DNA of 64,000 nucleotides from Amaurobius ferox. Taxonomy: Eukaryota; Arthropoda; Arachnida; Araneae; Amaurobiidae. Under the pieces are notes generated by a model. It was given only the letters and a program-made list of their open reading frames with translations, did not search any database and was not told the origin of the DNA. Shown here in pieces: positions 1-64,000 of this stretch. The stretch spans positions 124,388,149 through 124,452,148 of the forward strand of contig OX578140.1 of NCBI GenBank assembly GCA_951213105.1, written 5' to 3'. Position numbers and translations under genes: made by a program. Numbering within the stretch: position 1 is the stretch's first letter; the number at the start of each line of letters is the position of its first letter.

Positions 1-43
1 GAAACCCAGACCGTCCGACCTACCAGAAAGGTGTAAGGTAACA
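1..43 (-). repeat. SINE tail fragment (window edge)
   Basis: This is the 3' tail of the SINE family described at 29304-29687, read on the minus strand. It holds the characteristic tail words (GGTCGGACGGTCTGGGT and the pyrimidine-rich CCTTACACCTTTCTGG). It is cut by the window edge, so the (AAC)n end is not visible. It ends next to the 15-bp target copy at 44-58, which belongs to the neighbouring insertion. Confidence 0.8.
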
Positions 44-58
44 GCCATCATGCATTGT

Positions 59-104
59 TGTTGTTGTTGTTGAGACCCAGACCGTCCGACCTACCAGAAA
101 GGTG
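59..104 (-). mobile_element. 5'-truncated SINE, tail only, with 15-bp target duplication
   Basis: Only the last 46 bases of the SINE are present: part of the tail plus the (AAC)n end, seen as (GTT)n on the plus strand. Perfect direct repeats GCCATCATGCATTGT flank it at 44-58 and 105-119. This proves a separate insertion that was severely truncated at its 5' end, as expected for LINE-driven target-primed reverse transcription. It landed directly beside another copy of the same tail (1-43). Confidence 0.9.
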
Positions 105-205
105 GCCATCATGCATTGTAAAACATTTGCAAACATCTTATTGAAAGTTTCAGGGGAATCAGTTACTCTTAATGGGAAGTTCCTGATGGTTATGATAATG
201 TTATA

Positions 206-1083
206 CAGGGTGTCTTAATAAGAAGATTGAAACGCGCTTTTATTCTTTACCTGTTGGAGATAAGTGGGCAATATAAATTGCAAAAATGCTAAAAGTAAGG
301 TAGGAAATAAGACTACGTTAATGAAATAGTCCTCCCATTCATTTTCAAAAAGTTACATTTTTTAAATTTTTATACGCCCCCCCCCCCCCTTAGACAAATT
401 TGGTCAAACAGAAAATTTTTATTTTTAATGCAACAAGATCATTAAAAAAACAGCATACCTGTATTTTTAAAATCAACTGAATTATGATAAAAGCAAAAAT
501 ATGACTTATGCCACTTTTCTGTACCATGTGAAAGGCTGTTTCATCGGTGAAAATAGGGATCCTAAACAAATTGACGATGGAAATTGTTTAGATCAAAAAT
601 ACGTTAATACTCGTATGTGTCAGTTTTTTTATCACAAATTCATTTAAATAAAGCATTACACAGACAGAGATCATATAAATCAGTGGTACTAAGTACGCGG
701 TTGGGTATCCTATGTATTATCATCCAGTTTTATTTGTTTTGCGATATGTTACAAATTTACATTTCTAATTTGAAATAGGATCCCCATTCACAATGTTCAA
801 TTTTCAATTGAATATAACTCGCTCAATTTTAAAGATACAGATATGTGGTTTTTTTTAATGATCTTGTTGTATTAAAAATAAAAATTTTCTGATTGACCAA
901 ATTTGTCTAAGTGGGGTTGTATAAAAGTTTAAAAGCGTAACTTTTTGAAAATTAATGGGGGACTATTTCATTAATGTAGTCTTATTTCCTACTTTACTTT
1001 CAACATTTTTGCAATTTACATTGCTTACTTATCTCCAAAAGGTAAAGAATTAAAGCGAGTTGCAATCTTTTTGGGACACCCTG
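206..1083. mobile_element. Long-TIR mariner/Tc1-type non-autonomous element
   Basis: The ends CAGGGTGTC and GACACCCTG are flanked by TA on both sides (204-205, 1084-1085), the hallmark of Tc1/mariner insertion. The two arms (about 206-490 and 808-1083) are diverged inverted copies of one another along their whole length, including the AAATTTGTCTAA and AACAAGATCATTAAAAAA blocks. A poly-C run at 377-389 lies in one arm only. The central 320 bp is unpaired. On the minus strand at about 510-570 it can be read as FTDETAFHM, resembling the first catalytic-Asp block of mariner transposases. It may therefore be a deletion derivative of an autonomous element. Confidence 0.8.
510..570 (-). pseudogene. 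Possible mariner transposase remnant (first catalytic block)
   Basis: The minus strand in the loop of the long-TIR element reads PIFTDETAFHMVQKSG. Mariner transposases carry a (T/S)DEATFHL-like block around their first catalytic aspartate, so this short match fits a relic. It is too short to exclude chance, and no other transposase block was recognised nearby. Confidence 0.35.
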
Positions 1084-1085
1084 TA

Positions 1086-1563
1086 TATAAAAATACAAAA
1101 ATAACGCTAAATATTTAAGAAATGAAGCTGGGATTTTCATGAACGCCTGTAATTGTGGCTTTTCTTATCAGTTTGCTGAAATTATCATCAAAGTAGCTGA
1201 AAAAGTGAGAAAAGGTTTCAAAATGTTTTACAGTGTAAAAATGCACACTTTTTTAAAAAAATAACCCGAGGAACCGAGCTACTAGAAAGATCAAATTTTA
1301 TATGCCATTATTTTTGTTACATATATTAATTCCTTGAATTTCAAATCTTATTGGGCCTACCATAGTAATGTACTCGTTTTTTGAGAAACACTCGAAATCA
1401 GGAATATCTAGAAAAGCTCTTTCTGACATATCACTATGTCTTTCATGGTATCTTATAATTTTTTTGGATTTTGAACCTTACTTATATATTATCATTATTA
1501 TATTATCATTATATTATCATTATTTGGGCGATAATGATCCGCTTTTTTGCAAATAATAAAATC

Positions 1564-1602
<39 letters not shown>

Positions 1603-2919
1603 TTATAATTTTATAATTTTCGTAGATTTTGAGTACATGCATGCTAAGCTGTAATTTCTAAAAAATAAATATGACTTACAACTTTAAAAGGTGATATTTT
1701 ATTCTATTAACATAATTGGCGTGTTTTAATGGGATAAGTAGTTCAAAAATCAATACTAGGGGAAATTTGGCGCTGAAGCTGTTAGTTAGACTTACCGAAA
1801 ATGCATGATGTTGAAGTGTGCAATGTCCAGGTAAATGAACATAAAAGTTAATCATGAAGTGTGATTAATTAATTTTATTTTATAGTCAAGATATTTAAGA
1901 AGTCATAAAAATTGAATTGCATATTTTAAAGTTTAACGAAGTCGAGGAAATAAATATAGTAATTAAGATAAAAAAAAAATATCTTTAAATTTTTGGAAAT
2001 TTTTATTTTGACTCCAAACTTTACATAGCTAACGATTTAATAAGAAAATCATCAAAAATATTATTTTATAAGCGCATTTACTGAATTAAATTAAATTTGA
2101 AAAAAAAGTTCCTATCTTTAAATCGAATTTACCCAGTATAAATTATTCAGTAACTTAGTTGTAATTAGATTTCATGAGAGAAAAATAAATCTTAATTTCC
2201 AAATCCGTTATTGACATTCTATTACCTTAACGATTGATTTTTTGAACGAGAGCTTTTCAAAAGCGCAACTAGAAATGACAAAATCCAATATTTCTAGTTA
2301 TACAATTTTGCAACATTTTTATTCATATTTTGTAAAAGTTTCAAGAAAACTGCAGGAATTGGTTTTCAATATATTCTGCTTGACAAGTATTTATATTTAG
2401 ATATATCTATGTATTGAATCACATTTTTAGTAGTAAAGAAATAAGCTATTTATTATTTTAAAAAGTGAGTGTGCCGGACATATGGTGTTCTTTACAGATA
2501 AGCAAATCTCCATATTTGAAAAAATTAATAACACGCTAAAGATTTCTTATAGCTCACTGATGACGCTTCTATGATAACATTTTATTAGATCTAATTGAAA
2601 TACTTCCCCCGTCACAAACACTATTTCTCTCAAATCAATTCTAAATCATCACAAAGAAGTTTCTATTTTAACTATTGCGACAATACATTCACATTTTATG
2701 TGCTCTCACTCTAGTTGACTCACAAACATAAGAATTTTCATAATTTCGCACTTGGGCTAATCAGTAAATAACATTTTATTTCAGTTACTAATTATATAAT
2801 CTTGTAGGTTTTGAGATATGATAGTCTTTATTGTTAACACATAACTGAGATGAATTCTTAGCAAACATACCACTCTGAAATCTGCTTGTCGAAAACGCCG
2901 CTGGACGATAGTTACTTAA
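1086..2919. other. AT-rich DNA with no recognised gene
   Basis: No gene or transposon ends were recognised. A (TTA)n microsatellite lies at about 1565-1602. The 62-codon frame at 1368-1556 is low-complexity (Ile/Leu/Tyr-rich) and has no recognisable domain. Confidence 0.6.
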
Positions 2920-3175
2920 GGGTGATTCTACACGGTGCTGCTTTTGACGCTATTTATTGGCTTCTTCCATTCAGACCTTAACGCTTTGCCGGAGCGAATG
3001 TTTGGCTGGAAAAAAATTTTAATTGATAAACGTTTACACGATGCCGATAAAACGTAGGAAATCGCCAGCGTTTAGCCAGTCTTGAGTATCATGGGGTCAG
3101 AAGAAGAAGTAATAATCCGTCCGTACCTTGAATCCGTCCTGCAGGGTTTTTTGTTTAAATACTCCTTTAGTTTCC
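2920..3175 (+). mobile_element. Possible PIF/Harbinger-like 5' terminus
   Basis: The sequence begins TAA-GGGTGATTCTACACGG. A TWA target site and a GGG-starting terminus are the usual PIF/Harbinger signature. A short frame starts at about 3090 (MGSEEEVIIRPYLESVLQG...) and stops within about 35 codons. No matching 3' terminus was found, so this may be a truncated element or a coincidence. Confidence 0.25.
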
Positions 3176-4040
3176 TTATGTTTCAGACGACCGGATAAAT
3201 TTTCAACACCTCAAGCATTCATATTTCATTGTGTTTAAGTTGGTTAAATTTTTGTGGTATTTCATCGAAATATATTCCATAGGACAGGAAAACAAAATAA
3301 TACCTCTAAGCAAGAGGGTGCTGAACTGGTCATTCACCACTACCGGTGGACAGTGATTTTGCGGTCATTGTACAGACAGTGAGAACGGTGCAGACAGTGA
3401 GATGATCAGCAAGCACAAAACTTTTTAATGTAAGGAATTTAAAATTTGTTTGGAAAAATTATTGTAACTTCGAATTCAGTAACAAGTGGGTACATTGTTA
3501 CTTGAACGTGAGTCTCGTCAAACGTGGTTTGTAGCCAGCAGGTCGTCTTGTGCATACGCAAGAGGACCTTTTCGACAGTTTCCCTCTAATTCATTGCCAA
3601 AAATCCTGACGCGCCGTTTCTTTGGAAAATGATAGTATAAAATTTAACGATGCGGTTAAAATAAGCTAGCTAATCGCTTTATGGGAGAGCAAAGAATAAG
3701 ACGAACAGAAAAAAAGCTACTTGTTTTGAAGTTTTTACCAGCGAACCCTTGAGAAAAAGTTGGAATATTGTTGGAATATATCAGTCAATCAATGATTAGA
3801 ATATCAGCTGGTCAGTTCAAAGATTTGATCGCAGGTTGGGACAGAGACCATTTCACTACCGATGGAATAAATGAATAAATTCACTCTGCATATAAGCTGC
3901 ATCAGTGATGAATTCGGAAAAAGATCCATTTACGAATTTTCGGTAGACCATGGAGAATTATAAGCTCCAGTTTAAACATAACGACAACGACTAACGACTA
4001 AGCGAAGAGCTAGCTTGTATAAAAAAGAAAGCATTGATTT
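3176..4040. other. Unassigned intergenic DNA
   Basis: No feature recognised. The stretch includes two short near-repeats of GACAGTGA around 3350-3405. Confidence 0.5.
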
Positions 4041-4160
4041 AGGTGGTCGTTGTGGTCTACAATTACACCTCGATTTGTATCAGTACCTCAAGGTTAGATC
4101 CTCGAATGGCCAGTTCGAAAACCTGCCATTCGATTCCCGGTTAAAACAGAAATACATTTA
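4041..4160 (+). repeat. tRNA-like repeat (degenerate SINE head)
   Basis: The segment around 4085-4140 has an A-box-like TACCTCAAGGTTAGA, followed about 40 bp later by a B-box-like ATTCGATTCCC. It aligns with the minus-strand tRNA-like segment at 39625-39720 through GGCCAG...TTCGAA...ATTCCCGGTT. No cloverleaf survives, so it is more likely a tRNA-derived SINE fragment than a tRNA gene. Confidence 0.45.
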
Positions 4161-4522
4161 TAAGTTAATAACAGCATAAGCAATTATGAAGGCAGAAATG
4201 AGTTCATAAGTTAATATTTGTAACCACTGGGTTCTGTTCTGTTCTTCAGGATAATGAGACAAACCAATGGCACTACCGTCGTGCAAGAAGCCGTTTGGAC
4301 AGGTAATAGACAAGGCGTGTAAAAGCGTATATACAAGACATTCATACAGGAAATATAGAAAGCGAACAGTCAGACGCCATCTTGGCTACGGTAGTGTGGA
4401 TGCTCTGCACATTTCTTATTCTTCTCAAGTAAATATAGAGGCTTTTTTTTCTTTTGCCTTTAAAACAAGTCGATACTTATAATCAATTATTTATGATGTA
4501 ATAAAAGAATTATTTTTACGTT
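4161..4522. other. Unassigned DNA
   Basis: A 71-codon frame (4267-4482) is present but shows no recognisable domain or supporting signals. I would not call it a gene. Confidence 0.5.
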
Positions 4523-5174
4523 CTCATACTATTAAATATAGTAAATATAGTATGAGAAAATTTTCGCTTTCGAGAATTTGATGCTATGTTTTACGACCTC
4601 CTGAATGCGTTTTGACTATTTTTGGAATGATGTCTATCTGTCTGATCGATTTCTTGTGTACATAATATCTGTCACAAGTAACAATAAATTTTCATGAAAA
4701 TTTATATCCTGCTTTGTTATATAAAAAAAAATCTAAAGCTAGATAATTCGTTCGAATATTTCGAAACTCATTCGAAATTTTATATTTTCTGACCATGGAA
4801 GCACAGGACGAAATGTGACATAATTATGAATAAAAAGGGTAATTTATCGCTCAATAATCGTGCGAAGCATAACAGTTTCAATCATTGTAGTGGAAAAAGC
4901 ACCACGATACAATTATTGCGGTCATGATCTTCCCGAGAAGGGGGTGGTGTGTGTGTGTGGGGGGGGGGGGGGGTATAGTGGGAAACTTATATTAATCGAA
5001 AGATTTTTCAAGCGCTTTAAGATGAAGGGTAACATGCTATAATCGTGATCATTTGGATCAACGATACAGATTTATCAAATGTTTTTCTACAAAATTTACA
5101 AAAAAAAAAAAAAAAATACAGGCTGCCTAAAAATGGGTTCTGTTATGAGAAAGTCAAGTTGAACCCCACTCCAG
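4523..5174 (-). mobile_element. Hairpin-ended element, family C, copy 1
   Basis: On the minus strand the element starts near 5173 with CTGGAGTGGGGTTCAACTTG followed by ACTTTCTCATAAC. It ends near 4523 in a palindrome with 11-bp arms, TTCTCATACTA and TAGTATGAGAA. The word after the 5' start thus recurs at the 3' hairpin. Inside are a poly-G run (about 4959-4973) and a poly-A run (5100-5116). It aligns with 19155-19522 and 20465-21150. No coding capacity was found. Confidence 0.6.
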
Positions 5175-5923
5175 CTAGTTCTTTCACAACAACTTTCTTT
5201 CAACAAAATAAAACTTTTTGTTTAGTTTTGTAAACATTTACAGAAGCCCAATCGGTCCTCTTTGCCGAAAATGTTCTTCTTTCTCCTGTTTCATCAAAAC
5301 GTTTGGGAGTGTATTCTGGAGTCAGTCCACTGGGAAATTTCCTCTTTAAGATACTTTTATAAAGGCAGTATTAATGTTCTTAAAAGCAATGGTGTCAACC
5401 TAAATAATAAATCATTTTCTGTTCCACAATAAAGGTAAGTGCTGCTTGTGATATGCATTTTCCTTCTGTATTTAATTCTGTTTCTTATAGCACCTCCACA
5501 TTATATTCCTATTTTATTTGTCTTCTCCATATTTCACAATATTCTGTTTTACTTTGGTCCGGCCCAAAGTAAAACATGTTTTTACGGATCCGTAAAAACA
5601 TGTAGACCATGTTAGAACATGTAGACAAGTAGAACATGTTTTTACGGATTTCAATTTTAAGGAAGGTCATTTCTTTCCGTTCTTCTTTCACCATTCTCTT
5701 AATTTTCACAATTACTCCCAGATTAGATCAAATTTATCTAAGACGCTTTTAGGTCGGGCCGTATTTGGGTTTAGTTTCATAAAATTAGGTGAAACCCAGC
5801 CGGATGACGTTAATGTTTGAAAAATTTATAAATGAAATTTATTAGATTTTTATAATATTATTTTATATATCACAGTTAGGTAAATATAAATAATTACAAA
5901 ACCTAATATTTACGTCAAAGGGT
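5175..5923. other. Unassigned DNA with a local direct/inverted repeat cluster
   Basis: At 5570-5645 the word ACATGTTTTTACGGAT and its relatives occur several times in both orientations, a small foldback. No gene was recognised. Confidence 0.45.
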
Positions 5924-5931
5924 ATAGCAAT

Positions 5932-6148
5932 CAGTGTTTCTTTCAGGCATACATCTGGGGGGGGGGGGGGGGTAAGATTCCCGGAGACGATTATTCGCTC
6001 CTTCGGTTACATTTCATGTTAACATAGTTTCTATTTATGTGCAGCATTTAGATATATTTATATCGAGTAAATAGAAAACTTGCCCCCCCCCCCCCACCTG
6101 AAGTTTCATTCTCTTCCCTCCGGACAAAAAGCCCTGAAAGAAACACTG
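5932..6148. mobile_element. hAT-type MITE, copy 1
   Basis: The 217-bp element has terminal inverted repeats CAGTGTTTCTTTCAGG and CCTGAAAGAAACACTG. Near-identical 8-bp flanks, ATAGCAAT (5924-5931) and ATAACAAT (6149-6156), surround it. CAGTG ends and 8-bp duplications are typical of hAT transposons. It carries a poly-G and a poly-C tract about 110 bp apart, which could pair with each other. A second copy lies at 31196-31380 in the opposite orientation. Confidence 0.8.
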
Positions 6149-6156
6149 ATAACAAT

Positions 6157-7099
6157 TGCACAAATTTGTTTGGCACACTTATTTAAATCGTGTTTAAGGC
6201 CGCACCGTACTGAGACTCAAGGTTCTTCGGGCCGGAAAGAGATCGGGTTTTATATCTAAAATTTTTTGGCTCGGGCCGGGTTCAGATCTGAAAATTCAAT
6301 CCATGCCAACCTTTTGTGTCCGCCTGCTTTTGTTACTTTAAGTTATTCATTTGATTTTTGTAGCTTTCCTTTTCTAAATATAACTTTTCGGTTAGTATAC
6401 ACAAATTTTCTAATTTCACGAAGAGTGGGGAGGTCTTTAAGCCTTAGAAACAATTGCTGCAGAGATACGGGCTCGAACTTGGCCCGCTGTATTAGGCCAG
6501 ACCCGGTCCACGATCCGGGCCGGTCCTGGAGGGAAATGTCTTGAAAATGTTAAGGAAACTACTTCCTGCTGGGCTAGTTTCGTGTTAGGTTTTAAAAAAT
6601 TCGGGTCGAGCGGGGTAAAAGCAAATAAAAAACCAAAAATAGATCATATATTAAACGAGCAGAAACATTTTAAATTACGTTTGAAACAAAATATTCAAGA
6701 AGCGGATAAACGTATCCCTGTCCCTTATTAAGAAATACAAGTTTGCTCTGTATGGAGAACGAAAATGGGTAAATTAGGACTAGATACAGAGAAATAATAA
6801 ATTCAGATAAGAAATTGAAAATTCCAAAGGTAAAATAAAGCCTTGCTCTTCACAATTTTCACCTGCTGATTTGAATCTTTGTATGCAATATACACTCTGC
6901 TGAATATATATATATATATATATATACATAATGTATGAACCCATAAGATATTATTGAACTACAATCGTGAACCTTGGCATGTATATGTCTCCCTTGAGGA
7001 ACTTTGCAAATGATTAGAATTTGGGAGCAAAATCGGAATGAAATAATGAAATGACGGCAACATGAAGATGACACTTCAGTAAGAGGTAAATACTCATTT
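6157..7099. other. Unassigned DNA with a GC-raised patch
   Basis: The region 6185-6560 is richer in G+C than its surroundings and contains repeated CGGGCCGG-like words. A 92-codon frame (6266-6544) spans it but has no recognisable domain. It may be a decayed repeat. An (AT)n tract lies at 6904-6927. Confidence 0.4.
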
Positions 7100-7960
7100 C
7101 CTGGCACCTATACAAGCCGATATTCGGTGCGGAATAGATTCAATTATTTATGGCCCTCTCCGAACTATTCTACCACAAATGTTGCAACTTGTCAGCTGAT
7201 TCAGTGGTATTCTGAGAAGACAGCAATTGTCGTCCTAGCACGTCCTAGACGTGGTCTGTTGATGATAGGTCTTTGGACCTGGATGGCCATGGGTGGGTAT
7301 TTAATCCTCGAAGACATTGTTGAGAAAGTCGTGCAGTAAGCGGTCGAACGTTGTCTTCTAGGTAAGTGGAACCTAGACTGCTTGATAGCATAGGCAGAAC
7401 AATCGGCTGCAGAATGTCATTGACGTACAAGCAAGCCGTCAGACTGGTTTGCAGCACAACTAGAGGAAATCGGCTGTCCCGCAAGATGAGTCCTCAAACT
7501 CCAACACCACGTGTAATACTTGACAACACTTGTTGGATCAGAACACTAGTATGTATTCCTCCATAAACGTATGCGGCTGTCATCAGTACTGATAGAGGAG
7601 CGAGATCCTTCGCTAAAGACAACATGGCTCTAATAAGGCACTGTCCAAGCTGACCGCACTCGGCACCAATCCAGACGGCTCTGCCTATGTTGAAGGATAA
7701 GTGGTAGGTGCCTTAATGAACGTCGACACCCAATTCCCCCTTCTCTCAGTAGCGACCAAATAGCATCCCTTGATACATGATGCATGGAGGATGGCACATG
7801 CCTTCGAATGGTCGATAGCGACGCCATTCGCGTGGACGTGACTCCTCTCCTGACTGCACGATCCTCTCGAGCAGATGTCTGTATTGAGCGACCTGAGCCT
7901 CTACGATGGTTACATGTTCCTTCTCTGATCCACTGTTGCCAACATCGAGCACCTACTATA
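7100..7960 (-). pseudogene. Tc1-type transposase pseudogene
   Basis: On the minus strand, fragments in several frames follow the order of a Tc1-family DDE transposase. First comes TIVEAQVAQYRHLLER (about 7900, DNA-binding region), then CRRSLRHLPLILQHRQSRLDW (about 7700). VVFSEGSR (about 7590) stands where the family has a DESR motif, so the first catalytic Asp looks lost. Next is YVNDILQPIVLP, then DNVRPLTARL with the second Asp kept, and WPSRSKDLSSTDHVW, where the catalytic Glu is replaced by Asp. A degenerate C-terminus continues to about 7110. Frameshifts and stops break it, so it is inactive. Confidence 0.85.
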
Positions 7961-8295
7961 TCGTTCCAACTAAAATAGAGACTGATATGTCTGTTAGATC
8001 AACCAGCTTTTCTGTGCTTATGATGCGACTTCTCTTTAAATTCAACACTTATTTGCAGCACAATCGGATACATCTCAAGGGCATCTTTGTACACAACTTG
8101 CAGTATAAAAGCCGAAAATCCAGTTCTAATTGCCCGTGACTGAGAAAACTGATTGTTTTATGTGCTGTACGGTGCGTCTTTCTCATGCTCGTTGCTTCAG
8201 CCCTATAAAATCATTGGCGCTGACAGTTTAATCATTTGCATAACTTCTAAAACTATATTTGCATATCGAGTTTCGCAGGTGTACATCAATATTTC

Positions 8296-8331
<36 letters not shown>

Positions 8332-9057
8332 TCTTTTGTAACAGATTGTATAAAATAATTTTTGTTTAATTCCTTGAATGGCATAATACGGCGTGATGAT
8401 CGCATGATACGGTGGTTATTATAATGATACGGTGCAACATTGCTAGCTTTAGCCAATATACAATACCGTTAAAAAAATAGGGCCGCGTCAGGCCCGGCTT
8501 TGAGTGTTTTCGGTTCTGGTCGATTTAATAAGTTTGCATTGAGGCATTGCTTATAATACTCTCAGAACCCGCCTAAAGGATCGTTTTGGAAACAAGGATG
8601 GCGCTCCCACTGCTGATAACAGCATCAAGTGATCACAGTGTGAATTAGTTCTGGCAAATTTGTTCTAATTTCATTTTAAAATGCTTCCATGTCTTTGTTT
8701 GAGTTAATTATGTTTGATTAGTATTCATATATATTGTTGGCAACTTGGTTGAATGATTCCAAAGTTCTTTTTGACGAAGTTTCGATGATTTCTTTTGAAT
8801 ATTTGCTGCCTTATGAAGACAACATGCTATTCTCATTTTTCATTTATTGACTTTACTAATTTCCGTGTATATTTTTTTGGTTTAATTATTTCAACATCCC
8901 GATTTGCGATGTTCCTTCCTCTTGATGTTATTTACAAGTTGTCATCTTCAATCTTACCGTGGATGGAGGGAGCGCAAAGGCTCATTTCTCGATGATTTTG
9001 AACTTGCTTTGCCCTGTTAATTTAAGGACAGTTGAAGAAAATAATGTGATATCCTTA
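7961..9057. other. Unassigned DNA
   Basis: An (AT)n microsatellite lies at about 8306-8330, and a GATACGGTG word is repeated near 8395-8435. No gene recognised. Confidence 0.5.
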
Positions 9058-10005
9058 TTACTTTCCTTATATACATAATGTATAAGGCAAGTATTGTGAC
9101 GGGATCGAAAATTCGAATTCGAGTTTTCGACGGGAGAGCGCGTTTCAAGCATCTCTGATCACGAATCAAACATTTTTAAAGTGATGTCTGTGTGTGTGTG
9201 TGTGTCTGTCAGTGAGTCTGTGGAGACAATAACTGACGAACGAATAGACCGATTCGAACGAAATTTGGTTCAAAAATCACAATCCGTAAACACTGGAAGT
9301 CTATTGTTACTTTCCTTATATACAAAATGTATAAGGAAAGTATTGTGACGGAGTCGAAAATTCGAATTCGAGTTTTCGACGGGAGAGCACGTTTCAAACA
9401 TCCCTGATCGCGAATCAAACATTTTTGAAGTGATGTCTGTGTGTGTGTGTCAGTGAGACTGTGGAGACGATAACTGACGAACGAATGGACAGATTCAAAC
9501 CAAATTCGGTACACAAATCACAATCAGTAAACACTGGAAGCCTATTGTTTTTATACGCAATCGAATGTTCAGAACCCCCCTAGATTTTCGAATGAAATTT
9601 TGAAAAAATCGTCAAAAAATCAAAACCACTAATAAAGTGACGCAAATAGACATTTCTTATGTAATTTTTCATTAGAAAACGATTGGCATAAATTTTAGAA
9701 CGCGAACATGAACCGTTCTCGAGATATTGTACATTTTTCAAAAAAATTATCAAAAAGTCATAAAATAAAAAAAAAATATTTCCTATTGAGAAACATACTC
9801 ACTTTTCATATGTAATACCATGCGATAAATTGGGTGACATCATTCTCGTGGATCTAGCTCGTTCCATTCATGGAAAAAGATACTTTGAGTAATGCTTTTG
9901 TATTTGAAAGCCAATAGTCATTTATCTGCTGTAAGAATAACTTATTTCTTAGTGCATAACACTTGGCGAGATTTCGGCGACGAATTTGGCGGAATGTCGC
10001 CAATA
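9058..10005 (-). mobile_element. Hairpin-ended element, family A, copy 1 (3' end duplicated)
   Basis: On the minus strand this is a 5'-truncated family A element. Its 3' end is present twice in tandem, at 9058-9306 and from 9307, each with the CTTTCCTTATA...TATAAGG palindrome, a CGAATTCGAGTTTTCGA block, a (GT)n tract and the shared CCAAATT motif. The period is about 248 bp. The interior follows the other family A copies until about 10005, where a (CT)n tract begins. No protein is encoded. Confidence 0.85.
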
Positions 10006-10034
10006 TCATTCACCATCACGTTCATTCTTTCTCT

Positions 10035-10065
<31 letters not shown>

Positions 10066-10620
10066 ATGAGCTGAATAGCCGGGAGGCGTGTCATACCTAT
10101 GAAGGCTGTCGTACCAAAGAATATACATATCTTCCTCATCGTATTTCATCGCGCGGCTGCGTGACGCCAGTCGTAGTCAACCAGGAGAGGAGGAGGTTTA
10201 GAAGTGTGTGTCATCTGTAGTGCTGCCATCTCCTGAGAGAGGTGAGATTGTTGGAGAAAGAGAAGGTTGCCTGCTCGTATGTCCAAAGTCACCAATTGTG
10301 TGGGGCCGCTAATCCTCGTTGGTGGGTGTCGTACGGCGTGCACGACATTTTGTAATTTCAATTACGGATGCCAACCAAAATAATGAACTATCTAAATGCT
10401 GCAGAGGGAGCCAATGACAACAGAGGCATACATAAACAGTGGTCATCCCCGTCTGCATCAACAACGAATGGTAGATGTGATAGGGAATCAATGGTGGAAA
10501 GAAAAAAGCGCCCCAAAGCCGTATTCCAAAAAGTTCAGTCGACTTCAAATTTTCGAGCGAGCTAACAGCATGTTTCTTGGTTTTTGCGAAAAAAGGTATA
10601 TCGAACGTGAGCGATAAAAT
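10006..10620. other. GC-raised patch downstream of a (CT)n tract; possible 5' region of a host gene
   Basis: A (CT)n microsatellite (10027-10065) is followed by about 550 bp that is clearly richer in G+C than the flanks and fits none of the repeat families seen here. Overlapping frames of 65-85 codons occur on both strands, but none shows a recognisable domain. It lies 0.5 kb upstream of the candidate exon at 11072, so a promoter or first exon is possible. This is inference only. Confidence 0.3.
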
Positions 10621-11071
10621 GGAAGCTTGTTGCAGTTATGAGATGTGCAACAGTTTCGTACATCATTGAGATTGCACGAATACGTACTTAACACAAAGAG
10701 TAGAGGTAAAGCAACTTTCAATTTGTCACTAATTAGCACGGAAGGCACACACTTTTATCGATTATTCAAATAATGAACAATCAGTTCGTAAGAGTAGATT
10801 CTATTAACGAGTTCTTAGATATTGAATTAAAAGAACTATTTTGAGTATCGATTGCTTAAAAGAAACTGTTGTAAAAATATATGTCCATTTTATTATGTGT
10901 GTAAATACGTATTAATGAAATATTGCTAATGTTATATGTCTTATAATAATAGATTTAATAATAGTATCATTAATCAAGATACAATGGATATCTATAACTT
11001 AAAATATTAAAAAGAAATTGATCAATTAAGTCAAGTGTATTTATTTGTATTTTGTGTGTTCGTCTCTCCAG

Positions 11072-11120
11072 CTTGAGGACCGGGAGCTTACATGCTCCAC
11101 CCTTAGCGACGGCATCATAG
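11072..11120 (+). CDS. Candidate 49-nt internal exon
   Basis: A pyrimidine-rich acceptor (TTCGTCTCTCCAG) precedes a 49-nt segment that ends at a strong donor (ATAG|GTAAGT). It is richer in G+C than its flanks and open in one frame, LEDRELTCSTLSDGII, leaving one base over. The following candidate exon is open only in the frame that this leftover base sets. The protein is not recognised. It could be a chance combination of splice-like sites. Confidence 0.4.
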
Positions 11121-11630
11121 GTAAGTCCTATAGTGGTAATTTTGATAAGGACAAGTTTACCTTATGACAGTGGGGGATCGGTTCAACTTCGGAACCTTTA
11201 GATTGCTGATCCCGCACTATGCCATTAGATCCAAAAGAATTCTTCGGCTGGAAGGTATAATCGAGAATGTATTTCGTAGCAAACAGTGACGGATTGCAGC
11301 CCCACCACAAATCTTTTATTTCCGGAAGTAGGAAGTAAAAATCTGGACAAGAGCCTCGAAAATTCATGAAAGTAATTAGATTTATAAATTTTTACAAAAA
11401 ACTGCTTAAAAGCACAATATTTAAGACACTTTTTGAGGCACTGATTAATATTGTAATTATTGGCCTAAAAGCTCGATATTTTCTTAAATGGTAGGTAATG
11501 ATCTCTTACCATTTCAACAAAACAGTCGAAAATTACAAAAAACATTAATACATTTTTAATTATTTACAGAAAGCTGGATCATTATCGCGATTTTTTGCAC
11601 TATTTTATCATTTTCTATTTATTTTCCAAG

Positions 11631-11669
11631 ATGATTGTTTAGGCCTAGAAGGTCTAATTGTCTGGATAG
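11631..11669 (+). CDS. Candidate 39-nt internal exon
   Basis: A strong polypyrimidine acceptor (CATTTTCTATTTATTTTCCAAG) lies upstream and the donor GATAG|GTAAGT downstream. Two of the three frames meet a stop. The third, which is the phase required by joining to 11072-11120, reads DDCLGLEGLIVWI across the junction. The length is a multiple of three, so phase is kept. The product is not recognised. Confidence 0.35.
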
Positions 11670-11892
11670 GTAAGTATATTACTTAAAATTTAGGGACTTT
11701 AAAATTGCAGAATTGCAATTTCGTAAATTGCACATCAAATTAGATATGTAAACATATTTGCTTAGTAAAGGGTATTTCTGCAAAAATCAGGTGGATTGGA
11801 AAAGAATTACTGGATTTTAAAATGTTATTTTGATTTTTGGTTCTAAGCGAGCGTATTGCATGTAGTGTGGTTGCATGTGGAGCACGAAATTG

Positions 11893-12170
11893 TTTGTTGG
11901 ATCCAGACCATCCGACGTACCTGGAGGTGTAAGATATCTGCTTGGACGGCCGGAACAGTGACACACAATTTAGACTGGAACCCAGTAGGGACTGCATCCA
12001 CACGGACCTTACCTTCCGTCCCCTACCACCAACCTATCGGAAGGATATACGAACCCACATATTTAATGTGTCCGTTCTCTGCGTGAACACGTGGACAGTT
12101 TGGGCAGAGCAGGAAATGGAATTCAGGTCTTTCGAGTGTAATTTCCGTGTCATAACCACTGGGCTGTCCC
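11893..12170 (-). mobile_element. tRNA-headed SINE (old copy)
   Basis: The minus strand reads tRNA-like head (GGGACAGCCCAGTGGTTA with a degraded B box), then the shared SINE body (GTGTTCACGC..., a CCTACCACCAACCT block on the plus strand) and tail ending in GTTGTTGGATCCAGACC. It is the most diverged full-length copy in the window. No clear target duplication remains. It sits inside the supposed intron between the candidate exons at 11631 and 12415. Confidence 0.8.
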
Positions 12171-12414
12171 ACACATTTCCACCACCACCACCACCAATGC
12201 AAAATTCACTCTAAGTTAATGAAAATATAATGTCATATTGATGAATTAATTATTAAAATATTTTAATATATGGACTGCATTCCTTTCCCTATGGCATATA
12301 GTTATCGATTATGTATGTAGTTTATATTTAAAAGGCAAAACTATGTTAAAATTCTTAATTATTCCGATTTTAACTTGATCCATATATCGTTTGTGTAAGT
12401 GTATACTTATTTAG

Positions 12415-12500
12415 GATCTAAGCGAGAGCTATCCGCCCGAGTAGCGCGCTGTCTTTCTTTTTTTATAATTCATACGCTTCAGAAAAGTAATTGCCAATGA
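12415..12500 (+). CDS. Weak candidate terminal exon
   Basis: An acceptor-like TATACTTATTTAG precedes a stretch open for 28 codons in the phase set by the two upstream candidate exons. It starts with SKRELSARVARC and ends in TGA at 12498-12500, which overlaps AATAAA (12500-12505). The GC-rich first 40 bp stand out. The polyadenylation signal sitting on the stop codon is unusual, which lowers my confidence. Confidence 0.2.
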
Positions 12501-12505
12501 ATAAA

Positions 12506-15500
12506 AACGATAAAATGGAGACCTCTATCTGCGGGTTTATTTATTAAAGTTTAGGTTTGCTATTGCAATTGTGCGTTTGCTTCGTTTTCCTTCACTTCGC
12601 ATATAAATCACATATAATAGTACGTTTCAGGAATTCATATTACCGGTGCTTTTCATGAAGTGTTCAAAACGTCAACGTCATTGAATTCCGACTTCGCAAA
12701 TTTTGTAATACAATATAGGTATCATTTCAAATATCATGGAAATGGATTCATTTTATAGTTTCAATCGATATATTGACAAATATTATAGTGAGAAACTATT
12801 TATAAGCATTTATGACCCAAAACTTCATAGTTTCTTTTTCATTCACTGAAGCTTATTATTCTAATGGGCAGCATTTTAGGTTATTGTTTAATTATAAAAT
12901 TCATCGCGATACAATTTTAAAATAAATCTAAGAATGCTATGTGTACGCTGGTGATAAATATAAATTCCTATATTTGACTTCATTTCAGGGATAAATTAAG
13001 TTTGACACATATTTATTCAGAAAGATGCAGAGAGAAAATCATGAATATCATCAACAGCACATTTTTTCGACTTTTTACCCATTGCATAAACATGAAACCG
13101 AGAAATTGCTGTTTGATTTATTAAAATGCAAACGATATCTCTAAGAAGATTTCAAGTACACAAATCCTTTGAAGTACTAAACGTATAATGATAAATGCCT
13201 CAAAATATAATGGAATTTATAATGATATCCATTTAAATATTTTAACAAGATTTTATGTGTGGGTCATTTTTCTTAAAATAAAATAACCTCATTCATTTTG
13301 ATTGAAAACTACAAGAATGCTGAAGCGAAATATTGCATTTCGTTTTATGTAAGTATGGTATTTATTATTTGATGCATACCAATATATGGTGTAATTTTTA
13401 TATTTTCGTAGTGATTTAAATTACAAACTCTTTATTTCTTATTTGGATTTTAAAAGATTATATTTATTGGTTTCGTATAGCATAGTATATTGCATGTATT
13501 CGCAATAATCCTCCAAATTCACCCCAGAAGGGCGAGCCCACTTGCCGTTGCTAAAAAATAACACAATGGTCATTAATGAAAGTTTATCTTTTAAATTTTA
13601 TTTATTTATGTACACTCAAGTATCAACATACATTGTAACAAGAACCAATAATAATTAATTAATGTATGATATTCATAGATTTATTTTTCTTTTAGAAATT
13701 GCCTGACAAGTAATGTGAGATCTGAACATTGAAATGATTTACGTTCGATCTATGCGATATTATATTTTGTTAGTACATACCTCTTTTATTGCAGTTACAC
13801 TGCATTAGGGAACATGGCTTGGCTTAGGGATATTGCCTTTACATTGGGTTGCTATGCACCACAAATATTTTTAGTATTATCCTTCTTATTAGCTTTTTTG
13901 TTTTCGTATCACAACCACCATTTATCACTACTGTCGTCGTTTTTTTGGGAGACTACTTTTCTCTAACTCTTGTCACTATCTCCCTGGGCAATATTCATTT
14001 TATTTAATCTTGTTTCGGGAACCACGCCTTCCTCGTCTTTCATTGGCCTTACTTTTTTATGAGATTCTGGTGTGCGTCCTGATTGGGAGTTTGTACGAGT
14101 CTTGTTCAGAAGCATCGGTTACTCGCAATGTCGCCATTGTGACCTATCTAACTGATGATGTAAATGGATTTATGGGTCGTCAACCTCTTTGAACAAAAAC
14201 ATCAACCTTGTTGCCATTTATCTAAGTTTTTTTGTTTAGCTTGTTTTGGTTGTTGTATACCTTTAATTAAAATTGTCTTCTGGATCTCACAGTAAATAAA
14301 ATTCAATCTACATGAAGCTGAAAGAATGCATTTTGCACTATATGTAAACGAATTTTTTAACGTTTATATAAAGGAGTATGTATATTCGTTATATGATTAT
14401 GTGTTTGCCACCGAGTAACCTTATCACTAAACAATGTTATCTTAGCATAATTGTTAATAAAACATATCCCATATATAGTAGTCCCATTATATAGCAGATA
14501 ATTGAGACTGGCAGACGAACTAAATCCTGAATTGCACAGCTCAAACAGATGACAGTAGAAACTTGAGACTTTGAACATACTTGGGACCTGACCTATAAAT
14601 AATGAGAAAAATCTAAAATTCTTGAATTTTGTTTGAAAAATTAATTTCGGATCTTTTTTTGTACTAACAGTCTTCCAGCTATTACCCGAAAACAATTAGA
14701 CACAAAAATTCATTTTCATCTTATGGTGAGCAGTAAAAAAAATATTAAATTTTCTAATTACCTCTATTTTTGCACAACTACAGTTGAGATATTTTAATTT
14801 ATAGTTATAGCAGACGATATTTTTATATTTCACAAGTCAACTTTTAAGCCGTTTTTAATTTCATTTTTAACCGTAATAATTTTTAGCAGAGTACCATTTT
14901 TGAGTAATGAACTGGTTTACAACGTAAATTGCAGCACACGTCAAGATAAATATACGGTAAGGCAAATCGGTGACTAGTCAGTAGTCACACGACAATGATT
15001 TATTTAGCAGTTTGATTCCTTTTTTTTTTGCCTCCATTATTCAAAAGTGTTCTTCAGTTTTCAATTTGGATTTCCTTGAATCTTTTTCTATCAATAAAAA
15101 CTCCAGCAATCTACTTAACGATTTGTCAATGACTCCATATTTCTCCGCAGTATAGCATGGCCACGTCTGACTATCTTTTCTGTGAGTTCATTTGCTCTCC
15201 ATTTTATCTTTGTTTGCGTCTCATGTTTATATTTCCTTGTTTCTTCGGCTGTATCTCCCTTTCGCCCTATTAGATGACGCCACTATACTGAAATGCCAAG
15301 TAGTTATTTCAGTTCGGCTAACATAATCTTGCGCTTATTTGAAACTTCAGGTCCAGACTCTGTGCAGTAAGAAGGAAATCCAGTTGATTTCTGAAACACA
15401 CGTATATGCTTATTTATCTTGATTTGTGCAGCAATTTACGCTGTAAGCCAGTTCATTATTAACGATGTGCAAAGTCACGTAGATTACTCATAGTAACAGA

Positions 15501-15639
15501 GAATTTTCAAATACCGAAATCGTCTGCTGGCTGTTCTGATCAAATTATTGAAAATATTTTTTTGTTAATTATTGATGATCAGATTAAAATATCTGAAAAC
15601 GTTGAAAATAAGACAACATATGGCGATCGGAGATAAAAT
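12506..15639. other. AT-rich DNA with no recognised gene
   Basis: No transposon ends or coding domains recognised. A 60-codon frame at 14010-14192 and a 112-codon minus-strand frame at 14357-14695 show no known domain or splice support. The segment 13500-13550 resembles 60195-60220 (CACCCCAGAAGGGCGAG versus ACCCCCAGGGCGAAGG), so it may hold a repeat remnant. Confidence 0.5.
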
Positions 15640-16240
15640 ATCGTTTTACATACCGCAATTTTCAAAGTTAATCGTGCGTAATAAAATAATACACATGTGC
15701 AGTCTGTAGCATCGTACGGCCATGAAATTTGGTACACTAATACTTCAGAATCCTACACTAATACTTCAGAATCCGGAAATGTGCACATCGGCTTTATTTT
15801 AAAAAGTATATTAATTTTTTTAGTGTATTTAAGTTTTAGTACGATTTAGTCCGATTTTGAGCTATATTTGCACAAATTAAAGCAAGCGATTAAAACTTAT
15901 TACCGCAGAATTTTCATCTTGACACCATCCGATCGACCGGACAATTTTCTTTTTAGCAAACTTTGAACGGAATCCATACAGTTAATAGACGAATTTTCGT
16001 GAATTTTAAAATAAATATATATTTTTCGTGTGTTTAAAGCTTCTCCGAATTCTATGTTCCCGGTATATAAAAATTGATAATCAATATGATGTTTATACTT
16101 TAACAGAATATCCTTAACGTATTACAGACTGCTCCAAATATAATTTTCTGAGGTCACCCCTTCATTAATTTTAGATTTTTTCAGCTAGCAGACCGTTAAA
16201 ATTTTCGATGCCGTACATATTATCTCTTTTCCCTTTCGTA
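15640..16240. repeat. Interspersed repeat family K, copy 1
   Basis: It aligns with 40480-41000 over the GAAATTTGGTAC motif, CATCCGATCGA / CATCGGAAAGATCGA, CTCCGAATTC, TTATACTTTAACAG and ACAGACTGCTCC. A perfect 21-bp tandem duplication lies inside (15733-15753, 15754-15774). No coding capacity seen; its class is unknown. Confidence 0.6.
15733..15774. repeat. Perfect 21-bp tandem duplication
   Basis: Two identical adjacent copies of a unit beginning TACACTAATACTTCAG. With no differences between copies, the duplication is probably recent. Confidence 0.9.
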
Positions 16241-17019
16241 ATGGCGGGAGCATTATTCATTCGCGCATGCGCATGATGGATGTGCATGCTCTTGGTTTTA
16301 GGCAGGAACCGTCCTGGGGATATATAAAAATTATGTTGTTTGCGGAAGATACGGTCGATATATAAATTGGTTTAAATGTGTTTAGATTGCTGATATTAGG
16401 GTTTACATTATGTACATCGGTAGATTTTAGCATAGAACGTAGTATCTCCACAAGTAACGAATTTCGATTTTGTGATTCTGGGGGTGGGGAGGCGGGGGGC
16501 ATTACTCCCGTTTGACGATGTACATGGATTTCGTGCAATTTTCATTGTTATTTATACAAATAATTTTTTTTTATTTTGTTATTTTATATAACTACCCCAC
16601 TTTAACTACAGGGTAACGCTAAATACATTTTCTAGTAGAACTCTAAAATGTGCGCCACTTTTATGCCTTAATTTTAAATGGTTTTTAATACGCATAATTT
16701 TTATGAAGTGTATAGAGTGCCACATTTAGTGCCAGCCATTTCCTAGAAATAACTAGTAATTAATATTTTTCGACATAGATACTAAATGCTGCTTAAATAC
16801 GTACAAATCTATAGCAGATCATATAAGTTCCCACTGATGCACTGCAATTTCTAGAAATTCAACATATTTTAAGAAGTGAAAAACGAAATAAACTTCATCT
16901 ACTGCAGAGACCAGTGAAGAGGATATGTTTCTACCTTCATACACATCTGGCTATGCTCCAATCAAATTGCAAAAGAACAAATACTAAATGACAAATGAAG
17001 GAATTCGTAAAGTCGATTA
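16241..17019. other. Unassigned DNA
   Basis: A 93-codon minus-strand frame (16257-16538) has no recognisable domain. CGCATGCGCATGATGG at 16262 is a small local palindrome. Confidence 0.5.
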
Positions 17020-17225
17020 CGATCATATTCTCATCGCATAATGGCCTTATTGACCTAAATATGATTCGGCATCAAGTTTAGTGGCCCATTTGGGGATAAG
17101 CTAAGACGTTCATTCATTTCTATAATTGTTGTTTTTACGGAAGCAGTAAGAAATTCATAAAATATTTAGTTGGCGAGTTTATTATGAAAATTCTGTTATA
17201 CTGTTTATGACTTTCGAATGGCCAT
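17020..17225 (+). repeat. Interspersed repeat family G, copy 1
   Basis: It shares CGATCATA(T/C)TCT, TTATTGA(C/T)CTAAA and GGCGAGTTTATT-like blocks in the same order with 28255-28450. The copies are strongly diverged. Class unknown. Confidence 0.45.
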
Positions 17226-17439
17226 CAGCAATATGTCGACTCTGGTGAGGATTTTGATGATGATTAAGTTTTTATATCAATATTTCATGTTAAGATTAAA
17301 ATTGTACCCATTTAAATTGCATGGCTGTCTCAAAAAGGTATATTATAAAACTTATTAGCTCCAAAATGTTTTAATATAATTTTAGTGCAAGTACTAGCCG
17401 AATACCAGCTGAAAATCAACGGTCTCGCAATCAGCAACC

Positions 17440-19105
17440 CTTGAAAAATGTAAATTTTTGAATAATTCGCGTTTCACATTTATTCGGCAAATCGAATAAT
17501 TTGGTGTGCAGAATTCCCTAAAGAAGAAAATATTGATAAACTTAATTTGCCTATTTCTTCCTGTCAAACTATCTACCCGTACACCACATTAAAGTTATCC
17601 CGAAGCGTGCTATATTATTATTTCTCCTTTAAAATGTTTTTCTGTGAAGCACACCTATAAATAAACATTTTTAAAAAACTATGTTTGTCTTGGGTTTTTT
17701 ATCAGATGATTGGCTCATATACCAAATATCAAGCCTCTATCACATTTAAAGGGAAGAGTGCCTCATTTATTCGGAAAATCGAACATTTTAGTGTGCGGCA
17801 CCCCCCTACAATAGCAAATGTTGGAAAACTGAATGTGCACACTTTCTTCTTTTCTAACTATCTACAAGTATACCAAATTTGAAGTCTGTGTCTCATCACA
17901 AAGCATGCTTTTCCAGCATTTCACCTTTCGAATGTTTTTGTTGGGAGTACCCACCCCCTTAAATATACATTTTTGAAAATTTCTATTCTTCTTGTGATTT
18001 CTATCAGATGATTCGTCCATATACCAAATATCAAGCCTCTATCACGTTTTAAATGGGGCGTTTTTCCTTTATCCCGAAAATCGAACATTTTGGTGTGCTG
18101 CACCTCCTAAATTAGAAAATATTGGTAAACTGAAATTGTACACTTTGTTCTTTCCAAACTATCTACAATTACATAAATTTGATATCTCTATCTCATGCCG
18201 AAGCATGTTTTTTTATTAATTCACTTTTCGAACGTTTTTCTCTGGAGCACCCCTTTAAACGAACATTTTTGAAAAACTATATTCGTCTTGGGTGTTTTCG
18301 ACAAATGATTAGCCCATATACCAAATTTCAAGCCTCTATCAAATTTTAAAGGAGCCTTTTCTCATTTATTCGGTAAATCGAATATTTTGGTGTGGTGCAC
18401 CCCCTCAAGTAGAGGGGCCAACGGCCGTACCGTGCTGAAAACACCGGTTCTCGTTAGATCACCGAAGTGAAGCAGCATCGGGCGCGGTTAGTACTTGGTG
18501 GGTGACCACCTCGGAACGCCGCGTGCTGTTGGCCATCTCGGGTGCGGTATCCCCGTGGTTTGCGCGCTAGATTTGCACGCTGCCACAAATGCCGCCGTGT
18601 TCATGCGGAGTACGATCACGTTAAACATGTGGGTCCGTAAGTCCTTCCGAGAGGTTGGTGGTAGGGGAAGGAGGGTACGGTCCCTGTGGATGCCTCCCCC
18701 ACTGGGTTCCGGTCTAAATTGGGTAGGCACTTCCCGGCCGTCCATACAGTTACCTTACACCTTTCTGGTAGGTCGGACGGTCTGGGTCTCAACAACAACA
18801 ACCCCCTCAAGTAGAAAATATTGGAAATATCAAATTGCACACTTTCTTTTCTTTCGAACGATTTACCCATACACCAAATTTGAAGTCTCTATCTTATCAC
18901 AAAACATGCTTTCCTATCATTTCAATTTTCGAACGTTTTGATGTGGAGCACCCCCTATAGAGAACGTTTTCGAAAAATTCGATTTTTCCAGGGGGTTTTA
19001 TCGAACGACCGAACCATGTACCAAATTGCAAGTCTCTATCTATTCGGGAAGTGCCTAAAAAGCGTGACAGACAGACACTTGGCAATTAGTATATATAGAT
19101 AGATT
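17440..19105 (+). repeat. Tandem array, about 300-bp units, interrupted by a SINE
   Basis: Units recur with the same block order: TCGAA(C/T)ATTTTGGTGTG, AACTATCTAC, ACCAAATTTGAAGTC, GAAGCATGCTTTT, TTCGAACGTTTTTCTGTGGAGCACCCC, then CCATATACCAAAT(A/T)TCAAGCCTCTATC. The last block starts near 17719, 18021 and 18320, and again near 19019 (18617 once the SINE insertion is subtracted). The period is therefore 296-301 bp over about four and a half units. The array ends in a GACAGACAGACAC tract. No frame runs through it. Confidence 0.85.
18417..18800 (+). mobile_element. 5S-headed chimeric SINE, full length
   Basis: Order: 5S rRNA-like head 18417-18533 (117 nt, starts GCCAACGGCC, ends GTGCTGTTGGC, internal control region GGTTAGTACTTGG and GGGTGACC intact); a tRNA-like remnant with an A box but no B box (about 18540-18580); the shared body; the tail; and (AAC)4. 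Perfect 15-bp target copies ACCCCCTCAAGTAGA lie at 18399-18413 and 18801-18815. It splits a unit of the 300-bp array. The 5S type 1 promoter could drive Pol III transcription. Confidence 0.93.
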
Positions 19106-19154
19106 GTATTGATTTGTTTATGTGACACCATATGCCCACCTGTGCTAATAATTT

Positions 19155-19522
19155 TTATTTTCTCATACTATGTAGTAGTATTGTTTTCATGCAAATTTTT
19201 GAATTCGGGATTTTGATGCCAATTTATGTTTATGACATTCCCGAATACATTTGACTATTTTTGGGTGATGTCCGTCTGTCTGAGGTTTGGGGTCGATTTC
19301 TTATGTACACTATAGCCAGCCACAAATATTGATGGATTCGCGAAATTACATTGTCAAGTATGGTATCAATCGAAAGTTTTCTTAAAATCTTTTCAAATGA
19401 AGGGTAACAAGCTGTAGGGGTAATCATTTGGACCCACAATACCGATTTTTCGAATTTTATTCTTATAATTTGAAGAAAAAAATTAATTTCGGTATGAAAA
19501 TGTCGAGGTGTGCCACACTCTA
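19155..19522 (-). mobile_element. Hairpin-ended element, family C, copy 2
   Basis: The minus strand starts near 19520 with AGTGTGGCACACCTCGACATTTTCATACC and ends near 19155 in a decayed palindrome (TCTCATACTA...TAGTATTG). It shares the interior GAAGGGTAACA(A/T)GCT and ATCATTTGGA words with copy 1 (4523-5174). Shorter than the others, with internal loss. Confidence 0.6.
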
Positions 19523-20343
19523 GTTAAAGATTTTTAAATCTAAAATTATTTTTTTAATAATTTGTATTTATTGTTTATTGAACTATTTTAAGTGTGTTTT
19601 TGAACTATTTCCAAGCAATATATATATTATATGTAAAGGGAATGTATTGGAATGTTGTGAAAAATACGTATTTTGGATTTTAATGAATTTTCACGTTCTG
19701 AGGATCCCTAAGTAGGAATCAACCATTTTTCAATGTTTGTTCATCTGTCTGTGTGTGAGGCAGGCTATGAGTCTTTGGGCATTGATATCTCTCGGGCGAA
19801 ATGAGAATATGTAATGTTATATACATATATATATATGTATATATCCACTTTTAACTCCTGCGATTGGCAACGGTGGTTTAGTCTTTTATTGCTCTTGGTT
19901 AGGATATATGCCGTATTTTCTTAGATATTTTTATATTCATATTTTATTTTTCAATATTTTTGCTTGTAGTCTAAGTAGACAGAGTTTATAAATATTATCC
20001 ATCTCTACCTTCGGAAACAAGCATTTTTTGTTCATTATTTTGAATAGACACATGGACTTGAAAAAAATTTGTTCAAAATGTACAACTTTTTAGGCCTAGT
20101 GCTTATCCAAGTGTACAGCTTTAACGCTTGGTTTTTTTATGTTTTTTAATTTTCGAATTCTCATCATTGATATTTGTTGAATATATTTAGCTTGATGATT
20201 AGATATATGCATTTTATTCTCCTCTTGATTGATGATTCTCTATTTTATTCTTCTTTTTAAATTGTTGGTTTTTTTTTAATTTACAGTTTAATGAGTTACA
20301 ACTTCTCTCTATTCTATCACTGGAATTTCATATTTTATCTTTA

Positions 20344-20394
<51 letters not shown>

Positions 20395-20464
20395 TATAGA
20401 TATATATATATATATATACACTATTATCAAATGTGTAAATATGTCTTTATAATCAGAAAAATTA
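19523..20464. other. AT-rich DNA with microsatellites
   Basis: A (TA)n tract occupies about 20349-20420. The segment 19690-19800 carries a further copy of the recurrent module (TTTCGCCCGAGAGATATC next to ACAGACAGATGAAC on the minus strand). No gene recognised. Confidence 0.5.
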
Positions 20465-21150
20465 CCAGCAGTGGGGCTCAGCTCGACATTTTCATACCAT
20501 AATTTATTTTTAAACAGCCTTTTTTAGCAAGTTTTGTAAAAAAATTTGAAAAACCTCTATCTTTGTTGTAAATGATCACAATTATAGCATGTTTCCCTTG
20601 GTTTTAAAGGGCTTAAAAAATCTAGTGTGATGCCAAATAATTTGATAACGTACACCCCAGTGGTAAACTGCCAGGGGCAAGTAACGTCAGGAATGCAAAA
20701 AATTATATCGCGGCTATTTTCCAGAATAATTATTGAAACTATTAATTTTTGTGGTTATTGATCCATAAATAACCCTTTTATACATAGTTATGTCGTAATT
20801 TGTCATATTATGTCATAATTTGTCATATTATGTCATGTTTAGTCATATTATGTCATATTATGTCATATTTTGGTAAGAAAATACAAAGTTTTCGGTCGAA
20901 TTTCAATAAAATTTTAGCCAGTTCTAGATTTTTCGTTAGCAAAACCGGATATAAAGTTTCGGGAAAATCCATTAATATTTCTGGCAGCTATCGTGTGCTC
21001 AATAAATCTACCATAGACAGACAGACTGACTGACATCACTCCAAAAATATTCATAACGAGTTCTGGTGGCCCTAAAGCATATATTGGGATCAAAATCTCA
21101 AAATCGAAAATTTTCGTGACACCAATACTTTCTCAACAGTACGCATCAGA
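20465..21150 (+). mobile_element. Hairpin-ended element, family C, copy 3
   Basis: It starts AGTGGGGCTCAGCTCGACATTTTCATACC and ends at a degenerate hairpin beginning ACTTTCTCAACAG near 21128. The interior includes ATCACAATTATAGCATG shared (as complement) with copy 1. A short tandem of GTCATATTAT-like units (20790-20870) and a CAGACAGACTGACTGAC tract (21018-21035) lie inside. Non-coding. Confidence 0.6.
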
Positions 21151-21554
21151 AAAAATATATAAATTGCGTCAATTAGTAGGAGTTAACTCCAGCTGTTTTT
21201 TAAATATTGGATATTTATTTTTTTCCGTGAAGCGTTATATCTCTTGAAAAAATTGAACAAGTAAAAAAAAATGGTACTGTTATTTCAATAGACTAAAGCC
21301 ATAGGGTATTTATAAGTTTTGAGGAGTTCAGATCTGATAATGGCCCTCAATTTTTGTTTAACAAAATGTTTAGCTATTATAAAAAACGTCATGAAAAAAT
21401 AACTGATAAAATTTTATCAACATAGTCGTTTTATATATTATTTATTTCTAATTAATAGTGAATGTTAGGATTTATTGGAGATTAACATGCACCATTATCA
21501 AGATATTGCACTTTTAATTAAAATAGGAAAATAATCAGACATAATATAAAAATT

Positions 21555-21692
21555 GTGTATATATGTGTGTGTGTGTGTTTGTTTGTGTGTTTGTGTTTGT
21601 TTGTGTGTATGTCTTTGTTTGTTTGCGTGTGTGTGTGTTTGTGTTTGCGTGTGTGTGTGTTTGTGTTTGTGTTTGTGTGTGTTTGTGTGTTA
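21555..21692. repeat. (GT)n / TTTG-interrupted microsatellite
   Basis: About 135 bp of GTGTGT interspersed with GTTTG. The 117-codon frame at 21563-21916 is largely Cys-Val repeats from this tract and is not a gene. Confidence 0.95.
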
Positions 21693-21854
21693 TCTGTAGC
21701 GAAAAATTGAAGCTTCGAACAGCGGTGAAATTCAGTATACTTAAAATCTTTCGACGATTAAGCTCGGCGAGATATTTTAAACATTCAAATTACCCTTTTC
21801 GTTATCTTATGTTGAAGCACGAATTTGAACAATTTTTACACACATTAGCTTTTT

Positions 21855-21926
21855 TGTCCCAGCCGTCCAAACGGCTGCTCAAGTCTTGGGACAATTCAGA
21901 CGGTCTGGGGAATTAACACTCCTTCA
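21855..21926 (+). mobile_element. Truncated SINE with variant tail
   Basis: A 72-bp insertion flanked by perfect 15-bp copies ACACATTAGCTTTTT (21840-21854, 21927-21941). It begins with the CCGTCCAAACGG word and ends with CAGACGGTCTGGG as in the main SINE tail. The segment between differs (GCTGCTCAAGTCTTGGGAC instead of the TTACCTTACACC block). The 61115-61172 insertion has the same variant. Confidence 0.85.
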
Positions 21927-21941
21927 ACACATTAGCTTTTT

Positions 21942-22513
21942 AGTGGTTGAAAAAATTAAAACACCATTTTCATCATCACATCATCGGATAGTTCGATAAA
22001 TGAACTTTCTCTCACACCATCTTTGGACAAAATCTGTCCAACAATTCCTTCAGTATTTATTTCTTATACGTCGAAATATGCTTGTTTTAAACTATCTGGT
22101 TATTTTTTTGCCGTATGCTAAAAGAAAAGGTGACCACAATTCTATAATCTGTTAAAAATATGGATGTATAATACCTTTGTATTCTAATAATTATTTTTGA
22201 TTACTCTATTTTCTGATTTTCTCTGAATTATCAAACAAAAGCATAACGATTGAAATTTTTACTCAGCTGTCGAACTTCTTTCTCTGGTTTGCCGATTGCT
22301 AATTTACACTGGGCGTTGTAAATTACGTCACAGCCTGTCCGTTGACATGGAAAGTAGTAACGTATTTATCGTAAAAACGTTGTGCGATTTTCAGGAATTC
22401 CGTGAAGACGGTAAAGAGAAAATGGTATATATTTGGGTAGGCGGATAAACAGCTGTGTACTTAACAATGGGAGTTTTATTTATCTGTTATTTAATTTTAA
22501 CGATTTAAAAAAA
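21942..22513. other. Unassigned DNA
   Basis: No feature recognised. Confidence 0.5.
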
Positions 22514-23396
22514 TCTGATGTGGGCAGCACATGGGTTTCCTTATATAATGCAATAAATTTACTACTTTTACAGTAAAAACAAAATAGATTATTTTTATAG
22601 TAGTTATTTATATTCTTTGCTAGATATTGAATTTTCGTCAATGAGTTCTCATTTTCCACGTCGTCATCATCAATGAGTCGTCATTGATTTAGCGTCATTT
22701 TTATCCATTTGGTAAGTTTTTCGTTACTTTAGCAACATTTAAAAAAGTCGCCAAGTTGGCGACATTCCACCAAATTCGTCGCCAAAATCTCGCCAAGCGT
22801 TATGGACGAAGAAATAAGTTATTCTTACAGCAGATATATGACTATTGGCGTTCAAATACAAAAGTATTACTCAAAGTATCTTTCTGCATGAATGGAACAA
22901 GCTAGATCCACGAGAATGATGTCACCAAATTTATCGCATGGTATTATATATGAAAAGTGAATATGTTTCTCAATAGGAAATATTTTTTTATTTTATATGA
23001 CGTTTTGATAATATTTTTGAAAAATGTGCAATATATCGAGAACGGTTCATGGTAGCGTTCTAAAATTTATGTCAATCGTTTTCTAATGAGAAATTACATA
23101 AGAAATGTCTACTTGCGTAACTGTATTTGCGGTTTTGATTTTCTGACGATTTTTTTCAAAATTCAATCGAAAATTTAGGGGGATTCTGGACATTCGATTG
23201 CGTATAAAAAACAATAGGCTTCCAGTGTTTATAGATTGTGATTTTTATACCAAATTTCGTTCGAATCGGTTTGTTCGTCCGTCAGTTATCGTCTCCACAG
23301 ACTCACTGACACACACACACACACACACACATACCAAGTCCTCTGGACGAGCCGGACGGCCTGGGGCTTTCACACACACACATACACACATACTGT

Positions 23397-23427
<31 letters not shown>

Positions 23428-23556
23428 ACATCACTTCAAAAATGCTTGATTTGTGATCAGGGATGCTTGAAACGTGGTCTCCCATCGAAAACTCGAATTC
23501 GAATTTTCGACCCCGTCACAATACTTTCCTTATACATTATGTATATAAGGAAAGTA
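22514..23556 (+). mobile_element. Hairpin-ended element, family A, copy 2 (full length)
   Basis: It starts TCTGATGTGGGCAGCACAT followed by a diverged CTTTCC word. Next come the GCCAAGTTGGCGACATTCC self-complementary block, the conserved interior (ACTATTGGCGTTC, GAATGATGTCACC, ATCGAGAACGGTTCATG), the ACCAAATTTCGTTCGAATCGG motif, a (CA)n tract and CGAATTCGAATTTTCGA. It ends in the hairpin CTTTCCTTATACAT/ATGTATATAAGGAAAG. It holds a SINE tail inside the (CA)n tract. No protein coding capacity. The layout resembles HINE (non-autonomous Helentron) elements. Confidence 0.85.
23333..23371 (+). mobile_element. SINE variant-tail fragment inside a (CA)n tract
   Basis: A CCTCTGGACGAGCCGGACGGCCTGGGG segment interrupts the (CA)n tract of the surrounding family A element. 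It matches the variant SINE tail seen at 61115-61172 (GTCCTCGGACGAGTCGGAGGGTCTGGGTC). Target copies cannot be seen because the target itself is repetitive. Confidence 0.75.
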
Positions 23557-24689
23557 ACATATCATTCTAATTTTTATCACTTTCCAATATAGTTGCAAAA
23601 TGTTTATGACTTTGTCATTCTATCTGTCACTCCGTTTGCACGATAACTGCCGGAGAAATGACTTTATCAAAATGACATTTCAGTATGTTGTTGAGACGGT
23701 CTATGGGACATACGGGAATGTAAATGAATAGTACTACCCAATTAGTTTTGGATTGAACCCGGGTTGAAAAAGTAAAATACACTGAACCCTACAGGGCCTA
23801 ATTATTCAACCCTTTTTTAAGCGAAGTTAAAATTCACAAATTGCTTTGAAAATTTTCGGAAATATTCAAATTATACCATAAATTATGTAAAAAAAAATTC
23901 AGCAAAATATGTTCGGTAGTTTTTTAAATAAAAAATAAAAGAATAATTACGCCTATATTATATGAAGAGATTACGTGACCCACTTCAAAATAAAATATGG
24001 CATCCAGCTTTTTTTCCCAGTGTAAAAATCGTGATTTTTAAAGTTTTTTTTACATTTGCATTTAGTGTTGCAGTAGTCCTAATCCGGCTTTAATTTTGTG
24101 TATTTTCTGTGCATATATATTCTGTGCGAATGCAATTACAATAATTTTTAGTTTATCAAACTTTGATTATTTCTACAGCAAAGCCTAGTTTTAATGGATG
24201 CAGAATGTAAACAAGTGATTGTAAGATGAGTTGTATAAGAACTGATGAAATTTTTTCACTCAAAGTTATTTAGCTCTAGAGTCTGGAATAAAAGTGATAT
24301 GAATGAATCATTCATTGCTTTTACATCTAGCCATACGATTTATATTCTAATGACGTCATTTGAATAAAGTTCATGTTTCCGATGAAGTTTTAAGTTTTCA
24401 AATATAATGATTTATTGTAGTACTGTGATAATTTAAAATATATCAGCGGTGAATGTATCGCATTTTAGAGATTTTTAAATAAAATTGAATTTCAGTTGGA
24501 AAGTATTTTATATCCAATGCTTTATGCATGATTGATTTCTTCTTGTTTAATATGGTATTATATTATCATTATCAAGATTATTCTGGAAAATGGCAAAGTT
24601 CTGATGCAGATTTGCTGAGATACCTTTTAATTTTTTTTATAGTTATGTACGGCTTTTGAACAGAATAAAATATCATCTATAATTAAAAT
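23557..24689. other. Unassigned DNA
   Basis: No gene recognised. The stretch 23600-23690 (TCTATCTGTCACTCCGTTTG...CGATAACTGCCGG) resembles the module next to CAGA tracts in other repeats here. Confidence 0.5.
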
Positions 24690-24774
24690 GGATACACGTC
24701 AATTCCAACAAACTATTTAAATAAAGACAACGAATCATAAGTTTAAAAAGTCATTTAATAAAACCACCTTTCCT

Positions 24775-24845
24775 GACGTACAAAAGATTACCAAGCCAAA
24801 GCGCTTTCCAGCATCATCATCATGCCCTTAATCAGTCGCGAAATG
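24775..24845 (-). other. Hammerhead-like core, left arm
   Basis: On the minus strand: CTGATTA (24845 downwards), a GGGCAT.../...ATGC stem II, GAAA (24808-24805), and GTC at 24777-24775. It is the more diverged of the two arms; the CTGATGA box carries a substitution. Confidence 0.35.
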
Positions 24846-25429
24846 AAAAATACAGTGCCAACAAATATATGCCAAATCGGCATGCAAAATTTACATATTT
24901 TTAATTTACGATTTTGCAATAATTACAGAGTATTTTTTTATGAACAAGGCATTTAAGATTTAAATAATTATTAAATACAAATATAAAATGGAAGAAATTC
25001 ATGACCAAAAAGTATGTCGTTGATGCACAAATTACATCAGAAAGTAAAGTCACAGAAAACTATGTAAAGCTTTAACACGCGTGGTGTCGAGAACGAGCCA
25101 CCAAGCATTACAATTTATAATTTTGATCTTGTTCAGACTCTAAGTTATGTTTGGTGGACTTGTTCTTGACCCTATGCGTGTTAAACCTTTACATAGTCTT
25201 CTGTGACTTTACTTTTTGATGTAATTGGTGCTTCAACGACATACTTTTTGGTCATGAACCTTCTTCCATTTTATATTTGTATTTAATAATTATTTAAATC
25301 TTAAATTCCTCTTTTATAAAATAATACAATGCAATTATTGTATAAGCATAAATTAAAAATATATAAATTTGGCACCCCAATTTGGCATATATGTAGACAT
25401 TTGTTGGTACTGTATTTTTCATTTCGCCA

Positions 25430-25497
25430 CTGATGTAGGGCATGGTGATGCCCGAAAACGCTTTGGCTTTGTAATCTTTTGTACGTCAAGAAAGGTG
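25430..25497 (+). other. Hammerhead-ribozyme-like core, right arm
   Basis: It reads CTGATGTA at 25430, then a perfect 6-bp stem GGGCAT (25438-25443) / ATGCCC (25448-25453) with a 4-nt loop, then GAAA (25454-25457), and a GTC triplet 38 nt further on (25495-25497). CUGAUGA, stem II, GAAA and a GUC cleavage triplet are the hammerhead core elements. Penelope-like retroelements are known to carry such ribozymes. Stem I and stem III pairing are not convincing by eye, so activity is unproven. Confidence 0.4.
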
Positions 25498-25570
25498 GTT
25501 TTATTTAATGACTTTTTAAACTTATGATTGGTTGTCTTTAATTTAATAGTTTGTCATCTATAATTTTAAA

Positions 25571-26070
25571 AAGTGAACGGTGCATGACTAAGGTTTTCAA
25601 AAAATTGTATAAATGAATTCAATATATCCCTGCTTCAAATCCCGAGGAACGTCAAATACATTTTCTAGTAAAACATAAAATATATTTTTTATTATCAAAT
25701 AAGAGTGATTTGTAGGTATTTTGAATCAGAAATAAATTGGCACCATTTTTGTTGTTATACCAAGTTGTTTTCAAGATAGAAATGTTATTTTCCATAGGAA
25801 GTGCGATATCTCTTGAACTATGCGAAATATATGACATTTTATATGTTTTTCAATCAGTAACAATAAGAACCGTGTTATTTTTGAGAATTATAAAATCCCG
25901 ATATAAAAATCCCTTATTATCCTTATACCGAACATTCTTGCTAGTGAGGTTGCAGTTGATAGATCAAAGTTACATGAGTCATAATGTTTATAAGCGACGT
26001 ATTATCAAATATCCTTATAAATGATTGTTGAATCAGTAGAATATTTTTTAAACAATTTCTAGGGATGGAG
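25571..26070. other. Unassigned DNA
   Basis: A 95-codon frame at 25737-26024 has no recognisable domain and lies in AT-rich sequence. No feature called. Confidence 0.5.
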
Positions 26071-26075
26071 AGGAA

Positions 26076-26114
26076 CTCTGAAGAAATTCTCTGAAGAAAT
26101 TCTCTGAAGAAATT
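26076..26114. repeat. 13-bp tandem repeat, three copies
   Basis: CTCTGAAGAAATT repeats three times without a mismatch. Confidence 0.95.
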
Positions 26115-26314
26115 TTATAACTTGACCATCTCAACCGAATTTTAAGAACAAAACTCAAACCATTGAGTGAAATGTCTCAGGGTGAAGCCTAGGAATCTTC
26201 TGGGCCTATTTTTACAAAGCACTCCTGGGCTTCAACATATTTAATATTTCTCCCGTTAGTTCCTGTTCTGTCACCGAATTATTTTATCCATATAATCTTT
26301 CTTTCACGTACCGA

Positions 26315-26850
26315 GATCAACATCATCGCTCTCTATCAGCATAAAATCGAAGTCGGAAAAGAAGTGGAATATCCTACCACTGAATCTCAAGAAACATCCT
26401 TAAGAACTGGTTCAGAGCATAAAGTGTAGCGCAAGTAAAGATAAATGAGGGATCAACATCACCGCTCTCTATCAGTATAAAATCGAATTCGGAAAAATCT
26501 GGAACATCCTACCACTGAATCTCAAGGAACATCCTTTAGAAATGGTTCACAGCGTAAAATGCAGCCCAAGTAAAGATAAATGAGGGATCAACATCATCGC
26601 TCTCTATCAGTATAAAATCGAACTCATAAAAGAGTTTGAACATCCTACCACGGAATCTCAAGAAACAGCCTCCAGAACTGGTTCACAACGTAAATTGTAG
26701 CATAAGGAAGATAAGTGAGAGATCAATATCATCGCTTACCCTCAGTATAAAATCGAACTCATAGACAAACTTGAACAGCCTACCACTGAATCTTAAAAAT
26801 CATCTTTTAGAACTGGTTCACAAAGTAAGAGTAAAGCTGAGTAAGAAAAG
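26315..26850 (+). repeat. 135-bp minisatellite, four units
   Basis: Units start at 26315, 26451, 26586 and 26721 (periods 136, 135, 135), each opening GATCAACATCATCGCT. They share TATAAAATCGAA, ATCCTACCACTGAATCTCAAG and GAACTGGTTCACA in order. The fourth unit is the most diverged and is cut short. No frame stays open across units. Confidence 0.93.
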
Positions 26851-27039
26851 GTAATTCAGCATACATTTGAAATTATATGGGATTTCTTTTTTCGATGAAA
26901 CTAATCTGAACCCTGAACATCTTAATAAGCGCTAGATTATGTTGGCTAAACTGAAAATTACTAAGAGTGACTACTGAAAATTGCGGCTAGTAGCGCCAAC
27001 TAGTGTGACGAAAGAGAAATACATTTTTCTTAATTTACT

Positions 27040-27500
27040 GTTATTTTTCTTCTTGACGGAAGTAGAACTCCTTAATAAATCTCCTCTCCCGGCCAGAATT
27101 TCATGCTGGATCGATATCAGACATTTTCTGATCGCTATCATATAGCCAATCTTGAGAAATATGCTTCCTGAAATGTTTCTTAACCGGAAGTGGAAATCCT
27201 TTGCGATCCCGGAAATCAATGATCAATCCCGGAAATTCTCATCCGGAAATCAATGCTGAATCCATATCAGTCACAATCTGTCATAAATAAATCAAATTTA
27301 TATCAAATCCAGAGAAATAGATGTTTCTGGGAAATTTTTTGAACCGGAAATGGACGCGAAACTGGAAATGAACATTATTAGTAAACTCCCTAACATCCTC
27401 TAAAATTTGATGGTGAATACAAATAAGTCATCACCTGAGCTCCATATATAACAGATTTTCGGAAATAGATGTTTCCCGGAATTTATTTCGTCAAAACAAT
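27040..27500. repeat. Diverged tandem repeat, period about 155 bp
   Basis: A block of the form GAGAAATAGATGTTTC(C/T)(C/G)GGAA followed by CCGGAA(G/A)TGGA recurs near 27150, 27303 and 27460. GGAAATCAATG words recur near 27210 and 27243. A similar word set (CAGGAATAGACATC..., CTTCCGGTACAAAC) appears loosely near 61370-61560. Confidence 0.5.
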
Positions 27501-28254
27501 TTTCTGGCAAACTTTTTGTCACCAATAAGAAAAGCATAGAGAATTGAGGAGGGGTTCAAACGGAAAAGCTTTAAAATGCAAAAACTCGCCAAATTATTGG
27601 AGGTAGGGAACATGCGGAAGGGGCTTCCGATGTAGTTAATAACGGAGTAAACATTCTCTACTTCTAATATGTCTAAAGCATGGACCCCCATACGGCAATA
27701 CGTAGGCAATAAAGGGTGCTTCATCCCTCCCCCTTATTGGTGTGCAGTATTTACTTTTTAGGTTAATTTTATGAAAAAATATACTTGTGTATTTTGGAAT
27801 TGGCTACAAGTTGCTATAACCACATTTGAATCATCAATCAAGTTTACAATAATTTGTTCGTAAAAGAAATAAAAATGATAAAATGTAGTATCGATATTTT
27901 TTTTCTTTGTATTCAGCTATAATTTAGTTTTATTTTTTGTTAATTTTTCAACAACTTTTTTTAAGAAAATTGATTTATAACACTCATCAATTTGTTCAGA
28001 CTTATGCTCAGATACTCAAAAATTCCCTTCCTTAAAACTAAATACATGTTCTCTCCGGTAAAAAGGAAAGGACTGCCATCCCTCCGGCATATAGGATCCC
28101 ACTTAGTCCCCCCCCCCTCCCGTTTGGAAGACGAGCATGAACTCGCATGGGTTGAAGTTGACATTTTTAATATCAAACTATCTGGCAATAAATAAATACT
28201 TCAGTTAGCAGTAGACTTACTGAACATTACTTAAACTTTTTATATTAAAAACTC
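27501..28254. other. Unassigned DNA
   Basis: Overlapping frames of 67 and 75 codons on opposite strands at 27961-28195 show no known domain. Nothing else recognised. Confidence 0.5.
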
Positions 28255-28450
28255 GTTTACGATCATACTCTTCAAATAATGTCTTTATTGATCTAAAGCG
28301 CTAAAGCGACATTAAATTTCATGACTCATTTAACGACATTAAGTGATGGAATTGACTTAGGTGGGCGATTGCTTACTTACATTAGAAGATCGGTAAGACT
28401 TTGGAAATTACTGCTAAAAACACTCATTTGGTGAGTTTATTGAAAATAAA
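28255..28450 (+). repeat. Interspersed repeat family G, copy 2
   Basis: Diverged copy of 17020-17225 with the same block order (CGATCATACTCT, TTTATTGATCTAAA, TTTGGTGAGTTTATTG). Confidence 0.45.
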
Positions 28451-28789
28451 TTACGTACATAAATTTTGAGGTTATTAAATAATTTTTCAATGCAAGTTTA
28501 ATTATGTTAAGGATTCCAATTACGTTTAATAACTCAAGTAAAGTATTTAAAGTATATGAAAACCCTTGATTAAAGTATATGAATAACTCACAACATAAAT
28601 TGGAGCTGATCATGTTTACGGGCGCAATATTTAACTGAAAAATATTTGATTTGCATACACAATTTGCTTTACGTTGCTTTGTAGAAATATTTCCCAAACT
28701 GGGGTAAGTGGACACCTGGAGATACAAAAAAGAAATCAAGGGGTAATAGGCACTTGCCAAATTGTTTAATTTAACCTTCAATGTAACAG

Positions 28790-29150
28790 TCTTTTATCAG
28801 TTATTTTTCCACTGATGAAGGACATAATGATATCGAAAGCGGTCTGGTTGTAAATATTATATACGTCATTAATGGTGTTGCTGTTGAGACCCAGACCGTC
28901 CGACCTACCAGAAAGGTGTAAGGTAAATCCGTGCAAATCCAGCGCGCAAACCACCGGACTACCGCTTCCGAGATGTGCCAACAGCACGCGGTGTTCCCAG
29001 GTGGTCACCCACCCAAGTACTAATCGCGACCAATGCTGCATGACTTCAGAGATCTAACGCGAACCGGTGTTTTCAGAACGGTAGGGTCGTTGGCTCCGTC
29101 ATTAATGGTGTGTTTTATTAAAGACATTTTAATTAACCAACTTTGGTTGT
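28790..29150 (+). repeat. Single copy of the hammerhead-bearing repeat, split by a SINE
   Basis: It matches the right arm of the 24690-25560 inverted repeat: CTGATGA at 28812-28818, a stem II with one mismatch, GAAA at 28835-28838, TACGTCATTAATGG, and then TTTTATTAAAGAC with TTGGTTGT beyond the SINE. Here the CTGATGA and GAAA boxes are both intact. It is interrupted exactly after the GTC by the SINE at 28879-29096. Confidence 0.6.
28879..29096 (-). mobile_element. 5S-headed SINE lacking its body (miniature form)
   Basis: On the minus strand: 5S-like head (28977-29094), tRNA remnant without a B box, then a direct jump to the tail (TTACCTTACACC...) and a GTTGCTGTTG end. The whole central body is missing, giving about 218 bp. 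Perfect 15-bp target copies CGTCATTAATGGTGT lie at 28864-28878 and 29097-29111, so the deleted form itself was mobilised or the deletion followed insertion. Confidence 0.9.
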
Positions 29151-29303
29151 TTTTATTTCTAAAGTTTTTGCTGAATTAACGTGTTTTCCATGAACTTTTA
29201 TTGTTTAATTTATTTTATTATTATCAAGAAAATATTTATAATGAAATATATTTAATAATGTTTAAATATGTTAATTTATTAATAAGACACTGAACTAGTC
29301 TAT

Positions 29304-29687
29304 GCCAACGGCCCTACCATGCTGAAAACACCGGTTCTCGTTAGATCACCGAAGTCAAGTAGCATCGCGCGCGGTTAGTACTTGGGTGGGTGACCACCTG
29401 GGAACACCGCGTGCTGTTGGCAGATTTCGGGCGTGATAGCCCGGTGGTTTGCGCGCTTTATTTGCACGCTGCCACAACTGCCGCCGTGTCCATGCGGAGT
29501 ACGATCACGTTAAACATGTGGATCCGTAAGTCCTTCCGAGAGGTTGCTGGTAGGGGAAGGAGGGTACAGTCCCTGTGGATGCCTCCCCCACTGGGTTCCG
29601 GTCTAAATTGGGTGGCACTTCCGGGCCGGTTCCAAACGGTTACCTTACACCTTTCTGGTAGGTCAGACGGTCTGGGTCTCAACAACG
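29304..29687 (+). mobile_element. 5S-headed chimeric SINE, full length
   Basis: 5S-like head 29304-29421 (118 nt) with the internal control region intact (GGTTAGTACTTGGGTGGGTG). Then about 29428-29467 aligns with the tRNA head of the sister form (GATAGCCCGGTGGTTTGCGCG = A box, ATTTGCAC) but lacks about 27 nt that hold the B box. The body (CTGCCACAACTGCCGCC...), tail and AACAAC end follow. Ten-bp target copies GAACTAGTCT are at 29292-29301 and 29688-29697. It lies only 207 bp from the preceding copy, in opposite orientation. Confidence 0.93.
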
Positions 29688-29877
29688 GAACTAGTCTGAA
29701 ATCTATACATAATATTGTATTATTAAAACTACCTTCGAACTATTCAACGGGGTACGTCGATGAGATTAAATCTTAAAAGAAGCACGCGTTCGTTATAAGT
29801 TTGGGAACCACTGCTTTATATTTACGAATCACATTAACATTTAGTTTGATTTTTCGTGATTTGTAAAACCGTGTTAT

Positions 29878-30806
29878 TAATTTCCTTATATACATAATGT
29901 ATAAGGAAAGTATTGTGACGGAGTCGAAAATTCGAAATCGAGTTTTTGACGGGAGAGCACGTTTCAAGCATCCATGATCACGAATCAAACATTTTTAAAG
30001 TGATGTCTGTGTGTGTGTGTGAAAGTATGTGTGTGTGTGTGTGTGTGTCAGTGAGTCTGTGGAGACGATAACTGACGAACGAATGGCCCAATTCGAACGA
30101 AATTTGGTACAAAAATCACAATCCGTAAACACTAGAAGCCTATTGTTTTTATACGCAATCGAATGTTCGGAACTACCCTAAATCTTCGAGTAAAATTTTG
30201 AAAAAATCGTCAAAAATTCAAAACCGCTAATAAAGTTACGGAAATAGACATTTCTTATGCAATTTTTTATTAGAAAACGATTGGCATAAATTTTAGAACG
30301 TTAAAATGAACCGTTCTCGAGATATTGCATATTTTTCAAAAAAAATATCAAAAAGTCTTTATAGAATAAAAAAAAATATTTCCTGTTGAGATACATGTTC
30401 ATTTTTCATATGTAATACCATGCGATAAATTGGGTGACATCATTCTCGTGGATCTAGCTCGTTCCATTCATGAAAAAAGATACTTTGAGTAATACTTTTT
30501 TATTTGAACGCCAATAGTCATTTATCTGCTGTAAGAAAAACATATTTCTCCGTCCATAACGCTTGGAGACGAATTTGGTGGAATGTCGCCAACTTGGCGA
30601 TATTTTTAATTGTGTTGCCAAATTGACAAAAATCTCACCAAATGGATAAAAATGACCCTAAATCAATGAAAATGACGACTAATTGAAGAAAATTCAATAT
30701 CTTAGAAAGAATATAAGTATCTACTATAAGAATAACATTTCTTTAACTGTAAAAGTAGTAAATTCATTGCATTATATAAGGAAAGTCATGTGTTGCCCAC
30801 ATCAGA
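29878..30806 (-). mobile_element. Hairpin-ended element, family A, copy 3
   Basis: A full-length minus-strand copy: the 5' end TCTGATGTGGGCAACACATGACTTTCC is at about 30806 and the 3' palindrome (TTTCCTTATATACATAATGTATAAGG) at 29880. The (GT)n core is at 30007-30049. No target duplication is evident, as expected if the element belongs to Helitron-type rather than cut-and-paste elements. Confidence 0.85.
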
Positions 30807-31187
30807 TTTTTTATAATAACAATCTTCTTCAACTGAAGGTTTAGTTTCATTTACTCCCCTAAACCCTATCTGTGCTCAGAGAGAGACAGATTATCTTTAT
30901 TAGCTTTTGGCTTGTGTCATGTTATAGTACATTAGAAACTTCTTCTAAATTGTAGAGAAACAATTGCATGTGCAATTTTTAAAGAAATGGACAAATGATG
31001 AACAGCAATGAAAGAAAGAATCCCTAAAAGTTTAATGCTCAGCTTTGGCGACTGTGACAGAAGATCATTTGTATTTCACCAAAATAACGTCTGAACTTAT
31101 GCATCAATAAACACTTCAGATAATTTGGCTGGAAAATTATGATTCATTTTCCGAGTTTACAGGAGCTAGTCTATTTTAATACTGTGT
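30807..31187. other. Unassigned DNA
   Basis: No feature recognised. Confidence 0.5.
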
Positions 31188-31195
31188 GAAATACC

Positions 31196-31380
31196 CAGTG
31201 TTTCTTTTAGGACTGTTTGGCTGGTGGAGTGAATTTAATTTTAGAGAGGGCAAGGATTCTGTTTGCCATATATATCTAAATGCTGTTACATAAATAGAAA
31301 ATAGGTGAACATAAAATGTGCCTGGGGAAGGGGGATGAATAATCGTTTGCATAATGAATGTATGCCTGAAAGAAACAGTG
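31196..31380. mobile_element. hAT-type MITE, copy 2
   Basis: The ends CAGTGTTTCTTTTAGG and CCTGAAAGAAACAGTG match copy 1 at 5932-6148 when reverse-complemented. The interior also aligns (AACGATTATTC, CTATTTATGT, CAGCATTTAGATATA). Flanks GAAATACC and GAAATATG agree at 6 of 8 positions, consistent with an aged 8-bp duplication. Confidence 0.78.
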
Positions 31381-31429
31381 GAAATATGGATGCTCTAAAT
31401 AAAGTGTTTGTCATTTACAAATTCCGGTC

Positions 31430-31760
31430 ATTTGGCCGCCAGGCCATTAGACAGCGAGCGCTAGTATTTCTCAATGATTGAATTAAAAGTCACTAGTGAA
31501 GGGTACTCGTCTAAATGTTTTCCAGACATAGGCTGTCCTGGGTCACATGAATCACAATCCGGGGAAGTAGCAAGTCCAATTCGATGGACATGAATCCTGA
31601 GACAGTCATGACCAGTCAGACATCTGAACCTGGAAACTGCTTCTCGTCGAGGATCCTCTGGAATGACATAATGTGATTGCTGAGGACTCTCCATGACTTT
31701 CCCTTAGATGCCTCCAGAGATTCTGCCTCAGTTTCTTTCTACACTAAATAAAGTAAACGC
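31430..31760 (-). pseudogene. Non-LTR retrotransposon ORF2 C-terminal fragment
   Basis: The minus-strand frame reads PRREAVSRFRCLTGHDCLRIH, then HRIGLATSPDCDSCD and HLDEYPSL. This is the region after the RNase H domain of Jockey/CR1-type LINE reverse transcriptases, where a (R)FRLLTGHDCL block precedes a Cys/His knuckle. The last knuckle Cys looks replaced (HLDEYP where a Cys is usual), and a stop follows EKY where the family has Trp. Only about 100 codons remain, so it is a 5'-truncated relic. Confidence 0.78.
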
Positions 31761-31914
31761 ATATACCCAGAACATTTATGAATACAATTGAAATGAGCTT
31801 TACTTAATATTTTGAGATAAAAATGTCAAAATTTTCACATAATTTAAAATATGAATGTGTGCTTATTGAAACATCTACATATTAAAATGGTACACGCAAA
31901 GAACAATTTTTATA

Positions 31915-31958
31915 TTGTTTATGAAAGATAGGAAATGTATCATCTCGATATCTTTTCC

Positions 31959-32001
<43 letters not shown>

Positions 32002-32597
32002 CCGAATATTTGCAAACTAAGGGGAGGGCGTTGTTGTTGAGACCCAGACCGTCCGACTTACCAGAAAGGTGTAAGGTAACCGTTTGGACGGCCGGGAAGT
32101 GCCACCCAATTTAGACCGGAACCCAGTGGGGGAGGCATCCACAGGGACCGTACCCTCCTTCCCCTACCACCAACCTCTCGGAAGGATTTACGGACCCACA
32201 TGTTTAACGTGATTGTACTCCGCATGAACACGGCGGCAGTTGTGGCAGCGTGCGAATCCAGAGGGAAAACCACCGGGTTGCTGCGCCCGAGATGTGCCAA
32301 CAGCACGCGGTGTTCCCAGGTGGTCACCCACCCAAGTACTAACCGCGACCGATGCTGCTTGACTTCGATGATTTAACGAGAACCGGTGTTTGGTGTTTTC
32401 AGCACGGTAGGGCCGTTGGCTCTAGGGGGAGGACGTGTACTTTGCTTTTTCATAGGAGCACAGACAAATGATACGGCTTCCATAACAAATGAAACAAATT
32501 GATAATTTTTGCAATTATGTTCAATTATAGAAAATGAGCATTATTTAGAAAACATCTACAAGAATTAATTAGGTATAGCTGGGACATATTTAGAGCT
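31915..32597 (+). repeat. Family D repeat, 5' part (holds a SINE)
   Basis: It matches 45045-45300: AAAGATAGGAAA(T/G)GTATCAT, then (after a (TA)n tract and the SINE at 32030-32420) GTACTTT(G/A)CTTTTTCATAGGAGCACAG and AAATGAAACAAATTGA. Its continuation is at 35319-35900, so an insertion has split the copy. Confidence 0.7.
32030..32420 (-). mobile_element. 5S-headed chimeric SINE, full length
   Basis: On the minus strand: 5S-like head 32296-32420 (with a small duplication of TTTGGTG), B-box-less tRNA remnant, body, tail and (AAC)n. Imperfect target copies, GGGGAGGGCGT before and GGGGGAGGACGT after, flank it. It sits beside a (TA)n tract. Confidence 0.92.
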
Positions 32598-35318
32598 AGG
32601 GGGAAAACCACTTAAGTCAAAAACAAGGAAGTTGAGATATTAACGAATGAAAATAATGGCATTTTCAAGACATCGTTTTTTCAAATGTTTGGTTTTGGTT
32701 TTCAAAATACACATTTAATTTTTATGGTACGTACATTTATAAGCTAAATAAGCATGCACTGTATTGTAATTTTGGAAAATAAATTTTTCGGTAAATACTG
32801 ACTTAAGCGGTTATTCCCGAAGCAAGTTTGTGGCAAATATGTTGACTCATACAGCCATAAGTTATTATTCCTGACTTCAGTATTTATTCTTTGAACACAA
32901 TTATGATGGGTTTACAAATACAGACATAAGTAATTGTTCAATAAAACATCTGTCATGATGGAGCATTTAATTATGCATTCTAATTTCAAACTGTTATTAT
33001 TACTTAATGTTTTCTTAGGACTACTTTAAGTAAATATTTTGTGAAAAAGTATGAAAAACGTCGAAACGCTGTTTCAACTGATTTTTCAAAAAATTGTTTA
33101 AAAATAAAATTAAAAGTTAATGCACATATTTTTGGGAAATTAATTAGCTAATTTAAAATGTATATAAATATAAAGATATAAAATTGAAACTTAAACATCG
33201 TTTATAGTTCATCCGGATAAATTTCAATCAGATAGAAATAAATGTATGGTTCATTTAAAGTCGGAAGCATGGAATAGAATTGATCCATTTGGTGAAATTT
33301 TCGTTCATTTAGCAACATTTAAAAAGTCGACCAGTTGGCGATATTCCTCCAAATTCGTCGCAAAAATCTCTACAAGCGTTATGGATGCAGAATAAGTAAT
33401 TCTTATAACAGATAAATGACTATTGGCGTTCAAATACAAAAGTATTACTCAAAGTATCTTTTCTCATGAATGGAAAGAGCTAGATCCATGCGAATGATGT
33501 CACCAAATTTATAGCATGATAATACATATGATAAGTGAATATGTTTCTTAACAGTTAATATATATTTTTTAATTTATGGAATTTTATTGATAAATTTATT
33601 TGAAGAATGTTTAATATCACGAGAACAGCCATGCTAGCGTTCTAAAGTTTATGTCAATCGTTTTCTAAGGAAAAGTTACATAAGAAATGTCTATTTGCGT
33701 AACTTTATTAAAAGTTTTGATATTTTGATGATTTTTTTCAAAATTTCACTCGAAAATTTAGGGGAGTTCTGGGCATTCGATTGTGTTTAAAAACAATAGA
33801 CTTCCAGTATTTACGGACTGTAATTGTTGTACCGAATTTCATTCGAATCGCCCCATTAGTTCGTGAGATATCGTCTCCACAGACTCACTGACACACACAC
33901 ACACACACACTATCACAAACACACACACACACATACTATCACACACACACACTATCACAAACACACAGACACATACTATCACACACACACACACACACAG
34001 ACACTTTCTCACACACACATACATATACACACAGAGACAACACCTCAGAAATGTTCGATTCGTGACCAGGGATGCCTTGAAACGTGTTCTCCCGTCGAAA
34101 ATTCGAATTCGAATTTTCGACCCGTCACAATACTTTCCTTATGCATTATTGTATATAATTAAAGTAAAAAACAAATTGCTCCCTCTTCTAACAAACTAAT
34201 CAAACTACCACGAAGTCTCGTTTTAATTGCATCAGCGGTTTCAGAGGTAGCTAAGAACAGGTAATTTAACACCAGCATACATGCTTGCAGGCCACCGCAA
34301 TTAAACTACAGTATATTTCAATATTTGGGGATTTCGTTTAGCACATTCCTAGTGAGAGCGTGTAAAATTTGCACAATTAAAACGATCACAATCAGTGCAA
34401 TTTTCCCGTTAACTATACTTTATAAGCTATTGAGACCAACATCGTGCCACAGGGCGCGTGTAGGATACTTTTATTTATGTTATTTAACATAATTTAAAAC
34501 GTTTTACTATTAAACATTTTTTCTGCAGCCCCTTATTCTTTTGCAGAGATTTATTTCTGGCTGCAGCGCTGACAGCACAGAAACATTTTTATTTTTATGC
34601 ATATAATTTGCATTAAGAGCCTTATTTTCAAAACTCTAGTTTCTATTCTGGCTAAATCTTAAGATATATTTAATAAAATACAACATACCTCAAATATTTT
34701 TACTCTTGGGAATGGTTAATTTCAGCATTAGTTGTCCCCGTGACAACATACTTTTCTAAAATTGAGACACCAATCGCTGAAATAAAGTGTTATTTCAGCA
34801 CTATATGAATAAAACAGCTGCCTAACAATGATTAATTACCGGGCGAATGAATTCACAATCACCGGAAATAGGGGTCGAAAGGGGGGGGGGGGAGAACGTT
34901 GCGAGCGCCTCGAAATTTTACGAAATAAAAAAAAATATTCTGATATAGTTTCAATAAAGAACAAGACTGTATAAACTGTATGGAATGACAACATTTCTTC
35001 ATTTATGTTTTTTACACGCTAAAATCTGCACAAATAAATCGGAAAATAGTAACTTTTCTTGACTTATGTGCTTTTTCCCGAAATATATCTGTTCGAAAAT
35101 TAGATAAAAATAACTTTTTATAACTTATGTGGTTTTTCCTCACTGATTTTGGAGCAAAAGCTAGTAGGTTATTTATGGTGTTTCATTTTCTTGATATCTT
35201 AGAAGCCCAACAGATGTACGTACTTTTCCTACAGCACAGATCATACATTTCTTCAATAGAATATGTTATAAAAAAAATTGCAATTTTTGACTTATGTGGT
35301 TTTCCCCGCCACGACTAG
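32598..35318. mobile_element. Insertion X in family D with inverted ends; unknown class
   Basis: Family D continues uninterrupted at 45140-45340, but here 2.7 kb separates its halves. The left end is GGGGAAAACCACTTAAGTC and the right end reads, as complement, GGGGAAAACCACATAAGTC. Degenerate copies of the same word (TGACTTA(T/A)G(T/C)GGTTTTTCCC) recur near both ends: 32803, 32867, 35056, 35118. A CTAG lies beside each end. No transposase was recognised; a family A element and a poly-G tract (34879-34892) lie inside. Confidence 0.5.
33278..34167 (+). mobile_element. Hairpin-ended element, family A, copy 4 (5'-truncated)
   Basis: It begins within the family A sequence at ATCCATTTGGTGAAATTTTCG and runs through the conserved interior and a long interrupted (CA)n tract (33891-34035). 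It ends at the decayed hairpin CTTTCCTTATGCAT...TATATAATTAAAG. It is nested within insertion X, which is nested in family D. Confidence 0.82.
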
Positions 35319-35900
35319 ATATATCAATAGAGTATATGGCTATGCCCACATTTGGTCACTCCTATTCCTCACACTGTTTTCTTGGTGCATTGAAAAGGTA
35401 TTTTTTAGCTATAAACATGAAAGATGGAAGGGATAAATTGTAAGCCAGATGATTTCATACCAATTCAATATTTCAGCAGATGCTAGAGTGACCAAGAAAA
35501 AATAAGGAAATATAAATAACTTTTCGATGTAGATTTCATATTGGCTATAATTATGCTATTTTAAGATTAAATTTCATTTTTTTTCTAGCCAGAGAGTTCA
35601 TAGATAAATGTTTTCGATGCAAGCTATTTAGGGCAGCCCGTCTTTAAACCCAAAACGGATAATATTACTTTATCGCCGACATAGTATGAGATTGAGGAAA
35701 ATTAAAAAAAAAAAAACATTCTGAAATAACAAATATAGTTACCGGTAATATTATGAAGTTATATATTATATAAATTATGATTTTGTTTAATTGGTATTTC
35801 AAAACTTCGATTGTCTCATCCAGACAGATGCGTCGAATAAGGCTGCATCTAATGAATATAAGTAAAGCAAATAACATGGAACTGCCCACTAAAGACAATA
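35319..35900 (+). repeat. Family D repeat, 3' part
   Basis: It continues the copy begun at 31915: GGCTATGCCCACATTTGG, GATAAATTGTAAGCCAGATG, GCAGATGCTAGAGTGACCAAG, CTTTTCGATGTAGATTTCATATT, TTCATAGATAAATGTTT and CATAGTATGAGATTG all recur in order at 44010-44520 and 45340-46410. No coding sequence found. Confidence 0.7.
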
Positions 35901-36334
35901 ATCGATTTCTCCTAAAATAAAAAAGGCAGTTTGAAATTTATTAAGCATTTATTAAAGTTATAAAGAATATAATTATTTAATTTTATAGAAAGTAATGAAG
36001 TCATTTTATGTGGAAATAATTATAATTGAGTAAAATTTATGGTTTTAGATACTATTTAAAATGCTTTATAATAATACTATCAATTATGTTGATTGGATAA
36101 GCATTATTTTCAAAAGTTCATGATTTATATTATGTTTTGTTTTTTACATTTTTCTTACCGCAGATTCTATTAATTCCAATAGCCATTTTTAAAATAATGT
36201 TCCTGTAATCACTATCTAAAGTTCTGAGTACGCGTAATGTAAAAATTGTATTGACTAAATTCATGAAATAAATCTATACGTAGCTGACCATCATGTTCGA
36301 TTTTAACACTAATATCAAGAAAATTATCCAAGTG
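35901..36334. other. AT-rich DNA
   Basis: No feature recognised. Confidence 0.5.
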
Positions 36335-36600
36335 TGGACTACATCAAAGTTTTTCAAAGTGTGTTCCTCTGAATCTAGGGTTCCGCGACAGTATTTTAGG
36401 GGTTCCACGGCGTGATTGTTTCTTGTAAATTTCTTTGAAAATAATAAAAAGAAAATACGAGTAAAACTTGAATATATAATTTGAACCCCAAAGCACTGTT
36501 TCTCTTTCAGGGGTTCCGCCATCAAATAAAATTTCGAAAGAGTTCCGCGACCAAAACAGTTTGAAGAAAATTGGGCTTGATAAGCTTTTCACTAGCTCTC
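36335..36600. repeat. Repeat fragment with GGGGTTCC words
   Basis: GGGTTCCGCGAC, GGGGTTCCACGG, GGGGTTCCGCC and AGTTCCGCGACC recur within 180 bp. Such words occur in hAT-derived repeats of many animals, but I cannot assign termini. Confidence 0.35.
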
Positions 36601-36849
36601 CATTATCACGGTTAAAGTTTAAGTCAGATAGTGATTATTCAGTTTGTAGGAATATGCCATTTGAACAATTATGAATTAACATTTAACCTCAGCCAACGCT
36701 ATTCTTTTTTCGGTATGATAGCCACGTCATATCTGTTTTAGGATAATTAATTGTTTCTTCATAAATTGCTTGTTATTAGGCATTAATTATTTTTTAAATT
36801 AACTAATAACAATTTATTAAACATTCGCCAAGTCCAACCAGTGATGTTG

Positions 36850-37135
36850 ATGTTCTATTTCATGGAGATGGATATTTCCTGCAGTCTCATGCTCAGTGTC
36901 ATAGGTTCATATTGTGCACGGTTGGTTTGAGAAACATGCGAAGACTTTTTTCTGCTGCAGTGACCTCCTCAACCCTAGATCTCAATCCTATAGTGGCTCT
37001 GTGGGGTGATAGCGAGAGGACGATCCGACAAATAATCTGCTACCGTCAAATCTTTAAGGACTGGAAGATGCAGCTCATCGCATATGGGTGAATATTTTCC
37101 ACGAAACTTACCACAAGTCAGTAATATCCATGTTT
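36850..37135 (+). pseudogene. Tc1-type transposase C-terminal fragment
   Basis: The plus strand reads LDLNPIVALWGDSERTIRQ followed by QIFKDWKMQLIAYG. In Tc1 transposases the block SPDLNPIEHLWDxLERRIRQ carries the catalytic Glu; here the Glu position is Val/Ala. An upstream WFEKHAKTF in another frame fits the preceding segment. Stops and a frameshift make it a relic. Confidence 0.6.
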
Positions 37136-37194
37136 AATAGAATACAAGTCGTTTTGTGGGCAAAGGGTGGCGGCCCAACAAACACAGTACTAAT

Positions 37195-37830
37195 TCTGTG
37201 GTCATAATAATTTGGTTATAAGCAAAACCACCACTTCGTTTCACCCGTTTTGAAATGGAGTTTTTTGAAAATCTTATGCTCATTTTACTTCCATTACAGA
37301 GTACATAATATGTGTGAAAAAGTATGGATCTAAAATTCCCAATTAAGTTTTTCACAAATTTACTCCTTTTCAATGTTCTTGAACTTTAATCAACTCTTTT
37401 TAAATGGTGCGTCTGAATGTATGTCTGTGTAGTTTGGGAGCTTTAAATCAATATTGACATTTGTTTATGCATATATCTTAAATCTTTGTTCTTGAAGGTA
37501 AACGCCAGGTGTTATAATTCCCATAAAATAATAGAGTAGCATTCGTTTAATAAAATGAAATTTTCGAATCGTCTACATAATCCCTTGGATCTGTTCTCGA
37601 TAGAATTGTATCTATTTTTAAACAGATATGTTTCGGAACAAAATATAGCATTACTGCAGGAAGTAAAGGAAGTGTTGCATCAAATTAGTGAAAATTTGGT
37701 AGTGTAAGTCTTGAAACTGATTTACATTATGCGAAACAGAAATTATTGTTGTAATACGAGTCAAAGTGGAAAGGCACACATACACAAAAATACTCATATA
37801 ATACGCTTTATAAAATATTTTTTCTTATAT
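37195..37830 (+). repeat. Interspersed repeat family H, copy 1
   Basis: It aligns at moderate identity with 51330-51965: CTCATTTTACTTCCATTACAG, AAATATGTG, TCAAGTTTT(T/C)(C/T)AC, ATCAATATTGA(C/A)ATTTG, GCAGGAAGTAAA and GAAACTG(A/G)(T/C)TTACATTATGC. Same orientation. No frame recognised; class unknown. Confidence 0.6.
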
Positions 37831-38589
37831 GTGTGAGATGAAAAGCATACTTTATATCAGTAATCTGGATATTTCTGGCAGTATAGTCGTACAATACTAT
37901 TGTTTAAATCTGCATATATGCTGAGTTTAAAAGAGAATCAAGAACATTTATTTAGCCACAAAGTATACTCAGAATATTTCCTCTACGAAATTCCTTATAT
38001 ACAATTTTCCGTTAAAAAATTATTAGTCATATTTACAGAATCAGCCTAAGTAAGCACTTAAAATGTGGATTTCACTGTCTATGAATCGATTTTGAAATTT
38101 TTATGCATACATCAGCATGTAAAAGACATCACCCAGCAAGAAAATTTTCGACGTTCCATAGTTTTAGGAACGTCTATGAAGACCGTGAAATTCAGTCTTA
38201 CTCCTCAGTCGTCAAAAAAAATTTTGAATGATTGAGATCAGACTGCACAAATCTGGAACAGCTATGCTGGTATGCATGGAACCCATTCAAAAGGGGCACT
38301 TTCAAAATTAGGATCATAACGTCTCATTGCAGAGATTGCATTGCAACATGTATGAACTGGTTTCTCAGTTTATACAAAATTAACATCTGTGTTCGGTGTA
38401 TGATAATGAAAGGATATGGAGTTACGAAAAATATAAGCACTTTGGACGGTTTTTAACACTTGACCTAAAAGATAAAATTATAAATGACTTGCAATTGTTT
38501 TGTTTAAAAATTGGGTACCATTTATGAATATATAGAAATAATTTGAATATTTTGAAAAAAAAAATCCACAAAAATAAAAAACAAAAGTT
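37831..38589. other. Unassigned DNA
   Basis: A 74-codon frame at 38232-38456 has no recognised domain. No other feature. Confidence 0.5.
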
Positions 38590-38850
38590 TTCTTACCATC
38601 AAGTTTTTATTTTATTTTGCTTACTTTTACTCAAAATATCTCCTAAACTATAAAGAATTGATGGAAACGAAAATAGACCGAACTTCTCATTAGGAAATCT
38701 AGTTTCTAGATCAGTAATTTTTCTATAAGCTGCAGTTTTACAGCCTTCAAGCAATCGTTTTGTCAAGTTGAAAAAGATTAAAATTTCCAATTTGTGAAGG
38801 TTGTAAATCTTATATATCAAAAACTAAATGTGCTACCTAAGGCAAATCTG
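38590..38850 (+). repeat. Interspersed repeat family I, copy 1
   Basis: It shares GCTTACTTT(T/C)ACTC(A/G)AAATA, AGGAAAT(C/T)TAGTTT, CAAGCAATCGTTTTGTC, AAGATTAAAA and AACTAAATGTGCTA with 39175-39835 in the same order, about 580 bp apart. This may be a local duplication. Confidence 0.65.
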
Positions 38851-39316
38851 TATCCTCGGTATTTCACTTCGAATTACTAAAATTAGGTGGGTCAGTAGAA
38901 AGAGAATGGTTGTATGGATGTAAATAAAATTAGGTCTGGGAAATGATGAAATGCGCTTTATTCAATTTTCAAATCTCGCTATGTTTTATATATACAACTT
39001 TTACAATAGTCCCGTTATAATTTAAAATAAGTAGAGAACGATGTAATAAGTACACACGTGGAGTCAGCATTGAATGAAAAGGGCTCAATTTATAGTGTTA
39101 AGCTGTAAGACATTTGCGCCGTTTTGAACGTTTGACAAGGAAATATAATGGAATTTTTTTTTTTTTCAAAAAAGATAACGAAAATTATTGTTTCATTTCG
39201 CTTACTTTCACTCGAAATACCTTCTTAACAATAAAAAATTACTGTAAAAATTACTGTATAAAACTGTTCAGTAGGAAATTTAGTTCAGTAATTTGTTTTA
39301 ACACTACTTTAGTTGT

Positions 39317-39605
39317 TGTTGTTGTTGTTGAGACCCAGACCGTCCGACCTACCAGAAAGGTGTAAGGTAACTGTATGGACGGCCGGGAAGTGCCACCCAA
39401 TTTGGACCAGAACCCAGTGGGGGAGGCATCCACAGGGACCGTACCCTCCTTCCCCTACCACCAACCTCTCGGAAGGACTTACGGACCCACATGTTTAACG
39501 TGATCGTACTCCGCATGAACACGGCGGCATTTGTGGCAGCGTGCAAATCTAGCGCGCAAACCACGGGGATACCGCACCCGAGATGGCCAACAGCACGCGG
39601 CGTTC
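39317..39605 (-). mobile_element. SINE truncated inside its 5S head
   Basis: On the minus strand the copy starts only about 25 nt before the end of the 5S head (GGAACGCCGCGTGCTGTTGGC), then has the B-box-less tRNA remnant, the full body, the tail and (AAC)5. Perfect 15-bp target copies CACTACTTTAGTTGT are at 39302-39316 and 39606-39620. It proves that the 5S part was present in the source RNA, with the copy 5'-truncated during integration. Confidence 0.93.
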
Positions 39606-39624
39606 CACTACTTTAGTTGTAGAG

Positions 39625-39720
39625 AACCTTACTGCTCAAACCGGGAATTGAACAACGGATCTTCGAATTAGCTGGCCGACGGTCTACCATTGAGCTACTG
39701 GGGTTACCAGCTCTTATTGT
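39625..39720 (-). repeat. tRNA-like sequence (SINE head or tRNA pseudogene)
   Basis: The minus strand has a perfect A-box match (TAGCTCAATGG) and, about 45 nt on, GTTCAATTCCC as B box, flanked by partial T-arm pairing. Acceptor and anticodon stems do not close by eye. It resembles 4041-4160, so a dispersed tRNA-derived element is the better reading. Confidence 0.5.
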
Positions 39721-39835
39721 CGAATTGGACTCCGCCTAGTTCCCCAAGCAATCGTTTTGTCAAGTTGAAAAAGATTAAAAATTTCCAGTCTGTAAAGATC
39801 GTAATTATATTTTGAAAACTAAATGTGCTAGCTAT

Positions 39836-40479
39836 GAACATTAATAAGTAATTTGGTTCCCTCTGAACTTTTTTAAAGAAATATAATTGGATTTTCGATT
39901 GAGTGTTTAGTTGATTCATAGGGGGTTAAAGTTTTGATATTTTAATATCTGAAACTGTTTTGAAAAAGTGGCTTTAATTTTTATATTTTATTTGGAGATG
40001 AACACAGTAAGCTAGTAATATACAGCTTTTTGAAAGCCATACAAGGATATATTATTTGAGTTTTATTATACAAGATGTTATTCATGTAAAACTTTTTTGC
40101 ATCCATCAGACTGGAACCACCACCAGTATTTTCTGCTCTGGACAGCATGGAATAACCTGTATATGCAATAGCAGCAAGATAACTTGCTATGTGGAGAAAG
40201 TTTTAGAACCTTTATGTGAATAAAAAACTTTAGTCTACTGAAGGATTTTCGACGATGCAATTTCGTGCAGCGCGATCTGAATTATCAAGAAAAAATATGC
40301 TGGCAAGTGTGATAGAACTGAGGTATTGTCGCTTTCAATAGAGGTTCACAAAATTTTAACACATAGAAAATTTTCTTACTGCTACTGTAGATATAAGATA
40401 TTCTATGCTGAAGAGTGTATAAAGCGTCAAAGAATAGAGTTATTTACGATTCTGGGCTATAATACATTACGATTTGTGC
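39836..40479. other. Unassigned DNA
   Basis: No feature recognised. Confidence 0.5.
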
Positions 40480-41000
40480 AAATCTTCTTACATAATAAAG
40501 AAATATTTATGTGTGTGTGTGTATGTGTGTGTGTGCAGATAAATCCAAGCGTCGTTCGGCAATAAAATTTTTTGTACAGGTACTTGAAGACCCAAAGAGT
40601 TGCACCTTAGTGTTATTTTTTTTTAATTTTGCAATAGTTTTTAATTATTTTACGTTTCAGACCCATTTACTACGATGTTGGACAATTTTCACATAAATTC
40701 CTTCCTTATAGTGATCTAAAATTTTATCACAGTTTCCAACTTGGCATCATCGGAAAGATCGATAAATTCTATTTTAAACGGATTTTCAACGGACTAAATA
40801 CGATTAATAAACAAATTTCCGTTATCTAAAAAATAATTCGTTCGTTTTAAACCTCTCCGAATTCCATATTACGATATAAAAAATTGACGATCCATCCAAC
40901 ATTTATATTTTAACAGCAGCTCCTAAATATATCACAGACTACTCCAACAAGAAAAAAACAATGTCATAAACACATCCGTTTGTTAATTGTAAATGTTTTG
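40480..41000 (+). repeat. Interspersed repeat family K, copy 2
   Basis: It begins at CTTACATAATAAAGAAAT followed by a (GT)n tract, then CGTTCGGCAATAAAATT, GGCATCATCGGAAAGATCGATAA, CCTCTCCGAATTCCAT, TTATATTTTAACAG and ACAGACTACTCCAA. It matches 15640-16240 in its second half and 58290-58540 at its start. Confidence 0.6.
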
Positions 41001-41440
41001 GCTAAGCTATGTCTTAGAATTTTTTAATGAACCGAACGCTTCCATATTACGTAGCCATTTCTCGAGCTGGTCTACTTACAGAGACCACTCCCACGCACGG
41101 GTGTAGGAGCGTTTTTACCGAGGCCATTCTTACGCATTCGTTGTTATATTATACTTTAAATATGGAGCACATGAGATTTTAAAATGGCGTATGTATTTAA
41201 AAATGCTTATTTCTTTAAATATATAAAATAACGCAGAGTTGAGCCCACACATACAAGGTTTCGAGGGCTCTTTAAGAACTCCAATAACTTTTAGGAAAAG
41301 TCTAAGAATGTACACGCTAGATCTTTGTATGGTAATGTGACCATGCCTGGCTGAATAAAAGCGATTAAAGAACGCCTAGTGGGGAGTTTGAAAAATCAAA
41401 ATCACAAATTCGGCTACATTGCGAGCTTGGCGAAAAGAAC
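41001..41440. other. Unassigned DNA
   Basis: Inverted copies of CCACTCCCACGCACGGGTG / CCATTCTTACGCATTCG-type words occur near 41085-41140. No gene recognised. Confidence 0.4.
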
Positions 41441-41455
41441 CAATTACAAAGGTGT

Positions 41456-41742
41456 TGTTGTTGTTGAGATCCAGACCGTCCGACCTACCAGAAAGGAGTA
41501 CGGTAACTGTTTGGACGGCCGGGAAGAACCACCCAATTTAGACCGGAACCCAGTGGGGGAGGCATCCACAAGGACCGTACCCCCCTTCCCCTACCACCAA
41601 CCTCTCGGAAGGACTTACGGACCCACATGTTTAACATGATCGTACTCCGCGTGAACACGGCAACAGTTTTGGCAGCGGAGAGAATCGAAACCGGGCCTAC
41701 CGAGTACAATTCCCGCGCGCTAATCACTGGATACCGCGCCCT
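41456..41742 (-). mobile_element. tRNA-headed SINE, full length
   Basis: On the minus strand: tRNA-like head starting AGGGCGCGGTATCCAGTGATTAG (A box) with B box GGTTTCGATTC and GCCAAAACTG after it, then the same body, tail and (AAC)n as the 5S-headed copies. There is no 5S segment. Perfect 15-bp target copies CAATTACAAAGGTGT lie at 41441-41455 and 41743-41757, so this is a complete insertion of the short form. Confidence 0.93.
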
Positions 41743-41757
41743 CAATTACAAAGGTGT

Positions 41758-43034
41758 GGAGCATTGTCTAATTAATCAAAATCGAGACAAGGGACGAACG
41801 AAACGCGTGTATGGAAGGCAAAGAATGCATGTCACATTGCATCGGTAGCTAAGACATATCCCACACAACTAGAGACTTCCACTGGACATCCAATAAAGCT
41901 CCTATAAATCTTACAACTGTCATATCTTGAGCAAGACGTCCTACGCAAGACAATCTTGCAATTTGATCCAATTAAACGCAATTTGAAGTGTTTTATGACT
42001 TCTTCTGGATCTTTCGTTGACCTAAAGAGAGCACCATTCGCCTTTCGTCAAGATGACACAGGGTCAAGATGACACAGGGTCAAGATGACACAGGGTCAAG
42101 ATGACACAGTGACGCCTGCAATGCTTGTCAATATACGCGATACCGGTTTTTTTCGAATTTATTACTATGTTGTTGCTGATGGAGGGCATTTTGACAACGT
42201 GTATAACATGGTGGGCATTTTGAGCAACGTATACATCTGCTGCATGTAAGTGATGTTTGATTCAACATTTCTGAATATAACAGTAACTTGCAAGTAACCA
42301 TATCACTTCAAATAAATGCTTTACGCAACAGATTTACTGCCCATTCCTACTGATTAGAAAGTGTTCTACATTTTCGTAATTGACTTTTTTCATCTATCTC
42401 GCTTTGTTGCTGAGTTTGTTATCCTAACTTTTTAAATTATCCGCTAGGGGCACTGCAATTACTTTTATTCGATTTAATGGTCACTTTACTGATAAATCTA
42501 AAGTTTACGCTCGTGGGCTTTCCTTACAAAGTTATTGAAGTGACTTAGAGACTTCCTATAATCTAAGTATATTTATCTGGTATCATTTGACGATTTTTTT
42601 TAGAAATTTTAAAGTTCTCTGCTGTGAATTTTAAATCCATATATTCCCAGATAAAATTCTTCAATAATGCTTGGCTTTATACCTAACATAGCCATGGCAG
42701 AAAGACATTTACTAACTGTTAGTTGCTAAGGGTAGCGGATTTCACTTTTAAAGATGTAAATCTAGAAAATCCCGCTTGACCGCCATTACTGTTTTTTATG
42801 TGTCTATACATCAGACATAGCTTGCTAACTGAACGGTGAGGTTACATATGCGAATTAAAGCATATCTTAAATAAAACTTTCCGTAAATGTTTATAAATAC
42901 GATAAAATGAAGTCCTTTTAAAATGTGACTGTCTGGCTTGAATCATCTTCAAATTAAAATTGTATACGCATACATAAATTCCTAAAGTATTTAAAAAAAG
43001 GTTCAAAAGTCTCATGTCAATGCATTTTTCTGTT
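41758..43034. other. Unassigned DNA
   Basis: Only the 16-bp tandem repeat at 42047-42110 was recognised. Confidence 0.5.
42047..42110. repeat. 16-bp tandem repeat, four copies
   Basis: The unit GTCAAGATGACACAGG starts at 42047, 42063, 42079 and 42095 with essentially no divergence. The odd non-AT-rich composition and near-identity suggest a recent expansion. Confidence 0.95.
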
Positions 43035-43962
43035 TTTACTTCCCTTGTATACATAATGTATAAGGAAAGTATTGTGACGGGGGAGAAAATTCGAATCAGA
43101 GTTTTCGACGGGAGAACACGTTTCAAGCAACCGTGATCACGAATCGAACATTTTTGAGGTGATGTTTGTGTGTGTGTGTGTGTCAAGTGAGTCTGTGGAG
43201 GCGATATCTCCCGAACGAATGGAGCGATTCGAATGAAATTTAGTACAAAAATCACAATCTATGAATACTGGAAGCCTATTGTTTTAAAACACAATCGAAT
43301 GTTTAGAACCCTCTAAATTTTCGAGTGAAATTTTGAAAAAATCATCAAAAAATCAAACTTTTAATAAAGTTACGCAAATAGACATTTCTTATGTAATTTT
43401 TCCTTAGAAAACGATTGATATAAACTTTAGAACGCTAGCATGAACTGTTTTCGAGATATTGCACATTTTCCAAATAAATTATAAAAAAAATCCCATAAAT
43501 TAAAAAAAAGTATTAACTGTTGAGAAACATGTTTACTTTCATATGTAATACCATATAATAAATTCGTTGACATCATTCTCGTGAATCTAACTCGTTCCAT
43601 TCATGAAAAAAGATACTTTGAGTAATACTTTTGCATTTGAACGCCAATAGTCATTTATCTGCTGTAAGAATAACTTATTTTTCTGGCCATAACGCTTGGC
43701 GAGATTATGACAACGAATTTAGCATAATGTAATTTAGCGTAATGCAACTTGGCGACATTTTTAATTGTTGCCAAATTAACGAAAATCTCGCCAAATTGAT
43801 TAATATGACGCTAAATCAATGAAACTGACGACTTATTGACGAAAATTCAATATCTTGGAAAGAATATAAATATCTACTATAAAAATAGTCTAATGATTTT
43901 TACTGTAAAAGTAGTAAATTCATTGCATTATATAAGGAAAGCCATGTGCTACCCACATAAGA
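43035..43962 (-). mobile_element. Hairpin-ended element, family A, copy 5
   Basis: Full-length minus-strand copy: 5' end TCTTATGTGGGTAGCACATGGCTTTCC near 43962, 3' palindrome near 43036, (GT)n core at 43149-43164. A family D repeat begins about 40 bp after it. Confidence 0.85.
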
Positions 43963-44004
43963 TTTTTATAATTGTAAAGAGGATGCTTTACTTTACTTTT
44001 GTTT

Positions 44005-44640
44005 AGAAGCCCAGGATAATAAATATTACGACGATTTTTGCTGTCATAAGAAATGGAACAAATTCAAAATCATGACAATTATTTTTAGAAAACATGTAAT
44101 TGTGAATAGCCAGGACATGTATCAATGGTACATATGGCAACGCGCACAAATGACCACTCCGATATCTCATACTGTTTCCTTGATGAAATGAAATAGTATT
44201 TATTAGCAATAAACATGAAAGTGAGTTTAAATTGTTAGCCATATGGTTTCATTCCTAATCAATATTTCTGCAGATGATAAAGTGACCAGGGAAAAAAGTA
44301 TGGAAATCTGATTAATTTTTCGGCGTAGATTTCATATTGGTACTAATTTTGTCATCTCAAGTTCTTATTTCCATTTATTTTATTTGTCGCCCGAGCTTCA
44401 TAGTTAAACTTTTTCGACGGCAGCCATTTGCACAGCTGCCAAAATGGATAATAGTATTCTATCGTTCCTCATAGTTTGAGATTAATTGAAAGTGAAATAT
44501 TTCTACATACAGTAATATATATATACCAGAAATAATTTAGAAAACATTCTTATATAAAAAATGATGCTGTTTAATTTGTGATATTATCGGCAGTATTGTT
44601 TGTAATATCTAGCTAGGCTGTACCGACTACTGTCGCAGCC
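44005..44640 (+). repeat. Family D repeat, copy 2
   Basis: Diverged copy with AAATGGAACAAATTCAAAATC, ATGAAATAGTATTTATTAGCAATAAACATGAA, AATCAATATTTCTGCAGATG, GTAGATTTCATATTGG and CATAGTTTGAGATT in family order. The 79-codon minus-strand frame within has no recognisable domain. Confidence 0.65.
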
Positions 44641-45044
44641 AATTAAAATAGGCAGATCAAATAACTTTGAACTAGTTACCGAATTAATGTATTAGCAAGG
44701 GTTATTCATTTCGCCAGATTCAGTTTTACTTCACTTTACTCATATTCCTGTGTTACGTCACATAGCTGTATGCTTCATCGAAGCTTTGCATTTCAATTCG
44801 CCCTTGCGCGTGTTTGATTTGATATTCATCATGCTATTTTCTTCCTATTTAAAAAAAAACTGTTTCAAGACTATCAAAGTAACATTACTAGTTAGTACTG
44901 CTTTTATTTTGATAGTTACTGCTGAATTATTATTTTGTTGAGTTTTTTTATTTTGAAAGGTCGATTTCAAAACTCAATAGATTAAAGTCATTTCGCTTGT
45001 AGCATTCTAAATATGCCTCAAGTACTGAACATTTTTTAATGGGA
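44641..45044. other. Unassigned DNA
   Basis: A 63-codon hydrophobic frame (44750-44941) has no recognised domain or gene signals. Confidence 0.5.
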
Positions 45045-46560
45045 GGAAAATAGGCATTATTATAAAAGATAGGAAAGGTATCATATCGAGTAGTTTTCCT
45101 TTTTTATACATTTTCTCTGGTAATTGTAAAGTGGTGGATGGGCTTGTACTTTACTTTTCATAGGAGCACAGGGCAAATGGTACGACTTCCATAAGAAATG
45201 AAACAAATTGAAAATTCTAACATATATGTTCAGTTATAGAAAATCAGAATTAGCTAGAACACATTAGACAAGAATAGTCGGTAATTAATTGGGAATAGCC
45301 GAGACCTGTTTGAATAGCCATGATATATAGCCATGCCCACATTTAGCCACTACCATGTCTCATACTCTGTTTTCTTGGTGCATTGTTTGGTGCAATGTGT
45401 TTATTATTAATAACTATGAATGATGGATGGGGATAAATTGTTAACCAGATGGTTTTATTCCAAATCAATATTTTCGCAGATGCTTGTGACCAAGGAAAAA
45501 TGATGAAAACTAAATAACTTTTCGATGTAGATTACATATTTTCTCAAATTTTGCCATTTTAAGGTTAAATTTCATTTTTCCGTATTCTGGTCAGATAATT
45601 CATAGATAAATGTTTCCGACGGTCGTCGTTTGGATCAGGCTATAGTTAAACACAAAACGGATGTTGTTGTTGTTGTCGTGTCCCTAACATTACATTTAAG
45701 GAAGAATGAGTGCACTGCTTCTGTTTAGTCTAATGACCCGGGGCACCCGAAGGTAGAAGTCTGACTTCTGCCCCAAATAAGACATTCCAACATCCATGCC
45801 CGCAGGCGGGACTCGAACCCGCAATCTGGCAGCCGACACACAAAACGGATATTATTATTTTTGCCCAGGCAAAGTTATGACGACCTTGCCTCCTGTGAGA
45901 AATGAAACAAATTGAAAATCCTGTCAATTATGTCCAATTATTGTAAATAATCGTTATTTAGAAAACGGTAATAAAATGTAATTGTGAATCGCCGTATCTC
46001 TACTGTTGACAGACCATGCCCACACTTTCATTTTTTACATTAGGAATTTTCATGGGGCGTTGAAATAGTGTTTATTATACCTCGGTGTTTATTAACAATA
46101 AATATGACAGAGAGGGAGGTGGAAGCGGTAAATTTTTAAACAGATATTTCCACTCCAAATCCATATTTCCGCAGCTTCTAAATTGACCAAGGGAAAAGAC
46201 GGAAATTGAAATGCTGGATGCAATTCAGCATTTTCAAGTTTATATTTCACTTTATTTTACTTCTGGCCCGAGTTGTCTGCGGTAAATTTTCGGACAGCAG
46301 TTTATTGGGCAGTTTTCTGTTAAACTTCAAACAGATAAAATTATTTTATCACTCCATATATTTTATCGCCCCATATATTTTATTGCCCCCATATAGTATG
46401 AGATTGGCAAAGTTAAAAAAGCATTAGATTTGTACAATGTCTTTACGCGCCGATAATATTTTAGATGTAATTTTTATATTAAAATTTTTGTTTTATCAAC
46501 GAATTAGCTTTGATATGTTTCATCCCGATCATTTCGCCGAATAAGGCAGCCTCTCAGTAA
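45045..46560 (+). repeat. Family D repeat, two copies in tandem
   Basis: The first copy runs from 45045 (AAAGATAGGAAAGGTATCAT) to about 45860 and is split by the SINE at 45663-45837. The second starts near 45865 (TTTGCCCAGGCAAAG, GAAATGAAACAAATTGAAAATCCTG) and reaches about 46560. Both run in the same direction with matching block order. The copies are well diverged, so the duplication is old or the two inserted independently. Confidence 0.65.
45663..45837 (-). mobile_element. tRNA-derived SINE of a second family (5'-truncated)
   Basis: On the minus strand: a tRNA T-arm GCGGGTTCGAGTCCCGC with perfect stem pairing, about 130 bp of unrelated body, and a (CAA)n end. Perfect 13-bp target copies ACACAAAACGGAT lie at 45650-45662 and 45838-45850. 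The body does not match the main SINE, but the simple-repeat 3' end does. Confidence 0.88.
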
Positions 46561-47188
46561 AATAGGGAGTTCATATATATATATATATATATATATAGGA
46601 TATGCACACATATATATATGTATATATATATGCATATATATTGGATATGACATGAAACATAACACATTCCGACAAAGTAAAGGAATGTCCAATATTTTAT
46701 CAGCAAATCAATGATAGAACTCCCATCTGCCTGCTGACTTAATAAGCTTAGCTTTCGCTTTTCTTTGGAATTCTTGTCACTGGAGATATTGCACGCTAAT
46801 CCCTTTGATATTATTCTTTGGTCATGGACATGACTAATGAAGCAGTATCGCAATCCATTTACATATAACTCGGTAAACTTTGAGAATGTATAAATAATGT
46901 TTCTCTGTCTGAATGGGAAATTGAGTTTGAACTTTTGAAATTCAGGGATAGTCTGTGTTTTTCTCTGATTAGAGCAAGATGCATAATGTGCAGAGAAATA
47001 AATAATTTTGTATATGACTGTGGTGCGCAGTTTGAGAAAGAAATTCTAAATTAAAGGAGTTCTGGCGACTTTTAGATGTGAAACGCCTTAGAGCGCCGAG
47101 TAGAATAAATCTTAAAAGAAATGTGACTTGGATTAAATGGAAATATATGCAAGGTGACATCGCCTTGCTACGGATACGTAACAAAAAA
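46561..47188. other. Unassigned DNA with (AT)n tracts
   Basis: (AT)n microsatellite stretches at about 46576-46640. No gene recognised in the rest. Confidence 0.55.
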
Positions 47189-47968
47189 TCTGATGTGGGC
47201 AGCACATGACTTTCCTTATATAATGCAATAAATTTACTATTTTTACAGTACAAAAAATAGGTTTTTCTTATAGTAGATACTTATATTCTTTAAAAGATAT
47301 TGAATTTTCGACAATTGGTCTTCATTTTCATTGATTTAGCGTCATTTTAATCCATTTGGCGAGATTTTCGTTAATTTGACAACATTTCAAAAAGTCGCCA
47401 AGTTGGCGACATTCCGCCAAATTCGTCGCCAAAATCTCGCCAAGCTTTACTGACGGAGAAATAAGTTAATTTTATAACAGATAAATGACTATTGGCGTTC
47501 GAATACAAAAGTATTACTCGAAGTATCTTTTCTCATGAATGGAACGAGCTAAATCCACAAGAATGATGTCACCCAATTTATTGCATGGTATTACATATGA
47601 AAAGTGAACATGTTTCTCAATAGGAAATAAATATATTTTTTATTTTATATGACTTTTTGATAATTTTTTTTTAAAATGTGAAATATCTCGAGAACGGTTC
47701 ATGTTAGCGTTCTAAATTTTATGTGAATCGTTTTCTAATAAAAAATTACATAAGAAATGTCTATTTGCGTAACTTTATTAGCGGTTTTGATTTTTTGACG
47801 ATTTTTTCAAAATTTCACTCGAAAATTTAGGCGGGTTCTGCACATTCGATTACGTTTAAAAACAACAGGTTTCCAGTGTTTACGGATTGTGATTTTTGTA
47901 CCAAATTTTGTTCGAATCGGTCCATTCGTTCGTCAGTTATCGTCTCCACAGACCCACACACACATACA

Positions 47969-48014
<46 letters not shown>

Positions 48015-48146
48015 GACATCACCTCAAAAATGTTTTATTCGTGATCAGGGAGGCTTGAAACGTGCTCTCCCGTCGAAAACTCGAATTCGAATTTTCGACC
48101 CCATCACAATACTTTCCTTATACATTATGTATATAAGGAAAGTAAA
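47189..48146 (+). mobile_element. Hairpin-ended element, family A, copy 6 (best preserved)
   Basis: It starts TCTGATGTGGGCAGCACATG then ACTTTCCTTATATAATGC. The self-complementary GCCAAGTTGGCGAC...GTCGCC region, conserved interior, ACCAAATTTTGTTCGAATCGG motif, (CA)n (47957-48009), and CGAATTCGAATTTTCGACC follow. It ends CTTTCCTTATACATTATGTATATAAGGAAAGTAA. The 5' word CTTTCCTTATATAATG pairs with the 3' hairpin arm as an inverted repeat. No coding capacity. Confidence 0.88.
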
Positions 48147-48572
48147 AACCATTGTTATAATTAGAAGGCCTATGGTGAACTAACTGATCGACAAATGTGG
48201 TGATCTTGTCTGCGAATTTGACGAAATATCGCCAACTTGGTAACTTTTGTAGAGTTCCAAAAACTTCACGAATTTTAAGGGTTAGCTAAACAGTCAACAA
48301 GTTAAGTGTTCTGATTGCATGTACTTTTTAAGATGTATTATAAAGCAATACTGGTACAAAAACATAAAAAGATTAAATTTTAGATTTGCGATATCTGTTT
48401 CAACGTGTACGCTGTACGTCAGTATGCGCTTAACTTTTGCGCCGTCTCCACGCTCCAAATGACTGCAGACGTTACATATAAACGTTTCATCATCAGAAGC
48501 TTCGATTTTATTCCCCTGCAGACGAAATTAACTGCATTTTATTAATCTATTGAAAGTGTATAATTTAAAAAA
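48147..48572. other. Unassigned DNA with a family A scrap
   Basis: 48205-48240 (GAATTTGACGAAATATCGCCAACTTGG) resembles the family A self-complementary block. Nothing else recognised. Confidence 0.4.
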
Positions 48573-49487
48573 CCTGATGTGGGCAACACATGACTTTCCT
48601 TATATAATGCAATGAATTTACTACTTTTACAAAACAAAATTGGGTTTTTCTTATAGTAGATATTTATATTCTTTCCAAGATATTGAATTTTCGTCAATTA
48701 GTCGTCATTTTCATTGATTTAGAGTCATTTTTATCCATTTGGCGAGATTTTCGTTAATTTCGCAATATTTTAAAAAGTCGGCAAGTTGGCGACATTCTGC
48801 CAAATTTGTCGCCAAAATCCCTCCAAGCGTTATGGACGGAGAAATAAGTTATTCTTATAGCATATAAATGATTATTGGCGTTCAAATACAAAAGTATTAC
48901 TCAAAGTATCTTTTCTCATGAATGGAACGAGTTAGATCTACGAGAATGATGTCACCCAATTTATTGCACGATATTAAATATGAAAAGTGAACATATTTCT
49001 CAACAGTTAATATATTTTATTTAATTAATGGGATTTTTTGATAAATTTATTTACAAAATGTGCAATATCTCAAGAATTGTTCATTCTTGCATCTTAAAGC
49101 TTATGTCAATCGTTTTCTAAGGAAAAATTACATAAGAAATGTCTATTTGCGTAACTTTATTAAAGGTTTTGATTTTTTGATGATTTTTTCAAAATTTCAC
49201 TTGAAAATTTAAGGGGTTCCGAAAATTCGATTACGTTTAAAAACAATAGACTTCCAGTATTCATGGATTGTGATTTTTGTACCAAATTTCATTCGAATCG
49301 CTCCATTCGTTCGTGAGATATCGTCTCCACAATCTCCTCGACACACACTCTCACACAGACTTCACCTCAAAAATGTTTGATTCGTGATCAGGGATGCTTG
49401 AAACTTGCTCTTCCGTCGAAAACTCGAATTCCTATTTTCGTCCCCGTCACAATATTTTCCTTTTACATTATGTATATAAGGAAAGTA
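48573..49487 (+). mobile_element. Hairpin-ended element, family A, copy 7
   Basis: Full length: CCTGATGTGGGCAACACATGACTTTCC at the start and TTTTCCTTTTACATTATGTATATAAGGAAAGTAA at the end. Its (CA)n core is nearly gone (ACACACACTCTCACACAGAC). A mariner element inserted 8 bp beyond its 3' end. Confidence 0.85.
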
Positions 49488-49495
49488 AAAATATA

Positions 49496-51283
49496 CCGGG
49501 TGGACAGAATTAAAACGCCCCTACTCTGAGCTCTCTATACATCGAACTACTCTGTGTAAAGGCTCCAAAATTGTTGAACCTACTATTCAAGACTTGGGGA
49601 AAGGGATTACGCGAAATAAAAAAGAGTTCCAGAAACACCGATAGGTGGCGCTGTACAACAGAAAATATGCTGAAAATAGACACAAAATAATCACAAAAAA
49701 AAAAAAAAAACACATGCGATATGGAATTTTTTCTTTTTAATTTCTTTTGCTGATATAAAAAAAAGAAGATAAAAAAAGTGAAGAATCTTAAACTGTCGTT
49801 GTAACTGCAATTTCGCACTGTAAGCACAAAAATTTGTATAAACCCTTGGTTTGCACCTACTATGTTCTGGGCATAAAAGAGGATAAAACTGGGAAATTTT
49901 TATTCTTATCACCGATGGCTGTCACACTGCCAGAACGCGCTTTGCTTGTGAAGCTGTTTTATGAAAACAAAGGACATGCTGCAGCTGCACTTCGAGAGTT
50001 TCGTCGACTTAAGAATTTGCGCAAAGGACCATTACTTCCACAAGCTCTCTGGAGAATGATCGCTCAATTCGAGAAAACTGGACATCTTGGAATTCAGCTG
50101 GGTCGAGGAGGCAAATCGACTCGTTCAGATGTTGTTGACGATGTTGCCACCGCTATTGTTGAAGAATCAATGGAGAACGTTTTAGACTGAACGTTTTAGT
50201 GCACGTGGAGTGTCACGACACTTGGGTGTTCCCTACAGCACAGTGTGGAACGTATTGAGAAACATATAGTAAATTTGCATTTTTTCCCGTACAAAATTAG
50301 CCACAATCACCACTTGCTGACCATCGACAGGGAGAAACGACTGACCTTTGTATTGACATTTCTGGCTAGAGTTGAAGTGGATGCATCGTAGCCATGGCAG
50401 ATTCTATGGAGCGATGAGGCGCATTTCCATCTAAGTGGAACAGTTAACACCCATAACTGTCGCATTTGGGACACGGAAAACCCTCGTACCTTCCAAGAGA
50501 TTCCACTTCACTCACCGAATGTTAAGTCTGGTGTGGATTCACAGCCACATTCATTCTTGGACCTTTCTTTTTCGAAGACGCTACTCCCAATGGCCCTGTG
50601 ACATGCACCGTGACGGCCAGGAGGTACAAAAACATGCTCGAAAAGTTTGTTGTACCGCAAACGCAACAGCACCAACATCTTGATTCAATTACCTTTATGC
50701 AAGATGGAGCGCCTCCACACACTGGACTCTGTGTAAAGCAGTTTCTTCGGCAACATTTTACTAATGGTAAAGTAATTAGTCGTGCGTTTCCGACAACCTG
50801 GCCATCTCGTTCTCCAGATCTTAATCCCTGTGATTTTTGGCTGTAGGGATACTTAAAAAGTCTTGTTTATCTAGGACGTCTGGTAACCTTGGCAGATTTG
50901 AAAGACAGTATCACTCTGCATGTGAGAAGCATCTCAATCTACCAATTACGATCCGCAGTTGAACAGGCTGTCCACAGACTGCAGATTTTACATCTTGAAG
51001 AAGGGAACCATATTGAGCAGCATTCCCTGCATCGATAAGGTCCTTGTGATATGAATGTTTGGTACGTTCGATTAAAATGTGTTACAAATGTGTATTTTGT
51101 GTCTTTTCAGCATATTTTCCGTTGTACAGCGCCACCTATTGGTGTTTCTGTAACTAATTTTCTTTCACGTGAACCCTTTCCCCATGTCTTGAATAGCATG
51201 TTCAACAATTTTGGAGCCTTTACACTGAGTAGTTCGATCTATAGAGAGCTCAGAGTAGGGGTGTTTTAATTCTGACCATCCGG
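49496..51283 (+). mobile_element. Mariner-type transposon with long TIRs, element 1
   Basis: TA dinucleotides (49494-49495, 51284-51285) flank the ends CCGGGTGGACAGAATTAAAAC and its inverted, slightly diverged partner. The TIRs extend about 180-200 bp through GCTCTCTATA, CGAACTACTC and CAAAATTGTTGAAC. The element is 1.8 kb and holds one transposase gene, now broken. Confidence 0.92.
49915..51038 (+). pseudogene. Mariner-superfamily transposase, broken (element 1)
   Basis: The start MAVTLPERALLVKLFYENKG opens the N-terminal helix-turn-helix region found in this family, followed by RRLKNLRKGPL. The DDE domain shows WSDEAHFHLSG, QDGAPPHTG and SRSPDLNPCDFWL. I count 37 residues between the second and third Asp. 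The ATG at 49915 is chosen by alignment with element 2. Breaks: a stop at 50188-50190, a TAG before PWQILWSDE, a TAG replacing the Trp after CDFWL, and at least two frameshifts. It would have catalysed cut-and-paste transposition; it cannot now. Confidence 0.9.
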
Positions 51284-51285
51284 TA

Positions 51286-51329
51286 TATATCGCAAACAGA
51301 GATACACATCATTGATTTCACATCAATTT
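51286..51329. other. Short spacer
   Basis: Spacer between mariner element 1 and the family H repeat; nothing recognised. Confidence 0.5.
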
Positions 51330-51965
51330 ACAATGGGTAACAGAGTTACTCACTATTTTCTAAAAATAAGTAAATGGAATTTTTTGAGATTGCGCACAAA
51401 TTTGTAAAGTTTTTACAAAAAACCTTACCCTCATTTTATTCCCATTACAGCGGATAAAATATGTGCAAGAAAGTACTTATTTAAAATGTGCAATCAAGTT
51501 TTCTACGAATTTATGCATTTTGAATATTTTTGAATCCTTATCGATTATATTTAAAACGATGTGTCAGAGTCCATGCCTATTTAGTCTGATAGAGTGGAAG
51601 TTGTATATCAATATTGAAATTTGCTTATACATTTTTCTCTGTTTCTGAAGTCCTATAATTTTGACAATATAATCCAGTAAGATTCATTCAATAGAGAACA
51701 ACTTTCGTATGGGCTGCATAATCTCTTAATCCCTTCCCGATAGAAGATTTACAGTCTCCTTTAAAATGGTGGATTTAGGAAGAATAGACAACATCAATAC
51801 AGGAAGTAAAATAAGTAGTGCTTCAAATTAAGGGGAAACTGTGCGTCAAAGTTTTGAAACTGGCTTACATTATGCAAATCGGAAATTCCTGCTGTAATGT
51901 GAGGCAGAGGTTGATTAAATCTCACATATATACATATATTCATGTAATACATATTTTAAGATATG
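51330..51965 (+). repeat. Interspersed repeat family H, copy 2
   Basis: Diverged copy of 37195-37830, same orientation and block order, ending near CATGTAATACATATTTTAAG. Confidence 0.6.
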
Positions 51966-51996
51966 TATTCTATAAAGCATGCGTTTCATTTCAAAC

Positions 51997-52060
51997 ATAC
52001 ACTCATGTCCAAAAGTTAAGCATGCTTGCTGTTTATGTAAAAATTTCAGGAAATCTATTT
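51997..52060. repeat. Possible Tc1-type terminus scrap
   Basis: ACTCATGTCCAAAAGTTAAGCATG resembles the sequence at 62626-62646 (CCATATCCAAAAGTTAAGTA) beside the Tc1 pseudogene. It may be a stranded terminus. Confidence 0.35.
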
Positions 52061-52844
52061 ACATCGGAATGGAAGAAAACGCAGTATGCGGGTGTAATAG
52101 GATTATAGAAGAAGAAAATCTGATGTGGACAGCACGTGGCTTTCCCTGCAGACTCAAATTCATATTTTCTTTATTTCTTTAATAATTCATTAGATTGAGT
52201 TTAATTGCACCAAATAACACTAAATTTGCGTTTCTAATTCAATTTTTGTTTTTATGTGGCAATTGGACATTTTTCTGATAGCGGCGTAACAAAAATGAAA
52301 GAAATCTCAAATACCTTGAGAACGGTTAGTCCTAAAGTATAATGGATTGTATTATATTCTTTTTCTCGTCAAAAATTGCGTATAAAACAAGAATTTAGTT
52401 GATACGTTTCAGCATACGTAGACTTGTTTTTTAGATTTTGGCAATTTTTGCGAACGATTTGATTTCGTAAAAAAAGGCAGGTTTTTTACCCGAATCGTAC
52501 CAAAATCTAATCAGCACCAGAGCATCCTACAAGTAACTTATCTATCAAATTTTGTGAAATTTGGTCAAGTCGTATTTTAGCTAGAATGGATACATGGAAT
52601 TTTTACGGGCCATTTCGCAAAAAAGGCGGATTCTGTTTTTATGAATCCTACCAAAAACTTATCAGCACTAGGGTCTCACACACGTGACTTACATGCCAAA
52701 TTTTATGAAATTCGGCCAATTAGTTTTTTAGTTAGAGTGGATACATATATTGCACAGACAGACACACAGACAGACGTACAGACACACACACAGACGTCAC
52801 GCTAAAATTAGTTTTTTCGTATTCTATAGGTCTCGAAACATGTA

Positions 52845-54690
52845 CAGGGTGATTATAATTAAGGTTACCGGTTTATAAATGGTCTCAAATATAAAGCACT
52901 GGTCAGAATGATTTGAAATTTTGCGTGAACACTCGTGGAGCAATGGAATTTTGTTTGGTGAAGAAGAAAACAGTATTTCAAAAAGTCGCCGCTAGGAGAA
53001 TAATTGGCGCTTTACTGCACTAGAATGCAATACAAAAGTAATAAACGTTGACTTATGCATTGGCTAATGATGTAATAAATGTTCAATATGCTGTCTTTCG
53101 AATTCTGAATTAAAAATCGATTTTTCATCATCATATGCATGAAAGTAATGAAAAAAATTTTCATCCATTGAAACAATGTTAAATTCTAAACAAACGTAGG
53201 CCGTATCTTTTTTCACAAAAAGCGGATTTAACTTATTTTGCATAATTGCTCTTCAAATGCTGCTGCAAATTTGCATAAGACAGTGACGTTGCAATCAACG
53301 TTTGCTAAAAAAAAGGAAGAGCGGAACTTGCTTCTCATAACTTAATGGAAAATCTCTATTGTTCTGTCGCAATGATTCTATCATTAAAAAGCATGCTCTT
53401 GTCAAATTGTTTTTTGAGAATAACAGCTCTTGTTTAGTAGCTCTTAAAAAGTTTAGAACGTTGAAAAAGTTAAAATCTGGTCCTCTGTGTGGCAAAAGCT
53501 TGCTCAAAATGATTTTAAAATTTGAAGAGACTGGCTCTTTGGACATTAAACCTGGCAGGGGACGGAAAGCAATCGATGGAGAGATAGTGGAAGACGTAGA
53601 TACAGCGTTAGAAGAACAGCGTAACACCAATGCATCTACGAGTGCATGTGGAATTGCCCGATCATTAGACATATCCTCCAGTACGGTGCAAAAAATTTTG
53701 AAACACATTTTGAAATGTTGTCTTTACAAACTGACCCATGTTCAACAGTTGCTACCTGCGGACAATGTTGCACGTGAAATGTTCGCACTTCAATTTCTGG
53801 CTCGGATACAAGTGGGCGATGAATGGCCCTGGAAAGTTTAGTGGACTGACGAAGCACACTACCATCTCCCCGGAACTGTTAATACGCAAAATTGCAGAAT
53901 CTGGGCAACCGAAAATCCACAGGAACTACGGTAGGTGCCTCTTCATTCCCCAAAGTCACTGTGCGGTGCGGATTTACAGCAGCGTTTATTATCGAGCCTT
54001 TATTTTTTGAGGAAGTTGGCCCTCATGGCCCCCTTCACCTGTTTTATCAATGGCCATCGATATGAACGTCTTTGGAAAAGTCACGTTATACCCACACTGC
54101 AAGAGCTCCAGTTTATCGATAACACTATTTTCATGCAGGATGGGGCTCCACCACATATCGCAAAACCAGTGAAGCAGCTACTTCACAGTCATTTTGGAGA
54201 TGACAGAATCATCAGCCGCCATTTTACTGTAAGATGGCCAGCAAGTTCCCCTGACCTCAATCCATGTGATTTTTGGCTTTGGGGGCATCTGAAGAAGGTG
54301 GTGTTTAATGGACACATTACCAATTTAGCGGAACTTAAAGCTAGCATCACGCATCACACCCACAACATCTCTACAGAAACACTCAAATCTGTTGTTGAAC
54401 ACGTTATTTTGCGCTTTCATCTTGTTTCAGAATGCGAAAGACAGAATATTGAACCTTTATTACGTCATTAGCCAATGAGTAAGTCAACGTTTATTATTTT
54501 TGTATTGCATTCTAGTGTAGTAAAGCGCCAATTATTCGCCTAGCGGCGACTTTTTGAACTACTGTATTTTTCTTCACCAAACAAAATCCCATTGCTCCAC
54601 GCGTGTTCACGCAAAATTTCAAATCATTCTGACTAGTGCTTTTTATTTGAGACCATTTTCAAACCTGGAACTTTACTTTTAATCACCCTA
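52845..54690 (+). mobile_element. Mariner-type transposon with long TIRs, element 2
   Basis: TA dinucleotides at 52843-52844 and 54691-54692 flank the ends CAGGGTGATT and AATCACCCTA. The TIRs run about 225 bp (52845-53075 and 54465-54690) and pair closely through ATGGTCTCAAATA, TTTTGCGTGAACAC, GTCGCCGCTAGG and AATAAACGTTGACTTA. It is 1.85 kb and sits inside the family B element, whose sequence joins cleanly if it is removed. Confidence 0.94.
53359..54471 (+). pseudogene. Mariner-superfamily transposase, broken (element 2)
   Basis: Homologous to the gene of element 1 throughout. The N-terminal domain has HALVKLFFEN and RTLKKLKSGPL, then a second DNA-binding helix region (GIARSLDISSSTVQKILKHI) and HVQQLLPAD. 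The DDE domain has WTDEAHYHLPG, IFMQDGAPPHIAKPVKQ and SSPDLNPCDFWLWG, with 37 residues between the second and third Asp. Defects are few: stops at 53839-53841 and near 53932, and two compensating single-base shifts near 53955 and 54040 that scramble about 28 residues. It is better preserved than element 1. Confidence 0.92.
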
Positions 54691-54959
54691 TAGATCCGTC
54701 GAAAACTCGAGTTGTGATTTTCGTATTGGGTATCATACCGAAAATCAGAACTCGAGTATACATACATTCCCTGCAATACATGGTAATGTATACTTTCCCT
54801 TTATATTACCATGTATTGCAGGGAAAGTAAAAACAATGCAAAACAAGGATACTTACGAATTTTGTTATCCAAAGAAATGGGTTGAAAGAAAAAGGGTCAC
54901 AATACGAGTGTCAACCTCAGTGAAACAGAATGATTAAAACAGTATGATGCTGCAGTTTA

Positions 54960-55165
54960 ATACGGTGTGTGGGAACCTTTGGTAGTCACTCATACTGCAC
55001 AACGATTTTCCATACTTTCGATGAGAGTTTGAATGAGTTGTATACTCAAGGAGTTCCAAGCCTCACGGAGAGCAGTTTTCTGAGCCGGAACTCCATACTT
55101 GAAACTTGCCTTCAGTGCTCTTCGTGTGTTCGAAATGGTTAGTGGTCATTAAATGTAATATGCCA
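54960..55165 (-). pseudogene. Tc1-type transposase C-terminal fragment
   Basis: The minus strand reads ALKASFKYGVPAQKTALREAW, NSLSIQLIQTLIESMENRC, matching the end of Tc1 transposases (ALREAWDxIPxxLIQxLIxSMPRRC). Nothing upstream of this C-terminus is recognisable, so it is a fragment. Confidence 0.7.
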
Positions 55166-55179
55166 CTTGAAAGTTGTTG

Positions 55180-55478
55180 ATAACTTTTATGAATAAAATT
55201 CTTCAAATTTAAGCTTTTCAAATGTAAGCATGAAAATTGCGAACATTTTGTAATTATGTTAAAATGTTAAATTGTAATATATATTAAATCTTCATTAGGT
55301 AAAATGCACTTTGTACGAAGGATAAGCAAAACTTGAGCAGCGTATATAAGCACAAATAACATAATAATGCAGCACACAGCTTTATTGAAGACCAGCCGCC
55401 TTTGGCGACCAGCCTGTTCGCTACCCTTGAAAATTCTGACCGTGGCAAATTCTAACCGTGGCACACTCGCTGGCGGGA
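55180..55478. other. Unassigned DNA
   Basis: No feature recognised; a 65-codon minus-strand frame (55267-55464) has no known domain. Confidence 0.5.
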
Positions 55479-55479
55479 C

Positions 55480-56210
55480 CTACCTGTAAGGTGTAAGGTA
55501 ACTGTTTGGACGGCCAGGAAGTGCCACCCAATTTAGACCGGAACTCAGTGGGGGAGGCATCTACAGGGACCGTACCCTCCTTCCCCTACCCCCAACCTTT
55601 CGGAAGGACTTACGGTCCCACATGTTTAACGTGATCGTACTCCGCCTGAACACAGCGGCAGTTTTGGCAGTGGCGGGAATCGAACCCGGACCTACCGAGT
55701 GCAATTCCCGCGCGCTAACCACTGGGCTACCGCGCCCTCCGCGACAATCTCCATAACCTTCTTTTTATTCATCCAATTTAGACCGGAACCCAGTGGGAGA
55801 GTCATCCACAGGGACCGTACCCTCCTTCCCCTACCACCAACCTCCCGGAAGGACTTACGTACCCACATGTTTAACGTGATCGTACTCCGCGTGAAAATGG
55901 CAGCAGTTTTGGCAGTCGAGGGAATCTAACCTGGGCCTACCGAGTGCAATTCCCGCACGCTAACCACTGGGCTACCGTGCCCTCCGCGACAATCTCCATA
56001 ACTTTCTTTTTATTCACCCAGTTTGGACTGGAACCCAGTGGGGGAGGCATCCACAGAGACCGTACCCTCCTTCCCCTGCCACCAACCTCTCTGAAGGACT
56101 TATCGACTCATATGTTTAACGTGATCGTACTCCGCGTCAGTGGCGGGAATCGAACCCAGGCCTACCGAGTGCAATTCTCGCGCGCTAACTTCCCGCGCGC
56201 TAATTTAAAT
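55480..56210 (-). mobile_element. Tandem array of tRNA-headed SINEs (three heads, one tail)
   Basis: On the minus strand three SINE copies follow each other, at about 55480-55737, 55776-55983 and 56019-56200. Only the first carries the tail; the others join head to body through a shared linker (CGCGACAATCTCCATAAC(C/T)TTCTTTTTATTCA). The linker starts at 55738 and 55984, giving a period of 246 bp. The first head is the best in the window: A box TAGCCCAGTGGTTAGCGCG and B box GGTTCGATTCCCGCC. The linker-flanked repeat points to tandem duplication rather than separate insertions. Confidence 0.88.
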
Positions 56211-56480
56211 TTTATAATGGCCATATGCTAAGTTCTTAATTCCACCATCCTCGTTCCATCATTTAAAATATCCATAAAATTAAAATATCCATTTAAAAAT
56301 CTATAAATTAAAATATCCATAAATTAAAATATGCATTAAAAATCAAAAATACATCCATATCGTTCCACCAATCCATAAATATAATAATTTCAAATACATC
56401 ACCACAATTCAATCATTTAAATTATTTAAAATATCCATTTAAAAATATCCATTTAAAATATCATTTCGCCCGATGTATAC
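56211..56480. repeat. Irregular AT-rich short tandem repeats
   Basis: TTAAAATATCCAT and variants recur about ten times (56265-56470), with irregular spacing. Confidence 0.7.
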
Positions 56481-58289
56481 AACACTTATGCTCGGCTCTC
56501 AATTCATTTAAAACCGAAAGCGCGGTCTCCATGGAGACGGTGAAGAAACTACTGCGGATGGGTGGGAAATGCCGTTGAAGAACTGAGCCGATGCCGAGAA
56601 ATTTAAAATCATGACGTCCTTAAAATTGCGATCCTGAAGGCAATTTTTAATATTTCTGGACCAGATTAGACTTGTAAGAATGCCAGATATTTCAGCTTTC
56701 TAAAAATGTAAATTATTAGTCGAAATTATGAGTACTTTTTACTATATGAGAATTTAAAAACCAAAAATCGTTTTTTTGAGCCAAAAGTGACTTTTGTTTT
56801 AAAATCTTTAAAAAATATTAGAAATCGAAATTCAGATTTGAAATTGATATATTTTTACTCACAATTGTCTGCTCTTTCCGATGGTGTGATTTGTTTTTTT
56901 TTTACGACGTCTGGATCGTGGAGAAAAAAGGGCAAAAATGGCAAAAAACGGTCGAAATTGCATAAAACATTAAATAAATAAAAAAAAAATTAAAATTTTA
57001 AAAATCGGTTTGCATGTGTCCCCTTCCCACCCCCCCGGGTCTCCGATTGCCAAATTTCGTAGCTCTCCGACGCGCGGTCGCGAAACGTATAGTGTATAAG
57101 ACAGACAGACATACAGACATTGCCTTTTATTATATAGATACGTTGGATCTCCTTCGTCAGTGCAAGAGAACCAACAAACTCAAAGTTCAACGAGGATTGG
57201 GCACAAAAGGAAGAAACAGAAGCGGTTATATACCCAAAACCTAGATTAAGAGAGAGCCAGTCAGAAAGCAGCATGAAGAACAGTCCAACCAATTAGAATG
57301 AAGAAGTAACACAGAAAATTGCCATGAGCCAAAAGTCAACAGCAATATCCCGACAAGACGATTCAAGCTCGAACAAGCATAAATGCGACCCCACACCAGA
57401 CCTCGGATTGCCCTATAAATCCAATTAATCTTGTTGGACTTTCCAAAAGCTGCAATTTACTCGATCAATGTCACTTTCATATTTTGAAACATGAACATTA
57501 CAAACTTAGATATATGAACATTACAAATTGGAGGATTCTCAATCATCTTCAAATTGACAATAAAATTGCTTGAAAAAACTAGACGCGCAAAAACAATTAT
57601 TGATCCAGAAACTGGATTTTCGACTGCGCATTATTATCAATTACTATTTATACTCGTATCTATGTTTTAAATTTTGGAAGATATTTCTAGTGAAGTGAAG
57701 TAAAATCTCGCTCGGACAAAAACGTATTAGTTTTTTTCGAAAAAAAAAAGTTCAAAATACTAAAATAGTGAAGTAATTTTTGTATATTCATAAATCTCAT
57801 TTGTATATTCAAGTTGCCATATTTCCAATAAAATTAGTGTAAATTATCAACATTTTTATCTATTAGGTTTAGAAATATGACCCTCTAAATCGTTTCCATT
57901 TTCGTAACTCCCCGATTTTCACGTCAAAAAAAAAGTTATTGTCATATAGATTATGGAACAAAAAGGCGAGAGCCGTTTAGCGTTCAAAGTAAGCATAAAT
58001 TTTCCAATGGCGTGTGAAAATTACAAATTCCGGCAGTCTGTCTAAAACCTATCGAAATTCGTCTTCGGAAACATATTGCTAATACTTGTTATTTTGAAGA
58101 TGTTTCGAAAGTTCTTAACACTGCATGATGGATGTATTTTTCAATGGATAGGAATTTTAAGTTTGAGTGAGAGTGGAATTTATGTAGAATATTTCTTTGA
58201 TACGGAGAAGCATTGTTAGTAGGATGACATTTTACACATTTTGAAGGATATTGAAGAGGTTGAGTTGGAATTTTTATTATATAAAATGG
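56481..58289. other. Unassigned DNA with a transposon-like 3' tail
   Basis: 56537-56553 GGTCTCCATGGAGAC is a perfect palindrome. 57030-57130 (CCAAATTTCGTAGCTCTCCGACG then AGACAGACAGACATACAGACATTGCC and TTTTATTATATAGATA) looks like the terminus of a decayed repeat carrying the recurrent module. No coding domain was recognised; frames near 57000-57290 overlap this tail. Confidence 0.5.
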
Positions 58290-58540
58290 CGTATCTTACA
58301 TAATAAAGGAATGCGTGTGTGTGTATGTGTGGGTGCTCGCGCGGGTCTGTGAGGATACAAAACTGTTACTTGGCTCAATGATTGGTCTACATAACGGAAT
58401 CAGTCAGAAGTTGTTAATTTAAAGTTAAATATAAATTAGAACAAAAACTATGTGAAATCATAATGGAAGGTTATATAAACCTTACACATTTCCATCTTGA
58501 TAGCATCAGAAAGATCAAAGTGCGTTCTTTCCAACAATGC
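58290..58540 (+). repeat. Interspersed repeat family K, copy 3 (partial)
   Basis: CTTACATAATAAAGGAATGCGTGTG with a (GT)n tract, then CACATTTCCATCTTGATAGCATCAGAAAGATC, in the same order as 40480-40770. Confidence 0.55.
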
Positions 58541-58622
58541 TTGAATCGAATCTGCGTGGGATAATTTCTTCATATTTAATTTGTTTTAAGTACATCGACT
58601 TTTACATTTCTTACATGATCTG

Positions 58623-58666
<44 letters not shown>
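58623..58666. repeat. (AT)n microsatellite
   Basis: Over 20 uninterrupted AT units. Confidence 0.97.
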
Positions 58667-58672
<6 letters not shown>

Positions 58673-58934
58673 CTCACGAACAATATCTCACCAATGCCAA
58701 TCAATCCAATATCAATGCCAATGTCTCACGAACTATGGCAGCTAGCTATATACTTATCGTACTGTTGTATAGGAAACCCTCTATGTTCCACACAGTGAAA
58801 CCAGAGAGTACCACGTGAATTCCGCTGGGGGAGCAGAAGGGATACCATCTCAGCTTCTTTTGCAGATAGGGAAAAATCATTAGAAAGTTATAGTGAATTA
58901 AATTTAGTACACAAATTTTCACACCAATTAACGT

Positions 58935-59106
58935 AGGGCGCGGTAGCCCAGTCGCTAGCGCACGGGAGTTGTACTTGATAGGTCCGGGTTCGATTCCCTC
59001 AGCTGCCAAAACTGCCGCCGTGTTCACGCGGAGTACGTTCACTCTAAACATGTGGGTCCGTAAGTCCTTCCGAGAGGTTGGTAGTAAGGGAAAGAGGGTA
59101 TGGTCT
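58935..59106 (+). mobile_element. tRNA-headed SINE, 3'-truncated
   Basis: Head with A box TAGCCCAGTCGCTAGCGCA and B box GGTTCGATTCCCT, then GCCAAAACTGCCGCCGTGTTCACGC and the body up to GGAAAGAGGGTATGG, where similarity stops. The tail is missing, so the copy was cut by later rearrangement rather than by normal 5' truncation. Confidence 0.88.
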
Positions 59107-60278
59107 ATATTTTAAAGTGTTTGCTTTTTATAAGGATTTTGGTTCATTTTACTGGATTGAATCATGGCGATGTACTGTTTACATCGGATGGAGGTTGGGA
59201 CTACAATGAGAAAACTGAAACACTGAAGAAATAAAAAAATAATGCTTACGGTTTTTATTTGATATCCGCTATTAACAGTATAAATCTACATATCACTAAT
59301 CCAAACATCGTACCCATTGAATCAAAATAAAATAATAAAGAAATAAAATATAAATAAACATAATTATAATTAAGCATTTTGAAGAATAATTAAGTTATTG
59401 GAAATATTTAATAAAAGCATATAAACTTGAATAACAACTGTTAAAGATACTGTTTGAAGAAAAACACGAAAAATGTCTCCTTCAGACTGCGTGTTAATCT
59501 TCAATCTCGATAAGCTTCAATCCACGATCAAACAAATTGAAAAGGCGATTAAATGCCAAATCTGGCAATATTTCTTCTTTTCCCGAAAAGTCAGTTTCAG
59601 CGCAAGCGCAAAGCGTCCTTCATAGCCAGTCAAAGCTGCGGGGAGACGCAAATAAATGACTTTCAGAGATTTTAAAAATGATTACATTCTACAGCAGACC
59701 TAAAGCGAGCTGACCTGGTAATGTTAAGATTCTAAAGAATTAAAATTTACCATACAATAAACAACGACATACCGAATTTTATGTCGCTACCATTAGTGGA
59801 TCATGGTTAATTAGGAATTTAAAGATTCGAAATGCGACAAACATACTATATATAACCCGTTTGAAGTAATATTTTTGATTTTTGAAATATTTAAAATTTT
59901 GATAGAAAAAACAAAGTGAATTATAACATCTTATTTTTCTTACATAATCTTAATGTAAATATTTCAATACCTATAAATGAAGAATTTTGTTGAATTATAT
60001 ACCTAAGATTTGGAAGTATAGATCTTTAAAATTAAAAATTTCGACTTTTGAGGTGTCTGGCATGCAGCCTGTCACCAGACTGAAATACTCATAAATCCGT
60101 TTAAGGGATATAAAAACCTATCATTTGATTCCAATTCCGTCCATGTATTCGATGTGGTAAGTAGATATAAATTTTAGCCTATTTCAAAATTACCCCCAGG
60201 GCGAAGGCCACTTGAGAGACCTGACACTCTCACGGATCTCCTTTGCCGCAGGGAATTTCTACCTCAATCTTTTTAACT
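59107..60278. other. Unassigned DNA
   Basis: No feature recognised. Confidence 0.5.
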
Positions 60279-60291
60279 CCATAGGGTAGGT

Positions 60292-60363
60292 TGTTGTTGT
60301 TGTTGAGATCCAGACCGTTCGACCTACCAGAAAGGTGTAAGGTAACTGTTTGGACGGCTGGGA
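60292..60363 (-). mobile_element. 5'-truncated SINE, tail only
   Basis: The tail from CCCAGCCGTCCAAACAGTTACC to (AAC)n on the minus strand. Target copies CCATAGGGTAGGT (60279-60291) and CCATGGGGTAGGT (60364-60376) differ at one base. Confidence 0.88.
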
Positions 60364-60376
60364 CCATGGGGTAGGT

Positions 60377-61100
60377 GAAATTGTTTTAGTCACTTTGACT
60401 ACGAGGGGATAGTTCAAAGTAATTTTATCTACCTATGATATTCAGCTGTGACCTTGCTCAGCTTTCTCGATACCACTTCTTTAAAGATAGTTAACCATTA
60501 TATCACTGAGCCAATGCGCAGTTTTGATGGAGTCCCTAGTCAGGATGACTTTAACCTTCGGTATGTGAACTATGTACGGATTTATGACATAATTTGAGCA
60601 GAAAAACCATTATATCAAACAAAATTGCATTTTATATAAAGAAGCTCTGTAAAATGTTATTGGTGTATATATTAGTGTATGTAAAAATATTTAACTTTTC
60701 ATAACAATTCAATAATATTATGCGTATTGGCGGCTGTGCAAATGCCTGGCGTCGAAAAAAAAAATTAACTATGAACGCTCGGGCCTCAACTAAAAGAAAA
60801 TGAAATTTAAACTTGAAATGGCAGAATTAGCGACAATATGAAATGTACATTAAAAATGTTAATTCAATCTCTATATTTTTCCTCGCTCACTTTATCACCT
60901 GCGGCAGCGGTGCCCACTTCGTGGGTTCTTTTGCACACCCAATAATTTTGTTGTGGGCTTCTCGAACCCCTAATACTGTTGTACTTCAAAATCTGGCAAT
61001 TTCAGGTGTTATGATGTATTGGAAAAATATCCAGTGTCAAAGTTAGACAGGTAATGAATTCTAATGATTGCAATTTACGTAATCATGCAACAATTGCTTC
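60377..61100. other. Unassigned DNA
   Basis: Frames of 67-78 codons at 60843-61300 have no recognised domain. Confidence 0.5.
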
Positions 61101-61114
61101 ACACCCTTCATTCA

Positions 61115-61172
61115 CCGGCCGTCCAAATAGCTGCTCTATGTCCTCGGACGAGTCGGAGGGTCTGGGTCTTCA
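61115..61172 (+). mobile_element. Truncated SINE with variant tail
   Basis: A 58-bp insertion between ACACCCTTCATTCA (61101-61114) and ACACCCTTCTTTCA (61173-61186), one mismatch. It reads GGCCGTCCAAATAGCTGCTC, then TCCTCGGACGAGTCGGAGGG and TCTGGGTCTTCA: the ends of the main tail with a different middle. Confidence 0.85.
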
Positions 61173-61186
61173 ACACCCTTCTTTCA

Positions 61187-61844
61187 TTATTTTTTGGTTT
61201 AGGTTCTATTTATTCATGCCGAATGCATTTTGAAGATTTATGGTCCTGCAAGTCAGAAATAGTTTGTTTTCTCTTTACAACAAATTACTTCAGTCAATAG
61301 ACAGTTGAGAAATTATCGATCGTTTGATCAGTTTATTCAATAGGCTTGTATGAGAAGAAAAGTTTTCAGGAATAGACATCAATTTACAAATTTTGGGTTT
61401 TGAAAGATTTTCTGACAAATATATTTCTTGACAAATAAGTTTCTTCTGATCATAAATGTTAGATAATGACTAATATGGATTCGGTATAAAATTCTGGAGT
61501 AAGTATTTCAACTTTCAGTTATTTTTCTACTTCCGGTACAAACATTTTTTCTGAAACGTTTATTTTTCAAGAATGACAATAGGTCAAGCCTGAGAGGACT
61601 TTTGCAGGCCGATATCTATTTACCACTTTTCTTTCATGTACCGAGGTCCACCATACACTTATTAAAGCTCAATAATAATAATACAGCATATGATAAAAAA
61701 TTATTTATAAACAAAAAATTTAAATGTAACAAAATTCCATTATCTAATATGATCTTAACGGGAAATCATGAAAGCTCTTCAAGTTGTCAAGGAGGGGCTT
61801 GTATACGGTCTACTAATTTTGAATAGTTCGGTAAATAGTTCTTC
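61187..61844. other. Unassigned DNA
   Basis: No feature recognised. Confidence 0.5.
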
Positions 61845-61935
61845 GTCTGTGAATGCCTGTGTGGTCGCCTATGTGATCGCCTGTAAATGCCTCTGTGATC
61901 GTATGTGAATGCCTATGTGATTACCTGTGAATCTC
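61845..61935. repeat. Imperfect 22-bp minisatellite
   Basis: Alternating GCCT(A/G)TGTGATC and GCCTGTGAAT words repeat about four times (61850-61930). Confidence 0.8.
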
Positions 61936-62600
61936 GGAAAAAATGGTTAATTATTTCCTCTAGAAAATCTTAAATTGCCAATTTTTATTACGTGAATTCG
62001 ATAAAACATATGGTTTGATATTTTTTTTGAAAATTTCGTTATTTTTTTTAATTCAGGTGATCATACCTAAAAATTTCTCAGCAGTTCACCAGTGAATATT
62101 AAAGGACGTCCAGCCAAGCCTAGATTTATAAGCTAAATGACTAGACCGTTACATATTACCCAGGCCGTCCAGCTCATACAAAGGCTGTAGAGCAGTTACA
62201 AAGGGAACGATTAGACATGAATTTCCACGGCTAAATTGGTAACCGTGATACAATGAAATGGTTCAGCGTTTACGAGACAATCTTATCTCGAGGAACCAAT
62301 ACATTCCTCTGGGAATGTGGTTTAATATTCTAAACCCCGATCTATTTAGTTTTACGTGCTGCGTCTGTATTAAGAGTAGCGCTCTTGATGTAACACTTGA
62401 AAATGCAGTTTCGTGGTATTGTATTAATCGAACGAAATCTTATTATAACATGAAGTTTCCTTTTAAATATTTATGGTAGATAATGGAAACTTTGTAATTT
62501 AGTCGCAACTTCAGAAGTCTCAGAGGTCGTATGCGAATCACGGAAAGTAGTTAATTATTTTTTCCTTCATGACAACTTAAATTGCAACATTTTGACAAAT
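61936..62600. other. Unassigned DNA
   Basis: No feature recognised; a 73-codon frame (62258-62479) has no known domain. Confidence 0.5.
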
Positions 62601-62619
62601 TGAATGTGATAAAAAATGT

Positions 62620-63850
62620 ACTATACCCCATATCCAAAAGTTAAGTAATAAATTGAAAGTGAAAAAAAGCAGATAAAAAGAGCAAAATTTCTTCGAATTC
62701 ATTGAAATTTTTACAGATCAAGGGGTATAACAAAAGACACTAGCTTAGGAAAATGCAAAAATAAAAATCAATAAATAGTTAAATAATAGAGATAAACAAA
62801 AACATAGGAACATTTTGAGAGGAAAAAATAGTTCGTTGGCAGAGATCTGTCAATACGAAATGGGATGACATCTGCTGGAAGCACAAACGCGACAGCGTCG
62901 GTTCATGTCAAGGATAAGATAATTTATGGCGGTTTGAGAGGAATCTGCGCTCATTCACACAGCAAATGTGTTTGTTTTTAGCTCGTAAAGGCTCCGGGGA
63001 GAGTCATGCCGATATCTTAAACGTATCCCAAACATGACAGATGCGTGCTTGATGGGATTCAAGTTGGGTGAAATCGGTTGACATTTCATTCGAAACAGTG
63101 TTTCTGATTCTACGTACTAGCCGACAATGCGAGCCCCGTGAACTCGTACGTTATCGTCCATAAAAGTGGCATCAGGATCCACAGTCGCAAGAAATGTGTG
63201 ATCCTATTGTGCAAGAATGTCAACTCTATACCGGACTGCACTACAGAATACCGCGAGAGAAGATGTGGAGATCAGAGCATGCGCCGACAGCAATTCCTGC
63301 CCAAACCTTCAAATCACCCCCTCTATATCTGTGTACTTCGCGGATGTTAATGGCGTGACAGCGAGTCCCCAAACCAATAACTCTGTACACCAATCCGTGA
63401 CTCATCCGTAAAGAGCCCAGTACTGCATTATTTTGAAGTCCAGTTGAGGTGATTTTGAGCCCAGTTTAAACGAGCCCCTCTGTGGGAAGGCGGTACTGGT
63501 TTGCAAACCTCTCGTCTTGCATACAACTCACCTGCATGTAGCCGCCTGTAAACAGATTGCCTAAATACCGCTCTTCCCATCGAAGCTACAAGGTTGGAAG
63601 CAAGCCGATGTGCAATGATTGACCTTTGGTGCTTGTTTACAGACACAGAAAAAATGTCATCCTGAGCGGTTGTGACCCTAGAACATCCATTTACGGGTCT
63701 TCGCTACACTGTTTCTTCCATTTTATACCGATTCTACAGGCGGCAAATACGGAACGATTAACATTTAGGGCTCGGGCTAGTTCGGACCTTCAATGGAAGA
63801 CAGAGATACGTCCTATTACCTCCCAACGCGTGGCGTCATTCAAATAATGT
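62620..63850 (-). pseudogene. Tc1-type transposase pseudogene, possibly a nearly whole element
   Basis: On the minus strand, fragments in several frames run in Tc1 order. An N-terminal helix-turn-helix-like part (DATRWEVIGRI, ELARALNVNRSV) lies near 63800. RLASNLVASMGRAVFRQSVY, RRLHAGELYARR and SHRGARLNWAQNH follow at about 63600-63440. Next are LFTDESR with the first Asp (about 63400), FMDDNVRVHGARIVG with the second (about 63150), and SPNLNPIKHA where the catalytic Glu has become Lys (about 63060). The end is MNRRCRVCASSR (about 62900). Many stops and frameshifts make it inactive. CCAAAAGTTAAG at about 62635 may be its 3' terminus. Confidence 0.85.
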
Positions 63851-64000
63851 CGTTTGCTCATTTTCCACAATTTTGGCTGTTTCGACTTTCCTTTTGGAAT
63901 CCTAACGCGGCGATATATGCTCTGCACGAAACAGGCCGTTTTTATACCTAATACGTTCAATACGGATCCGCCGTTCTCCAGATATTTAGTTTCGATTTAA

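Follow-up and report, generated by a model that had tools for sequence, protein, structure and literature searches.

A 5S-headed SINE with a tRNA-type remnant behind its head, and its tRNA-headed relatives, in the spider Amaurobius ferox

The replacement of one SINE head by another is thought to proceed via template switching and, to our knowledge, it is mostly the end products that have been described. According to the available excerpt, HaSE3 of Helicoverpa armigera is a 5S-headed chimera sharing its body and tail with the tRNA-headed HaSE1, the tail of which is related to the RTE-type LINE HaRTE1.1, and an origin of HaSE3 by template switching has been proposed (PMC3272025). AmnSINE1 is described as composed of a 5S-derived promoter, a tRNA-derived region, a Deu domain and a tail (PMC3234267), and the DeuSINEs of vertebrates are reported to include both 5S-headed and tRNA-headed members (PMC3747384, excerpt). 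Similarly, excerpts on PxSE4, PxSE5 and related lepidopteran SINE3 mention heads that derive from 5S and carry boxes A, IE and C (PMC8010984, PMC10886601), MEG-TR of fruit bats is cited as a tRNA and 5S SINE in an excerpt of PMC9191728, and SINE1-1_EBu of hagfish is presented as an older tRNA-derived SINE bearing the head of another polymerase III RNA, 7SL RNA (PMC7245038, excerpt). Among the matches listed in the open-licence literature, Helicoverpa provides the only insect 5S/tRNA SINE chimera (PMC3272025, as excerpted), and no paper in that literature joins SINE3, spider and retrotransposon.

Here, we describe 5S-headed and tRNA-headed SINE copies lying together in one 64-kb stretch of Amaurobius ferox DNA, hereafter the window. 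A preliminary description of this locus had hinted at novelty; this was too strong, as HaSE3 (PMC3272025) and AmnSINE1 (PMC3234267), in the form in which their excerpts present them, are published parallels.

SINE copies in the window

The copy set consists of twelve aligned pieces, labelled A to L (Table 1). Rfam finds four full-length 5S matches in the window (model positions 1-120), all at SINE heads, with scores of 80.9-100.6 bits (E 1.3e-15 to 7.9e-21) against a gathering threshold of 38. These four heads, 5S rRNA-derived and with type 1 promoter elements, are thus those of SINE3 elements; the box C region is intact in copies A, C and K, and one G short in copy B. A full 5S-like segment had been ascribed to five copies at first, which holds for four of them but not for copy D, where only the end of the 5S is left. 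As placed by Rfam, the 5S part ends at the end of the mature 5S RNA. Copy C carries a 7-nt duplication inside its 5S part and a TTTT inside its tRNA remnant. In copy K, the body is missing between tRNA remnant and tail, with the target-site duplication intact; this copy could be a retroposed short form or the result of a later deletion.

Table 1. Positions of the SINE copies, of their parts and of other repeats in the window
Feature	Position	Strand	Evidence
Rfam 5S match	18417-18534	+	
Rfam 5S match (copy A head)	29304-29422	+	RF00001, 100.0 bits, E 1.2e-20
Rfam 5S match	32420-32295	-	
Rfam 5S match	29094-28976	-	
Copy A, full-length 5S-headed SINE	29304..29687	+	Rfam, alignment, target-site duplication
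Copy A, 5S rRNA-derived head, 118 nt from GCC to GGC	29304..29421	+	Rfam RF00001
Copy A, 7-nt linker	29422-29428	+	alignment
Copy A, degenerate 39-nt tRNA 5' half with A-box remnant	29429-29467	+	alignment
Copy A, body and tail, common to tRNA-headed copies	29468..29687	+	alignment
Copy B, full-length 5S-headed SINE, 5S from 18417	18414..18800	+	Rfam, alignment
Copy C, full-length 5S-headed SINE, imperfect target-site duplication	32028..32421	-	Rfam, alignment
Copy K, 5S-headed SINE with tRNA 5' half and tail, body deleted	28879..29096	-	Rfam, alignment
Copy D, 5S-headed SINE, 5'-truncated within 5S, 21 nt of 5S left	39317..39606	-	alignment
Copy E, tRNA-headed SINE with target-site duplication	41456..41742	-	alignment
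Copies F, G, H, tRNA-headed SINE pieces in 245-bp tandem array	55477..56190	-	alignment
Copy I, old tRNA-headed SINE	11894..12165	-	alignment, body identity
Copy J, tRNA-headed SINE without 3' part	58935..59106	+	alignment
Copy L, 5'-truncated tail piece	60292..60363	-	alignment, target-site duplication
0.95-kb repeat copies	9055-10003, 22508-23557, 29872-30817, 33280-34173, 43031-43976, 47183-48149, 48566-49491		

The tRNA-headed set (E, F/G/H, I and J) amounts to six pieces at four independent loci. Its heads were recognised by A- and B-box motifs; in particular, the B box was identified by the consensus-type motif GGTTCGATTCC, which is intact in F, H and J and altered in E, G and I. ARAGORN detects no tRNA in the whole window nor, at default settings, in five tRNA-headed copies, and the tRNA-type head shows no cloverleaf fold, so that its identity as a tRNA rests on the two boxes and their spacing. 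Judged from sequence, polymerase III-derived heads are found in both forms, as 5S heads or as A and B boxes. Copy E starts 9-10 nt upstream of the A box, a start that would be expected of a tRNA-type promoter. At 55525-56137, tRNA-headed SINE pieces and their flank make up a tandem array with a unit of 245 bp (2.5 copies, 89% matches), i.e. a SINE converted to a short tandem repeat. The tail of copy L is in the state GGATCTC, as are those of the tRNA-headed copies E and I. Two adjoining tail pieces of the same SINE (positions 1-42, cut by the window edge, and 66-104, minus strand) show the GGGT state of the 5S copies.

Target-site duplications of 10-15 bp are present in seven of the ten copies examined (A, B, C, D, E, K and L; G and H are outside this count), with one mismatch each in C and L, and none is found at F, I and J. 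They read GAACTAGTCT for copy A (29292-29301 and 29688-29697), ACCCCCTCAAGTAGA for copy B (15 bp, 18399-18413 and 18801-18815), ACACCATTAATGACG for copy K and ACACCTTTGTAATTG for copy E, and measure 14-15 bp in copy D. The 5' truncation seen in D and L is frequent in LINE-driven insertions. Copy B sits within one unit of a 302-bp tandem array (17469-19040); when the element is taken out and its flanks are brought together, the resulting sequence aligns across the junction to two adjacent units (75.5% and 76.2% identity), and these units are empty-site-like. In each of the four full-length 5S copies, the 5S part starts at its nucleotide 1, 0-3 bases past the target-site duplication. This was thus, most likely, also the start of the RNA template, as would be expected of transcription from the 5S promoter.

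Exact body and tail patterns gave no match in viral-contig and genome-contig collections, which contain few animal sequences and say little on the spread of the family. As a protein query, the open frame of copy B returned six candidates, none of them at E 10. No reverse transcriptase was found by Pfam in 73 of the 105 open frames (at least 75 aa); HTH_Tnp_Tc3_2 was found in two, DDE_3 in one, along with three weak single matches (E up to 0.01). The 32 frames outside this set are those that fall within SINE copies, a 0.95-kb repeat or the transposase region and those that were scanned separately, the separate scan of five proteins giving one DDE_3 match below cut-off. Mos-like transposase fragments are located at 49792-50190 and 53341-54471; within the latter, 53341-53841 has one protein match, to a DUF4817 protein of Trichonephila clavipes (50% identity), and 53935-54471 a weak DDE_3 match. 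The repeat of about 0.95 kb forms a family of seven or more copies, roughly 80-91% identical and unrelated to the SINE.

Linker, tRNA remnant and missing B-box segment

The 5S copies have in common an architecture composed of the 5S part, a linker, a 39-nt tRNA 5' half, GCTGCC and the body. The linker measures 6-7 nt and reads ACATCTC in C and K, CATCTC in B and D, and AGATTTC in A. As initially proposed, the segment following the 5S matches the 5' half of the tRNA-type head, without any gap, with scores of 38 in A, 43 in B, 43 in D and 45 in K. The maxima reached by 2000 mononucleotide shuffles per copy are 22, 28, 25 and 24, respectively, and the best tRNA-half score elsewhere in the window is 22. 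A chance match is excluded by these shuffles for A, B, D and K, but the same comparison with random sequence, which had been suggested as a check, goes the other way for copy C, whose score of 23 lies below its shuffle maximum of 26. The remnant of copy C nevertheless aligns in register with the tRNA half (28/39), and its reading as such a half would be argued from position and register alone.

The tRNA half ends with TTGCAC in copies A, B and D and with TCGCAC in copy C, and GCTGCC follows it immediately in all four; tRNA-headed copies have a 27-nt stretch, carrying the B box, between the two. In copy A, the B-box segment is accordingly absent downstream of 29467. The absence of about 27 nt carrying the B box had been reported in the preliminary description, which also named a shared breakpoint as a test of a single event, and both are borne out: the gap is an identical 27 nt, with one common junction, in the four scorable 5S copies (A, B, C and D), copy K being not scorable because the right-hand side was removed with its own body deletion. 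Within the retained half, the A-box position at which A is conserved carries G or C in all five 5S copies, and A in all five readable tRNA-headed copies. In a tRNA numbering done by eye, the retained head corresponds approximately to positions 1-38 together with the 3' strand of the acceptor; positions 39-66, including the variable loop and T arm, are approximately those that are missing, and the place of the anticodon would read TGC. As the deleted piece holds a small hairpin (-5.3 kcal/mol), it could have been skipped by reverse transcriptase; such a skip and an ordinary deletion are equally possible. The 5S copies are thus chimeras, in which a 5S part is followed by a tRNA-derived region and then by the body of tRNA-headed SINEs, copy C being a weak case.

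Divergence of the two forms

Body and tail are common to 5S- and tRNA-headed copies, as stated in the preliminary description and confirmed by alignment. The body is 94.8-99.1% identical among 5S copies (6 pairs), and 83.5-91.8% among tRNA-headed copies without I (10 pairs); copy I is 77.2-81.0% identical to the nine others. In a tree of 10 copies rooted on I, the four body-bearing 5S copies group together in a single clade (SH-aLRT 90.4, bootstrap 88), and branching among tRNA-headed copies is poorly resolved. Three body columns also separate the two forms: column 7 is C in 4/4 5S copies and A in the 5/5 tRNA-headed copies that cover it; column 25 is T in 4/4 5S copies, C in 5/6 tRNA-headed ones and G in F; column 210 is G in 4/4 5S copies and A in 2/2 tRNA-headed ones (E and I). 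Copy I has the tRNA-type state at all three. The body identities, the clade and the states of copy I together indicate that, as far as the window shows, the 5S form is derived and younger, in keeping with the single origin and younger age that had been set as tests at the outset.

The remnant does not change at the pace of the rest of the element. In the three 5S copies A, B and C, on which the whole rate contrast is built, 15 of 39 remnant columns are changed versus 12 of 211 body columns (ratio 6.8, Fisher 2.7e-7), and 8 of 22 versus 7 of 178 when CpG columns are left out (Fisher 2.3e-5); 10 of 117 columns are changed in their 5S part. With K added, for the remnant alone, the count is 18/39. 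In the tRNA-headed copies E, F and G, the corresponding head segment has 5 changes in 38 columns and the body 20 in 147 (ratio 0.97); with J, the counts are 9/38 and 22/105 (ratio 1.13), and the ratio ranges from 0.5 to 1.6 over seven copy sets. The interaction test gives a p value of 0.011 with E, F and G, of 0.061 when J is added, and of 0.003-0.12 over the seven sets. D, as a near-copy of B (99.1% identical in body), K (no body), H (incomplete) and I (too old) were omitted from these counts. Outside CpG, A, B and C differ pairwise by 2.3-3.4% over the 5S part and by 2.2-2.8% over the body, against 13.8-26.7% over linker and remnant together (5.1-6.0%, 2.8-4.3% and 20.0-28.3%, respectively, with CpG); the 5S part is higher in pairs with K (6.8-8.0% outside CpG). 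The remnant therefore changes faster in 5S copies only, consistently in direction and with moderate strength.

Copies of one master are expected to differ evenly along their length outside CpG, and the excess in the remnant thus probably arose in the source lineages. There, the remnant was probably free to change while the 5S part and the body were kept. In copy C, the TTTT inside the remnant is a possible polymerase III stop, and this copy may be dead on that account.

Origin of the chimera and known parallels

The explanation that we favour, and regard as fairly probable, is that a 5S-headed type 1 lineage arose a single time from a tRNA-headed type 2 SINE, through a template switch, takeover by the 5S promoter and decay of the old head. 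A LINE reverse transcriptase, copying the RNA of a tRNA-type SINE, would have switched at the 5' end of its template to the 3' end of 5S rRNA, and would then have copied the whole mature 5S rRNA. Such a switch fits a complete 5S part that lies 6-7 nt ahead of the start of the tRNA head. The insertion ends suggest that the chimera would have been transcribed from 5S nucleotide 1 via the internal 5S promoter. The loss of the 27-nt B-box segment would be one event, occurring either before or after the fusion. From the rates, the surviving tRNA 5' half could be a spacer without promoter function, changing freely, with 5S head and body retained. Against this explanation, template switching does not account for the 6-7 nt linker, copy C has a weak remnant score and a TTTT, and the box C region of copy B lacks one G.

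The promoter swap envisaged in the preliminary description fits the insertion ends at 5S nucleotide 1 (4/4) and the fast change of the remnant in 5S copies only, but for its other part, in which 5S would make up for a B box lost beforehand, no intermediate is found in the window. In that order of events, which we consider rather doubtful, deletion of the B box would have silenced a tRNA-headed copy later rescued by fusion to 5S; the B box is indeed absent from all four scorable 5S copies and the window shows no 5S copy whose tRNA head is intact, but an RNA without B box would be a rare template, and none of the six tRNA-headed pieces in the window, a small sample, shows the 27-nt gap.

The main rival of template switching is a fusion at the DNA level, in which a tRNA-type SINE would have landed behind a 5S gene or pseudogene and a read-through RNA would have been copied. 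The linker, which fits neither 5S nor tRNA head, would then be 5S 3' flank. This scenario is unlikely, as it needs an insertion a few bases from the 5S 3' end and ahead of the terminator, and as the 5S part stops at the mature RNA end, as an RNA template would. As to the reverse direction, with an ancestral 5S form from which tRNA-headed copies would have arisen by acquiring the 27 nt and losing the 5S part, it is a logical possibility for which nothing further was found, and it is highly improbable given that the head, once these 27 nt are included, is complete, its A and B boxes being spaced as in a tRNA, and that the most diverged copy, I, is tRNA-headed with tRNA-type body states.

Coming back to the template switch and 5S takeover, we lean towards seeing in these copies a promoter exchange within one genome, with both forms present, the old type 2 remnant still legible and the 5S promoter kept. 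If true, the family would suit tests of the order of events and of the value of type 1 versus type 2 promoters, which are reported to differ in their sensitivity to DNA methylation (Besser 1990, as cited in an excerpt of PMC8136502). Parent type and chimera are found here with one body in one genome, with a common junction in the scorable copies and an accelerated remnant of the old promoter. The order of loss and gain, as well as the takeover by 5S, thus become testable by counting intermediates genome-wide. MEG-TR, whose head, a tRNA/5S hybrid, may be likened to the chimeric head found here, is mammalian, unlike the Amaurobius ferox SINE.

Compared by description, the nearest published parallel in an insect is HaSE1/HaSE3, where, as here, one genome contains both a 5S-headed and a tRNA-headed SINE with a common body and tail; unlike the present copies, HaSE3 has no tRNA remnant behind 5S mentioned in the available excerpt (PMC3272025). 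The same holds for PxSE4 and PxSE5, which are alike in their 5S-derived head and for which the excerpts mention no tRNA remnant. SINE1-1_EBu, as excerpted, follows the same logic with a 7SL RNA head in place of 5S. The nearest layout is that of AmnSINE1, which, from its excerpted description, also combines a 5S-derived part, a tRNA-derived region, a body and a tail. The Amaurobius ferox chimera is therefore of a known kind, represented by HaSE1/HaSE3 and AmnSINE1, and its history is unusually legible.
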